In this document: positions 1 to 64,000 of the stretch, piece by piece
Layout: every line of letters starts with the position of its first letter
Position numbering within the stretch: position 1 is the first letter of the stretch
From: Serripes groenlandicus
Lineage: Eukaryota; Mollusca; Bivalvia; Cardiida; Cardiidae
Length of the DNA: 64,000 nucleotides
NCBI GenBank assembly: GCA_031761405.1
Contig: JASEVX010000011.1
Location: 38,047,700-38,111,699 of the forward strand
Direction of reading: 5' to 3'
The notes under the pieces: model-generated
The model's input: the letters and a program-made list of their open reading frames with translations, nothing else
The model's database searches: none
What the model was told of the DNA's origin: nothing
Position numbers and translations under genes: made by a program

Positions 1-464
1 TAGTTTTCTTATGTCGATTCTAGATGACAGACGATAAGTGCCGACCATAGATTCGCACATGTCGGATCTTGTTCTGGTTTTAAAACCCTGGATGGATTTT
101 ACAACATAGTGCTGTAACGTATTGACTGCATCTATATCAGACTGTGACACTTATAATATTTTTCTTCTATATCTACTGAAGTTTCAAAAGATGTGTGTAC
201 GTTCCACACGAAGGGTGATAGTTCGCCAATCTAGCAACCAAGCGACCCAAGTTCTCTGACGAAATATTAACCATATCCCTGACACATGCATTATTTGACA
301 TCACTGCAACAGACGTCTTTGAAAACAGTCTTGGAAATGGGGAAATCAATCATAATGAGCATTTAAATTTGTTTTTCCTAAATCAAATTTGTTTTAAATT
401 ATCTGTCAATACTTTCAAAATATTTTCACATTACAACTCTTCTTTTTCTTGAGATGATTTCAAA
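1..464. other. Upstream region, no gene seen
   Basis: No open frame, RNA gene or recognisable repeat is visible here. The region is AT-rich and lies upstream of the first gene, so it could hold its promoter or a non-coding first exon, but no core promoter motif stands out. Confidence 0.4.
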
Positions 465-885
465 GCAGTAGAATTCAAACAAGCATTTATATCCTTCATA
501 TGTATTCAAAGCAGACAACTAAACAATAGCATTCATTTGCTTCAGAAGATTTTTAAAAGTAATCTATTCAAAAATAGCATTCATTTGCTTCAGATGTTTA
601 TGGAAAAAAAGCATTCTTTGCTTCAGATATTTTCCGACGACTCAAAAATAGCATTAATTTGCTTCAGAAGATTTTAAAAAAAGACGACTAAAAAAGCATT
701 TATTTGCTTCAGATGTTTTAAAAAAGACGACTAAAAAAAGCACGTTTTTGCTTTAGATGTTTTTAAAAAAAAGAAGATTAAAAAATAGCATTCATTTTCT
801 TCAGTTCTTTTACAAAAAGACGACACGATTATAGCATTTATTTGCTTCAGATGTTTTCAAATAAGATGACTCAAAAATGCATTCA
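465..885. repeat. Diverged tandem repeat, GCATTNATTTGCTTCAG units
   Basis: About eight imperfect units, each with a GCATTCATTTGCTTCAGATG-like segment followed by an A-rich stretch and AGACGACT, recur at roughly 45-65 bp spacing. The array ends about 80 bp before the start codon of the first gene, so it is in its promoter or 5' UTR. Confidence 0.65.
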
Positions 886-963
886 TGTATTAGACAAATA
901 GTTAACAAGAAAAAGATGGCAAACATCACAACAAGTTTTTGAAATTTTAGAATCTATTACAAT

Positions 964-1188
964 ATGACGGACCCCAATAACAAGGCAGAAGCGAAATCCG
1001 TAAATGACGATCAAGAAGAAATACTCACAGAAGATTTTCTAATCGAGCGGGCTAAACTATCGAGTAGTGGAATAAGTCGGGATTCAAAAAGTTCAACGAG
1101 CTCAGATAACAGTTACAAACGGCAACTGCCCCTGACAGAACAGATGCTTATAACAAATGCGGTGCTAGTAAAAAGTGTTTCCTTTAAG
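964..1188 (+). CDS. DED-like gene, coding exon 1
   Basis: Residues 1-75, starting MTDPNNKAEAKS. Low-complexity and polar with a Ser-rich run. The donor AAG|GTAGGT leaves phase 0. Confidence 0.75.
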
Positions 1189-4100
1189 GTAGGTGAAGCT
1201 ATTAGTATATTCTAAATTGATATAATATTCGACATCCTCGGGGGTGTATTAGCGAAGCGTCAGACTCGGGTGCGGGAGGTCGCACAATACTTTAACCCTT
1301 TCCCTCATACGACAATTCTGCAGCAGACGACTTCAAACATATTTTGTCATAATATGGAAAATCTCTATAACTGAATGGATAACCTATGACTAAAAGTGGA
1401 AAACATTGTGGCAAAAGGAGAAATTGCACGTTTTGTGCAATTTCTTCTTTTGTCACTATGTTTTCAAAAAACTGTCTGCTGCAGAGGCGTCAGAAAGCGT
1501 CTATATGAGGGAAAGGGTTAACAATGGTAGTAATGGCTTTCCTTCCTTGGCGCTCAGGTGATGGGGTTATGATAACGACTGACTCATTCGTGCCAGGATA
1601 AATGGACCAATGGTACTGGTAACTTACACGGGAAACCTGAACGAGTGTTGAAAGCGGCGTAGAACACACCATTTAAACATATGGTTTTCTGTTTTTATAT
1701 CTGTACATTGTTGTTTAATTAGTCCCTTTAGTCATACATTATAAGTATGATGGGAAATACAACTTTGGAAGTGAAGATAATTGAATTTTACGTGCACTTT
1801 ATAAAACCTATCACGTCAAGGCTCTTGATGAATTTCAGTGACCTAAAATGAGCCTGTGCGTGGGAAAATATATGAATTGGCTTTTGTAAATAGTAAAAAT
1901 CGAAATAAGCCTTTTAATCCGCACAGACTTATCTACACTGTTCACATGCTACTTGAACAGTCTTTCTAGAATTGTCTGTCAACTTGCGTTGATACTTATA
2001 AGACAGAGCAGATTAACAGGCTGGTCTTAATATATAATGTTCGTAACTACCAACTTGTACCATTTCCCGTGCACGGCCTCATATGTTATTGAGATTTACG
2101 AAAACCAGCATTTTTGGTAATTTGAAAAGTGTAGATAAAGACTAATTTGCCAATCAGAGAATATGATAAAAAAAAATGAACGCTATAAGTCAAAGGCCTT
2201 TTGAACGATTCTTTGACCTATATGGGAATTGTGAAGTTCTAGATCGGACTGCATGGATACGTAGGGTGATCTGGTTGTACACTGGTCGCAAATTGCAAAA
2301 TGTTCGTTACCTGTAGCGCCATTCAATTTCTCTTTAAGATTACAAGCACTGCACCAGTCGATACAGAACCTTCCGAAGGAAGCATAGATGACGACGTGTT
2401 TGATAACGCATACGAGAGACGAAACAAAAGTAACGCTATGTCTGATAAACAAACCAGCAACATACCAGACATTCAAGTCACTGACGTAGACGAACAAACA
2501 GATGAGTTACGGGAGGAGTTGAAGGATAAGCTAGCGGGGAGCCCGAGGGCCCCAGTGGTACCACGTCTAGATATCGCTGGAACCGAAGACCCACCGAGTG
2601 GCTGTATAACTCCCGTGAACTCGGAAGACGAGGCCATAGTCAATCAACAAGAATCGTCGTCATCAGAGAATGAATGTCTAACGTGTTTGAATGGTGAAAT
2701 AACTAAGCAAAGATATCAAGATATGGACGTGAAACACAATCCGAATGACAAATCAATGGACGGTAATCCGATTCTAGATGACGAGCCAGCTGATTGGGAT
2801 TTTAATGAATTGGTTGTTGATATAGCTGACGCCATCTCTGCTACCGAGTTTGAGGACATCAGAACAACATTAAAAGGTAAAACTTGTTACCCCATTCCTA
2901 CATACAATAAATATACAACAGTTCTCGTTCTGAGCAATGGCAGCTAAATTTGCATTGTTTACAAAGGGGTCAAAATTGCCCTTAAACCAGGGTTTTCAAA
3001 ATAGGTTTTTAGTTACAACCGTTTCACGCCAAGCCCTCGACATCTGATTGTATATGTCGAAAAACTTTCTAAATAAAGTTTTAGTTATTGTATAGAGGTG
3101 AATAGTGTTGAAAACATTTTGGCTCATCATGAGCAGTTTCTTTTATCACCACAATGTTTTCAAAAGTATTCTGTTGAAATGCGTCTGAATGTGGGAAAGG
3201 GCAAATGCAGTGTGACATGGCTGAATTACCAATTTACTACCAAATAAATACGCACTGTTCGTGGATAAATTATGTAAATACTACATAGCATCATAAGGAA
3301 GTATTAGCCCAAATAAACATGCATATTTCTTAAAAAAGCAATATATTTATATCGGTTGGATCTTTCTTTGTCATCAATATAATTAATTTTATAAATTAAA
3401 CATGTAGTGTATTTAGATTGTCTTAAAAACCCCACCACTCGGACGAGTACTAGTCGAATAAACCAATCAAATTACAATATCACAGGTACGTAAGTCGGTA
3501 GCGACGTTGTCAATGTCAGCCAACATTTTTCTAACGTTTGAAAAGTCAAAAGACAAAAGTCATTCGTCTTCCACCAATGGGCAAACAGTTTATGTGGAAA
3601 TCAGCTAGTTGCTTTTTGATAAACTGTTGGTATGAGCAGGGACGTAGATACGTTCCTGGTATGAGAGCCAGGAAACACATGTAGAGATGAACTGGTCGCC
3701 GTGGTATTTCTGAAAGAAAGTTGAAAATGGTGTTAAACTCATATGAATCATTCCAAAAATTAGCACACACGGAGTGGTCGGTGTGCTAGGACAATCTGAA
3801 TACACCGAGTGAGTCAGTCTGCTTTAAGGTTAGAGTGGGTTCATGTCAGTAGAAACAGTGTCTTCATGGATTGTATTCAAGGACAACAAACTGTTTCTGT
3901 TACACCACTAGTGGTCCAGATAATGAGGAGTATACAGCTCTTTTGCCAACAATATCTCTCATATCATCCAACTAAACCCTATGATGTGGGTACTCAAAAG
4001 AATCGTCTCAATGAGACGATTCTTTTGAGTACCCACAACATAGGGTAAGAGGATAAAATAAGAATTTTCGAACGCATACAACTCCCCTTATCTAGAGCTC

Positions 4101-7100
4101 TGAGTCAAAAATATCTCCTACACGGTTAACCCCTTCCCAACTGTCGACTCATTTGGATGCATCTTCAGTGGGAATTCATTGTTGCAAAAGGAGACATTTC
4201 TCATGATGACCATTGTTGCAACAATGTTTTAAACTATATTCAAAACTTATGTTTTCGTCTTTAAAAGATCTTCTATAATGTTTGCCTTAATGTTTTAAAA
4301 GGTGATCTGCTTCAGATTTGTTTTGCATGGGAAATGTTTTAGCACAATATAATCACTATTTTCTTAACTCATCAAGGGCTGGACTGCATGACGGAACAGG
4401 ATCTCATTCAATTGACTACGCCCCTCTCTTATCTCAACCATCTGAGACAGTACAATCTCATCAGTCGTGACAACTTATCTCATCTTCAAACAATCGTTGA
4501 CCTCATAGACAACCCGGATGTTCAACAGAAAGCAATGCTGTACACACGACACAAGTTCGACGTGGTATTTTTCTATCCACCTGGGGACACCATACGTAAG
4601 CATACAAATATATATTACCTTATAATATCAACCTGATCCTGAACTTTAAAAGATTAGGTGAATATAAAAAAACAGTTTTGAAAAATAAACGTTAAAAATA
4701 CACATAAATTGGAAGATTGCACATTGGTGTTTTGCACTACGGGATGTTCTGATCTGTTTAGTGGAAATAAAGACGGGTTTATAATTCTTAAATATTTTAA
4801 TTTATATGAGAATACATGTGTGTCCATCATAACAATTTTGAACATTGGCACAAATATCATGATCAGGGCAGTATTGTCAAGCAATACCAATATCCAGATA
4901 CTTATATATTAAGAACTCCGCCAAGGAAACTTGTAAAAACTTGTAAAAAACATCTGCTCTACGCAGGTCCCCTGATAATGTGTTTGATTTTATCGTGGTC
5001 TCTTTCCAATGCTATTTCAGTCATAGCAAGGCTACAGGGTTCAATTCTGCCAACATTACTTAGCGCTAAGTAATACTTAAATACTTAAAAGTATATTTAA
5101 TCATGTTTGTAACCTTAATATTTTGTAAACAATGAATGGTGGAATTTATTTAAGTAAATGACTAAATTGACATAGATAGTAACCTTGCTGACTAACAACT
5201 ATTTTTTAAGAAATGAAATAGTTTGGCATTTTTATTAGGAGAAAAAAATGATGAAATATCCATTTAAGTATTCAAGTATTACTTAACGCTAAGTACGGTT
5301 GATGGAATTTGACCCAGGACACTTATTCGTGAGTCCGTGTTCCAAAACTATAAACAATTATTCTATGCCCAGAGTTTGTGTTCAAGTATCTGATTTGTTC
5401 AGAAGCAAATTCACTCTCGGTATTGACCAATCGGAAGTCTTATCGCGAGCATAGAGTTAGTTTCGGAGCACAGAGAACGCTTCAAGAGTGTTATAGTTAC
5501 GGGCCCTGCGGGGTGACACACCAGTGCTAGGCTAGACAGTATTCCTTGCACATGGAAACTCCACCATGATAATATATGAATGTATTATGTAATGCTTAAC
5601 CCTTTCCCACATACAACAATTATACAGCAAACGACTTTGAAAACATACCAGAAATTGTTTGGAAACTCCCTTTGAATGAAAGAAAAATAATTAAATAGAT
5701 TTAAAACCATGGTGAAATAGTGAGAAATTGCTCGTTTTGAGCAATTTCCTCCCTTGTTGCCATGTTTTCAAAAAGCCGTCTGCTGCAGAGGCGTCAGAAG
5801 GCGCCTATATGAGGGAAAGGGTTAAACGTTTCGAAAACCAAGCTTCGTGGAAGTATTGTATTTATAGCCATCGTAGTATTTATTTATCATATTATATGTA
5901 ACCTAATTGCAAATGAAGAACTTGCTAATTATTAGCAATTTCACAAATTTGCCACATTATTCAAATCTATTAAAAGATAACACTCTCGTTTATTCAGATT
6001 TTACATAATTTTGCATAGCTGTATTCAAAGTCGTCTGCTGCAGAGTTGATGTGGCGGGAAATGGTTAAATAAACAACACACTTGTTGGGTATAGATTTAA
6101 GAGTGAGATATGTTTCCATTCGCGAACAGCCAAAGAGCTTTCTTCATACGTTGAACTCGTATTCCACCAATGGGCTCAGTCTATGTGGAAAAGCAGCCAG
6201 TTGCTTGGGAAGATTGTTGTGTGGAGACTGCAGTGAGAAAACCAGGAAATGCATGATTAGGTGAACTGGCCGTCGTGATATAACTGATAAATTATTAAAA
6301 ACGGCGTTAAACCCCAATCAATCAATCAATCAATCATACGTTGAACACTCACGTATCCTCTCTGTCTATATAAACATTGTTTTAATAATAAAATAGAATA
6401 GTTTTCATTGAACAAATTAATGACAGTTTTGGGCATATGATTGCAATATGTATTCAATTGAAACTTTACAATTCGGAAGAAAAGAAGCAGATTATATACA
6501 TGTACATATTTTGCAGTCCCATCGTACGAGGCCGTGAGATGTCACGTGAAAGGACGAGATTTTACTCGGCTAAAGCGAAGTGAACTTGAGAACATCCGTA
6601 CAGGGATTGCTAACCATCTGTTTATCCCCTCCCAGCTGGTGTACATTGTGGGTATCGAACCTGGATTCAGTGTCATTGTTACCCTCATGTTACACACTCG
6701 TTATGTCGAGCTTCTTGAGGAAACTGTCGAGGGAAGCATGTCGCAATTACTAAAACTGGGTATTGACGCTGTCCAGGTACGAGGAAAAACGTTCACAATA
6801 GGTATGTGCATCTAATTATTATAATTGATATTTAATGTTGTATTTAACCTGGTAATCTGAACCCTTTACCTCTTACGGACGCATTTTGACTTGTTGCCTG
6901 TAGAAAACCATTGAAAACATTGCATCAAAAGGAAACAATTGCTAATAGTGATCCGTTTCTCCTTTTTGCCACGCTGTTTTCAATTGGATCCACTAAATTT
7001 ATCTTTATTTTTAGCGGTTTTCTACATTTTGACTTGATAGTTTTTTAAAGTCATCTGCTGCAGATTTGATGTAGATGAGAGTTGTTAATTTAACCCTTTC

Positions 7101-9401
7101 CCACATACAGACGCTTTCTGACGCCTCTGCAGCAGACGACTTTTGACAAACATTGTGACCAAAAGGAGAAATTGCTCGAAACGAGTAATTTCTCCTTTAG
7201 CCACAATGTTTTCAACTCATTTCAATACTTAAACTTTCATTTAAAGAATTAACTTTAAAAAACTATCAAGGCAACAGATTGGGTTTATGGTGTATTCATC
7301 ATGTGACAGTTGAATTTATAAGTTTCGTTTTTAATCTAAAAAAAAGTACTCAAACGAATGAATGTATATTGTTTTATGGCGCATCGACAGCTAAGGTCAT
7401 TTAGCGCGCAATTAAATTTAATTATTCATGATCCCTGGGTAAACAAACCAGTACTAGGCTAGAAAATGTGCCTTGCCCAAGGGCACTCCACCATGACCGT
7501 AGTGCCGCGACTGGGGATCGAACCCGGGACACCCGGTTTCGAAATCCCCGACGCTAACCACTCGACCACAGCGGATTCTGTACTCGAACGAAGAAGGAGC
7601 AGGATCAAAATTGCGTTGTTGATTTTATTTTTTATTTTACTGGTGCTTGATGCCATGCACTTTCAACAATTTATCAGTTATACGGCGGCGTGTCCTTGGT
7701 GAGTTACTAGTACTTCTTGTCCATTTATCATGGCACCAGCGAATCAGTCGTTATGCCAAGCAACAAGCCTGAGCCCAAAGGATTGAAAGATTTCTAAATA
7801 TTTTGGTAAGACCCGGACGGAGATTGAACCCGCGATGTCCAGCACCCAAGGAGGATGCTCTAACATGCAATTTAAAAAATTCACTATATGGATATACTAT
7901 TGTCTTGTAAAAGAATAGTAGTAATGTATCAAGCATATTAATGGTTGTCATAAAACCTACATAAGAGCCCGTCAATTGGATAAATGTGAATGTTGCGCCA
8001 GTTCTTGATAGTGTATGTTCAGATCAGCGTGCAGATCTACTCTGTCTTATCAGAATCTACAAAAGTCGACAAACGCTTCTAACAAGCTTATGTGAGTAAT
8101 ATTTGAAAAGAGTGTAGAGATTGACTGTGCGGATGGACAGGTTGATCCGGATCACCAGTGTTTATAAACACGTGTGTCTGCTCAAACGTACGGGCTCAAT
8201 TAAAAACATATCGACGGCTTGGCGCGAAATGGTTGTAACTAAAAACCTATTTTGAAAACCCTTGTTTAGGGGCAATTTTGACCCCTTTGTAAACGATGCA
8301 CATTTAGCTGCCATTGCTCAGAACGAGCAATGGCACCTACATTTCCATTGTTTACCAAGAAAAAGGATTTAACGCTTTTAAAGACTTTATGGCGAGGTGA
8401 TTAACCTTGGTAACAAAATACCAATTTTAGTTACAACCGTTTCACCCCAAGCCCTCTATATACCTTTTGTCTATTTTCATCGGATTTGTATTGAGAAATC
8501 CTAAGCTTAACCGCTTTCGTTTTTAACACTACATCGGCGTCCTTCTTAATAGATTTACGTTGGTGGCGTCACTAAAATACACATTAAGGGACATTAACCC
8601 TTTATTACTCCTACATGTAGGCAAGATATTAAAAATCGATATAAAATGAAAGCATAAATAGAGCTTAAATTAATGATGAAGAAGGAGAAAAATCCTCCAC
8701 TTGTCAAAATATTTTCTCTAGTCGTTTTACTGCACACACGCCAAACTGATTTAAATCGGACGTCGCCAGCTGAATATGAGTCAAATACATATGATTTAGG
8801 TAAAATATATTGTCTGTAAAATTATTACCAGTATCATTATTTTTTTATTTTTTTATTTTCATATTGCAAAGATGACGATAAAATCACAGCTGAATCAGAA
8901 TCTGAATACAACAGCAAGACGTTCCTGTCTGTTTTTCACCAGTTAAAAGACAAAAACAGACAACTTGAAGAAAAAGACGAGGAAATAGTCCGACTGAGCC
9001 AAGAAACCGAATTCATGCAACTCGAGCTGGACACGATCAGTGCCGAACTTGAGATTCTAACGGAACGAGCCCTCCAAGAATCAATAACGTTACGGAGACA
9101 GCCGATTCAGAAACGCGGCTACGGTCGCCATACACGAAGTATATCCGAACCCAACCGAGAAATTGCGGAATATTTGGGGGATGACGCTCCGTGTTTTTGG
9201 GACGTTTGGATGAAACCCACAACTACGTCCGGTTATTACGTAGATAGATCTTTAAGATCTCTAGCGTATGATATGGAAACTCTAGATAACGTCAACCCTA
9301 ACGCTGGAAACATTGACTTGGACATCAGTCTTGCTGATAATAAAGATAAGGACACGCTTATGCAGGAAATAGAAAATATTTTAAAAGAATTAGGTGCTTA
9401 A
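964..9401 (+). CDS. Death-effector-domain-like adaptor protein with coiled coil (5 exons, 598 aa)
   Basis: The join is 964-1188, 2339-2876, 4377-4595, 6517-6801 and 8872-9401. All junctions are GT-AG and phases agree (0, 1, 1, 1). The ATG at 964 is the first after an in-frame TGA at 940. Residues 1-226 are acidic, Ser/Asp/Glu-rich and probably disordered. Residues about 227-314 fit a death-effector-type death fold: a WDFNELVVDIADAIS helix, then a conserved pattern YLNHLRQYNLISRDNLSHL typical of DED helices 4-5. The RxDL motif of classical DEDs is not clear. Residues about 318-422 form a compact hydrophobic domain (QLVYIVGIEPGFSVIVTLML) I cannot name. Residues about 443-492 form a heptad-rich coiled coil. 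No catalytic motif is seen, so I infer an adaptor in apoptosis or innate immune signalling. The exact partner is unknown. Confidence 0.8.
1292..1521 (+). mobile_element. T1 MITE, complete copy
   Basis: TTAA-flanked, with termini TTAACCCTTTCCCTCATA and TATGAGGGAAAGGGTTAA. The subterminal arms (CTGCAGCAGACGACTTT and its reverse complement) and a central hairpin around GCACGTTTTGTGC make the whole unit palindromic. The TTAA target and CCC start fit a piggyBac-type non-autonomous element (inference). Confidence 0.85.
1560..1680 (+). mobile_element. SINE 3' domain fragment
   Basis: Ends in GTTGAAAGCGGCGTAGAACAC, the 3' motif shared by the tRNA-SINEs of this window. The tRNA head is missing. Confidence 0.45.
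2339..2876 (+). CDS. DED-like gene, coding exon 2
   Basis: Residues 76-254 plus one base. Encodes the disordered acidic region and the first helices of the death fold (DWDFNELVVDIADAIS). The donor AAAAG|GTAAAA leaves phase 1. Confidence 0.8.
2923..3046 (-). repeat. Half copy of foldback element F
   Basis: The sequence from GTTCTGAGCAATGGCAGC to CGCCAAGCCCTCG matches one arm of the foldback element at 8213-8458, including TAGTTACAACCGTTTCACG. Confidence 0.6.
3100..3205 (+). mobile_element. T1 MITE fragment
   Basis: Central hairpin (GAAAACATTTTGGCTC...) and right end (GTGGGAAAGGG) of T1. The left half is absent. Confidence 0.5.
3206..3484. other. Intronic sequence, nothing recognised
   Basis: AT-rich intron 2 sequence of the DED-like gene without open frames or repeats I can name. 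Confidence 0.4.
3485..3775 (+). mobile_element. tRNA-derived SINE, second family
   Basis: The head AAGTCGGTAGCGACG resembles a tRNA A-box region. The body (CTTCCACCAATGGGC..., AGCCAGGAAACACATG) and tail (GTTGAAAATGGTGTTAAAC) match the copies at 55540-55818 and 6150-6340. Confidence 0.6.
3915..4105. mobile_element. P foldback MITE, complete
   Basis: The core is a near-perfect inverted repeat: arms 3977-4010 and 4012-4045 (34 nt, one mismatch, one-base loop at 4011) containing GTGGGTACTCAAAAGAATCG. The outer ends (TCCAGATAA and TTATCTAGAGCTCTG) are also inverted. Relatives lie at 18500, 31563, 56300 and 57233. Confidence 0.75.
4125..4343 (-). mobile_element. T1 MITE, old subfamily
   Basis: Starts GTTAACCCCTTCCC and carries ATTGTTGCAAAAGGAGACATTTC with the paired half. 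It is diverged, with the right end decayed. Confidence 0.55.
4377..4595 (+). CDS. DED-like gene, coding exon 3
   Basis: Residues 255-327. Holds helices of the death fold with the pattern LSYLNHLRQYNLISRDNLSH and the linker FDVVFFYPPGDTI. The acceptor CATCAAG|GG restores a Gly codon split from exon 2. Confidence 0.8.
5036..5318. mobile_element. Q foldback/TIR MITE
   Basis: Left end GGGTTCAATTCTGCCAAC...TTACTTAGCGCTAAG and right end CTTAACGCTAAGTACGG...GAATTTGACCC are inverted repeats of about 60 bp. A partial relative lies at 27825-28015. Confidence 0.6.
5596..5825 (+). mobile_element. T1 MITE, complete copy
   Basis: TTAACCCTTTCCCACATAC to GAGGGAAAGGGTTAA with the central hairpin GCTCGTTTTGAGC and both CTGCTGCAG arms. 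Confidence 0.8.
5905..6067 (-). mobile_element. T1 MITE, degenerate
   Basis: Shows CTTGCTAATTATTAGCAATTTC, GTCGTCTGCTGCAGAG and GGAAATGGTTAA. The left end is lost. Confidence 0.45.
6150..6340 (+). mobile_element. SINE, second family, 5'-truncated
   Basis: Runs from ATTCCACCAATGGGCTC to AACGGCGTTAAACCCC and a short (CAAT)n tail. Same body as 3485-3775 and 55540-55818. Confidence 0.65.
6517..6801 (+). CDS. DED-like gene, coding exon 4
   Basis: Residues 328-422, encoding the compact second domain (FIPSQLVYIVGIEPGF...VTLMLHTRYVELLEE...LLKLGIDAVQV). Acceptor TTTTGCAG|TCC, donor ATAG|GTATGT, phase 1 on both sides. I do not recognise a named family. Confidence 0.8.
6860..7088 (-). mobile_element. 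T1 MITE, old subfamily
   Basis: AACCCTTTACCTCTTACGG to GAGAGTTGTTAA with a weak central hairpin. It directly abuts the next T1 copy. Confidence 0.55.
7090..7280 (-). mobile_element. T1 MITE, 3'-truncated
   Basis: Starts TTTAACCCTTTCCCACATAC and GACGCTTTCTGACGCCTCTG, with central hairpin GCTCGAAACGAG. The distal arm is missing. Confidence 0.65.
7349..7577 (-). mobile_element. tRNA-derived SINE (family 1), reverse
   Basis: On the minus strand: GGAATCCGCTGTGGTCGAG-type head with B box GGTTCGATCCCC, then AAGGCACATTTTCTAGCC and TACCCAGGGATCATGAAT. The tail differs from other copies (GCGCGCTAAATGACC...) and is shared only with the copy at 43314-43539. Confidence 0.8.
7745..7870 (-). mobile_element. 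Degenerate tRNA-like SINE head
   Basis: The reverse strand carries a tRNA-like A region (TTAGAGCATCCTCC) and B region (GGTTCAATCTCC). No clear tail. Confidence 0.35.
8213..8458. mobile_element. Foldback element F, complete
   Basis: Ends GGCTTGGCGCGAAATGGTTG and CAACCGTTTCACCCCAAGCC are inverted. Central hairpin CCATTGCTCAGAACGAGCAATGG. The half copy at 2923-3046 shows the repeat moves or recombines. Confidence 0.65.
8872..9401 (+). CDS. DED-like gene, last coding exon
   Basis: Residues 423-598 and stop TAA. Encodes a charged coiled coil (LKDKNRQLEEKDEEIVRL...ELDTISAELEILTE) followed by a basic patch (RRQPIQKRGYGRHTR) and an acidic tail. Acceptor CATATTGCAAAG|AT after a T-rich tract. Confidence 0.8.
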
Positions 9402-9664
9402 AAAAACTTGAGCTTGGTTATTATTTGTAGAACAATGAACCATCATTATGGTCAAGATATACCAGATGTGAGTTTTAAGGTATTTTGTCATTGTTTTCGT
9501 TGCAGCAGGGTGAGTGTATTAATACACTCACCCTGGTTGCAGTTACCACAGCGAGCACATATCTATACGTGCCTTTTAGACTTAGGGTTGTAGCCTCTGT
9601 CTAGATATACACCTGTGTTGCCGAGAATGAAGCTTTATTAAAATATTAAGTATAAAGTATAATA
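9402..9664 (+). other. Probable 3' UTR of DED-like gene
   Basis: No continuing frame. Contains a perfect palindrome (9506-9535) and an ATTAAA at 9637-9642 that could be the polyadenylation signal. Extent is inferred. Confidence 0.45.
9506..9535. repeat. Perfect 30-bp palindrome
   Basis: Arms CAGGGTGAGTGTATT and AATACACTCACCCTG have no spacer, centred between 9520 and 9521. About 105 bp after the stop codon. Confidence 0.9.
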
Positions 9665-9795
9665 TAATAGTAAAATTGAAAACATTTTGACAAAAAGAGA
9701 AATTACTCATTGTGAGCAATTTCTACTTTTGCCACAATGATATCCTAATTCACCTGCTGCAGATGCATCAAAACTGCATGTTCATGATGGTAAGG
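9665..9795 (+). mobile_element. T1 MITE fragment
   Basis: Central hairpin GAGAAATTACTCATTGTGAG plus CACCTGCTGCAGATGCATC. Both outer ends are decayed. Confidence 0.5.
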
Positions 9796-10210
9796 GGGGT
9801 TGATTTATAACGTGTATAGACCTAGTGCATGAAGGGCTCAAAGTTTACGATAACAATGTTAGAACATACATCTTGGGTTGATACGTTCACGGCACATGCT
9901 TGCCTGAATCTTCGCCTTTTTTATTTGCAACAAGATCGTATTTTGACTGATTCGTCCCAAACATATATTTCTTTCATTGATTTTATAATCATATAGTTTG
10001 TTTGTGAGTGATTATGGTGGGTTTCTTGTTGTGTTAGTTTTTTAAAAATGCTTTAATAGTTATTGTCGTAAGTGTCTCTGTGCGCATTATTCATTCGAGA
10101 GTATTTCGTGTACTTTTTTGCTGTTTTTTTTTATCTTGATTTGTCAATTCCAGTTGGATTTGGCCACATACTATCTCACACACTGTTAAGATATTTTTTT
10201 TAAACGCCGT
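9796..10210. other. Intergenic, nothing recognised
   Basis: AT-rich with several T runs. No open frame or repeat recognised. Confidence 0.35.
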
Positions 10211-10214
10211 GCCC

Positions 10215-10290
10215 CATAGATTGGTTAGAGCATTCGCCTTATAAGCAGATACCAGGTTTCGATCACTTGTCGGGTTATACCAACTACTTT
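10215..10290 (+). mobile_element. tRNA-like SINE head
   Basis: GATTGGTTAGAGCATTCG (A box-like) and GGTTTCGATCAC (B box-like) about 40 bp apart. Cut off by the SINE that follows. Confidence 0.4.
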
Positions 10291-10292
10291 AG

Positions 10293-10515
10293 GAATCCGC
10301 CGTGGTCGAGTGGTTAGCGTCGGGGATTTGATACCGGGTGTCCCGGGTTCAATGCCCAGTCGCGGTACGACGATCATGGTGGAGTGTCCTTGGGAAAGGC
10401 ACATTTTCTAGCCTAGTACTGGTTTGTTTACCCAGGGATCATGAATAAGTGAACTGTCGCCGTAATATAACTGAAATAATGTTGAAAGCGGCGTAAAACA
10501 CCAATTAACCAACTT
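10293..10515 (+). mobile_element. tRNA-derived SINE (family 1), full
   Basis: GAATCCGCCGTGGTCGAGTG head, GGGTTCAATGCCC B box, TTTACCCAGGGATCATG middle, and 3' domain ATAATGTTGAAAGCGGCGT. The 3' domain resembles widely shared SINE core domains of metazoans (inference). Confidence 0.8.
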
Positions 10516-10529
10516 CTTTAAAATGCTTT

Positions 10530-10680
10530 GCGCACATGGTTGCGGGGCTAGCATGACGACCAATGCATCGGTGTTAGGATAGATAATACCGGCAGTACTG
10601 GTAAATTACCAGGAACCGTCGTGATGTAACAGAAATAGTGTTGATATCGACGGAAAACAGTATTCAACCAAACACTCAAA
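10530..10680 (+). mobile_element. SINE 3' part
   Basis: GGCAGTACTGGTAAATTACC and GTGATGTAACAGAAATAGTG match the tail of the SINE at 45170-45415. Confidence 0.45.
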
Positions 10681-11515
10681 GTCTCGTTGATTGGCGTAGC
10701 AAAGTCCGCGCCATCTCTAACCCAATACATACAATACACTTTATAGAATGTATGATGCTGACTTGCCAAATAAAATATTGAGTTCCTTTTATAAAATGTG
10801 TGTTCAATAAAAACCCAAAGATCATGCATGTCTGACTGATACGGCGTGTGTCATCCACGTGACTTTAAAGATCCCTGGATAAAAAGGTTGACAGATGAGA
10901 TGAGGGCTGTTGCACAAGTCAAGTTAGCAATGTCATTAATCCACGTCACACTAAAACAGACCTTCGGGATTTGGCGAACCGCGATGATCGGGGCAGTCTA
11001 ATCAGGTTCTTCTCTATTCTCATTGTGTTTTTGTTCAAGCATTCGGAATGTTATCTTAAAAGCACCATAAACGTATCTACTTTTACAAAAGATAATGCCA
11101 GTTGCAAGAAATGACAAAACAATTCATTGCATGTACAATACAATACAATTCTGTATTGCCTCCACTTTTGGAGATATCGTAGAATAAGTTTTGCAAGTAT
11201 ACAAGTTCAATAGAAGAAGAAGAACAGATATATATTAACATACACAAAAGACATAGACAAAAACTATACTGACTAATAGGTCTATATATAAAAGTTTGAT
11301 AATAATTTACATTAGTATTGAACTATCAATGCTTAATATCAACCTCAAACATAGTGTGTTTAAGCTTGATATTAAACAATACCGATTTAATTTTATGATC
11401 ACTTAAGATTTTAATGCATGGGTTTTAATGCCATGAAATGGTCTGTATTTATATGAATTGTAAACGAAATTGCTAAAAATATCAAAACCACGGTATGCCG
11501 CTTTTCGTTTGACTT
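10681..11515. other. Intergenic, nothing recognised
   Basis: No coding potential or clear repeat. Contains a short ACAAT microsatellite near 11130. Confidence 0.35.
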
Positions 11516-11517
11516 AG

Positions 11518-11615
11518 ACTAAACCTTTCCCATATATACAAAATAAAATCCAGCAGATAACTTTCAAAACATGCTGATCTGTCAAAATGCGTCTGCAAGT
11601 AGGAGAGCATTAGTT
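11518..11615 (+). mobile_element. T1 deletion derivative
   Basis: AAACCTTTCCCATATATAC left end joined almost directly to the right end (AATGCGTCTGCAAGTAGGAGAG). The central hairpin is deleted. Confidence 0.45.
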
Positions 11616-11851
11616 TTAGATGGTTTTCATCCTTCCAGTACAAAAAACAACAAGGTTCAGATGAAATGTGTGATTGTAAAATCACGATATTTACCCATAG
11701 GATTACAATTTTCAGAGAAAGTGAAGAGTAGAAAGAAAAAAAAGAGGTGCTGACATTTTGCGACAGAATCCCTCAATATTCACAAGAGTTCCGGACCATC
11801 GTCGTAACTCTTCATTATAGGCCCGTTTCCTCTTCTCCGTTTACCCGATGT
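11616..11851. other. Intergenic, nothing recognised
   Basis: AT-rich spacer between two T1 relatives. Confidence 0.3.
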
Positions 11852-12087
11852 TTAACCCTTTCACTCATACGACAATTCTGCAGCAGACGACTTTGAAACA
11901 TATTTTGTCAAAAAAAAGAGGAAATCTCTATAATTGAATGGATAACCTATGATTAGAAGTGGAAAGAAACATTGTGGCAAAAGGAGAAATTGCTCGTTTT
12001 GAGCAATTTCTTCTTTTGTCGCTATGTTTTCAAAAAGCCGTCTGCTGCAGAGGCTTCAGAAAGCGTCTATATGAGGGAAAGGGTTAA
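11852..12087 (+). mobile_element. T1 MITE, complete copy
   Basis: TTAACCCTTTCACTCATAC to ATATGAGGGAAAGGGTTAA, central hairpin GCTCGTTTTGAGC. Confidence 0.85.
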
Positions 12088-12303
12088 AACGCTTACAGCC
12101 GTCTGCTTTAGAAATGTCTTAGAAAACTATTGAATTGATATTTAAAATTGGAAACATATTATAAATTTCGAATTTAAAACATTATGGGACTAAACTAAAT
12201 TACTCATTTTAAAGCAATTTCACAAATTCTCATCCCTCACAATGTTTTAATAAATTGTCTTGTATAAATGCGTCTCACATAGTCTGTATCCAGGAAATGG
12301 TTA
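12088..12303 (+). mobile_element. T1 MITE, degenerate neighbour
   Basis: Keeps TTACTCATTTTAAAGCAATTTC, CACAATGTTTTAATAAATTGTC and GGAAATGGTTAA. It abuts the preceding copy at its TTAA. Confidence 0.4.
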
Positions 12304-12620
12304 ATTAACACAAGGGTCCAACTTACAGAGGGAAAATTTGATAAATGGTACCCTCATGAGTTTTAAAATTACGTAATCATACGGTAATGTCAATTACCTT
12401 TTTTGTCGCGTTTCAACAGGCGAATGATTACTCATTAATACGGTACCGTCCGGGACCGACAAATTGCACGTTATTTTATTATCCGGGCTGAATGGAGATA
12501 ATTTTCTCGCCCAGTAACACAGCTCTTACATCGGTCTATTTTTTACTCCCAATCTCTCGTTAACACTTAGACCCGCAATTGATTTATTTGATGGAACTTA
12601 ACGGCACTTTTAGTATTTAA
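12304..12620. other. Intergenic, nothing recognised
   Basis: Slightly richer in CG than its surroundings (e.g. GTACCGTCCGGGACCGAC). Could include regulatory sequence for mitofusin, but no motif supports that. Confidence 0.3.
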
Positions 12621-12624
12621 GTGA

Positions 12625-12815
12625 CATCACGGCGACCCAAACACATATCCACGTGAGTTATCGCTTTCTTAAACCAGTTCTTCACACAGCATTCCTCCAA
12701 GGCAACTGGCGACCTTCCCACAACGATACATTTTAGCTGATCGGTGAAATCAGAATGACTCTGGTCGCAATGACCATCGTCAAACAGCGAAACGAATGTT
12801 GACCAAACATTGACT
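12625..12815 (-). mobile_element. SINE second family, 3' part, reverse
   Basis: GTGACATCACGGCGACCC and CCAAGGCAACTGGCGACCTTC match the reverse complement of the AGCCAGTTGCTTGG...GGTGAACTGGCC body of the second SINE family. Confidence 0.5.
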
Positions 12816-13485
12816 TTCACCATATAGAGTGAGTTGAATGTATTGTATAATTGGGCCGCCGGTTCACACACAAATTATATATTAATATACGTTTATACAG
12901 TATTTATTGTGATTTTGTAAGGTAAATTTCTTAGATATACATATGGCATATCGATGAATTATGCAGTTAGAATTATCAATCATATATAACAGGAACGAGC
13001 TGGATCCAAATAGGAAACTAATTATTCCTGTCCCTTTAGAGAGTATTCTGTTCTCCCTGTGAAGGCATAAACAAGTAGCATTCCCAAATTACAGATAACA
13101 AGTTTAGTCTTTGAATACATGATATTACAGAATGTTTTATTTGGGATTTTAAAGATATATCATCTATAAACGTTTCCCAGATATCGGCAAATAAAATGGA
13201 CAGCACAATAACAAATGCAATTCATCCTCACTACTGGATTCACAATAGACACCAGAAACGATATTCGCTTGAAAAAGCACACTGTCTGCCTTCCTCAATC
13301 ATAAGACAGTGACATGAACTTCTAAAGTTTGACAGAAAAGTTCTGTCTTTACTAACATCAATTAGACATAAACATGATTATTGCAAATTATTTGATTAAT
13401 TGTTTATATCTGAAGTAATAGTTTGTTTCCTACTTCGAACACATTAAGCTCTCCGATGTTGCATGTGTTGGTCTTTAAGACGCTG
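12816..13485. other. Intergenic, nothing recognised
   Basis: AT-rich, no sustained reading frame. Confidence 0.35.
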
Positions 13486-13489
13486 TGTA

Positions 13490-13795
13490 TAGTAAGTGAT
13501 AAACAAGTGTGTAACTTTCTACGCTTTGGGTGAGAAAACCAACGTTGTGGACTCTGCGAAAGGTATCGAACTGAACCAACCTGCGAAGTTTGCGCAGGCT
13601 CATCCAGGCTGACACATTCCGTCTCAGGGGGATAGAGATATAGAGTAATGATTCCTGAAACAGAAAATTCACAGGAGGCGAAAAGTGTCTGCCCGGATTA
13701 GTCTGCGTGGTATGTTAAGGCTGATAAGGGTCGATTCTTTACGCAGAGTCCATAATGTTGGTTTTTTCGTGTGAACGGCTCATATTATGTTGACC
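13490..13795. mobile_element. Foldback element G
   Basis: The left half (GAGAAAACCAACGTTGTGG, ACTCTGCGAAAGGTATCG) and right half (TCGATTCTTTACGCAGAGTC, AATGTTGGTTTTTTCGTG) are inverted. The centre carries GATAGAGATATAGAGTAATG and GAAACAGAAAATTCACAGG. Relatives at 19468-19700 and 62025-62450. Confidence 0.6.
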
Positions 13796-13859
13796 AAACT
13801 CTAAGTCAAAATCACGAACGTTGGATCGACAGGCCTGGTCGTGATCGACTGAACTATCG

Positions 13860-14625
13860 CGACTCGACTTATAGTTTCGCGATATTATATATATGTAGCA
13901 AAGGTCTATCTATAAGGGCACATATGCATTGCCTTGGTATAGATTGTGTCGTCGTAAACAAAAAGAAGATAAAAGATCGAGCCCTGATCATGCCGAATCT
14001 GCTTTTAATGTTACAATGTCGCCGAACGTGGCGCTACAAAGGAAGAGCCTCGAGAACGTTTCGCATCATTTTCAGACTCTGGACATTCGAGGACATATTT
14101 CAAATATTTTGAGTGGGTAATGTGCATACAGCCAAGGTATATGTATAAGGTGACACTTATGTTGCCTTGGTATATATCTAGCTTACATAGCGACGTGATA
14201 GAGCGTTTGTCGTCGTAAAAAATAAATAAAAGATTTTAATGTTACTATGACGCAAAACGTGGCACAACGAAGGAAAAGCCTCGAGAACGTTTCGCAACAT
14301 TCCCAGACTCTGGACATTCTAGGACACATTTCAAATTTGGAGGGGGTATACATTATCTATTAATAATGTAACACTTATGTTGCCATGCTAGAGAGCTACC
14401 TAATTTAGCGACGTGGAAGAGCGTTTGCATTCGAATCAAAATACCCAAGTTTCGAGCCTTGGTCAGGTCGTATCTTTTAAGACTGTTACAACATTCTCAG
14501 ACTTTCAAATTTGGATGGGGTATATGAAGCCAAGGTCTTTGTATGAGGTGACATTTATATTGTCTTGCTATAGAGCTATCTTTTATAGCGACACGATAGA
14601 GTGTTTGCCTTTGGATCTTTTGATA
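13860..14625 (+). repeat. Three diverged ~230-bp direct repeats
   Basis: Each unit holds GCCTTGGTATA-type, TAGCGACGTGGAAGAGCG-type and GCCTCGAGAACGTTTCGCA-type segments in the same order. A tRNA-like A/B box pattern is visible in the third unit, so the monomer may derive from a SINE. Confidence 0.55.
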
Positions 14626-14627
14626 CA

Positions 14628-14685
14628 CTTAAAAAACATTGTGGCAAAAGAAGAAATTGCTCATAATGAGGCGGCGGCAACATGT
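14628..14685 (-). mobile_element. T1 MITE fragment
   Basis: AAAACATTGTGGCAAAAG and AAATTGCTCATAATGAG only. Confidence 0.4.
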
Positions 14686-14692
14686 GTGCATC

Positions 14693-14696
<4 letters not shown>

Positions 14697-14722
<26 letters not shown>
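14697..14722. repeat. (TA)n microsatellite
   Basis: About 13 TA units. A second run lies at about 14798-14821. Confidence 0.9.
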
Positions 14723-14727
<5 letters not shown>

Positions 14728-14829
14728 AAATGCAATAAAATTGAAATATTGTTGAACAATTAAAAAGCAATTAGTATTAACAGAGTTATATATTTGTATA
14801 TATATATATATATATATATATGCAATTAA

Positions 14830-16059
14830 TCTTATAGAGAGGCGAGTGAAATATATTAACTCAAACGGATGAGAAATGTTTGACATATTTCTGGAATTCG
14901 TGGGGTAATTTATTTGACAATTAATGGACGACAGCGACTTTATCGTTTTGAAATATTCTGTGGTTTATCGGATCATCTATCAATCTCACAAACGCTTGGT
15001 TCTAATCAGACGACTAAAACGCATGTTTCATAATATTCAACATGCAGGTACGATTATTTACAATTTTTAACATGAAGTCAATACTTTAAAATTATTTTGT
15101 TACTTTTGCATTGAGACTATGTTCATTTGAGGTTGCATTTCAACAATTCCTATCGACAAATATAGACAGAGACGCGAAAAGAATATCATTCATCACAAAA
15201 TGTGCATCATTTATTTTGGTATTTAGTAAACAGAATCAAGAATGACCTTCATTAACATTTTGTGGATGTTGCAGATGCTTTTTCGATGTTTGATATATTT
15301 AAGGCCCCTTATTTTTTAAATATTGCTAGCTTGCCTTACTTTTGGTTATTTTTAATGACATAGAAAGATATTTATTTACAGAATATCTTAATTTACAGAT
15401 ATTCTAAAATTAGATCAAAAAGTTCGAAGGTTCTATGATAGATCTGTAAATTTGCTGATGAATCACGACATTTTGAAAAATGCATTGTTAATCAGACTCG
15501 AGAGTAAAACTAGTGTTGACTCTTGACTTTTCGTAAATTATGTAAATATCTTTCTTTTTTCCATTGATTTTTTATCTGTTTGAAGAGCAATTCGTATTTC
15601 ACCGCTGTGGCTTTATTTACGCACAAAATTATGTTATACATGAATCTCTTAAAGTGCGGGTAGAGTTATAATGAAACATCAAGAAAATACAAGTATAACG
15701 AAAACGCGAGGGTCAACGATAATTTTTTTTAGGTCTCTGGGTAATCTGATATGCTGTAAATAAAGCCCTTTCGTAGACCTGATTTTCAAAAAACAAGAGT
15801 AATATTAATGACCTATGTGACATGAAGTCATACTACTCTATTGCTAAATTGTGAATTAGGTTGAATATAAAATGCTTTATGCATACATATGTTGACAATG
15901 TCAGAACAGTGACGGGTTGTGGTTTTGATTTATTTTGTGGAAAATAGTTTTCATTCATAGAGTCAGCATTATTTTATAATGGATTATTGGAGAAACCAGT
16001 GTATGTTTGTGTTTATAGTAATGGTTTGCACATAGTTGTAATACACATAGATCTGCATT
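14830..16059. other. Upstream of mitofusin, nothing recognised
   Basis: AT-rich with no open frame or named repeat. A non-coding first exon of mitofusin may be here or further upstream, but I cannot place it. Confidence 0.35.
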
Positions 16060-16120
16060 TGAAAACATTGTGACAAATTGATGAGCAATTTCTTCTCTTA
16101 TCACAATGTTTTCAACTATT
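16060..16120 (+). mobile_element. T1 MITE fragment
   Basis: Central hairpin half-sites GAAAACATTGTGACAAA and TATCACAATGTTTTC. Confidence 0.45.
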
Positions 16121-16180
16121 AGTATTACATAGTGTACATGGGGGTTAACAGAGGTTCCTCATTTGTAGTTTTTATTGCAG

Positions 16181-16272
16181 GAAGTAGACAGTTGAGAGCC
16201 TAAACTGTTTTCCTTTGTGCATTATGTCGGGAGAATTTGCATATTCAGCAATGGAGAATCCCGATCACAAAG
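16181..16272 (+). CDS. MFN: Mitofusin exon with start codon (coding 16224-16272)
   Basis: Preceded by the acceptor-like TTTTTATTGCAG, which implies a non-coding exon upstream. The 43 bases before the ATG are 5' UTR. Encodes [16 protein letters not shown], then one base of the next Gly codon. Donor AAAG|GTATGT. Confidence 0.75.
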
Positions 16273-19200
16273 GTATGTAAAGGGCATATTCATAAGATTA
16301 ATAAATATCAGAGGCCTAAATATTAACCTTGGGCAGATGCTTTTGCAGTAGACATGATCTTTGATAACATTGTGATAAAATGATATATTATGAGCCATTT
16401 CTTCTTTTGCCACAATGTTTTCATCCCTTAGTTCCCTATTCAATTTATCATGCTTACATTTATTAAGATGTTTGCCCCTGATAACTTCAAAGAGGTCTGC
16501 TGCAGTTTTGTTGTATGTGGGAAAGGTTTAAATATGAAACATTTGCCCAAGGAGGTCTCTCTGGAACAACCTAACCCTTTCTATCATATAGCAAATCTGA
16601 AGCAGACAATGTTGAAAACAAAATGACAAAAACCTGAAAAATCACCATGAAAGATAGCTTAATTGTTAAATAAAGTTGAAAAAATTGTGGCCAAGAGAGA
16701 AATTGCTCATCTCTTTGAAAATAAATCCAGGATTTTTTTTAGAAACTCTATAAATGAGTCATTATAATAATGAATACATTTGAAAACATTGTGGCAATCA
16801 TAACTTACTTACTTAGTCTGTAAGGGTAATTTTATAGCCCCGAAGGTTCAAAGAATCCCTATCGTCTACTTCAGTTTAATCATATTGAGCAATATGATTA
16901 TCTCCTTTTGCCATAATGTTTTCCAAAGTTGTCTGCTGCTGATGCATCATACGTCTGATTTAGACAGTGCCCTCAGGAGATATATTCTTTTTTTTTAGAC
17001 AATGTTAACTTAAGTTACTGTTTTGTTTTTAAATTCAGTTAGAACAAGGAAGTTGTTTGTTGTCCTTAGGCAATTAAGTTATTTAACAGTTCATCAATTG
17101 TTGTTAATGATACACAGTCATCACAGTGACTGTATAATTCATATTAATCATATAAATTAACAACATTTTCTGTTATAAATAAAAGGAATCAATTAATACT
17201 TTAAATAAATGTATGATATACTTTACTCGGGAATATTTATCTGTGATGTTATAGGGGTAAACACTTTACATAGAATGCTTAACAGTATTTGGAACTTTAA
17301 AAAGCATGACCTCGTGATTATCCTCAAATGAATAAGAATATATAATTATTGTATGTAATATACATATTCTGGACTTAAACGTAATCTGCTAAAATTGAAA
17401 TGAGAGCTGGTTGTTTCTGGTGTAAACAGTAAAGTGTTTGCTTATAGTGTCACCTATTCAAAGTGTATATATACATAGGAAGTTTCTGGTGCTATGATGA
17501 GATATCGCTATTTTATCTCAGGATCCGGAGATGCAGGTGCGTCAGGACACAGAAGTATTGGAAATGGACGGAACGGAAACGGAAGAATGTCTCCATCTTC
17601 CCCTCTGAAACTGTTTGGACAGGCAAAGAAAGCGATCAATGAAATCTTCAAAGACATCACAGACTATATCAAGGAAGCAGATTCTTTTGTTGAAGGTAAT
17701 GCTATGTTTTATCATTTTGATTTAACCCTTTCCCTCATACGACAATTCTGCAGCAGACGACTTTGAACGTATTTTGTCAGATGGATAACCTATGACTAAA
17801 CGTGGAAAACATTGTGACAAAAGGAGAAATTGCACGTTCTGTGCAATTTCTTCTTTTGTCACTATGTTTTCATAACGCCGTCTGCTTTAACCCTTTCCCT
17901 CATACGACAATTCTGCAGCAGACGACTTTGAACGTATTTTGTCAAAACATAGAAAATCTCCATAATTGAATGGATATCCTATGACTAAAAGTGGAAAACA
18001 TTGTGGCAAAAGGAGAAATTGCACGTTTTGTGCAATTTCTTCTTTTGTCACTATGTTTTCAAAAAGCCATCTGCTGCTGAGGCGTCAGAAAGCGTCTATA
18101 TGAGGGAAAGGGTTAAACCTTTCCCCTTTGCAACAAATCTGCAGCAGACGACTTTTAAAACATACCCCAAAACAAATGAAATAATTGAATAGAGTTGAAA
18201 ACATTGTGACAAAAGGAGAAATTGCTCATTTTGTGCAATTTCTACTTTTGTTGACATGTTTTCAAAAAGCCGTCTGCAGCAGAGGCGACAGAAAGCGTCT
18301 ATATGAGGGAAAGGGTTAAATAAGCAGTTAGTACTTTACATGATACCCTTTTTTTTGTGTGTGTTTTAAGCCGCTTTCAACATTATTGCAGTTAATGTTA
18401 TATCACGGTGACAGTTCACTTTTTCATGATCCCTGGGTAAACAAACCAATACTAGCCTAGAATATGTGCCATGACAGTGGTGCCGCAACTGGATATTTAC
18501 TTGATACAGTAGAAGTCCAGATAAGGTGGGGTACACAGCTTTTTTCCCCACAATATCTCTCTTATTATCCAACAAAACCATATGATATGGGTATTGCAAA
18601 GAATCATCTGATTGGGACAATTCCTTTCACTTCTCATAACATAGTGCTAGTGAGTCAAATAAGGATTTTGAAACCTGCAAAACGTCCCTTATCTAGATCT
18701 GATACAGTACGTTTTAGATCGTGATGTTTTGGTATTTAGTTCGAAACATTATGGACAAATCAGATATTGTGCATTTTCAGCTATTTCTCCTCTTAAGACA
18801 TCCTTCTTAAATACAAGATAAGTAACTGGAACACCACATATTAGCTGGCGATTGCAACTATAAAAATTGTCAGATATCTAGTTCATATTCCTAAAAATAT
18901 GACACAACATTTATATAAATACTTTTATAGCCAAACCCTGAACGCTCAGTTGGTTGTGCCATGGTCTGTAAATCCAGGGGTTATGAAGTTTAATTGCAGT
19001 GTCTAACATTGATTAAAATTCATTCCGACATTTGGTAAAAGTAAATTCGACAAGAGCCATCCACAAACAGTCTAGCAGTCTATTGGCTTGGACAGACTGT
19101 TTTACTAGTGTGAGAAAGTCAGGAAATGCATAGGTAGGTCAGGTCTGGCGCTGTCATTCGCGATTTTTGCCAAATGTATAAAATTATTTTAAAGTGACAA

Positions 19201-22200
19201 TTTTTTTCTGTGATTTGCGAAAGTAAGTGGCTAGATGATTTTTTATCAAAAAAAAAAAATCAAAATTTACCTGTTCGGTAAAATCGATTTATGACATACA
19301 GTGACTGTTTCCATAATTGAATGGATGACCTATGACAATAAGTGGAAAACATTGTGTCAAAAGGAGAAATTGCACGTTTTGTGCAATTTCTTCTTTGGTC
19401 ACTATGTTTTCAAAAAGCTGTCTGCTGCAGAGGCGTCAGAAAGCGTCTATATGAGGGAAAGGGTTAACTCTGCATAGAGTATCAACTCGGATCTGCCTAA
19501 GTATGCCACGTAGGCCAACTTGGACAGACACTTTTCGCCTCCTGTGGATTTTCTGTTTCAGGAATCATAACTCTATACCTCTATCCCCCTGAGATGGAAT
19601 GTGTCGGCCCGGATTAACCTGCATGGACTGCGCAGGCTGATCTGGGTCGATATATTACGCAGACTCTGTAATGTTGGATTTCTCGTGGAACGGCTCATAT
19701 GATCTTGCATTGATTTCTGAGTATGGTATTGTTTATTGTAGACATAGAATCATCAAAGACAATAGAGAACATAAGTTACACAGAAACAGTGAAGGAGTAT
19801 CGAGAGCGTGTTTGTGGGATTACAGAAGTACTGGGTCGGGATCACATGAAAGTTGTCTTCTTTGGAAGGTCAGTACAAAACCACTTACCACAGAATTCAA
19901 TTATACACTCTTGCTACTCACCAAAAATTAAGTAATTTTAAAAGCACAAGGGAATATCCATTCTAGAAACAGATCTACTAAGGTTCCATAATCTCAGGGC
20001 TGATAACTCATTCAGTCAATCTGTAAACATCGGGGGAGTATGGTGAAAAGTATAGGCCATATTAAATAGATTTATTTGAATAGAACCGTGGTAATATAGT
20101 GAAAAGTAAAGGCCAATATTAAACAGATTTATTTAGATAGAACCATAGCCCATTTAATCATAGGTCAAACTTTTATTTTTGGGACCCCAAATTCAACTCT
20201 AGAAGATAGCAGAAACACTAAGTTATTACTAAGCTCTAATTGTTTGTTTACCCAGGGATCATAAATAAGTGAGCAGTGATATAACTGAAATAATGTTGAA
20301 AGCAGCGTAAAACCCCAATAAAACAAATAAAAACTAAGATCTTATAACGTATGGTTTATTTAAGTAAAAAATGGATATAATGTAGAACAAACACTTGTTT
20401 ACTCTTCCCTATTTAATTTCTGTAATCCATATAACTTTTTTTATTTTTTTTATCTTTGTAGGACGTCAAATGGTAAAAGTACAACAATCAATGCCATGTT
20501 AAGGGAGAAGATCCTTCCCACTGGTATCGGCCATACAACTCATTGTTTTCTACAAGTGGAGGGATCTGATGGCCAGGATGGGTATTTACTAACAGAAGAA
20601 GAGCCAGACAGGCCTAAAAGTGTTCAGGTATGTCATGATTAATCTTTTCCGACAAGCAGTATTCATGCAAAAATTGTGGCAAATTAAAAAATCCTCATAA
20701 TGAGAAATTTCTCCTTCTGGCCCAATATTTTCTGGTCTATTCAATATTTATGCTTTTATTTTTAAAAGAGATTGTATATAATAAAGCCTTGATGTGTTCA
20801 AAATTATCTGCTACAGATTTGTTGAATTTAGAGGATTTACTGTTAACCTAGTTATATACAGTTTATCTGCTCTTGAAAAACGGGTGATCTTGAAAAATTT
20901 GAAGTATGATTTTGGTGCAGAGTTGAAGTCATTAGACTGCATTTAACCCTTTTCCTCATACAGACGCTTTCTGAGGCCTCTGCAGCAGACAGTTTTTCGA
21001 AAACATAGTGTCAAAAGAAGAAATTGCTCAAAACGAGCAATTTCTCCTTTTGCCACAATGTTTTCCACTTTAAAGTCATAGTTTATCCATTCAATTATTG
21101 AGATTTTCTATTATTTGACAAAATATGTTCAAAGTCGTCTGCTTCACAATTGTCGTATGAGGGAAAGGGTTAAATGCAGGTAGAACTTGGTCAAAGATGT
21201 TTGAATCTATTTTCATAAGTTGCATATCTCAGGATGATAAGCGTGTAAATAATGGTAGATTTCATTTTGTTTACTTTGGATTGTTCACCAGTCAGTCGTT
21301 GGAGACCTGTTGATAATTTCTTATTCAGTCTTCTACAAAACAAATGTGAGTGTGTTAGTGTTAGGGATGTCTATAAATAATCTTACCTAACTCTAAAAAA
21401 GTATATTGTAGACGCATCTTTAGGCAACGGCTGCATATGATATTGAAAAAATTTGTACAAAAGAAGAAATTGGTTATAACAATCAATTTCTCCTTTTGCC
21501 GCAATGTTTTTTTACTGTATTAAATGTTTCATTTTTAGAGATTTTCAATATATTGAAAGTCGTCTACTGTAGATTCCTTGTATATATGCAGTATAAGGTT
21601 TCAGTGGTTGCTTGTTACTGCTCATCTAGACCGCTATGAATTTCATAACTATCCTTGATTTATTACTTTCAGTCTATAAAACAACTTGCCAGTGCTCTCA
21701 GTAATGTGAAATTGAAGGAAAATACTCTGATCCGTATTCTCTGGCCTAAACACAAATGTCGTCTACTTAGAGAGGATGTAGTGTTGGTGGATAGGTAAGT
21801 GATCGATGATGTAATTTAAGTGATTTTAAAAGTATTGATATGAACTCTACAGTTTTGTATGTATTTAACCCTTTCCCTCATACGACAATTGTGAAGCAGA
21901 GGATTTGAACATATTTTGTCAAAAAAAAGAAAATCTCTATAATTGAATGGATAACCTATGACTAAAAGTGGAAAACATTGTGGCAAAAGGAGAAATTGCT
22001 TGTTTTGAGCAATTTCTTCTTTTGTCACTGTGTTTTCAAAAAGCTGTCTGCTGCAGAGGCGTCAGAAAGCGTCTATAGGAGGAAAAGCGTTAAAAGTATC
22101 CAATACTCACATACTATAAGCTTAAGATTCTCCAAATGATATAACCTTTGAAGTAATATATATGAGTGATTGACAGTATGAATTAAGTATATTAGGGCAT

Positions 22201-25200
22201 AACTTTTAAAAAATGTAATATTCACACACTCCTAAACTGCTCAAAGTTAAGCATTTATGGTTAAATCCAATAACTTGATAAACTATATTGCGTTTAGTTA
22301 AAATTATGAAATTTCAATTTTATAGTGAACATTATACCCCCTTCAAAGGAGTTCACTGTGTCGGGCTGTCGGTCGGAAGCCATATTTTGTCCGGCCTAAT
22401 TCTTACAAACCACTTGGTGGAATTCAATAACATTTTACATGAATCTTCTATACCAAGAGGAGATGTGCATATCCTAAAAGTCGTACAATTGCATATTATT
22501 TTACACAGTTATGGCCCTTTTACTTATTAAGTTATGGTGTAGGTCAAGGTGCTGTTTTGGGGGTATTTATCATCTTCAGTGATAGTTCTAGTTTACTATG
22601 AACTATTTAAACCTTATGCCATGTTTGTCAAAGTTGTCTGCTGCAAAGGTGTTGAAATATGTATGTATACATACATGTATGAAAGGATATATATATACAA
22701 TCTTGTACAATTTAGCCATGCTAATTGAAAACTCCACTTTTTAGATGAATTATAATTAAATTTATTGCAAAGTTAAGAGGCAAATTACATAATCCATCTC
22801 TAGTTTTTAAAATTGAATGTAAACTCTTTCCCTCTGACAAAAAAATCTGCAAATAATTTTGAAAACATCCTGACAAAAATATTAAAAATCTCTGTCGATA
22901 ATAGTATAACATATGAGTCAAGTTGAAAACATTGTGTCCTCTTTTGTCACAATGTTTTCAAAATGTCATCTTCTGTAGAGGCATTTATATGCATCTGTAT
23001 GTGGGGAAGGGTTAATTAGTGTCCAAAACATCCTGACAAAATGTGAAATTACTCCTTATGAGCTATTTCTCCCTTTATGTCATGTGTTTGTCAATTGTTG
23101 TATGTGGGAAAGAGTTAACCCATTCCCTCATACGACAATTCTGCAGCAGACGACTTTGAACATATTTTGTCAAAAACCTAGAAAATCTCCATAATTGAAT
23201 GTATAACCTATGACAAAAAGTGGAAAACATTGTGGCAAAAGCAGAAATTGCACGTTTTGTGCAGTTTCTTCTTTTGTCACTATGTTTTCAAAAACGCCGT
23301 CTGCTGCAGAGGCGTCAGAAAGCGTCTATATGAGGGAAAGGGTTAATACATTCTTATAAAATTTAGTCAATATATGATTGAGCCGAGTTGTTTAAACATA
23401 TATTTATACAACATGAACATTTTACTAACAAGTCGCTACCAAAGTGACCCTAAAACACCAAAAGAGACCAAGCTTTGGAGATTTTGGTGAACAAAAATAC
23501 TATTATGATAATATTTATTGCATAGCTTAGATTAAAATCACAGAATCCATCTTTCTATGTGAGTTGTTTAACAAAAAGTTGATTTAGTGTTGATTTGCAC
23601 ATATGAGCCTGAACATAAAAAAACCAGCATAAATTGACTTATTTGAACAATAAACAGTCTACGACATTAGCAGTGGTCCTATGGTCCCTGGCCAGTAACT
23701 TCAGTTTTGGACCAGTGAAACGTTTCTCCGTTGGCCAGTGTAATTTAACATGTTATAAACATATAGCATAACCAAACATTTAGAATTTCCGGGCCATTGT
23801 TAATTTCAATGACTGAATAAAGATCGAAATCAGCCTGTGCATCCACACTGTCTAAGCAATATATATACTTTTTACATATAACTTATATGTGTAAGCTTGA
23901 TATAAGATTCTGTCAGAATATCATTTTTTTTAAATATGTAGAATCTGATGAGAATGAGCAGGTGGTTAAGATGGTCTGGACCTACACAGTAACACTATTC
24001 AGAAATTTATGCCGTAACTTGTACCTTTTCTCATGCATTGGCTTTATATCTGGTTTGAATGTGAATTGATTTACTTTTTCAGTCCTGGAATAGATGTGAC
24101 CCCAGATTTAGACCTGTGGATAGATAAATTCTGTTTGGATGCAGATGTGTTCGTGCTTGTCTCGAATGCCGAATCAACGCTCATGCAAACAGTATGTGTT
24201 GTTTATCATTAATTTGTTTTATATTTAAAATTACACATACATTTTTGCACCCGTAATTGCAATTGGAGAATATTGATTGAAATTTTCTATGTATAGATTT
24301 GATGTTTATTAACCCTACACATGTGGACGTGTTACAAACCTTGGATATGAATGGAGTATCTTAAGCCCATTTGTCTTGAAAATGTTGAAATAGATATTTT
24401 AAATGACTTAAATGTCCCTTTGTAGTTTAATTTGATATTTCAATAAGTCTTAAATATTTTCTAGACATTAAATGCATTAGAATATATGGATCTCACTATA
24501 TATCTAACAGTTCAATAAATCTGAACAGAAAATATTTGCTTGATAAATTGCTTTTCACAAACTATGTACTGTCATTAACTACTCAAAAACAGGTATGTAA
24601 GGGGTAAGCTTAAATAACCAACGATGTTCTATAAACATGACTTAAATTTGGTGAGTCAAGTTTCTACTTCAACTTTTGAAATACTTCAATGAAACTTTTA
24701 AATACATAAAAATAATTATGAGTTGTAAATGTTCCAGCCATTATTTTGGAGTATATCCATTCTAGAGTATTCTCCCCTTGAACACATTTTTATACCACCA
24801 GAGCAGCTTCAAGTGAGGAGAGATACTAAATCACCTATAGTGACAGATCTATTTTAACCCTTTCCTACCTGCAGACACATGTTGACACTATAGCAGCAGA
24901 TGACTTTTGAAAACATTGTGGCCAAAGGTGAAATTGCTCATGATGAGCAATTTCTCCTTTGGTCACAATGTTTTCAACTTTATTAAACAATTAAGCTATC
25001 TTTTATTGAGATGTTTCAGGTTTTTGTCACTATGTGTTTAAAGTTGTTTGCTGCAGATTTGTTGTATGTGGGAATGGGTTAAATGTTTGCAGACAACACT
25101 TGTGTTCTTGTTGCTTATTGTGACTCATTATCTTATATAAAGATTGATGGTATATCTATCAATGTTTCTTCAGGAAAAGAACTTTTTCCACAAAGTGAGT

Positions 25201-28200
25201 GCACGGTTATCCAATCCAAACATCTTCATTCTACAAAATCGCTGGGACCTCTCTGCCTTTGAAGACGATGTGGACCAAGTCAAACAACAGCATTTGGACC
25301 GGAATTTCCAGTTTCTATGTAACGAGTTAAAAGTGATGGACAAGAAGGAATGTATGGAGAGAGTTTACTTTGTGTCGTCCAGGGAAGTGCTTGCCTCTAG
25401 ACTCAAGGAAGCTGGAACACCCACACCAAGTATGTAAATTTTTAGCTTATCTGTTTATAGCTCGACTGGCTTAAAGTAGCTAGATATACATGAGAGCTCG
25501 GTTCCTTTTGAAAAACAGCCAGATCCTAGGCTGACCCTCTTTGAGATTCAAGTCATGTAAAAAAAAACATGGCCACCAGGAGGCAGGGCTGTTTTTCCTT
25601 ATATGGCTAAAATAAAAAAATAAAATCAGGTGAGCGATCCAGGGCCATCATGGCCCTCTTGTTTATGGTTGTGGATGAATAGCCGGTCTTTTTAAAAGGG
25701 GAAACTTGCGAGTAAATTTGCAAATTGGAGAAATATTTAAAATAAGATTATAGGAGTAGTAGACAACAATTGAGATCTTTGTGGAAAAGGAGAAGTTGCT
25801 CAATTCCTTATTTTCTAAAAGCAGTCTGCTGCTGATGAGTCAATATATATATATTCTTATAGTAGTTAATGTCCTAAACACTGATCAATTACTTTTACAG
25901 CTGGTATACTACAGGAAGGATTTCAAGAGAGGTTATTTTCATTCTCAAATTTTGAAAGACAATTTGAGGTAAGAATGTTTACTTTCTTATACTTTCATAA
26001 CATTCTTTGTTCATTCTTTGCGTGTATTCATATTTTGGGAAAATATAACAAGAAAGCATTCTAATTTACTATTTTTAGCTCACCTGAGCTCAAGGTGAGT
26101 TATTGTGATCGCCTTTTGTCCGTCGTCCATTGTGCGTCGTTCGTCGTCCATCAACATCTTCTCCTCAGTAACCAGTGGGTCAATTGAAATGAAACTTCAC
26201 AGAAAGCATCCTCTCAATGACCTCACCAGAATTCCTCCAAATCTTTGGGATCCGTGCAAAATCCTTGTTTCCATGGCAATGAAACGAAAAAAAAATCAAA
26301 ATTCTTCTTCTCCCAAACTGGTTGGCAGATTTTCAAATAATTTTGTAGAAATGTTCCTTGGATGACACTCTATCAGATTCCTTCAAGCCATGTTGATTGG
26401 TCAAAAAACATGGCTGCCAGGGGGGTGGGGGGGGGGGGGCTATTTTGCCTTATATGGCTATAGTGGAAACATAAAAAATCTTCTCCTCCGAAAGTGTCAG
26501 GCCATTTTCAAATAATTTTGTAGAAATGTTCCTTAAGTGACCCACTATCAGATTCCTTCAAATCAAGTTGATTGGTCGAAAAACATGGATGCCAGGTGGC
26601 AGGGCTGTTTTGCCTTATATGGCTAAAGTGAAAACTTTAAAAATCTTCTCCTCCGAAAGTATGAAGCCCATTTTCAAAAATATTGTAGAAATGTTCCTTG
26701 GGTGACTTTCACCAGAATTCCTTCAAATTGTTGGGATCCATGCAGAATTCTGGTTTCCATGGCAACGAAACGAAAAAAACTTCAAAATGCTTCTTCTCCC
26801 AAACTGGTTGGCAGATGCTGGGGTATTTTGCCTTATATCGCTATAGTGAAAACTTAAAAAATCTTCTCCTCCAAAAGGCGGATTTTCAAAGAATTTTTGT
26901 AGAAAAAGGGGGCCGGGGCTTATATGGCTTAAGTGGGAAAAATCAGGTGAGATATTCCAGGGCCATCATGGCCCTCTTGTTTAAGCTCACCTGAGCATGA
27001 AGTGCTCTAAGTGAGTTATTATACCCCCTTTGAAGAAGAGGGGGTATATAGGAGTCACTGTGTCGGGCTGTCTGTCTGTCGGAAGCAATATTTTGTCTGG
27101 CCTATTTCTTACAAACCACTGGGTGGAATTCAATAACATTTTACATGAAGCTTCTATACCAAGAGGAGATGTGCATATCCTAAAGGAGTTACAATTGCAT
27201 GTTATTTTACAGAGTTATGGCCCTTTTACTTATTAAGTTATGGTGAAGGTCAATGTGCTGTTTAGGGGGTATTTATTATCTTCAGTGATAGTTCTAGTTG
27301 TGATTGCGGTATGTCCAGCATCTGTTGTGCGTCTGTCAACATCATCTCAGTAACCAGTGGGTTAATTCGGTAGAACCTTCACAGAAAACATCCACTCAAT
27401 GACCTCACTAGAATTTTCTTCAAATTTGTTGGATCCATGCAGAATTCTGGTTTCAATGGCAACCTAAACTGGTTGGCTGATTTTCAAATTATTTTGTAGA
27501 AATTTTCCTTGTTGATTGGTTAAAAAAGCAATGCCGACAGGAGACGAGGGTGTTTTGCTTTATATGGTTATAGTGGAAGCTTTAAAAATCTTCTCCTCCA
27601 AATTTTTTTTAACCCTTTTTCACATACAGAACTTTTTTGAAGCCTTTGCAGCAGAGGACTTTTGAAACCATTTTGGCACAAGGAGAAATTACTGATAATG
27701 AGCAATGTCCCTATCCATCGATGTTTACAGCTCTTTTCTATAGTTATACTGCACAATTATTTTTGTCTAGATGCTTTCAACGTCTGCAGAGTTGTTGTTT
27801 GTGGGTAAAGGTTAAATAAGGGATATGAAGGAAAAAAACATGAATGGTGGAATGAATTGAAGTAAATGACTAAGTTGACATTAATAGTTACCTTGCTGAC
27901 TAACAATACTTATTAAGAAACAAAATCTTTCAATGGCATTTTTATTATTGAAACAAAAAATGATGAGTATTTAAGTTTTACTAACGCTAAGTAAGGTTGG
28001 CAGAATTGGACCCTGGTGTGCAAGTTAGTGTTGATATTCATTAATAGAACAAATCAAAAAAATCAGGGTTGAAAATATCCATCTGCAAGAAATCGGCAAG
28101 ATTATGATAAAAACATGATACAAATTTCTAAACCCTCTACCATAAACATCAAATCTTCAATAGACAACTTTGTAAACATCTGCATGAGGAAAAGGGTTAA

Positions 28201-31200
28201 TGGTTCCTCTGTGTGAGGGAAATGCACTGCTGATTTATTAGTCCCCTACCGGCGTGCCGAAGGGGACTATTAGGTTTGCACTCCGTCCGTCAGTCCGTCA
28301 GTCCATCTGTCAGTCAGTCAGTCAGTCAGTCAGTCAGTCAGTCAGTCAGTCCGGCAAATTTTTGTCCGGAGCATATCTCCAAAACTGTACTAGCTATGGC
28401 TATGAAATTCCATATGTGGATACATCTCATCAATGCGGAGTGCAGTGCATATGAACCATAACTCTTGCTTCCCTAATTTTTGAGTTATTTCCCTTTCTTT
28501 ATTTTCATATTTGATTTTTGTCCGGAGCATATCTCCAAAACTGTACTAGCTATGGTTATGAAATTTCACACATGGATGCATCTCATCAAGGGGGAGTGCA
28601 GTGGACATGAACCATAACTCTTGCTTGCCTAATTTTTGAGTTATTTCCCTTTCTTTATTTTCATACTTGATTTTTGTCCGGAGCATATCTCCATAACTAT
28701 ACTAGCTATGGCTATGAAATTTCACACATGAATACATCGTATCAAGGGGGAGTGCAGTGGACATGAACCATAACTCTTGCTTGCCTAATTTTTGAGTTAT
28801 TTCCCTTTCTTTATTTTCATACTTGATTTTTGTCCGGAGCATATCTCCATAACTATACTAGCTATGGCTATGAAATTTCACACATGAATACATCGTATCA
28901 AGGGGGAGTGCAGTGCACATGAACCATAACTCTTGCTTCCCTAATTTTTGAGTTATTTCCCTTTCTTTATTTTCATACTTTATTGTCTTGATATACCTAA
29001 ACATTGGGTTGCTATGACAACAGAAACAGACTCAAAAGTGCAAACCGGTAGGGGACTATGGTATTGCTTGCAATCCTCCAGTTACTTGTTATTTCTTGTT
29101 CTGTAGAAGATGTACTTAACTTTTAAAAACGTGACAAAAGATGAACTTGTGCATGATCAGCAATTTCTTATTTTTGTGATAATGTTTTCAACACGTTTCA
29201 ATAATCAATACTCCTTTATTCATTTATAGAGATTTTTCATAGTTTTGCCAAGATATCTTTAATGTCAGTGATCGAAATTAAGATATGAGACAACGGGTCA
29301 AAAGTTAGTTGAAGCTGAATAAGCCAAATATAGCTTTTAGCAAAAGCAAAATTAAATTAAACCTTATAAGTGGATTGATCTATGTTTCTAATTGTTGTGT
29401 ATGGATAGGTATAAAACCGGGAACATTTTAACAAATAAATAGACACAAAAACAACACATTTTGACATGCTTTGAATTGCAATTCAAATATGAATAATAAT
29501 TCATATAACAGAAAATAAGCAAAAATATCGTATTTTACTGAAAATTTTAACGGGCCGATCATTTTTGAAATTGTATGGCCATTAGCCAGTGGGCCCTACT
29601 AATTTTGACCACTGTAATGTGGTCTGCTCCATATTTCTTTTAAACACCTTCCTTATACAAGATATAGGTTTATTGTAATTTCTCCTTTTTATCAATTTCT
29701 GTTAAACTTTTATTAGTCCCCTACCGGCGTGCCGAAGGGGACTATTAGGTTTGCACTCCGTCCGTCAGTCCGTCAGTCCATCTGTCAGTCAGTCAGTCAG
29801 TCAGTCAGTCAGTCCGGCAAATTTTTGTCCGGAGCATATCTCCAAAACTGTACTAGCTATGGCTATGAAATTCCATATGTGGATACATCTCATCAATGCG
29901 GAGTGCAGTGCATATGAACCATAACTCTTGCTTCCCTAATTTTTGAGTTATTTCCCTTTCTTTATTTTCATACTTGATTTTTGTCCGGAGCATATCTCCA
30001 GAACTGTACTAGCTATGGTTATGAAATTTCACACATGGATGCATCTCATCAAGGGGGAGTGCAGTGGACATGAACCATAACTCTTGCTTGCCTAATTTTT
30101 GAGTTATTTCCCTTTCTTTATTTTCATACTTGATTTTTGTCCGGAGCATATCTCCATAACTATACTAGCTATGGCTATGAAATTTCACACATGAATACAT
30201 CGTATCAAGGGGGAGTGCAGTGGACATGAACCATAACTCTTGCTTGCCTAATTTTTGAGTTATTTCCCTTTCTTTATTTTCATACTTGATTTTTGTCCGG
30301 AGCATATCTCCATAACTATACTAGCTATGGCTATGAAATTTCACACATGAATACATCGTATCAAGGGGGAGTGCAGTGCACATGAACCATAACTCTTGCT
30401 TCCCTAATTTTTGAGTTATTTCCCTTTCTTTATTTTCATACTTGATTTTTGTCCGGAGCATATCTCCAAAACTGTACTAGCTATGGTTATGAAATTTCAC
30501 ACATGGATGCATCTCATCAAGGGGGAGTGCAGTGGACATGAACCATAACTCTTGCTTGCCTAATTTTTGAGTTATTTCCCTTTCTTTATTTTCATACTTG
30601 ATTTTTGTCCGGAGCATATCTCCATAACTATACTAGCTATGGCTATGAAATTTCACACATGAATACATCGTATCAAGGGGGAGTGCAGTGGACATGAACC
30701 ATAACTCTTGCTTGCCTAATTTTTGAGTTATTTCCCTTTCTTTATTTTCATACTTGATTTTTGTCCGGAGCATATCTCCATAACTATACTAGCTATGGCT
30801 ATGAAATTTCACACATGAATACATCGTATCAAGGGGGAGTGCAGTGCACATGAACCATAACTCTTGCTTCCCTAATTTTTGAGTTATTTCCCTTTCTTTA
30901 TTTTCATACTTTATTGTCTTGATATACCTAAACATTGGGTTGCTATGACAACAGAAACAGACTCAAAAGTGCAAACCGGTAGGGGACTATGGTATTGCTT
31001 GCAATCCTCCAGTTACTTGTTTTAAAATAAATTCTTTGCAGGAATGTATTTCTAAGTCAGCTGTAAAAACCAAGTTTGAGCAGCACACAAACAGAGGTAA
31101 AAGCATGACAACGGAGCTGAGAAATATTATGGGAGAAGTCTACACAAGCAGTATTCAACAAAAGTAAGAAATAAACTTGATTATTGTCAATGCTGATGCA

Positions 31201-34200
31201 TGATTTAGCCCATTTTATTGTGATATATATCCCTTTCCCTCATAATATAGATGCTTTCTGACGCCTCTGCAGCAGACGGCTATTTGAAAACATAGTGACA
31301 AAAGAAGAAATTGCACAAAACGTGCAATTTCTCCTTTTGCCACAATGTTTTTCACTTTTAGTCATAGGTTATCCATTCAATTATAGAGATTTTCTATTGT
31401 TTGACAAAATATGTTCAAAGTCGTCTGCTGCAGAATTGTCATATGAGGGAAAGGGTTAACATATTTAGTGGAGGTTTGAAGTAAGTAAATTTGCTTGTAT
31501 TCATTTCGGCCTGGCTTAGGTCAGTCTGAAGATTCCTACATGAGATCACAGTTTTGACCTCTAGTCAGAGTTCTAGATAAGGGGCGTTTTGCATGTTCTA
31601 AAATCCTTATTCGAACCTCTAACCCTATGTTGTTGTACTCAAAATAATCGTCTAAATGAGACGATTATTTTAAGTACCACATCATGGGGTTTGGATGGAC
31701 TTTTACAGAGATATTGTGGGGAAAATAGCTGTATACTGCTTGTTAGTCCCCTACCGGCGTGCCGAAGGGGACTATTAGGTTTGCACTCCGTCCATCTGTC
31801 AGTCAGTCTGTCAGTCAGTCTGTCAGTCAGTCCATCTGTCAGTCAGTCCGACAAATCAGTTTTCCGCACTTTTTTTCTACATGCATTGAGATATTGAGCT
31901 GAAATTTTGTATATGGCTTTGTAATCTCATGTGTCACAGATCAAGTTCGCGTTTCATGGGATTTCGTCAATTTTTTTATGACTTATGCCCCTTTTTGGAC
32001 TTAGAATATTAATAAGTCCGACAAATCAGTTTTCCGCACTTTTTTTCTACATGCATTGAGATATTGAGCTGAAATTTTGTATATGGCTTTGTAATCATGT
32101 GTCACAGATCAAGTTCGCGTTTCATGGGATTTCGTCAATTTTTTTATGACTTATGCCCCTTTTTGGACTTAGAATATTAATAAGTCCGACAAATCAGTTT
32201 TCCGCACTTTTTTTCTACATGCATTGAGATATTGAGCTGAAATTTTGTATATGGCTTTGTAATCATGTGTCACAGATCAAGTTCGCGTTTCATGGGATTT
32301 CGTCAATTTTTTTATGAATTATGCCCCTTTTTGGACTTAGAATATTAATAAGTCAAAACGTGCAAACCGGTAGGGGATTATGGTATTGCTTGCAATCCTA
32401 CAGTTACTTGTTATCTGTAGCTCTGCCTGTAGTAGATGTTTTTAACCCTTTTCCCACCTGCAAATGCATTTAGACACATCTGCAATAGACAACTTTTGAA
32501 AACATTTTGACCAGAGTAGAAATTGTTCACACTGAGCAATTACTCCTTTTGCCACAATCACTTAAAAAATATTTACGAAAAAATATGAAAAATCTGTTTT
32601 ATTAATTATGTATATTATTGAATATAGTTAAAAACATTTTGCCAAAAGGAGTAATTGTATCAACAATGTTTTCACATTTTCAATACTATCTTTTGAGGTT
32701 TCATCCAAATTGGTCCGGGAATATGAGGAAAAACATTTTTGCATTTAAAGCTACCTCTAAGGCTATTTCATTTGTCTTGCACATTGTACTAATGCAATCA
32801 CAAGACTCATGGGAAGTAACCCACTTATGTATTGAATATGTGACAATTGAGAATATAACGGCTAAAGGAATTAGTATAAGCAATCATTATTGGTTGTTTT
32901 CCAATTTATTTTAATTAACTAGTGCTGTACTGTTATTTTTATAAATAATAACTGAATAAAATATGTTTAAACCAACTGTTAAAAATAAAGTCAAGCAGTG
33001 AAGTTTGGTGAGATTGCGGATGCAGATGCTCCAACTTACCTAAGCCTTAACCCTTTCCCTCATATAGACGCTTTCTGACGACTGCAGCAGACAGCCTTTT
33101 GAAAACATAGTGACAAAAGAAGAAATTGCTCAGAACGAGCAATTTCTCCTTTTGACACAATGTTTTCCACTTTAAGTCATAGGTTATCCATTCAATTATA
33201 GAGATTTTCTATTTTTTGACAAAATATGTTCAAAGTGGTCTGCTGCAGAATTGTCATATGAGGGAAAAGGTTAACTATTCAACAAGACCGCTTCTCCATT
33301 TCAATCTTTGTGTATATTTTTTCTGTTACAGTGACATGATGAAGAAAAATCGTCGAGAGCTGGCAGACGAGCTGGACTATATGGACAAACAGCTTGGTTT
33401 GCTTACAACAGAGATTAAAGAGAAAATTAAAGCAATGGTGGAAGATGTAGAAAGAAAGGTTTGTAAACAGATACACATTTACAACTCTGCAGTAGGGGAC
33501 TATTGAAAATGTTTTGGAAAAAAGGAGATATTGTGGTATAAAGGATACAATACAGCTCATTACATTTTTACTCTACCAAGAGTAAACAGTTTTTAATGTC
33601 ACCTGTTTTTGTAAGGAGTCAGATAGGGATCACCTCTATGTTGCCTGTATGGGAGACACATCTATAGGGATCACCTCTAAGTTGTCTGTTCTGGAAACAC
33701 ATCTATAGGGATCACCTCTAAGTTGCCTGTCTGGGTGACACATCTATAGGGATTCCCTCTGTTGTCTGTCCGGGAGACACATCTATAGGGATCACCTCTA
33801 AGTTGCCTGTCTGGGAGACACATATATAGGGATTCCCTCTGTTGTCTGTCCGGGAGACACATCTATAGGGATCACCTCTCAGTTGTCTGTCTGGGAGACA
33901 CATATATAGGGATTCCCTCTCTGTTGTCTGTCTGGGAGACACATCTATAGGGATCACCTCTCAGTTGCCTGTCTGGGAGACACATATATAGAGATTCTCT
34001 CTCAGTTGCTTGTCCATGAGACACATAGGGATCACCTCAGTTGTCTGTCAGGGAGACACAAGGGATCACCTCAGTTGTCTGTCCAGGAGACACATAGGGA
34101 TCACATCAGTTGTCTGTCCGGGAGACACATAGGGATCACTTCTTGGTTGTGTGTCAGGGAGACACATAGGGATCACCTCAGTTGTCTGTCCGGGAGACAC

Positions 34201-37200
34201 ATAGGGATCACTTCTTGGTTGTGTGTCAGGGAGACACATAAAAATCATCTCTCGGTTGTCTATCAGGGAGACACATAGGGATCACCTCTTGGTTTTACTG
34301 TCAGGGAGACACATAGGGATCACCTCAGTTGTCTGTCAGGGAGACACATAGGGATCACTTCTCAGTTGTCTGTCCGGGAGACACAGGGATCACCTCTCGG
34401 TTGTCTGTCAGGGAGACACAGAGATCACCTCTCAGTTGTTAGTCCAGGAGACACATAGGGATCACCTCTTAGTTGTCTGTCAGGGAGACACATAGGGATC
34501 ACCTCTCAGTTGTCTGTCAGGGAGACACATAGATCACCTCTCAGGTGTCTGTCAGAGACAAATAGGGATCACCTCTCAGTTGTCTGTCAGGGAGACACAT
34601 AGGGATCACCTCTTGGTTGTCTGTCCGGGAGACACAGAGATCACCTCTCAGTTGTCTGTCAGGGAGACACATAGGGATCACCTCTTGGTTGTCTGTCAGG
34701 GAGACACATAGATCACCTCTCAGGTGTCTGTAGGGATCACCTCTCAGTTGTCTGTCAGGGAGACACATAGGGATCACCTCTTGGTTGTCTGTCCGGGAGA
34801 CACATAGATCACCTCTCAGTTGTCTGTCAGGGAGACACATAGGGATCACCTCTCGGTTGTCTGTCAGGGAGACACATAGATCACCTCTCGGGTGTCTGTC
34901 AGAGACAAATAGGGATCACCTCTCAGTTGTCTGTCCGGGAGACACAAAGGGATCACCTCTCAGTTGTCTGTCAGGGAGACACATAGGGATCACCTCTCAG
35001 CTGCCTGTCAGGGAGATACATAGGGATCACCTCTCAGTTGTCTGACCGAGAGACTCATAGGGATCACCTCGGCTGTTTGTATAGGAGACACATATGGATC
35101 TCCATAATACATTGTATTGTAGGTATCATTTGACCACATCCACAGTTTAATGTTTGAACAAGATAGATTGAATCCCTTGACATTATATTGGCCTCTGCTT
35201 TGAAACATCAAGCAAAGTAACAGTTTGAAAGTTGTGTAGCGTTGTGTTGATTCTTAGTATAAAATATTGTTGGGAAAGGAGAAATTGCACATTTTCCATC
35301 AATATTTTCAAAGTTAAAATCTGAAAGCGTATCTCAAGTTATCTAAACAGAAAAGGTATTATTATCCCCCGCTTTTTCGAAGAAAAAAAGGGGGGTTATT
35401 AATTTCGGTTTGTCCGTCCGTCCGTCCGTCCGTCTGTCCGTCCGTCACACTTCGTTTCCGTGCAATAACTGCCGCAAATGTGAACCGTTTCTTTTCAAAC
35501 TTGGTAACAAGGTTAAATGCCTTAACGGCTAGGCCAAGTTCGAATATCACTTTCGGCGGACTTTATTTGGTGGAGTTATGGCCCCTTATTTAACAAAATA
35601 TGTTGTTTCTTGCCGTTTCCGTGCAATAACTGCCACAAATGTGAACCTTTTTTTTTCAAACTTGGTAACAACGTTAAATGCCTTAAGGGCTAGGCCAAGT
35701 TCGAATATCACTTTCGGCGGACTTTATTTGGTGGAGTTATGGCCCCTTATTTAACAAAATATGTTGTTTCTTGCCGTTTCCGTGCAATAACTGCCACAAA
35801 TGTGAACCTTTTTTTTTCAAACTTGGTAACAAGGTTAAATGCCTTAAGGGCTAGGCCAAGTTCGATCATCACTTTCGGCGGACTTTATTCGGTTGAGTTA
35901 TGGCCCCTTATTTAACAAAAAATGTCGTTTGTTGCTGTTTCCGTGCAATAACTGCCACAAATGTAAACCTTTTTTTTTCAAACTTGGTAACAAGGTTAAA
36001 TGCCTTTAGGGCTAGGCCAAGTTCGATCATCACTTTCGGCGGGCTTTTTTTGGTGTAGTTATGTCCCCTCATTTAACAAAAAATGTCATTTGTTGCTGTT
36101 TCCGTGCAATAACTGCCACAAATGTGAACTTTTTTTTTTTCAAACTTGGTAACAAGGTTAAATGCCTTAAGGACTAGGCCAAGTTCGATCGTCACTTTCG
36201 GCGGACTATATTCGGTGGAGTTATGGCCCCTTATTTAACAAAAAATGTCGTTTGTTGCTGTTTCCGTGCAATAACTACCATAAATGTGAACTGGTTTTTT
36301 TCAAACTTGGTAACAACCTAGGCCAAGTTCGATCCTCACTTTCGGCGGACTTTATTCGGTGGAGTTATAGCCCCTTAATTAACAAAAAATGTCCTTTGTT
36401 GCTGTTTCCGTACAATTACTCCCACAAGTGTGAACCTTTTTTGTTCAAACTTGGTAACAAAGTTAAATGCCTTAAGGGCTAGGCCAAGTTCGATCATCGC
36501 TTTCGGCGGAGTTATGGCCCCTTGCTTAACAAAAAATGTCGTTTGTTGCTGTTTCCGTGCAATTACTGCCACAAATGTGAACCTTTTTTTTTTTCAAACT
36601 TTCTATCAAGGTTAAATGCCTTAACAGCTAGGCCAAGTTCGATCGTCACTTTCGGCGGATTTTATTCCTACAATATTTCCTGCAAGCGGGGGATATAAAT
36701 TTCATGAATTTGCTTGTTTACTTTCAGGTTGCGACCACTTTAAATGATGAAATTAGAAGACTTGCCATACTTGTTGATGAGTTTGATCGTCCATTTCATG
36801 CAGATTTAACTTCTTTAAACATTTACAAAAAGGCGAGTCAATATTTTTTACAATTTATTGAATAAAGTAATAATGTCTGGTTTTATCCTATGCTAAGATA
36901 TTTGGAAAAGCATACGATAATAACTGGTTAGTACTGTGTACTACATATGGATCAGCCTAATTTTTTTTTTATGGCTTCATACTTTCCAACTTGCAGGAAT
37001 CCGCTATGGCCTAGTGGTTAGTGTTGGGGATTCAGTTCCGGGCTTCCCGGGTTCGATCCCCAGTCATGCTGGAGTGCCCTTTGGTAAGGCACATTTCCTA
37101 GCCTAGTTATAGTTTGTTTACCCAGGGATCTCGAATAAGTGAAATATCGCCGTGATAAAACTGAAATAATGTTTAAACCCAACAAAACAAAAACAAACCC

Positions 37201-37756
37201 TTCCAACTTGCAGACATTCTTTCACACATGGGCAGTAGACTTTTTTTTCTACAATTTGTTCACTTTTATTCAATAATCATACTTTCTTTTTCAGAGATTT
37301 TTCATATTTTTGCATAGAAGTCAACTGTTGTACATTTATTGTATGTGGGAAAGAGTTAAATAAGTTACAATTAAAAAAGATGTTTCTCCTTTCCATTAAA
37401 TCATATAAAATGTAATCATCAGAGATACGTGTATATTCAAAATTAGTCAAAACTTGTGACAGAAATTGACTGCAGTAATGATTGCCCAATGTTCAGATTT
37501 AATAGATGTATAAACCATAGTGTAAATGATTAGTTTCAGATACTAGTTTCAGATAAATGTATATATTCACTATTAAATCTTTTCAACTTGCAGATGCATT
37601 TTGAATCATCTGCAGCAGACTACTATAACAAATATTATAACAGAAGGAGAAATTGCCTGTAACAAGCAATTTCTCCCTTGTCAAAATGTTTTTAACTCTA
37701 TTCAGTAATTATGTCTCCCCCTGTATACAGCGGAGATATATTGTTTTTGTCCTTGA

Positions 37757-37791
<35 letters not shown>

Positions 37792-40700
37792 TCGTCCCCA
37801 AAATCTTGTCCGATCCATATCTCCCAGACGGCTTGAAGGATTTTCATGAAACTTGGGTCACATGTTCACCTCATCAAGGCGACGTGCAGAACCCGCGTCT
37901 CGACAATATAGGGTCAAGGTCAAGGTCACGCTTGAAGGTCAAAGGTTTGAGGCTTTATTTCGTGTCCGCTCCATATCTCCCAAACGGCTTGAAGGATTTT
38001 CATAAAACTTGGGTCACATGTTCACCTCATCAAGGCGACGTGCAGAACCCGCGTCTCGACAATATAGGGTCAAGGTCAAGGTCACGCTTGAAGGTCAAAG
38101 GTTTGAGGCTTTATTTCGTGTCCGCTCCATATCACTGAGACGGCTTGAAGGATTTTCATGAAACTTAGGTCACATGTTCACCTCATCAAGGCGACGTGCA
38201 GAACCTGCGTCTCGACAATATAGGGTCAAGGTCAAGGTCGCGCTTGAAGGTCAAAGGTTTGAGGCTTTATTTCGTGTCCGCTCCATATCTCCGAGACGGC
38301 TTGAAGGATTTTCATGAAACTTGGGTCACATGTTCACCTCATCAAGGCGACGTGCAGAACCCGCGTCTCGACAATATAGGGTCAATGTCAAGGTCACGCT
38401 TGAAGGTCAAAGGTTTGAGGCTTTATTTCGTGTCCGCTCCATATCTCCCAGACGGCTTGAAGGATTTTCATGAAACTTGGGTCACATGTTCACCTCATCA
38501 AGGTGACGTGCAGAACTTGCGTCTCGACAATATAGGGTCAATGTCAAGGTCACGCTTGAAGGTCAAAGGTTTGAGGCTTTATTTTGTGTCCGCTCCATAT
38601 CTCCCAGACGGCTTGAAGGATTTTAATGAAACTTTGGTCACATGTTCACCTCATCAAGGTGACGTGCAGAACCCGTGTCTCGACAATATAGGGTCAAGGT
38701 CAAGGTCACGCTTGAAGGTCAAAGGTTTGAGGCTTTATTTCGTGTCCGCTCCATATCTCCAAGACGGCTTGAAAGATTTTCATGAAACTTGGGTCACATG
38801 TTCACCTCATCAAGGCGACGTGCATAACCCGCGTCTCGACCATACCAGGTCAAGGTCAAGGTCACGTTTGAAGGTCAAAGGTTTGAGGCTTTATTTTGTG
38901 TCAACTCCATATCTCCAAGACGGTTTGAAGTATTTTCATGAAACTTGGGTCAGATGTTCACCTCATCAAGGCGACGTACAGAACCCGCGTCTCGACCATA
39001 CTGGGTCAAGGTCACGCTTGAAGGTCAAAGGTTTGAGGCTTTATTTTATGTCCACTCCATATCTCCTTAAAGGATTTTCATGATACGTGGGTCACATGTT
39101 CACCTCATCAAGGCGACGTGCAGAACCCGCGTCTCGACCATACCGGTTCAAGGTCAAGGTCACGCTTGAAGGTCAAAGGTTTTAGGCTTTATTTCGTGTC
39201 CACTCAATATCTCCAAGACGGCTTGAAGGATTTTCATGAAACTTGGGTCACATGTTCACCTCGTCAAGGCGACATGCAGAACCCGCGTCTCGACCATACT
39301 GGGTCAAGGTCAAGGTCACGCTTGAAGGTCAAATGTTTGAGGCTTTATTTTGTGTCCGCTCCATATCTCCTTAAAGGATTTTCATGAAACTTGGGTCACA
39401 TATTCACCTCATCAAGGCGACGTGCAGAACCCGCGTCTCCACCATACCGGTTAAAGGTCAAGGTCACGCTTGAAGGTCAAAGGTTTTAGGCTTTATTTCG
39501 TGTCCAGTCAATATCTCCAAGACGGCTTGAAGGATTTTCATGAAAATTTGGTCACATGTTCACCTCATCAAGGCGACGTGCAGAACCCGCGTCTCAAACA
39601 TACTGGGTCAAGGTCAAGGTCACGCTTGAAGGTCAAAGGTTTGAGGCTTTATTTTGTGCCGCTCCATATCTCCAAAACAGCTTAAAGAATTTTCATGAAA
39701 CTTGGGTCACATGTTCACCTCATCAAGGCGACGTGCAGAACCCGCGTCTCGACCATACCGGTTTAAGGTCAAGGTCACGCTTGAAGCTCAAAGGTTTTAG
39801 GCTTTATTTCCTGTCCACTCAATATCTCCAAGACGGCTTGCTTATGTTTAGCAACAGTTGTTAACTGTTTTGAAGAATACTTCAGTCTTGAATGTTACAG
39901 CTGCAGTAAAAATATGTGTTTCTGTAAACCATTTGAAATCATGTCCACTTTGTACCAGGTCAAGACAAAACATTAGTAATTAAAAATTGAGTACTGTCCA
40001 ACTTGGTCAAATTTTTGTTTGTCTGCTTTATAGGTTGGAATGTTTTGAGAGATTTTGACAGATATTTGAGGGGGAGACATATGTTTTTGTCAAAACAATT
40101 CTAGTTATACTTTCATTCAAAGACATTTTTCTCTTGTTTTCCCGAGATATTTTCAATTTTGTCTGCTGCAGATTTTTTTATATGTGGGAAAGGGTTAAGA
40201 AAGAGGAATCCGCTGTGGGCGAGTGGTTAGCGTCAGGGATTTCTAAACCGGGTGTCCCGGGTTCGATCCCCAGTCGCGGCACTACGGTCATGGTGGAGTG
40301 CCCTTGGGCAAGGCACATTTTCTAGCCCAGTACTGGTTTGTTTACCCAGGGATCATGAATAAGTGAACTGTCGCCGTGACATAACTGAAATAATGTTGAA
40401 AGCGGCGTAAAACCTCAATAAATAAATAAATAACCTTTGCCAGACCAAAATGATTTGTATTACTTTGATAGCAATGGTTGGGTTAAATAAGTGCTGTACT
40501 TATGATAGTTTGACTTGCTTTTTTAGATCACCTAGATCCAAAGGCTCAAGGTGAGCTATTCTGATCACTTTTTGTCCGTCGTCCGTCGTCGTTAACTTTT
40601 AGCTTTAAACATCATCTCCTCCTGAACCACAGAACCAATTGCATCCAAACTTCACAGGAATGTTCCTTTGGTGGCCCTCTTTCAAAATTGTTCTAAGATT

Positions 40701-43700
40701 TAAATTCCATTAAGAACTTTGGTTGCTGCGGCATCAGAAAGGGGGCAAAATGTCCAAACTTTAAAAATCTTCTTCTCTGAATCTGCATGTCAGATTCCAA
40801 TATAGTTTGGTAGAAATGTTCCTTGGGTGACCCTCTACAAAGATTGTTCAAGGCATACTGTTTGGTTGAAAAACATGGCAGTCAGGAAGCATCAGAAAAG
40901 GGGCAAAATCATCTCGTTAACTTTTAGCTTTAAACATCATCTCCTCCTAAACCACAGGACCAATTTCATCCAAACTTCACAGGAATGTTCCTTTGGTGGC
41001 CCTCTTTCAAAATTGTTCTAAGATTTAAATTCCATTGAGAACTTTGGTTGCTGCGGCATCAGAAAGGGGGCAAAATGTCCAAACTTTAAAATCTTCTCCT
41101 CTGAATCTGCATGTCAGATTCCAATATAGTTTAGTAGAAATGGTCCTTGGGTGACCCTCTACAAAGATTGTTCAAGGCATACTGTTTGGTTGAAAAACAT
41201 GGCAGTCAGGAGGCATCAGAAAAGGGGCAAAATGACAAATTTTGGAAATTCCATTTTTTTTAAGTCCTTGTCTGATATTAAGAAAATTGAATAGGAATCT
41301 TACTTCAGTGATCCTCTACTTGATTTTTACAAGCCGTATTGATTGATTACAAAATCATAGCAACCTCGCGTCATCACAAAAGGGGTAAATTGAACTTTTA
41401 GCTACAAATGACAACTCCTACCATTCCACTCGACCAATTTCAACGTTACTTCACAGGAATGTTCCTTTGATGGTTCTCTTTCAAAATTGTTCAAATACTT
41501 ATATTCTATGTAGAACTTTTGTTGTTGCGGCATCAGAAATTGAGAAAAATACCCAAACTTTAAAAACCTCCATCTCCATAATCCATTTGTCAGATTCCAA
41601 GATAATTTGGCAGAAATGTTCTTTGAGTGACTCTCTACAAAAACTGTTCAAGCCATATTGATTTCGTTGACGAACAGGGCAGCAAAGCCGCATTAGGAAA
41701 GGTGCAAAATGACAAAACTTAAAATAATTCCATTCTTATTAAAGTCTTGTTAGATTTCAAGATACAAATGGCTTTTACTGATAAACTATTTCTTTTACTG
41801 AGTGTCCACTCCTTGCAGTTTTATTTGAACTCCTGATTAAATTTTCACAGATATTTGCAGTTAAATATTTGCTTTTAATTTACTATCATTCAGGTGATCG
41901 ATTTAGGGCCATCTTGGCCCTCTTGTTTTGTTAGGCTTTTCCATTAAAGCAAAAAAATTATATGAATGTATTGAAACTAAATTGTCAGTGGCCATAGATC
42001 TAAATGAAAAAACGTGTACTTGTAAGAAAATAGATATAACTCTATCAAGTTCCATCTCCTGAAGAAAACTGCCTTTAAACATATAATTTTGGCATTTTGT
42101 TAGTTATTAGTAGCTTACATAAAAACATAAAATAATATGTTCCTCATTTTTTAATCTCTTTAAACCTTTCCCTCATATAGACGCTTTTTGACGCCTCTGC
42201 AGCAGACAGCTTTTTGAAAACATAGTGACAAAAGAAGAAATTGCTCAAAACAAGCAATTTCTCCTTTTGTCACAATGTTTCCCACTTTTAGTCATAAGTT
42301 ATCCATTCAATTATGGAGATTTTCTATTTTTTGATAAAATATGTTCAAAGTCGTCTGCTGCAGAATGGTCGTATGAGGGAAAGGGTTAAACCTTTCCCAC
42401 ATACGACACATATGCAGCAGATGAGTTTTAGACAAAATTATGGAAAATCTCCATTATAAGCAATTTCCCCTTTTGCCACAATAATTTCAAAAGGATTTCT
42501 GCAAGTGGGAAAGGGTTAACCTTTCAATAATGTGCTTGTCAATTTCGAAGTGCTTGCCAATCCGACAATCAATATCTGTTTTCTGGAACTGCTCTTGAAA
42601 TATGTATGTAGCTATAAGGTGTCGACTTTGTGAATCATTAATGTATAGTTTGTGATTTTACCAGGAACTTCACGTCTATTTAGAAGGCAGTGTGAGTCGT
42701 AACTTACAAGGTCGATGTACGGGAGTTATCCGTAAAAACCTGGATCAGATGGATGCGTATATGATTGGTAGGAGTCACAGAGCGTGTTGTTTTAAATCAT
42801 GTTTTTATCAGTGTTTTAGATAGGGGGGCATGCTTCTTGTTCTTATATTAAATATAATTATTTGTTTACCTTCGGTCCTTAACCCTTTCCCCCATATAGA
42901 CGCTTTCTGACGCCTCTGCAGCAGACGGCTTTTTGAAAACATAGTGACAAAAGAAGAAATTGCTCAAAACGAGCAATTTCTCCTTTTGACACAATGTTTT
43001 CCACTTTTCGTCATAGGTTATCCATTCAATTATAGAGATGTTCTATGTTTTGATAAAATATGTTCAAAGTCGTCTGCTGCAGAATTGTCGTATGAGGGAA
43101 AGGGTTAATTGTTGAAACGCAATGAGACGATTTGTCTTGCTTATCACAACAAAGGATTTATTAAAAAAAGGGTGATATTACTACTTGGGGCTGTTCCAGG
43201 GAAAAGGGGGAGGAACGACCAACAATATTAACCCTTTCCCTCATACAACAATTCTGCAGCAGACGACTTAAAACATATTTTGTTAAAAAATGGAAAATCT
43301 CTATAACTGAATGAATGAATGAATGTATATTGTTTTATGGCGCATCGACAGCTAAGGTCATTTAGCGCGCAATTAAATTTAATTATTCATGTTCCCTGGG
43401 TAAACAAACCAGTACTAGGCTAGAAAATGTGCCTTGCCCAAGGGCACTCCTCCATGACCGTTGTGCCGCGACTGGGGATCGAACCCGGGACACCCGGTTT
43501 CGAAATCCCCGACGCTAACCACTCGACCACAGCGGATTCCTCTATAACTGAATGGATAACCTATGACTAAAAGTGGAAAACATTGTGACAAATGGAGAAA
43601 TTGCACGTTTTGTGCAATTTCTTCTTTTGTTACTATGTTTTCAAAAAGCCGTCTGCTGCAGAGGCATCAGAAAGCGTCTATATGAGGGAAAGGGTTAAGG

Positions 43701-46700
43701 GTACCACCTTAGGCCTATCAAATTTTAAGTATATTTTGGGCACTAATTTTAGTTTAATTTAAAAAGTATTCACACAACCACCAAATAAAAATAGTCCGCA
43801 GTTACTCCCCCCTAGACAATTTGTCTTGAAACGGCCCTTACTCTAAGACATGCTTCCTGCTCCTTATCTGTACCTCTTTTTAATACTATCCCAAATATTG
43901 CTGTTGTTTTTTTTATCACTGCAAAATGTATGTGCATATATAATATTAGAAAAATACTTCTATTTCATTAATATAACATATTAAGTAGTCTATTATATAA
44001 AAAGAGTTATTTTGGTTGGCATGACAATCACATTGCATTATTCAAGTGAGCGATTTAGGGCCATCATGGCCCTCTTGTTTACGTTTAATATTGTTGATTG
44101 GATCTAACTGGGAAAGGGTCACAAACTCTGATTATAATTATGTCTCCCCCTGTATACAGGGGAGATATATTGTTTTTGTCCTGGGCGTCTGTCTGTCTGT
44201 CTGTCCTTCTGTCTGTCCGAAATCGTGTCCGCTCCATATCTCCAAGACGGCTTGAAGGATTTTCATGAAACTTGGCTCACATGTTCACCTCATCAAGGCG
44301 ACGTGCAGAACCCGCGTCTCGACAATATAGGGTCAATGTCAAGGTCACGCTTGAAGGTCAAAGGTTTGAGGCTTTATTTCGTGTCCGCTCCATATCTCCC
44401 AGACGGCTTGAAGGATTTTCATGAAACTTGGGTCACATGTTCACCTCATCAAGGCGACGTGCAGAACCCGCGTCTCGACAATATAGGGTCAAGGTCAAGG
44501 TCACACTTGAAGGTCAAAGGTTTGAGGCTTTATTTCGTGTCCGCTCCATATCTCCGAGACGGCTTGAAGGATTTTCATGAAACTTGGGTCACATGTTCAC
44601 CTCATCAAGGCGACGTGCAGAACCTGCGTCTCGACAATATAGGGTCAAGGTCACGCTTGAATGTCAAAGGTTTGAGGCTTTATTTCGTGTCCGCTCCATA
44701 TCTCCCAGACGGCTTGAAGGATTTTCATGAAACTTGGGTCACATGTTTACCTCATCAAGGCGACGTGCAGAACCCGCGTCTCGACAATATAGGGTCAATG
44801 TCAAGGTCACGCTTGAAGGTCAAAGGTTTGAGGCTTTATTTCGTGTCCGCTCCATATCTGTCCCAAATTTATAGGTTGGAATGTTTTGAGAGATTTTGAC
44901 AGATATTTGAGGGGAGACATCTGTTTTTTGCAAAAACAATTCTAGTTGATTTTAGAAACTATAGTCTGAACAACAATCTGATTTTTGTATGTGTGACCCA
45001 TTTTGTAAACACCTTTGTCAGAGATTAGCATGTGAATCCCACAAAAATTGTCCACCCATACCATTTTGGACACACTGTTGTTATGTCCCCTTCCTTTGTT
45101 AGGTGACACACAAGGATCACTTATCTGTTGTCTGTCTGTCTGTCTGTCTGTCAAGCGTCTCCATTTTGAAGCGGTTAAGAGTTTCCACATTTAGAGCAGG
45201 AGGCTAGGGTTCAATTCCAGGTCTGGTAATATCAAAGAGTTTTAAAAGTTGTAGTAATATCCCTCCATAGCACTCGGGGTTGCCTGCAGAGCATTACATC
45301 TGATTCAGCAATGACTGGATAAAAGGATACTTGTACTGTAGTACTGATAAATTACCCAGGAAATGGCGTGATATATCTGAAATACTGTTGAACCCAGAGT
45401 AAATAACATTCAGACCAATAGAATGTCTGTCTATCAGGAAGCCTCTTATTTACTGACCTCATGGCAGACCCTACATGTGTTTCTTCAAACTCTTTGTTTT
45501 ATAATATTTTGGCCATGTTTCTTAACAAGCTTAATGTCAGCTGAAATAAGGGTTTTATATCTTAATTAGATTTGCTTTGCCAAATAAGCTTTGACTGCTA
45601 CATGTACATATTTTAAAGATTATTCAACTCAACTTGGGAAAAAGTCTTATGTGTATATTTCAACAACCCCGTATAATTATTCTTTTATGCTTAACCCTTT
45701 TCCCTCATATAGACGCTTTCTAAAGGCTCTGTAGCAGACGGTTTTTTGAAAACATAGTGACAAAAGAAGAAATTGCACAAAACGTGCAATTTCTCCTTTT
45801 GCCACAATGTTTTCCACTTTTTGTCATAGGTTATCCATTCAATTATGGAGATTTTCTATTTTTTGACAATTCAATCAAAGTCGTCTGCTGCAGAATTGTC
45901 GTATGGGGGAAAGGGTTAATAGTTGTAATCCATGTACTGTTGAAAATTGTGTCTGAGGACGTTGCAACATTTTGGCTTTCTCATGTACAAAATTTATTCC
46001 CACAATAACCTCATGATAGGAAGTCTTTCAAGACTTAATGGAATAACTAAATTCACATCCGTTCATGGCTAACTTTTTTATGAAAACCCTTTTCAAACAT
46101 TATCTGTGAATGGACCATGTGTTTTACTATTTCATAGGTTTAGCAACAAGCCGCATGTTGTCGCTTGTGTCTGAAATTGTCAAAGATATTTTACATCCGT
46201 TACCCTTTTCCTGCTCTGTGCAATTTCTCCATTTGTTACAATATTTTCCAAATCAATCTGCCGCGTACGCGTCATAATGCATCTGCATATGGAAAAGGAT
46301 TTAGTATAGATTAATAATGAGAATCACAAAATATGGGACAAGGTTAGACTGCACAAAAACACAGGCTTATCTTAATCTTCATTGGTTGAAAATGTAGTTT
46401 AAGGACATCGAAGAAGGAGTCAAATTATTAACTCGTCTTTTTTTCAAAGAAAAATAGTAGATTTATTGTGATACCCTTGGTGTTGTCGTCATCACAAAAC
46501 TTTAACCGTTCCTCATAACTCCTTATAACTCAAGAATGGTTACACATATTTAAATGAAACTTGGTACACATGCTCCTAGAACCAATATGCATGTCTACAC
46601 CAAGTCAAATAGCTCTGGCTTGAAAAATTATTCTGTTCGGCCCAGTTTTGGACTTAGAAATTCATACAAAAAGTTATACTTTGGCCTTAACTAAACAACC

Positions 46701-49700
46701 AATCGACATTTTCAAATGAAACTTTGTACACATGTTCAGAGGGACATTATGCATGTATAAACAAAGTCACATCACTCTGGCTGTAATAACCATTAAGTTA
46801 TGCCCCTTTTTAGCTCACCTGAGCTTTGCTCAAGGTGAGTTATTGTGATCGCCTTTTGTCCGTCGTGCGTCGTGCGTCAACTTCTTCTCCTCAGTAACCA
46901 GTGGGTCAATTTGAAACTTCACAGAAAGCATCCTCTGAATGACCTCACCAGAATTCCTTCAAATTTTTGGGATCCATGCAAAATTCTGGTTTCCATGGCA
47001 ACGAAACCGAAAAAACTTCAAAATTCTTCTTCTCCCAAACTGGTTGACAGATTTTCAAATAATTTTGTAGAAATGTTCCTTAGATGACCCTCTATCAGAT
47101 TCCTTCAAGCCATGTTGATTGGTCGAAAAACATGGCCGCCAGGGGGGGGCGGGGCTATTTATATGGCTATAGTGAAAACTTAAAAAATCTTCTCCGACGA
47201 AAGTGTCTGGCCGATTTTCAAATAATTTTGTAGAAATGTTCCTTGGGTGACCCTCTATCAGATTCCTTCAAGCCATGTTGATTAGTCGAAAAACATGGCC
47301 ACCAGGGGGGGTGGGGCTATTTTTCCTTATATGGCTATAGTGCAAACTTAAAAAATCTTCTCCTCCAAAAGTGTCAGGCCGATTTTCAAATAATTTTGTA
47401 GAAATGTTCCTTGTGTGATCCTCTATCAGATTCCTTTAAGCCAAGTTGATTGGTCGAAAAACATGGCCGCCAGGGGGGGGGGGGGGGGGGGGGCGGGGCT
47501 ATTTTGCCTTATATGGCTATAGTGAAAACTTAAAAAATCTTCTTCTCCGAAAGTGTCAGGCCGATTTTCAAATAATTTTGTAGAAATGTTCCTTGGATGA
47601 CCCACTTTCAGTTTCCTTCAAGCCATGTTGATTGGTCAAAAAACATGGCCGCCAGTGGGCAGGGCTATTTTGCATTATATGGCTATAGTGAAAACTTAAG
47701 AAATCTTCTCCTCCAAAAGTGTCTGGCCGATTTTCAAATAATTTTGTAGAAATGTTCCTAGGGTGACCCTCTATCAGATTTCTTCAAGCCAAGTTGATTG
47801 GTCGGAAACTGTGGCTGCCAGGGGGCAGGGCTTATATAGCTAAAGTGAGAAAAAAAAATCAGGTGAGCGATTCCAGGGCCATCATGGCCCTCTTGTTTTA
47901 CTTAGAAATTCTTACAAAAAGTTTAACTTTGCCCATAAACTGTTCAAATTTTCAAATGAAACTTGGTACACATGTTCCTATTTACAATACACATGTCTAC
48001 CAAGTCACATAATATCTCTGGCTTAAAAAATTAGTCAGTAATGTCTCTTTTTTTTATTAAGAAAAACAGACAAGTGTTGGCGTTCACTCAACTGCGTTCT
48101 TGTTTGTTTTATTTCCTAATCTGCACACTGCTTTATATTTATCTATATTGTATGCATATTGTGTTTTAGCCATTTCACAGCCTTAAAGCAGCATAACTGA
48201 TATCTTCTCTTTCTCACTTTAGCTTTCCATCTAGGGTCATACCATTTTGCTCATTGATTCACATAGATTTCGTTTTTATTTCAGATTCCGTTTTGATTGA
48301 TTTTTGACTCTTGATTGTGTTATGATTTCTCTGATTAGTTAATTAAGTCCTTTTATCATACATATTCATGGTAGATAACTCTTATCATACTGTACACTAT
48401 TCATCAATAGGAGTTACACACACATGTCGAAGAAGGTCTGGGTAGGAATGTTCAAACTAGATGCTCCGTTGAGGTGCTAAACGCTGTAGAAAGGACGGAA
48501 AAAGAAATGACAGGTAACACTTGTCCTGACTTGACTGATATGATGCATTCTCTGTTTTATATGACATTATTTGGCCTTGACACATGAAATCCAACCTTCA
48601 TTGCTTGTTGACCGGCTAAGACCCTGATCAACATGTACTTCTGTGCAGTCTAATAAGGATCTTCCCTGTAGAAAGCATCCTGGAAGCCCAAAGAAAGAGA
48701 TTATCATCAATGTGATTGAAATTGCAAGAAGCTCAAAATTACAAAAAGTTGTTTTTTTGTGTGACCAGGCTCAATCCCGGTTTACAATCCAATTTAACCC
48801 TTTCCCTCATACGACAATTCTGCAGCAGACGACTTTGAACGTATTTTGTCAAAACATAGAAAATCTCCATAATTGAATGGATAACCTTTGATAAAAAGTG
48901 GAAAACATTGTGGCAAAAGGAGAAATTGCACGTTTTGTGCAATTTCTTCTTTAGTCACTATGTTTTCAAAAAGCCGTCTGCTGCAGAGGCGTCAGAAAGC
49001 GTCTATATGAGGGAAAGGGTTAAAAAACAACATCAGAACCTCTGGAAATATTATACACTTATATACAAAATGAAATGTAAGTAACAGTGTCATTTTGTCA
49101 AATGTTTGTTATGTAGCCAGCCTTGGCAGGATGGCACTTGGGGATAATTTTCTGTCTTCGGTCTGTCTGCCTCTTACCCATTGACTTAGTTTTAGGAACT
49201 TGAAATTGGCAGAAGCCACACTTGTTCTTCATAAAACATGTTCAAAATTATTTCAAAGAGGATTTCTTTACTATCATAAAAGTGAATTTGGATCATTTTA
49301 AGTTGCATTGACTGTAAAATTTCCATACAGTATTACGATGTCATTTCATTAGAAGAATTACTTAATGAAGACACATTGCATCATTTCGTTTAGACCGTGT
49401 GTTTGGATTTCTTCGTAAGTGCATCACAAATAATTTCAGTTCTTATTTGATTTGAATTCAGTTCATCCATTGTGTTGCCTATTGCTGCTTTGCAATTATG
49501 TATTGTTGTTTTCATTATTGTTTAGTTATGTTTCCAGTGTGCACCTTGTGTTTTTTTTTTTTCAATTAAAAGTATTTAAAACTCTTTTTTTTAAGATTTT
49601 TACTATTGGGATGTATGTTATAACAGTTTATATTTGTGTAGAAATTGTTTCATAAGCTTCTTTCTCACAATTTACTCAACACCATTGCTCTTTCTCAATA

Positions 49701-52700
49701 ACCAATTGAAAATCATATAATAAACCCGAATCACTTTTATGAAATTGAAATATTGTAGAAAATGGTGTCGAACAAAAAATATAATATAGAAAATACACTT
49801 TATTTGCCAATATTGTTAAGCACTTTTGTTATTGTAGACATTTTGAGGAAATTATATCAAAACCTCAAGAATTTTGACCAAATAAACATTAACCCTTTCC
49901 CTCTTACGGCAAACCTAATCATGCCAAAACATGGACAATTTCTATAAATTGGAGTTTAATTACTGAAAAAGGTTGAAAACTTTGTGGCAAAAGGTAAAAA
50001 TTGCTCGCCTGCTGTATATGCGTCAAAATGCGTCTACAGGTGGAAAATGTGTTATCCCTTTTCCACATACAGATGTGTTTTGAATCATCTGCAGCAGACG
50101 ACTTTTGAAAAAAGTTTGACAAAGGAGAAATTGTTCCTAATGAGCAATTTCTCCTTTTGTTACAATGTTTTGTTCAAATCTATTCAATGATTATTGTTTC
50201 AAGTATAGACATTTTCCATATTATTGCCTATATATTGACTACTACAGAATTGTTGTATGTGGGAAAGGGTTTTAATGAAGTAATCATTAATTGCAGAGCG
50301 CTTATCATCTCTACTGCCGGAAGAAGATCGTCAACAGATTCAGACCATTATGCCTAAACGAGATTTCGACATTGCCTACAGGCTCGATTGTAGAAATCTG
50401 TGCGCGGATTTCAGGGAGGATATTTCCTTCCGTTTCTCCTTAAGTCCAATGAATCTGGTCAGAAAAATACTCGGTCTTGGGAGGTTACGTAGCGGACAAC
50501 AACCATTTCAAGCTGTGAGTATTTCACACCTACAGTTAACCCTTTCACTCATATAGACGCTTTCTGACACCTCTGCAGCAGACGGCTTTTAGAAAACATA
50601 GTGACAAAAGAAGAGATTGCACAAAACGTGCAACTTCTCCTTTTGCCACAATGTTTTCCACTTTTTGTCATAGGTTATCCATTCAATTATGGAGATTTTC
50701 TATTTATTGACAAAATATGTTTAAAGTTGTCTGCTGCAGAACTGCCGTATGAGGGAAAGGGTTAGGAATAGTCAGGAAATTGACATTCTGAGCGGAACAT
50801 GATTGGAACGAAGTTAGAACGCTTAAAGAGTGGAACGGAATTTTCCGCTTTGAACGAAACTATCATAAGTAATGAAAAATCCAATCACATGAATGCTTCG
50901 CTCATTGAGCGGTTGCAACAATTTACTCAATATATTAAAATACATATTTGTATACTAAACCTTTGTTTAATAAGACACTTAAGTATCCAATTGTAATTTA
51001 ATGTATTAATATTATATATACAATCTTTTTCGTAATTCAATTTGCTTCGCAGCCTTCTTTTTGCTATTCTAAGACATCTCATGATCTGGATTTTCCAATG
51101 TCGCCATTTATAGTTCAGACAAACACAGAGCGCTTTTAGAAGACATTGGTCTTTATTATAAAATGGTTGGTTTTTAACATGCCTTAGATTCTGTTTAAAA
51201 AAAACACTGCAATAAAGAAATTTAAAGAAAAGAATAGAAGTTTTCAAGTGCTTAATGACTACAAAAGATTGTGTGGCAATTCTTCCGACTGGAGATGGCA
51301 AATCTAAAACCATACCACTGTTTCCTTGGCATGTGTTTGGACATGTAGATAGATCTCCTTGTTGGCATTGTAACAAATTAGGATCACATGACTTGAACAT
51401 CTAAATATATATCTTTTCCCCGAAAACAACTAAATATAGATTATTTTTTTCTGCGCAAAAAAAAGATTCTACTGGTGCTCTCAAAACCTTGAAAGCAAGA
51501 ACTTAATTGGCTGGAGAAATGGTTATACGAGGCGACCTTCTGTGGGTCGTCTTCAGATCCTAATATCTGAGTGAATATAAGGATATGATTTTAATCAGAT
51601 TAACTTTATCCCTTCCAGCCATCACAAGTTCCGATGACCCCTCAGGAGCCTCGTGCACCAGGACCTTTCCCAGCAGAGCATAATGAGACGGTTATGATAG
51701 CTTTATCTCTGTTTAAATCTGTAGGACAGAAGTATGCCATGGGAAGTCTTATTGTAGTGGGTGGGGTAAGTTTTTACTACAGTTGTTCGAAACACTTCTT
51801 TTGAGTATGTACTACATAGGGTTTTGAATTCAAATACAGGTATAATTTTTTTATATATACCTCACATTTAGAGCCTCCTTATGCTTTTCGTTTTGTATTG
51901 TGTTAGGTAAACATTCAGGAGTAAAACCTGTAACCTTTCTCCTAGAGGAAGACAGTGGTAGAGCGTCCACCTCTAGTTGAAAAGGTCCCAGGTTCCAATC
52001 CGGTGATGAGCAGGATCTGCCTCTAGGAATTTTCCTCACAAACGGCATGTGTACTGGTTAAATCTCCAGGAAGCAGACATTGAGCATGATAAACTAAAGT
52101 GCTGTAAGCTTGTTTAGTAAAGTTGAAATTGCTCATAACTAGCAATTTATTTATTTGCAGCTTTTGTTTAACTGTTTTCAATATACATGTTATTTATTTA
52201 TATATGTTTGCCCAGATGTTTTCAAAGTCATCTGCTGTGGATTTGTTGTAATTGGTAAAAGGTTAAGAACATATAAAAATAACACAATAAGCACCATATC
52301 TACAGCACTGTCGAGCCTTTCTTTCTGTTATGTGTTACATATATACTTGAATGAATCCTTTTAACTTTTGTTCCTGTTATGTGTCAGGTGTACAAAGCTG
52401 TAGGCTGGAAGATCCTGGCCATAGGCCTGAGTTTGTATGGGGGCGTGTTCTGTTACGAGAGACTGACCTGGACAAACAATGCGAAAGAGAGATCCTTCAA
52501 GCACCAGTATGTGGACTACGCGAGCAGCAAACTCCGACTGATTGTAGATCTGACCAGTGCCAATTGTAGTCACCAAGTACAACAGTAAGTAGTATACCTG
52601 GTGTAATTTAACCCAATATACCCACATAAAGTTAAGAACATCTTGAAATTTACAAATTTACCGTTCACGCTCCGTTCCGTTCCGCTCCGCTCACGTTCCA

Positions 52701-55700
52701 ACCCGCTCTCAAAGCGTTCACTCATTCATAACATTGTGATTGCTTTTTTCCGTTCCGTTCAAATTGAGTGCTATTTTACGCTCACTCGGAACGCTTTTTT
52801 TTTCCGATCAAAATCTGTTCAACGATTTGATTGGCTTAAATTAATTTCGTTTCGTTTATATTTATTTTTACTTAACCCTAGATATCAACAAACGATCTAG
52901 AGTTTTTTCAGCACAATCGTTAGTAGCAAATCGTATTACGAAAATGATCATATTAATAATATTTGTTACATTCTAATTCGATCGGATACTTGAGTGTCTT
53001 ATAAGACAAAAGTTTAGTATACAAATATGACTTTTAATAAAATAGTTTCGTAAAATAATTATCGGATAGTTGTTACAACCGTTCAATGAGCGAATGATTG
53101 GATGTTTGCAATCATTATGATTGTTTCGTTCAGAGCGCAAAATTCCGTTCCGCTCATAAAGCGTTACAATCACGTTCCGCTCATAAAGCGTTACAATCAC
53201 GTTCCGCTCAGATTGTCAATTTCATGATGTTCTTAACTGTACAACAAATCTGTTGCAGATGACTATGAAAACAATTAGTAAAACATAGGGAAACTCTTTA
53301 TAACTCTCCAGTAATTTGCAAACAGCCACATTTGATACAAGTATTTGATATTAAGTATTTGATATTAATATTTGATAATATGTGTGATGTTATCATATTG
53401 ATGTTTGATATTACTTAACTGTTTATTATTACTTAAATACTATTTCATATGTTGATAAGATTTGTAATTATGTTTTCCCTTTGTTTTTGTTAACAGTGTA
53501 TAGTATTGTTTTGTCATGCATGACATTTATGTAATTAGGCCATGAACTACTGTGTTCAAAGCCATGTATGTAAATAAACTCAAAATATATAAATGAAAGA
53601 TTAATTAATTATTATTTATTAAAGTTGAAAACATTGTGGCCTTTTTCTCCTTTTTACACAACGTTTTCAATAGTTGTCTGCTGCAAAGGTGTCAGAAGGC
53701 GTCCACATGTTTAAAAGGTTAACGCTTTCCAACATGCAGACATATTTTGACATCTCTGAAGCAAAAGAACTTTGACTTGAAATTATTGTGTAACATTTGT
53801 TCAACTCAATACAAAACATTTTCATTGATGTAGATAACCCATTGTTTGTCTAAATATTTCAAAGTCGTCTGTTGCAAAATTGTTGTAAGTTGGAAAATGT
53901 TAAATTGGAATATAAGAAATAATTTAGTAATCTTGAAAATGAAATAAGCAAGATGTGATTTTGAAATACCAATGCACCCCTCCTTACATCAATATTTTTT
54001 TCCTCTTTCGCACGTTAGTTGCTGCTATAGATAATTGATTTGTCTATTACCCCACCACATATAATGTGTCGGCAAAGTAATGAAACATTTGAGAATGAGA
54101 GCAGTTTGGGCCTTATGTTACCTCTTTCCCACATTGGTATAGCTTAACCCTTTCCCTCATATAGACGCTTTCTGACGCCTCTGCAGCAGACGCCTTTTTG
54201 AAAACATAGTGACAAAAGAAGAAATTGCACAAAACGTGCAATTTCTCCTTTTGCCACAATGTTTTCCACTTTTTGTCATAGGTTATCCATTCAATTATGG
54301 ATATTTTCTATGTTTTGACAAAATACGTTCAAAGTCGTCTGCTGCAGAATTGTCGTATGGGGGAAAGGGTTAACTGAGGATGCTGTAATTATGAGTATAG
54401 ATTGGTTTGCTGTGTTTTTAACCTCGAAAAAGATGGTATTATAAAAGCAAATCAAATCCTTGAAAACAAAATACAAGATTTCAGCCGCATCAATCAATCA
54501 AGGAGTCTTGGTGCCTATGCAAACAGTGTAAACGCAGACATTGTGCATCCATGTAGTCTTGACGGTCTTCACTTCCTCTCTTTATTGAATCTTGGATGCA
54601 ACTTTTGACTAAAAACTAGAAGTTTAATCCAATGTAACTTTAACCCTTTCCCACATACAACAAATCAGCTGCAAACAACTTTGAAACATCTAAGTAAAAA
54701 TACAGAAAATCTCTTCAATTGAAAGTTTTGAAAACATCGTGGCAAAAAGAGAAATTTCTCATTATGATCAATATCTTTCTTTTTTTTTGATCAAAATGTT
54801 TTTTAATGTCATCTGCTGCAGATGCATAAATGTGTCTACAAGACAGAAATTATAAAATGACGCCAAACCAGAAAATCAATAAAACTGCAAATGTCTGGAC
54901 AGAAATATGTTTATGCATTGATATATGATTACTTTTACAGGGAACTGAGCTCCACATTTGCAAGGTTGTGTAATCAGGCTGACATTTGTAAAGAAAAGCT
55001 TGAAGATGAAATTAAACAAAAGGACATTAGAATAACACAACTGACAACCGTGTCATCCAAAGCAAAAACTTTCAGGTAAAAATGATGTTAACATTTTTTT
55101 TAGGAAAAACTAAATTTCCCACATGCAGACACATTTTGACCCATCTGCAGCAGACAACTTTTGAAAACATTGTGACAAAAGGAGAAATTGCTCATGATGA
55201 GTGATGTCTCCTGTTGCAACAGTTTCCTACTATCTGTGTCTGTATCCAGGAAGATTTGTTAGGTCTGTTTCATGCAGTGAATGTGGTGCTACATTGATCA
55301 AATTTCATCTATGGATGTTTAGTTGCATTCTTGCTGTAAATAATGATTTGAGCAAATGTTATGCTTGAATGACTTCTTTGGTTAATACTTTCCCACATGC
55401 AGACACATTCTGACGCACTACAGGTCCTGCAGATGATTTTTGAAAACATTGTGGGAAAAAGAAATCGCTCAAAATGATCAACTTTTCCTTTTCCGTAATG
55501 CTATCCACTCCATTCAATGGTAAAACTTTCATTTGCAGAGAGCCCCGGTAGCTAAGTCGGTAGCGACGCGGGCTGACAATCCAGGGGTTTTGAGTTTGAA
55601 TCCCGGCTCGGCCAACTTTCTTTCCGACGTTTGACGAATGTCAATGCGACATGCATCATATGTCTTCCACTTATGGGCTAAGTCTATGTGGGAAAGCAGC

Positions 55701-56068
55701 CAGTTGCTTGGGAAAATTGTTGCGTGAAAACCAGGAAACACATGAGTAGGTGAACTGGCCACAGTGATATATGACTGATAAAATGTTAAAAACGGCGTTA
55801 AACCCAAATCAATTAATACATTTGCATTCTTAATATTTTTGATGTGTTAAGAAAATAGGATTACGTCTTGACTAAAAACTTCAAACTATTATAGCAAAGC
55901 ACAAGAATGTATCGACAAAATTAACCTGTTTTAGTATAAAGAACAAATTACAAATTATTATATGGAAATGTTATATTTTATCATTTCAGAAATAAGGCTG
56001 ATTGGTTAGACAAAGCACTAGATGCCTTCAAGGAACAGTTTTTACGGGCCCCGTCCCCATATTTATAG
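16224..56068 (+). CDS. MFN: Mitofusin, outer-membrane mitochondrial fusion GTPase (767 aa)
   Basis: The join is 16224-16272, 17522-17695, 19742-19868, 20462-20627, 21673-21794, 24083-24191, 25174-25429, 25901-25968, 31042-31163, 33332-33458, 36728-36832, one of 42665-42767 or 48411-48513, then 50297-50514, 51619-51765, 52388-52584, 54941-55075, 55990-56068. Phases agree throughout. GTPase motifs: P-loop GRTSNGKS at 116-123, switch GIGHTTHCF at 138-146, DSPG at 212-215, NRWD at 271-274. Helical stalk about 290-610, two short membrane segments near 622-657, HR2 coiled coil to the end ([12 protein letters not shown]..., RNKADWLD). The length is close to vertebrate MFN1/MFN2. A dynamin-family GTPase tethers and fuses outer mitochondrial membranes (family knowledge). 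The first ATG follows an in-frame TAG at 16185. The symbol is family-level: I cannot say MFN1 versus MFN2, and most invertebrates have one. Confidence 0.95.
16350..16530 (-). mobile_element. T1 MITE fragment
   Basis: TGATAACATTGTGATAAAATG hairpin and GTCTGCTGCAGTTTTG...GTGGGAAAGGTTTAA right end. Confidence 0.5.
16571..16970 (+). mobile_element. Two T1 MITE relics, second one interrupted
   Basis: 16571-16730 has TAACCCTTTCTATCATATAG and AGAAATTGCTCATC. 16785-16960 has a T1 centre and right arm split by about 75 bp (CTTACTTACTTAGTCTG... to CTACTTCAG) of unrelated sequence. Confidence 0.45.
16971..17490. other. Mitofusin intron sequence, nothing recognised
   Basis: AT-rich, no repeat recognised. 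Confidence 0.35.
17522..17695 (+). CDS. MFN: Mitofusin exon 2
   Basis: Residues 17-74: a Gly/Asn-rich stretch, then [20 protein letters not shown], the N-terminal helix found just before the GTPase in mitofusins. Phase 1 in and out. Confidence 0.9.
17722..18319 (+). mobile_element. Three T1 MITEs head-to-tail
   Basis: 17722-17886 is cut before its right end, 17887-18116 is complete, and 18113-18319 starts within the TTAA that ends the previous copy. All have the same orientation. The apices read GCACGTTCTGTGC, GCACGTTTTGTGC and GCTCATTTTGTGC. Confidence 0.85.
18365..18480 (-). mobile_element. SINE family 1, 3' part, reverse
   Basis: AAGCCGCTTTCAACATTATTG to CTAGCCTAGAATATGTGCC on the minus strand. 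The tRNA head is missing. Confidence 0.65.
18500..18705. mobile_element. P foldback MITE
   Basis: TCCAGATAAGGTGGGGTACAC to CCCTTATCTAGATCTG, internal arms ACCATATGATATGGGTA... and paired ATTCCTTTCACTTCTC. Diverged relative to 3915-4105. Confidence 0.6.
18930..19170 (+). mobile_element. Degenerate SINE, second family
   Basis: CTCAGTTGGTTGTGCCATGG, AATCCAGGGGTTATGAAG, TCAGGAAATGCATAGGTAGG follow the order of the second SINE family. Confidence 0.4.
19308..19467 (+). mobile_element. T1 MITE, 5'-truncated
   Basis: From CCATAATTGAATGGATGACC through hairpin GCACGTTTTGTGC to GAGGGAAAGGGTTAA. Confidence 0.75.
19468..19700. mobile_element. Foldback element G copy
   Basis: Contains CTTTTCGCCTCCTGTGGATT, GAATCATAACTCTATACCTC, GACTGCGCAGGCTGATCTGG and ATTTCTCGTGGAACGGCTC as in 13490-13795. 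Confidence 0.6.
19742..19868 (+). CDS. MFN: Mitofusin exon 3
   Basis: Residues 75-117. [20 protein letters not shown] leads into the first GTPase strand MKVVFFG. The P-loop is split: GR here, TSNGKS in the next exon. Phase 1 in, 2 out. Confidence 0.9.
19960..20245. repeat. Short tandem duplication in intron
   Basis: A segment of about 60 bp (GTGAAAAGTATAGGCCATATT... / GTGAAAAGTAAAGGCCAATATT...) occurs twice in tandem at 20043-20160. Confidence 0.6.
20247..20330 (+). mobile_element. SINE family 1, 3' part
   Basis: TTTACCCAGGGATCATAAAT to TTGAAAGCAGCGTAAAACCC with an A/T-rich tail. Confidence 0.6.
20462..20627 (+). CDS. MFN: Mitofusin exon 4 (P-loop, switch I)
   Basis: Residues 117-172. TSNGKST completes the P-loop. 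[17 protein letters not shown] holds the switch I Thr. Phase 2 in, 0 out. Confidence 0.95.
20641..20847 (-). mobile_element. T1 MITE, old subfamily
   Basis: CTCATAATGAGAAATTTCTCC hairpin and ATTATCTGCTACAGATTTG. Ends decayed. Confidence 0.5.
20943..21173 (-). mobile_element. T1 MITE, complete copy
   Basis: TTAACCCTTTTCCTCATAC to TATGAGGGAAAGGGTTAA, apex GCTCAAAACGAGC. Confidence 0.85.
21411..21600 (-). mobile_element. T1 MITE, degenerate
   Basis: AAAAGAAGAAATTGGTTATAAC and GTCGTCTACTGTAGATTCC. TTAA ends lost. Confidence 0.45.
21673..21794 (+). CDS. MFN: Mitofusin exon 5
   Basis: Residues 173-212. [19 protein letters not shown] then [18 protein letters not shown], the strand before the DSPG motif. 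Phase 0 in, 2 out. Confidence 0.95.
21865..22093 (+). mobile_element. T1 MITE, complete copy
   Basis: TTAACCCTTTCCCTCATAC to GGAGGAAAAGCGTTAA, apex GCTTGTTTTGAGC. Confidence 0.8.
22333..22592 (+). mobile_element. H5 Helentron-like element
   Basis: Left TTATACCCCC is inverted near the right end as GGGGGTATTTATC. Then a hairpin TATCA...TGATA and terminal GTTCTAG before T. GTC-rich start (GTCGGGCTGTCGGTCGG). Confidence 0.65.
22593..22819. other. Intron sequence
   Basis: Only a T1-like scrap (GTTGTCTGCTGCAAAGGTG at about 22633) is recognisable. Confidence 0.35.
22820..23119 (+). mobile_element. Two degenerate T1 MITEs
   Basis: 22820-23013: AAACTCTTTCCCTCTGAC to GTGGGGAAGGGTTAA. 23022-23119: an internally deleted, oppositely oriented copy ending GTGGGAAAGAGTTAA. 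Confidence 0.5.
23115..23346 (+). mobile_element. T1 MITE, complete copy
   Basis: TTAACCCATTCCCTCATAC to GAGGGAAAGGGTTAA, apex GCACGTTTTGTGC. Shares its first TTAA with the preceding relic. Confidence 0.85.
23347..24082. other. Mitofusin intron, little recognised
   Basis: AT-rich. A motif around TGGCCAGTAACTTCAG...CGTTGGCCAGTG resembles 29550-29610 and may be a decayed repeat. Confidence 0.35.
24083..24191 (+). CDS. MFN: Mitofusin exon 6 (DSPG)
   Basis: Residues 213-249. Completes [20 protein letters not shown], then [18 protein letters not shown]. Phase 2 in, 0 out. Confidence 0.95.
24192..24853. other. Mitofusin intron, nothing recognised
   Basis: AT-rich, no clear repeat. Confidence 0.35.
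24854..25082 (-). mobile_element. T1 MITE, old subfamily, complete
   Basis: TTAACCCTTTCCTACCTGC to GTGGGAATGGGTTAA, apex GCTCATGATGAGC. Confidence 0.75.
25174..25429 (+). CDS. MFN: Mitofusin exon 7 (NRWD)
   Basis: Residues 250-334. [20 protein letters not shown] then NRWD at 271-274, the G4-type motif, and [13 protein letters not shown]. Donor CCAA|GTATGT leaves phase 1. Confidence 0.95.
25520..25662 (+). mobile_element. H4 element, 3' fragment
   Basis: Last core piece (AACATGGCCACCAGGAGG, TATATGGCTAAAAT) plus the 3' terminus GGTGAGCGATCC and hairpin GGGCCATCATGGCCC, TCTTG. Confidence 0.65.
25901..25968 (+). CDS. MFN: Mitofusin exon 8
   Basis: Residues 335-357: [20 protein letters not shown]. 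Phase 1 in, 0 out. Acceptor ACTTTTACAG. Confidence 0.95.
26076..26981 (+). mobile_element. H4 Helentron-like element
   Basis: Starts TTAGCTCACCTGAGCTCAAG then GTCCGTCGTCC microsatellite, diverged core copies (AATAATTTTGTAGAAATG...TTCCTTCAA) and ends GGTGAGATATTCC, hairpin GGGCCATCATGGCCC, TCTTG. Confidence 0.75.
26982..27600 (+). mobile_element. H4 element, truncated, split by H5
   Basis: Directly follows the previous H4. AGCTCACCTGAGCATGAAG...GTGAGTTATT is interrupted at 27019 and resumes at 27300 with GTGATTGCGG. The 3' end is lost before the T1 copy at 27609. Confidence 0.65.
27019..27299 (+). mobile_element. H5 element nested in H4
   Basis: TTATACCCCCTTTGAAGAAG to GGGGGTATTTATTATC and GATAGTTCTAG. 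GTCTGTCTGTCGG near the start. Confidence 0.7.
27609..27815 (-). mobile_element. T1 MITE
   Basis: TTAACCCTTTTTCACATAC to GTGGGTAAAGGTTAA. Part of the centre is diverged. Confidence 0.6.
27825..28015. mobile_element. Q foldback MITE, partial
   Basis: AATGGTGGAATGAATTGAAG to CGCTAAGTAAGGTTGGCAG matches the right two thirds of 5036-5318. Confidence 0.55.
28128..28202 (+). mobile_element. T1 deletion derivative
   Basis: AAACCCTCTACCATAAAC and CATGAGGAAAAGGGTTAA joined with no central hairpin. Confidence 0.4.
28239..29089 (+). mobile_element. H1 Helentron-like element, 4-unit core
   Basis: TTAGTCCCCTACCGG start is inverted near the end as CCGGTAGGGGACTA. GTCA microsatellite, then four 156-bp core units (starting 28361, 28517, 28673, 28829), a hairpin ATTGCTTGCAAT and ACTTG end. 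Fits the pearl-type tandem-repeat elements of bivalves and Helentron-associated elements (family knowledge). Confidence 0.8.
29105..29270 (-). mobile_element. T1 MITE fragment
   Basis: AACGTGACAAAAGATG...CATGATCAGCAATTTC and TAGAGATTTTTCATAGTTTTG. Confidence 0.45.
29271..29713. other. Mitofusin intron, nothing recognised
   Basis: AT-rich with a faint GGGCCGATCATT...TGGCCATTAGCCAGTGG relic. Confidence 0.3.
29714..31020 (+). mobile_element. H1 element, 7-unit core, abuts exon 9
   Basis: Same ends as 28239-29089. Seven 156-bp units starting 29824, 29980, 30136, 30292, 30448, 30604, 30760. The terminal ACTTG lies about 21 nt before the exon at 31042. Confidence 0.85.
31042..31163 (+). CDS. MFN: Mitofusin exon 9
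   Basis: Residues 358-397. [20 protein letters not shown] then a helix to SSIQQ (HR1 start). Phase 0 in, 2 out. Donor CAAAA|GTAAGA. Confidence 0.95.
31231..31459 (-). mobile_element. T1 MITE, nearly complete
   Basis: CCCTTTCCCTCATAATATAG (left TTAA replaced by ATAT) to GAGGGAAAGGGTTAA, apex GCACAAAACGTGC. Confidence 0.8.
31563..31743. mobile_element. P foldback MITE, interrupted by H1
   Basis: GTTCTAGATAAGGGGCG, arms around AATAATCGTCTAAATGAGACG, then GCTGTATACTGCTTG. Continues after the H1 insertion as TTATCTGTAGCTCTG at about 32411. Confidence 0.6.
31744..32411 (+). mobile_element. H1 element, different core
   Basis: Same ends as other H1 copies, but the core is three 168-170-bp units starting TCCGACAAATCAGTTTTCCG (31847, 32017, 32185), unrelated to the 156-bp unit. 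Confidence 0.8.
32440..32690 (-). mobile_element. T1 MITE relics
   Basis: TTTAACCCTTTTCCCACCTG with GTTCACACTGAGC hairpin, then a second scrap AACATTTTGCCAAAAGGAG at about 32630. Confidence 0.5.
32691..33046. other. Mitofusin intron, nothing recognised
   Basis: AT-rich. A 98-residue frame over 32618-32914 has no recognisable features. Confidence 0.35.
33047..33274 (-). mobile_element. T1 MITE, complete copy
   Basis: TTAACCCTTTCCCTCATATAG to GAGGGAAAAGGTTAA, apex GCTCAGAACGAGC. Ends 58 bp before an exon. Confidence 0.85.
33332..33458 (+). CDS. MFN: Mitofusin exon 10 (HR1)
   Basis: Residues 398-440. [20 protein letters not shown] and [20 protein letters not shown] form the HR1 heptad region. 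Phase 2 in, 0 out. Confidence 0.95.
33600..35095 (+). repeat. Minisatellite, ~37-bp units
   Basis: Roughly 40 copies of a unit like GGGAGACACATAGGGATCAC plus CTCTCAGTTGTCTGTC. The first ~380 bp use longer units with CATCTATAGGG or CATATATAGGG, and later units use CATAGGG. Open frames in it are a by-product of the repeat. Confidence 0.9.
35096..35362. other. Mitofusin intron spacer
   Basis: Unique-looking sequence with one T1 scrap (GAAAGGAGAAATTGCACATTTT). Confidence 0.35.
35363..36716 (+). mobile_element. H2 Helentron-like element, abuts exon 11
   Basis: TTATCCCCCGCTTTTTCG start is inverted at the end as AAGCGGGGGATA. GTCC microsatellite, eight core units of about 161 bp (35454, 35615, 35776, 35937, 36098, 36260, 36403, 36551), hairpin AAATTTCATGAATTT and GCTTG end, 11 nt before the exon at 36728. 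Confidence 0.85.
36728..36832 (+). CDS. MFN: Mitofusin exon 11, GC donor
   Basis: Residues 441-475: [20 protein letters not shown] to SLNIYKK. Phase 0 in and out. The donor must be AAG|GCGAGT to keep frame with either following exon. The nearby GT at 36837 would give the wrong phase. Confidence 0.9.
36997..37195 (+). mobile_element. tRNA-derived SINE (family 1)
   Basis: GGAATCCGCTATGGCCTAGTG head, GGTTCGATCCCC B box, TACCCAGGGATCTCGAATAAG, and a decayed 3' domain. Confidence 0.75.
37200..37359 (-). mobile_element. T1 MITE, internally deleted
   Basis: TTCCAACTTGCAGACATTC to GTGGGAAAGAGTTAA. The hairpin is removed. Confidence 0.45.
37576..40198 (-). mobile_element. T1 MITE (old) split by H3
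   Basis: Left part 37576-37709 (AACTTGCAGATGCATTTTG, apex CCTGTAACAAG) and right part 40106-40198 (ACTTTCATTCAAAGAC to GTGGGAAAGGGTTAA) join cleanly when the H3 element is removed. Confidence 0.65.
37710..40105 (+). mobile_element. H3 Helentron-like element, ~14 core units
   Basis: TTATGTCTCCCCCTGTATAC start is inverted at the end as GGGGGAGACATA. GTCT microsatellite. About 14 units of about 150-158 bp, each with CCATATCTCC, GGCTTGAAGGATTTTCATG, AGGTCAAGGTCACGCTTGAA. Hairpin TTTTGTCAAAA and ATTCTAG end. Long open frames arise from the unit length and are not a gene. Confidence 0.85.
40205..40432 (+). mobile_element. tRNA-derived SINE (family 1), full
   Basis: GGAATCCGCTGTGGGCGAGTG, GGTTCGATCCCC, CCAGGGATCATGAATAAGTG, TGTTGAAAGCGGCGTAAAAC and an (AAAT)n tail. 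The best consensus-like copy in the window. Confidence 0.85.
40524..41926 (+). mobile_element. H4 Helentron-like element
   Basis: TTAGATCACCTAGATCC start, GTCCGTCGTCC microsatellite, two near-identical ~326-bp units (about 40591 and 40917) plus older ones, GGTGATCGATTTA, hairpin GGGCCATCTTGGCCC, TCTTG end. Confidence 0.75.
41927..42159. other. Mitofusin intron spacer
   Basis: AT-rich, nothing recognised. Confidence 0.35.
42160..42389 (-). mobile_element. T1 MITE, complete copy upstream of exon 12a
   Basis: TTAAACCTTTCCCTCATATAG to GAGGGAAAGGGTTAA, apex GCTCAAAACAAGC. Confidence 0.85.
42386..42519 (+). mobile_element. T1 MITE, shortened
   Basis: Shares TTAA with the previous copy. TTAAACCTTTCCCACATACG to GTGGGAAAGGGTTAA with an internal deletion. 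Confidence 0.65.
42665..42767 (+). CDS. MFN: Mitofusin alternative exon 12a
   Basis: 103 nt, phase 0 in, 1 out: [20 protein letters not shown] to MDAYMI. Acceptor TTTTACCAG|GAA, donor ATTG|GTAGGA. Homologous to 48411-48513 (10 of 34 residues identical: EL-H, E, RN, Q, RC, M). It is the more diverged of the two copies and would replace exon 12b in the stalk, residues 476-509. Confidence 0.85.
42879..43108 (-). mobile_element. T1 MITE, complete copy
   Basis: TTAACCCTTTCCCCCATATAG to GAGGGAAAGGGTTAA, apex GCTCAAAACGAGC. 111 bp after exon 12a. Confidence 0.85.
43228..43698 (+). mobile_element. T1 MITE interrupted by a SINE
   Basis: TTAACCCTTTCCCTCATAC to GAGGGAAAGGGTTAA with apex GCACGTTTTGTGC. 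Removing 43314-43539 and one target duplicate leaves a standard T1. Confidence 0.85.
43314..43539 (-). mobile_element. tRNA-derived SINE inside T1
   Basis: Reverse family 1 SINE with the GCGCGCAATTAAATT tail variant. Flanked by a 15-bp target duplication CTCTATAACTGAATG at 43299-43313 and 43540-43554. Confidence 0.9.
43699..44045. other. Mitofusin intron, nothing recognised
   Basis: AT-rich, no repeat recognised. Confidence 0.35.
44046..44080 (+). mobile_element. H4 3' terminus, solo
   Basis: GTGAGCGATTTA, hairpin GGGCCATCATGGCCC, TCTTG, with no core upstream. Confidence 0.6.
44139..44945 (+). mobile_element. H3 Helentron-like element, 4 core units
   Basis: Same ends as 37710-40105 (TTATGTCTCCCCCTG, GGGGAGACATC, ATTCTAG). 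Four full core units and part of a fifth. Confidence 0.85.
45075..45169 (+). repeat. Minisatellite-like scrap and (GTCT)n
   Basis: GTGACACACAAGGATCAC and TTGTCTGTCTGTCTGTC resemble one unit of the 33600-35095 array. Confidence 0.45.
45170..45415 (+). mobile_element. tRNA-like SINE, third family
   Basis: GAAGCGGTTAAGAGTTTCC (A-like), GGGTTCAATTCCAGG (B box), body GCACTCGGGGTTGCC, 3' domain GATATATCTGAAATACTGTTG. Confidence 0.55.
45416..45690. other. Mitofusin intron, nothing recognised
   Basis: AT-rich spacer. Confidence 0.3.
45691..45919 (-). mobile_element. T1 MITE, complete, between exons 12a and 12b
   Basis: TTAACCCTTTTCCCTCATATAG to GGGGGAAAGGGTTAA, apex GCACAAAACGTGC. Confidence 0.85.
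46200..46303 (+). mobile_element. T1 deletion derivative
   Basis: TTACCCTTTTCCTGCTCTGTG, AATCTGCCGCGTACGCGTC, ATGGAAAAGGATTTA. Confidence 0.4.
46811..47896 (+). mobile_element. H4 element nested in H6
   Basis: TTAGCTCACCTGAGCTTTGC, GTCCGTCGTGCGTCG, four to five core units (ATGTTGATTGGTCGAAAAAC), a 21-G run, GGTGAGCGATTCC, hairpin GGGCCATCATGGCCC, TCTTG end. Confidence 0.8.
47473..47493 (+). repeat. Poly-G run, 21 G
   Basis: Uninterrupted G tract inside the H4 core, on the sense strand of the mitofusin pre-mRNA. Confidence 0.85.
48105..48410. other. Intron before exon 12b
   Basis: AT-rich. Acceptor TCATCAATAG has a weak pyrimidine tract. Confidence 0.4.
48411..48513 (+). CDS. MFN: Mitofusin alternative exon 12b
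   Basis: 103 nt, phase 0 in, 1 out: [19 protein letters not shown] to TEKEMT. Acceptor ATCAATAG|GAG with a poor pyrimidine tract, donor ACAG|GTAACA. The EEGLGRN...RCS pattern is what I recall from vertebrate mitofusins, so this is likely the ancestral form and exon 12a the derived copy (inference). Confidence 0.9.
48514..48793. other. Intron after exon 12b
   Basis: Nothing recognised. Confidence 0.3.
48794..49023 (+). mobile_element. T1 MITE, complete, downstream of exon 12b
   Basis: TTAACCCTTTCCCTCATAC to GAGGGAAAGGGTTAA, apex GCACGTTTTGTGC. Inverted relative to 45691-45919. Confidence 0.85.
49024..49888. other. Mitofusin intron, nothing recognised
   Basis: Very AT-rich with T runs near 49551 and 49586. 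Confidence 0.35.
49889..50272. mobile_element. Two old T1 MITEs
   Basis: 49889-50053 (forward, TTAACCCTTTCCCTCTTAC, shortened) abuts 50052-50272 (reverse, TTATCCCTTTTCCACATAC to GTGGGAAAGGGTTTTAA). The second ends 24 bp before an exon. Confidence 0.6.
50297..50514 (+). CDS. MFN: Mitofusin exon 13
   Basis: Residues 510-582. [34 protein letters not shown], then [12 protein letters not shown]. Entered in phase 1, which only a single exon 12 can supply. Donor GCT|GTGAGT, phase 0. Confidence 0.95.
50536..50765 (-). mobile_element. T1 MITE inserted in a V-element end
   Basis: TTAACCCTTTCACTCATATAG to GAGGGAAAGGGTTA, apex GCACAAAACGTGC. Its right TTA runs straight into GTTAGGAATAGTC, the end of a V element whose terminus contains TTAA. 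Confidence 0.8.
50762..51000 (-). mobile_element. V element, one end
   Basis: GAAATTGACATTCTGAGCGG, TCATTGAGCGGTTGCAAC and ATAAGACACTTAAGTATCC match the reverse complement of 52985-53237. Confidence 0.6.
51236..51310 (+). pseudogene. RecQ-like helicase motif I relic
   Basis: The + strand reads [20 protein letters not shown] then KTIPLFPW, the pattern around the Walker A motif of RecQ-type helicases (LPTGxGKS). No other helicase motif follows. It lies in a mitofusin intron beside V-element sequence, so it is probably a fragment of a transposon-borne or retrocopied helicase. Confidence 0.45.
51311..51618. other. Mitofusin intron, nothing recognised
   Basis: A 157-residue minus-strand frame (50927-51400) runs through the V element and helicase relic and looks non-coding. 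Confidence 0.35.
51619..51765 (+). CDS. MFN: Mitofusin exon 14 (first membrane segment)
   Basis: Residues 583-631. Pro-rich [14 protein letters not shown] linker, then [13 protein letters not shown], the start of the transmembrane hairpin. Phase 0 in and out. Confidence 0.95.
51935..52100 (+). mobile_element. tRNA-like SINE, fourth type
   Basis: GACAGTGGTAGAGCGTCC (A box) and CCAGGTTCCAATCCGG (B box), followed by CTCCAGGAAGCAGACATTG. Confidence 0.5.
52112..52265 (-). mobile_element. T1 MITE fragment
   Basis: GAAATTGCTCATAACTAGC hairpin and GTCATCTGCTGTGGATTTG right arm. Confidence 0.45.
52388..52584 (+). CDS. MFN: Mitofusin exon 15 (second membrane segment, HR2 start)
   Basis: Residues 632-696. 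[20 protein letters not shown] membrane helix, [20 protein letters not shown], then SANCSHQVQ at the HR2 start. Phase 0 in, 2 out. Confidence 0.95.
52631..53237. mobile_element. V element, TIR-bounded
   Basis: The ends GTTAAGAACATCTTGAAATT and its near reverse complement AATTTCATGATGTTCTTAAC are terminal inverted repeats of about 25 bp. The interior is rich in CGTTCCGCTC motifs in both orientations. No coding capacity. Confidence 0.65.
53241..53610. other. Mitofusin intron, nothing recognised
   Basis: Short TATTTGATATTAA repeats at about 53340-53420. Confidence 0.35.
53615..53908. mobile_element. Two decayed T1 MITEs
   Basis: 53615-53721 forward (GTTGTCTGCTGCAAAGGTG, AAAAGGTTAA) shares TTAA with 53718-53908 reverse (TTAACGCTTTCCAACATGC). 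Confidence 0.5.
54144..54373 (-). mobile_element. T1 MITE, complete copy
   Basis: TTAACCCTTTCCCTCATATAG to GGGGGAAAGGGTTAA, apex GCACAAAACGTGC. Confidence 0.85.
54640..54846 (+). mobile_element. T1 MITE, old subfamily
   Basis: TTAACCCTTTCCCACATAC, AGAAATTTCTCATTATGATC, GTCATCTGCTGCAGATGC. The right end is decayed. Confidence 0.6.
54941..55075 (+). CDS. MFN: Mitofusin exon 16 (HR2)
   Basis: Residues 697-741. [20 protein letters not shown] and [13 protein letters not shown] heptads of HR2. Phase 2 in and out. Confidence 0.95.
55112..55538 (-). mobile_element. Two old T1 MITE fragments
   Basis: 55112-55230 (CCCACATGCAGACACATTTTG, CTCATGATGAG) and 55384-55538 (CCCACATGCAGACACATTCTG). The second is cut by the SINE at 55540. 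Confidence 0.55.
55540..55818 (+). mobile_element. tRNA-derived SINE, second family, full
   Basis: GCCCCGGTAGCTAAGTCGG head, GAGTTTGAATCCCGG B box, GCCAGTTGCTTGGGAAAATTG body, AAAACGGCGTTAAACCC 3' domain. Confidence 0.8.
55990..56068 (+). CDS. MFN: Mitofusin last coding exon
   Basis: Residues 742-767 and stop TAG at 56066: [20 protein letters not shown] then APSPYL. Acceptor TATCATTTCAG, phase 2 in. Confidence 0.95.
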
Positions 56069-56299
56069 ATGTTAGAGATAACTTTATCGAGTTTTTACCA
56101 GTTTTTAATTTAAAAGAATGTTCAAGGTTTAAAATGCCTGTACAAAGTACAGCTTTTAATGCAAATGATCACTCGGAGCTTAAAATAGGAGGCATTTTTC
56201 AAGTTCTAGTATCATTATTTTGGGTTCATGCCCTATGCTGTAGGCATTCCAAATATTGTATGACTGAGAATATTATTTTCGGTACCAACAACGTTAGTC

Positions 56300-56450
56300 A
56301 GATGTCCAGATATGGAGGTTAAACAGTTCTTTTCCTCACAAATAATTCTCTTATTTTCCAACTAAACCCTATGTTGTAGGTACCCACAACATAGGGTTAG
56401 TGGATAAAATAAGGATTTTAGAACAAGCAAACCACGCCTTATCTAGAGCT
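56300..56450. mobile_element. P foldback MITE, shortened
   Basis: GTCCAGATATGGAGG to GCCTTATCTAGAGCTCTGG. The stem reads CCCTATGTTGTAGGTACCC / CACAACATAGGG, with the inner part deleted. Confidence 0.65.
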
Positions 56451-57232
56451 CTGGAAAGTGTATAGATATGTAATAGGAGAGATAGACCAGTGTTCTCCTC
56501 AACATCTTATCCTCTGATCACTGTAAACAATTGTTTTGTTTTTGAGTTTTTACATGTACAGAGTTTTAGCCATGGGGCTTACATATAGTTCATGTCCTTT
56601 TAATCCTTACATTACTTCCAAGAGCTCCAGGATAAAAAGTATGGTGGGTTGGCAACGACCAATATTTAGGGTACCACCTATCAAATTAATTTTTTTTATT
56701 TTTTGGGCAATTTTTTTTTATTTTTTTAAAGAATACCGAAAATCTGCAGCATATCTTGATAAAAGAGCTAAAGGAGAAATGCTTATGATTACCAAACTCT
56801 GATAATGTTTACAGGAGCATCAAACCAAGTCTGCATAGCTAATGAATAATTCTCTTCATTCAGCTTTCCGACCATCTTGGGGGGAAAAGAGAGTTTATAC
56901 TGGGTGACAATTTAAGTTGTCATACAACATTTAAAGGACTTGGAATGATGCCACCAAAGGCCCATCATTCAGAAAATATTAATTTGATAATCTACCAACT
57001 ATAACATGTACATTGTATCATGGACAAATATGACCTATGATGTTTTGTTAAATCTTGCTATTGTGTGTGCAATCTTGGCGGAAGGCAGGAAGACACCCAT
57101 GGATCTTTTCTCTGATTATTTGTCTGTTGGTCAGAATTTTCCTTACATACATATTGGCAGTTGACATAATAGTATGATACCGTGAACACTGTATTCATAG
57201 AAATAATTTGATTCAAGCAGAGGACTATATAA

Positions 57233-57415
57233 GGAGGAGTGAACTGGTCTATTCCCACCCATATCTCTCTTATGACTCCATTTAACCCTATGCTGTGGCT
57301 ACTCAAAAGAATTGTTTCAGTGAGACAATTCTTTTAAGTACCCAAAAGATAGGGTTTGAGGGTCAAATAAGGATTTGGGGATGTGAAATACTCTTCTTAT
57401 CTAGAGCTCTGTTCA
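57233..57415. mobile_element. P foldback MITE
   Basis: Stem GGCTACTCAAAAGAATTG / CAATTCTTTTAAGTACCC and terminal CTTATCTAGAGCTCTG. Confidence 0.7.
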
Positions 57416-57607
57416 AGCCTTTTTCAAACATACCGTTGGGCAATTGAAATCAAGACAATTAAAATTGGCCTTTGTATTTTTGCGGCCTGGTTAGGATCTA
57501 CATAGTTCCTTAAACAGGTTGTTTAGTCTTATTCCATAGACATTAATTATTCAGCAAACAGTGTCTACCCAAAAATATCGAAAACATTTGTAAGTTTGCT
57601 TATCGAA

Positions 57608-57700
57608 TGGAGCTTGTGGCAAACGGATCAATTGCTATTTAAAAGTATTTTCGTCCGCTGCAAATATGTCAAATAACGTTTGCATGTGGGAAAGGGTTTA
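57608..57700 (+). mobile_element. T1 MITE fragment
   Basis: CAATTGCTATTTAAAAG, CGTCCGCTGCAAATATGTC, GTGGGAAAGGGTTTA. Confidence 0.4.
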
Positions 57701-57799
57701 GCAGATCATGAAGGCCAGAGCATATACATGTTATGAACCTTAAAGAAGATCCCCTATGTTTTAGTTTCTCAAACAAGGCATGGCAATTGTCCTGTTGTC

Positions 57800-57837
57800 C
57801 AGGGACACTATATTACACTGTTATAATAGTGTCCCTG
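57800..57837 (+). repeat. 12-bp stem hairpin in putative 3' UTR
   Basis: Arms CAGGGACACTAT and ATAGTGTCCCTG are perfectly complementary with a 14-nt loop. Confidence 0.85.
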
Positions 57838-58204
57838 TTATGTCATATGGTTGTGGGTAACGATTTACCGGACTCATTATCTTCATTGAATCTGATCGAG
57901 GTGTGTCTAGGTTCTACATGTATATATTACGATCATTTACTGCAGTTTTTGTTAGTTTGATAAATGGTATGGTCTTTGCTGTTTTTAGTTTCGTTTTACT
58001 CTTCTTCTCAGCTACGCCTTATTTTCGATTTATAAAACAGCAAATGACTGAAACGCGTTACAGTTCTTTGTTGAAATCAAGTACATAGGTAATGAAGATA
58101 TTTATTGGTAGAAATTTTATCCGCCCTTTATTAAATGGAAATCGACTTCCTATTGTTTATCATAATTTATATGACTTGACTAACTTTTGACTTCAGTGTA
58201 GCTA

Positions 58205-58365
58205 ACGGGTTTTGAAAACATTGCATGGAATGGAGGTATGGAGCAGTTTCTCAAAAATGATTGTTATGTCTTTTTGATACCTTTTCGTATTTTTCTCAAA
58301 TTTTGTCAAGATTTCTTTCAATTTTGAGTTGTCTGCAATTGCACATCGGGAAATTAGTTAAACAT
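58205..58365 (-). mobile_element. T1 MITE, degenerate
   Basis: TTTTGAAAACATTGCATGG, AAAATTTTGTC..., GAGTTGTCTGCAATTGC. Weak match. Confidence 0.3.
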
Positions 58366-58497
58366 TTCGATTGATTCTTTCTCTAGATGCAGGATGATTT
58401 GTGTTAATATCCCTGCATTTTATAGTGTGGTTCGTTAGAAGATATTGTTACTGTATTAAATGTTGTATATTTGTCAAACACAAAAGCACTGCTAAGT

Positions 58498-58503
58498 AAT
58501 AAA
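58498..58503 (+). promoter_or_regulatory. Candidate polyadenylation signal
   Basis: AATAAA, the first canonical hexamer after the mitofusin stop codon. Confidence 0.4.
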
Positions 58504-58530
58504 ATAACAAAGAAGGATAATGTCGTCTTT

Positions 58531-59802
58531 TTAGCTCACCAGCGCACGAAGTGCTCAAGGTGAGTTATTGTGATCGCCTTTTGTCCGGCGTTCATCGTTC
58601 GTCGTCAACATTTGCTTGTTAACACTTTAGAGGCAACATTTTGCATCTAATCAATGAAAGTTTATCAGAACATACATCTCTATCAAATCTAGGCCAGTTT
58701 GAAATTTTGTCAGAGTGTTTGTCTTAATAATATCTAGGTCAAATTCGAATATAGGTCATATAAGATCAGAAACTAGGTCACTAGGCCAAATTGAAGTGAA
58801 ATCTTGTTAACACTGTAGAAACCGCATTTTTTGCTTCAGCCACTTAAAATTTGGTCAGAATGTTTATCTTAATAATATCTAGGCCAAATTCAAATATAAG
58901 TTATGCAGGGGCAAAATCTAGGTCACCAGGCCACATTGATGGAAAATCTTGTTAACACTGGACGCTGTATTTTTTTCTTCAGCATTTTTGGCTTTAGCAT
59001 GTTGAACCTTTGTCAGAATGTTTGTGTTAGTGATATCTAGGCCAAGTTCGAATAAAGGTCATGTCGGGTCACACACTAGGTCACTAGGCCAAATTGAAGA
59101 ACAGTTTTCAAATTGAAGGAAAATCTTGTTAACACTCTGGAGGCTGCATTTTCAACTTGAGCATGTTGAAACTGTATCAGAATGTTTGTCTTGATGATAT
59201 GTAGGCCAAGTTTGAATAGTGGTCATGTCTGTTCAAAAACTAGGTCACTAGGCCAAATTGAAGGAAAATTGTGTCAACACTGTAGAAGCCACATTTTTTT
59301 AAATTTGGTCAGAATGTTTATCTTTATTATATCTAGGTCAAGTTCGAATATAGGTCATGTCTGGTCTAAAATTTAAGGAAAATCTTGTTAACACTCTTGA
59401 AGCCGCATTTTGAATTTGAGCATATTGAAACTTTATCAGAAAGTTTTTCCTGATGATATCTAGGCCACGTTCGAATATGGATCATGTCCTGTCAAAAACT
59501 AGGTCACTAGAAAATCTTGTTAACAGTCTGGAAGCCAAATTCTTTGCCAGAATGTTTGTGTTAGTGATAGTTGTCTTGATGATATCTAGGGTAAGTTCGA
59601 ATATGGGTCAGGTCAGGTCAGCAACTAAGTCACTAGGCCAAATTGTAGAACAATCTAGTAAACACTAGAGATCGCATTTTTGACTTGATCTGCTTGAAAT
59701 TTTGTCAGAATGTTTGTCTTGATGATATTGCCATTGGTACTAAAAGAGTACTTAATATCCCATTCTCAGGTGAGCGATTCAAGGGCCTCGTGGCCCTCTT
59801 GT
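58531..59802 (+). mobile_element. H4 Helentron-like element
   Basis: TTAGCTCACCAGCGCACGAAG start, GTTCATCGTTCGTCG, diverged core units (AAAATCTTGTTAACACT...TATCTAGGCCAA), GGTGAGCGATTCA, GGGCCTCGTGGCCC hairpin, TCTTG end. Confidence 0.75.
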
Positions 59803-59879
59803 TTAATTGATTAATTCCTTTGCTTCGATCAGACTGGTTTATTGCTCGATTGATTTTCAACGGTATATCTGTTATATTA

Positions 59880-59990
59880 CGGTGACGCTCCAAAACTCCA
59901 CACACCATTCTTCCAAGGCAACTGGCTACCTCTCACATAGTCTTTTTGCCCATTTGGGTTAGACGAATGACGCTTGTCATTAATCTAGAA
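59880..59990 (-). mobile_element. SINE second family, fragment, reverse
   Basis: ATTACGGTGACGCTCC, CCAAGGCAACTGGCTACC on the reverse strand of the SINE body. Confidence 0.5.
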
Positions 59991-60119
59991 GAATGCAATA
60001 ACAACCGTGACCTTTCGTTATGACTCAATGCTTGAATAGCATCTATACCCTACATAGAAAGTGCTGTGTATCAACTTAAATCAGTGTACTGAATCTGTAA
60101 TAATTCATTCCCGTTTCGT
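59991..60119. other. Intergenic spacer
   Basis: Nothing recognised. Confidence 0.3.
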
Positions 60120-60308
60120 TTAAAGGAAGAAGGAAGACTTGCGTTTTATATATATTTCTAAGCTATAACAGTTATACTTCTTAAACTGTCGAATGAGCAT
60201 CTGCTTCTGACAAGAGAAACATGTGCGACCAGATAAAAAACAGCCTCGTTGCCTAATTTTAAACATGACTTGGTCAGTTTGCGTCGATTTTGATAAATGC
60301 GTTGCCAT
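60120..60308 (-). CDS. Possible first exon of a minus-strand gene (speculative)
   Basis: A minus-strand frame starts at 60308 in a good Kozak-like context (ACAAAATGG): MATHLSKSTQTDQVMFKIRQ, basic and Cys-containing. A weak donor AA|GTATAA lies near 60178. An NRF-1-like site sits about 210 bp upstream. I recognise no family, and it may be non-coding. Confidence 0.2.
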   Translation of the reverse strand: MATHLSKSTQTDQVMFKIRQRGCFLSGRTCFSCQKQMLIRQFKKYNCYSLEIYIKRKSSFFL

Positions 60309-60515
60309 TTTGTTTTTTGTTTATTAACTAGATGTCTGCGTTCTAAGCCCACTCTCGCGGGAATTGACCATATGACTTTTTTACCACGAAGCATACGCTC
60401 TACATATGAGACGTTCACTGTCCATATCCTCAAAAAGAGGTAAATGAAAATGGACGCAATTGCAATTAAAAATGATTGTTTTCTCGTTTACCATGAATAA
60501 GAGCTGTCGGTGGCG

Positions 60516-60527
60516 TGCGCATGCGCA
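60516..60527. promoter_or_regulatory. NRF-1-like palindrome
   Basis: TGCGCATGCGCA is a perfect match to the NRF-1 consensus, in an AT-rich region where CpG is rare. The matching place in copy 2 (about 62682) has lost one half. Confidence 0.45.
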
Positions 60528-61107
60528 TTGATTATATTGATATCAACTTTTACAAGAAAACAATTATTGAGCGGTTTGACGATTATATTTTATCAATCGC
60601 ATATATCGTACAAATGCTTCTTTCAAATAACTAATAGCGTTATACCTTGGAAAAACAACAACAATCAAACCCAAAAGTCGATTGGTTCTATTTTCTTTAA
60701 TGAATACATGTACCAACACATCCTCAGATATTGATATATCTTTAAGACATGTTAACAGCATTTATAGCTTACTGTACAAATCAATAGAAAAGTAATAAAA
60801 CATAAATCATAGACCGACGTTATAACCAAATAAAGGCCAAGTCAAATTTCAAAACTTTTTAAAAGTTGTCCTGAAATATTAGAATCATAATTTTGGGATA
60901 AAATTAGAGTCATAATGTCACTTTCCAGTACAATAAACATCTAAATGTTGATATTTTATACTTAATCTTTACTGGGTAGACATTCCCAGTAAGCCAAATC
61001 TAAACTAAGATGCATATATATATAACGTAATTTTAGACGGCGAAGACCCTGGTGAGATTGTTCGGATGGATAGATTTATCTGTGTCTTCACTGTGTGCAG
61101 ATTCATT

Positions 61108-61334
61108 TACCCTTTCCCACATATAACAAATCTGTGGCGGACGACTTTCAAAACTTATTGACAAAAACATGAAAATCTCAATAAATCAAGAGTTTTACTA
61201 TTAAATAGAGTTGAAAACATTGTGGCCAAACGAGAAATTGCTCATCATGAGCAATTTCATCTTTGGCCACAATGTTTTCAAAGGTCGACTGCTGCAGATG
61301 CGACAAAATGTGTCTAAAAGTGGGAAAGGGTTAA
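61108..61334 (+). mobile_element. T1 MITE, complete (copy 1 of duplication)
   Basis: TTTACCCTTTCCCACATATA to GTGGGAAAGGGTTAA, apex GCTCATCATGAGC. Confidence 0.8.
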
Positions 61335-62024
61335 TACCTTTAATCGCTAAACGCGGCACATGTTTTCTTCTTCATCATACATATCGATATATCTATTATA
61401 GATGGAGTAACATCGATAGCTTTGCTCTGAACTATAATAATGTTAGTTGATGTATTTTTGTTAGATAAACTACGACAATATCCTTCAGTGAATAGACCAT
61501 GCTGGAAGAAAACTGACCTTTGAGGTTTGGAGACCACTTGAAATTCATGATCAGTGTTAGCCTTCGTGCAGTGTAAATCTGGACCATTTCACAACCTCTT
61601 CATACGAGTAAACCCGAGGCGTCTGTAGAGCGGTTTTGATTGGAAAAGTTGTTAAACTAAAACTGTTGAGGCATTTCATCGTAGATGCCATTCATTTTAA
61701 AACCTTCAACGTCAATTTCGGTTATAGCGCACCTGTCTGGAATGTAATTGTATGTGAGAATCGGTTAATCGCACAACTTTGATCGTGTAAAACATCCCTC
61801 ACATGTGGCAATAGTTTAGTCTTGATTGAAACATTCGTTTCTAATGAAACTAAAACGTATTACAGAACAAAATCCTTGCCTTTGAAAATATTGATTGCAC
61901 GTCCTCTTTAAGGTCGATTTACGTATGACGTAGCTATGTAATGATGGATGGTGAAAGGGTAATCTGTTTCACGTATCATACATCTTCAGAGCCGTGGTTC
62001 GGACAAAACTGCCCTTGGTGGGGG

Positions 62025-62450
62025 GGTTGAAGACTGTTGATTTTCTGTTTCAGGAATCATTACTCTATACCTGGGACGGAATGTGTCGGCCCGGATCAGT
62101 CTGTGTAGACGGCCTTCTTCAGAAATTTGATTTAATATATTCCTTTCTATAACAAATATGCAGGGAATTACATCATGGTATAAATAATTAAATATCATGG
62201 AATTATCGATAACCTAAGATCCTTTTGATGGTGAAAATATAACAACACAAAATGAGTCGTTCCTCACTTACATGTATGGCCTCTGCGTAAAGTATCGACC
62301 CAGAACAGCCTGCGCAGATCCGGGTAGGCACATTTCGTCTCAGGAAGATAGAGGTATAGTTATGAGTCTTGAAACAGAAAATCAACAGGAGGCGAAAGGT
62401 GTCTATCCGGGTAAGCCTGTGCGGCATGCGGGACGGCTCAAATTATCTAT
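62025..62450. mobile_element. Foldback element G, split copy
   Basis: 62025-62110 (GTTGATTTTCTGTTTCAGG, ACGGAATGTGTCGGCCC) and 62282-62450 (GCGTAAAGTATCGACCC, AGCCTGCGCAGATCCGG, GAAACAGAAAATCAACAGG). About 170 bp of other sequence lies between them. Confidence 0.5.
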
Positions 62451-62660
62451 AATAATCACATGGTGACCGATCTCTTGTCGCTTGAGAATATCATCAACAA
62501 AGTTGATTTTCTCCATTAGTATTGAATGGATTTTAAAAAACTAAACGGATTTAGATTAAACTAAGTATATTTAATCATTGGTTTCTTCTTGACGGTAACT
62601 TTTTGTTATAATAAACCTCTTGACGGTTCTTGACGGTTCTTGACGCTAAATAGTGAGACC
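62451..62660. other. Spacer between duplication copies
   Basis: Contains a short TTGACGGTTC tandem at about 62619-62645. Nothing else recognised. Confidence 0.4.
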
Positions 62661-64000
62661 GTGAATAAGAGCTGTCGGTGGCGTGCGCATTGATTATATT
62701 GAAAAAAATTATTGAGCGGTTTGACGATTATATTTTATCAATCGCATATATCATACAAATGCTTCTTTCAAATAACTAATAGCGTTATACATTGGAAAAA
62801 CAACAACAATCAAACCCAAAAGTCGATTGGTTCTATTTTCTTTAATGAATACCAACACATCCTCAGATATTGATATTTCTTTAAGACATGTTAACATCAT
62901 TTATAGCTTACTGTACAAATCAATAGAAAAGTAATCAAACATAAATCATAGACCGACGTTATAACCAAATAAAGGCCAAATCAAATTTCAAAAGTTGTCC
63001 TGAAGTATTAGAATCATAATTCTGGGATAAAACTAGTCATAATGTCACTTTCCAGTACAATAAACATCTAAATATTAAATATTTTATACTTCATCTTTAC
63101 TGGGTAGACATTCCCAGTAAGCCAAGTTTAGATGCATATATATATATAATGTAATTTTAGACGGCGAAGACCCTGGTGAGATTGTTCGGATGGATAGATT
63201 TATCTGTGTCTTCACTGTGTGCAGATTCATTTACCCTTTCCCACATATAACAAATCTGTGGCAGATGACTTTCAAAACTTGTTGACAAAAACATGAAAAT
63301 CTCAATAAATCAGAGTTTTACTATTAAATAGAGTTGAAAACATTGTGGCCAAACGAGAAATTGCTCATCATGGCCACAATGTTTTTAAAAGTCGACTGCT
63401 GCAGATGCGAAAAATGTGTCTACAAGTGAGAAAGGGTTAATATCTTTAATCGCTAAACGCGGCACATGTTTTCTTCTTCATCATACATATCGATATATCT
63501 ATTATAGATGGAGTAAAATCGATAGCTCTGAGCTATAATAATGTTAGTTGATGTACTTGTGTTATATAAACTACGACAATATCCTTCAATGAATAGACCA
63601 TGCTGGAAGAAAACTGACCTTTGAGGTTTGGAGACCATTTGAAAGTCATGATCAGTGTTGGCCTTCGTGCAGTGTTAATCGGGAACATTTCACAACCTCT
63701 TCATACGAGTAAACCCGAGGCGTCTGTAGAGCGGTTTTGATGAGAAAAGTTGTTAAACTAAAACTGTTGAGGCATTTCATCGTAGATGCCATTCATTTTA
63801 AAACCTTCAAACGTCAATTTCGGTTATAGCGTACCTGTCTGGAATGTAATTGTATGTGAGAATCGGTTAATCGCACAACTTTGATCGTGTAAAACATCCC
63901 TCACATGTGGCAATAGTTTAGTCTTGATTATAACATTCGTTTCTAATGAAACTAAAACGTATTACAGAACAAAATCCTTGCTTTTAATAACATTGATTGC
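62661..64000. repeat. Direct duplication, copy 2 (runs off window)
   Basis: Starts GTGAATAAGAGCTGTCGG. Lacks about 20 bp near 62705 (TATCAACTTTTACAAG in copy 1) and one GCGCAT. Still matching copy 1 at the last base of the window. Confidence 0.9.
63231..63440 (+). mobile_element. T1 MITE (copy 2 of duplication)
   Basis: Same as 61108-61334, but one half of the apex hairpin is deleted (AATTGCTCATCATGGCC). Confidence 0.75.

Follow-up and report, generated by a model that had tools for sequence, protein, structure and literature searches.

A preliminary description of a 64,000-nucleotide stretch of the Serripes groenlandicus genome (contig JASEVX010000011.1, positions 38,047,700 to 38,111,699; hereafter the window) raised the question of whether its gene for mitofusin, a protein that fuses mitochondria, makes two proteins by choosing between two homologous exons. 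The gene lies on the forward strand, with its 767 codons spread over 39.8 kb and 17 coding exons per transcript. Both the dynamin-type GTPase and the Fzo_mitofusin C-terminal domain by which the family is recognised were found in its product, with domain matches to PF00350 (1e-26) and PF04799 (1.2e-58) obtained for a 729-residue form without the first 38 residues. The protein also matches the MFN2 structure 6jfk (E 2.2e-133) and is closest, by protein identity, to proteins of heterodont clams. The coding sequence opens with an exon at 16224..16272 (16 residues, phase 1 out), followed by exon 2 at 17522..17695, exon 3 at 19742..19868, exon 4 with the GTPase P-loop region at 20462..20627, and exons 5 to 10 at 21673..21794, 24083..24191, 25174..25429, 25901..25968, 31042..31163 and 33332..33458, respectively. 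Scans of the window for tRNAs and with Rfam at the gathering threshold gave no match, and neither did the phage collection, which is the wrong place for such a sequence.

Exon 11 (36728..36832) ends in phase 0 and exon 13 (50297..50514) is entered in phase 1. Between them lie exon 12a (42665..42767) and exon 12b (48411..48513), which are each 103 nt long with phase 0 in and phase 1 out, so that both fit the same neighbouring exons, and which supply codons 476-509 of isoform A and isoform B, respectively. The coordinates, lengths and phases given for the two exons in the preliminary description are correct, and so is the codon position when the first coding exon is counted. The splice sites are intact, with acceptor ttttaccag and donor TTG/gtagga for 12a and acceptor catcaatag and donor CAG/gtaaca for 12b. 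As had been proposed, the frame is kept only when one exon of the pair is used and the other left out. Specifically, 12a alone or 12b alone gives 767 residues, joining both exons leads to a stop after 520 residues, where the 12th codon read in 12b is a TAG, and leaving out both leads to a stop after 523 residues at a TAA in exon 13. Exons 14 to 17 follow at 51619..51765, 52388..52584, 54941..55075 and 55990..56068, the last of which includes the stop codon.

The two exons are related and clearly distinct. Compared alone by BLASTP they match with an E of 4e-07, and 10 of their 34 residues are identical, the same count as previously reported. At the nucleotide level 51 of 102 positions are shared, and only 4 of the 10 identical residues use the same codon, which indicates that the pair is neither a recent duplication nor one created by assembly. 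Profiles of each exon class, built from the exons of other species with the window rows excluded, assign 12a to the 12a class (59 bits versus 32 with the other class) and 12b to the 12b class (62 bits versus 45). Each profile also cross-matches the window exon of the other class, as expected for homologous neighbouring internal exons. When the window was cut into 2240 six-frame pieces and searched with these profiles, the two exons were found with E values of 3e-17 and 3.3e-18, the next-best matches reached only 0.21 and 0.12, and thus no third copy of exon 12 was detected in the window by this search. Taken with the frame arithmetic and the isoform pairs of other molluscs described below, these comparisons lead us to read 12a and 12b as a real, old and functional pair of mutually exclusive exons, to which we give a probability of about 0.9.

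The earlier view of 12a as simply diverged holds only in part, as 12a is more diverged than 12b and yet belongs to a conserved class of its own that evolves faster. Among pairs of proteins with 65-75% identity over the rest of their length, identity within exon 12 is 42% for the 12a class (71 pairs) versus 63% for the 12b class (148 pairs), a faster evolution indicating that 12a is under the weaker constraint. Both classes keep Glu7, Asn13, Arg17 and Cys18 with few exceptions while the remainder is rewritten, and aromatic residues are more common in the 12a class. The sharpest difference is at position 11, where Gly is present in 44 of 45 12b rows and in all 14 outgroup rows but in none of the 30 12a rows, which have Cys, Ser, Lys or Arg instead. 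A Gly-Leu-Gly or Thr-Leu-Gly motif marks the 12b class and is kept in isoform B. Exon 12b resembles the corresponding exon in the arthropod and chordate mitofusins returned, and the two named fish proteins (P0149 and P0155) have the 12b-type GLGRN motif.

It had been suggested that further bivalve mitofusin loci be searched for a second exon, and such an exon was found in bivalves and far beyond. Of 167 mitofusins returned, 31 contain a 12a-type exon, and the 22 named carriers comprise 6 bivalves, 11 gastropods, 2 cephalopods, 1 annelid and 2 nemerteans, with snails, oysters, octopuses, ribbon worms and a tubeworm among the lineages represented; none of the named arthropods or chordates in this set has one. 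Most of the 31 proteins (28) carry 12a alone, and in the three that carry both, 12a precedes 12b, which is also the window order; these three are probably prediction errors, although possibly real. For Aplysia, Patella vulgata, P. caerulea and Saccostrea echinata both single-exon isoforms were returned, and the members of each pair differ at 24, 23, 23 and 19 positions, respectively, inside exon 12 and at none outside it. In addition, nine of the 31 proteins come from sources whose contigs reach at most 2487-3863 bases, yet the proteins are 734-777 residues long; relative to the 39.8 kb that the gene occupies in the window, this indicates that these contigs resemble spliced transcripts. Judging from these sequences, animals that carry 12a probably make two mitofusins by exon choice, and the pair most likely goes back at least to the ancestor shared by bivalves, gastropods and cephalopods, its origin lying perhaps in an older lophotrochozoan.

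Several other explanations have to be weighed against such a pair. That 12a is an unused or decaying duplicate, with only 12b being spliced, would agree with the greater divergence of 12a and with the likeness of 12b to the arthropod and chordate exon, but 12a is open, with intact splice sites and the exact length, it fits a class found in 22 named species, and relatives have both 12a isoform models and transcript-like contigs. We consider this reading very improbable. An assembly artefact, in which tandem haplotype copies of one exon stand side by side, might be suspected in a gene full of repeats, but it is already contradicted by the low nucleotide identity and by the placement of the exons in two separate classes, and its chance is negligible. 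The arrangement could also act as a regulated off-switch, where joint inclusion or skipping makes mRNA bound for decay and so lowers mitofusin. This agrees with the early stops lying 765 nt (both exons) and 550 nt (neither exon) upstream of the last junction, but one cassette exon would suffice for such a purpose, for which the maintenance of two conserved and distinct sequences is not needed, and we regard it as unlikely.

A more serious alternative concerns the age of the pair, as the molluscan 12a exons and their annelid and nemertean counterparts could stem from independent duplications, a course reported for mrp-1 of helminths, annelids and molluscs (PMC7434440). The free exon tree does separate the 12a rows into two groups, 22 molluscan and 8 annelid/nemertean-like, and a tree in which the 53 molluscan rows of both classes are constrained to one group lies 0.63 log units below it and is not rejected (p-AU 0.49). 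However, constraining all 30 12a rows to one group improves on the free tree by 13.8 log units (p-AU 0.76), and neither result is decisive given 34 columns and a quick tree search. A single origin is further favoured by the loss of Gly11 from every one of these 30 rows and by the identical 12a-12b order in the window, Plakobranchus, Elysia crispata and Lamellibrachia. Separate duplications thus appear possible but the less probable history.

As to how one exon would be chosen, the splicing machinery presumably links exon 11 to either 12a or 12b and then to exon 13, and transcripts with both or neither would meet an early stop and be destroyed by nonsense-mediated decay. Exon 11 has a GC donor (AAG/gcgagt), a feature absent from the preliminary description, so that exon 12 choice depends on a GC-AG intron. 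Steric exclusion, which requires less than 50 nt from donor to branch point, was rejected as the intron between the exons (42768..48410) is 5643 nt long. An incompatibility of U2 and U12 sites was also rejected, since the donors gcgagt, gtagga and gtaaca do not fit the U12 donor motif. Both of these are minority enforcing mechanisms (PMC5740500) and not defining ones. Weak splice sites are not an evident cause either, given that U1 pairing of the donors of exons 11, 12a and 12b (-5.8, -7.7 and -8.0) shows no clear weakness next to the 13 other donors (-1.6 to -10.0). No enrichment of RBFOX, STAR, PTB or MBNL-like motifs was apparent by eye in the 400-base flanks. With the steric and U2/U12 mechanisms not applying, choice by regulatory proteins would be expected, perhaps assisted by the GC donor of exon 11.

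In vertebrates MFN1 and MFN2 are two genes that give one animal two full-length mitofusins. The window gene would likewise yield two distinct full-length mitofusins, but by an exon switch. The preliminary description knew of no mitofusin with such a switch, and a literature search, judged mostly by titles, match counts and abstracts of the papers listed, found no description. A term search of the main text of PMC12750733 (DUI) gave no occurrence of mitofusin or mfn, the excerpts of PMC11885689 treat mitofusin and OPA1 splicing without a mitofusin exon pair, and those of PMC8195618 (Aplysia ageing) mention only an MFN2 transcript. Human mutually exclusive exon clusters, as catalogued in PMC5740500, share with the window a set-up of adjacent internal exons that are homologous and agree in length and phase, frame-breaking joint inclusion, a location in a conserved secondary-structure element and deep conservation; unlike them, the mitofusin pair lies in the stalk of a mitochondrial fusion GTPase, and the carriers found here are confined to molluscs, nemerteans and annelids. 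Exons 6a/6e of coq-2 are also mitochondrial, equal in length and mutually exclusive, with a widespread form and an extra form confined to certain invertebrate phyla, molluscs and annelids among them, but they change an enzyme's substrate for rhodoquinone synthesis, the extra exon is found in nematodes too, and nemerteans, which carry 12a, are not among the rhodoquinone phyla listed in passages of PMC7434440. The human MFN2 splice variants ERMIN2 and ERMIT2 are also products of alternative splicing of a mitofusin gene and have different jobs, but the commentary PMC10757993 describes them as ER-located, with the GTPase and first coiled-coil domains missing wholly or in part, whereas both window products would have full length, their differences being confined to 34 residues of the stalk.

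Those 34 residues lie inside a single long predicted helix of the stalk, HD2 in the terms of the literature. In both Aplysia isoforms the same helix is predicted at residues 458-506, of which exon 12 supplies 467-500, with blocks of pLDDT 88-93, although the predicted structures as a whole reach only modest confidence (pTM 0.58 and 0.50); structure matches beyond mitofusins added nothing for exon 12. By alignment to the human sequence, the disease variant R468H falls in the human counterpart of exon 12. It was dropped as proof that the exon matters, as it is reported in passages of PMC11929822 to restore fusion and to be likely benign. Mean helix propensity cost over the 34 residues is no better for 12a (0.474) than for 12b (0.447), and is better only at positions 8-12 (0.439 versus 0.540), the stretch in which 12a lacks the Gly that 58 of the 59 other rows retain. 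One idea is that the 12b helix has a flexible point there which 12a would stiffen, that the new 12a surface may alter stalk packing or partners, and that the isoforms would then differ in the bending required for tethering and fusion. A wider proposal, for which the odds seem clearly unfavourable, is that molluscs, nemerteans and annelids have two fusion modes from one gene, 12a defining a second mitofusin class that predates the molluscan classes, has a stiffer stalk with a new surface and is switched on by tissue or low oxygen alongside coq-2-like switches. If this is true, lophotrochozoans would have reached by splicing what vertebrates reached by gene duplication. The conservation pattern suggests that mitochondrial fusion is controlled by an exon swap in many invertebrates. 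With apparently one gene giving the same protein with two 34-residue versions that stay distinct across the sampled molluscs, the pair is a natural swap experiment in a stalk region outside the matched stretches of the eight solved sequences found, and so the role of the helix in tethering and fusion is directly testable in mitofusin-null cells.

The exon switch in this mitochondrial fusion gene is genuine and deeply conserved. The window holds a single mitofusin gene on the + strand, with a coding span of 16224-56068, whose exons were placed one by one by homology and splice sites. With the first coding exon (16224-16272) counted in, exon 12 spans codons 476-509 of a 767-residue protein, as the preliminary description had numbered it. 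Pfam identifies a dynamin GTPase domain and a Fzo/mitofusin C-terminal domain in the encoded protein, and outside of exon 12 its closest relatives among 39 proteins compared are those of Ruditapes, Mya and Mactra together with database protein P0004, at 74-75% identity, which points to a heterodont bivalve. The two alternative exons, 12a (42665-42767) and 12b (48411-48513), are both 103 nt long, enter in phase 0 and leave in phase 1, and are identical at 10 of 34 residues and 51 of 102 nucleotides. Use of either one alone gives a protein of 767 aa. Inclusion of both leads to a stop after 520 aa, 765 nt upstream of the last exon junction, and skipping of both to a stop after 523 aa, 550 nt upstream of that junction; transcripts of both kinds would be expected to undergo nonsense-mediated decay.

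The window, cut into 2240 six-frame pieces, was searched with class profiles built only from the exons of other species, with the window rows excluded. The 12a profile matched 12a best (59.1 bits, E 3e-17) and 12b second (44.6 bits), and the 12b profile matched 12b best (62.2 bits, E 3.3e-18) and 12a second (31.9 bits). Since each exon is thus ranked first by its own class, window 12a belongs to the 12a class and window 12b to the 12b class. No third copy was seen in the window, where the next matches reached only E 0.21 (12a profile) and 0.12 (12b profile). Judged from these sequences, the pair is neither a chance resemblance nor a relic.

Three protein searches, one of them represented by its best 120 of 2195 matches, gave 167 different proteins, of which 28 carry a 12a-type exon alone and 135 a 12b exon alone, in a clustered database where a single isoform for a species is uninformative about absence of the other. 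Among the proteins listed, the 22 named 12a-type species are six bivalves (Ruditapes philippinarum, Mizuhopecten yessoensis, Pecten maximus, Saccostrea echinata, Ostrea edulis, Crassostrea virginica), 11 gastropods (Patella vulgata, P. caerulea, Haliotis asinina, Pomacea canaliculata, Littorina saxatilis, Aplysia californica, Lymnaea stagnalis, Physella acuta, Biomphalaria glabrata, Elysia crispata, Plakobranchus ocellatus), two cephalopods (Octopus sinensis, Argonauta hians), one annelid (Lamellibrachia) and two nemerteans (Tubulanus polymorphus, Lineus longissimus). Of nine further 12a-type proteins, two come closest to gastropods, two to octopods and five to annelids, with two of these five only 54% alike. 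Among the 167 listed, including those from the best 120 of 2195, the 12a type is absent from the named arthropod and chordate proteins; the nearest to ambiguous is Branchiostoma, which is 12b by 4.9 bits. In three of the 167, 12a precedes 12b (Lamellibrachia satsuma, Plakobranchus ocellatus and Elysia crispata). In the annotated Elysia crispata protein, P0101, the whole of 12a and the greater part of 12b are read in one frame (790 aa vs 762), which would need a cryptic acceptor within 12b or else is a prediction error. One listed protein, the tick P0085 (Ixodes scapularis, annotated at 1159 aa), has two 12b-type segments and is possibly two fused mitofusin units.

Production of both forms from one gene is indicated by four isoform pairs that differ in exon 12 and nowhere else, with 24 differences in Aplysia (P0010/P0016), 23 in Patella vulgata (P0091/P0092), 23 in P. 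caerulea (P0090/P0093) and 19 in Saccostrea echinata (P0111/P0113). These pairs are annotators' gene models, so the databases already contain both isoforms. In addition, nine of 31 12a-type proteins (734-777 aa) come from contigs of at most 2487-3863 bases, which fits spliced transcripts. Among the papers listed by literature searches that reached few subscription papers or preprints, none was seen to describe such a pair of exons in a mitofusin. The closest precedents are the coq-2 switch (PMC7434440) and the ERMIN2 and ERMIT2 variants of MFN2 (commentary PMC10757993). The kind of event, mutually exclusive exons, is ordinary, and as far as seen the novelty lies in the mitofusin gene.

A tree of the exons (89 rows, 34 columns) separates the 12a rows into a molluscan group of 22 (support 84, not starred) and a group of eight annelid- or nemertean-like rows (support 99). 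When all 30 12a rows were constrained to unite, the resulting tree scored 13.8 log units above that of the free search (p-AU 0.76), and a constraint uniting molluscan 12a with 12b, 0.63 log units below the free tree, was not rejected (p-AU 0.49). The exon sequences favour a single origin of the pair at least in early molluscs; one origin across phyla seems likely. Identity is 42% for 12a vs 63% for 12b where the rest of the protein is 65-75% identical, indicating that 12a evolves faster.

In AlphaFold models of the Aplysia pair, both isoforms have exon 12 (residues 467-500) within a single helix, 458-506, at block pLDDT of 88-93. The pTM values are 0.58 and 0.50, so the overall arrangement is uncertain. 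By sequence, the structures of human MFN2 and MFN1 align with the GTPase part and last helix, and exon 12 is outside the reported stretches. Within exon 12, both classes largely keep Glu7 (30/30 12a rows, 44/45 12b rows), Asn13 (30/30, 44/45), Arg17 (29/30, 38/45) and Cys18 (27/30, 44/45). Gly11 is found in 44/45 12b and 14/14 outgroup rows and in 0/30 12a rows, which instead have Cys (17), Ser (9), Lys (3) or Arg (1). Rows average 1.9 aromatic residues in 12a vs 0.36 in 12b, and helix propensity favours 12a at positions 8-12 only, not across the whole exon. The modelled helix, the added aromatics and the absence of Gly11 suggest that 12a may lose a flexible point and re-surface the stalk helix; the functional difference between isoforms is putative.

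Regarding how one exon is chosen, steric exclusion is ruled out by the 5643 nt between 12a and 12b, and none of the splice sites has a U12-type look. The frame arithmetic supplies clean-up, not choice. Likely levers would be regulatory proteins and the donor of exon 11 (36728-36832): all modelled introns are GT-AG except the one 3' of this exon, whose donor at 36832/36833 (AAG/gcgagt) is the sole GC donor and feeds both alternatives. Across the window blastn picks up 61 pieces of a ~229-base element that has inverted ends (AACCCTTTCCC...GGGAAAGGGTT), including copies at 42161-42389 (+), 42880-43110 (+), 43227-43697 (-) and 48794-49022 (-). Opposite-strand copies that flank each of 12a and 12b in this species could pair and fold the pre-mRNA; being local, these inverted repeats would not explain a pair common to several phyla.

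The introns also hold tandem arrays of 156-base units in up to 13 copies (28358-28984, 29821-30915, 37807-39840, 44223-44859), and that 3' of exon 10 has about 40 copies of a ~37-base unit (GGAGACACATAGGGATCACC...) at 33615-35070. Finally, the + strand has two open reading frames, 2270-2944 (225 aa) and 8820-9398 (193 aa), that encode coding-like protein. Pfam assigned neither to a family above its cut-off; the 193-aa frame is coiled-coil-like by eye, and the two are possibly exons of an adjacent gene.
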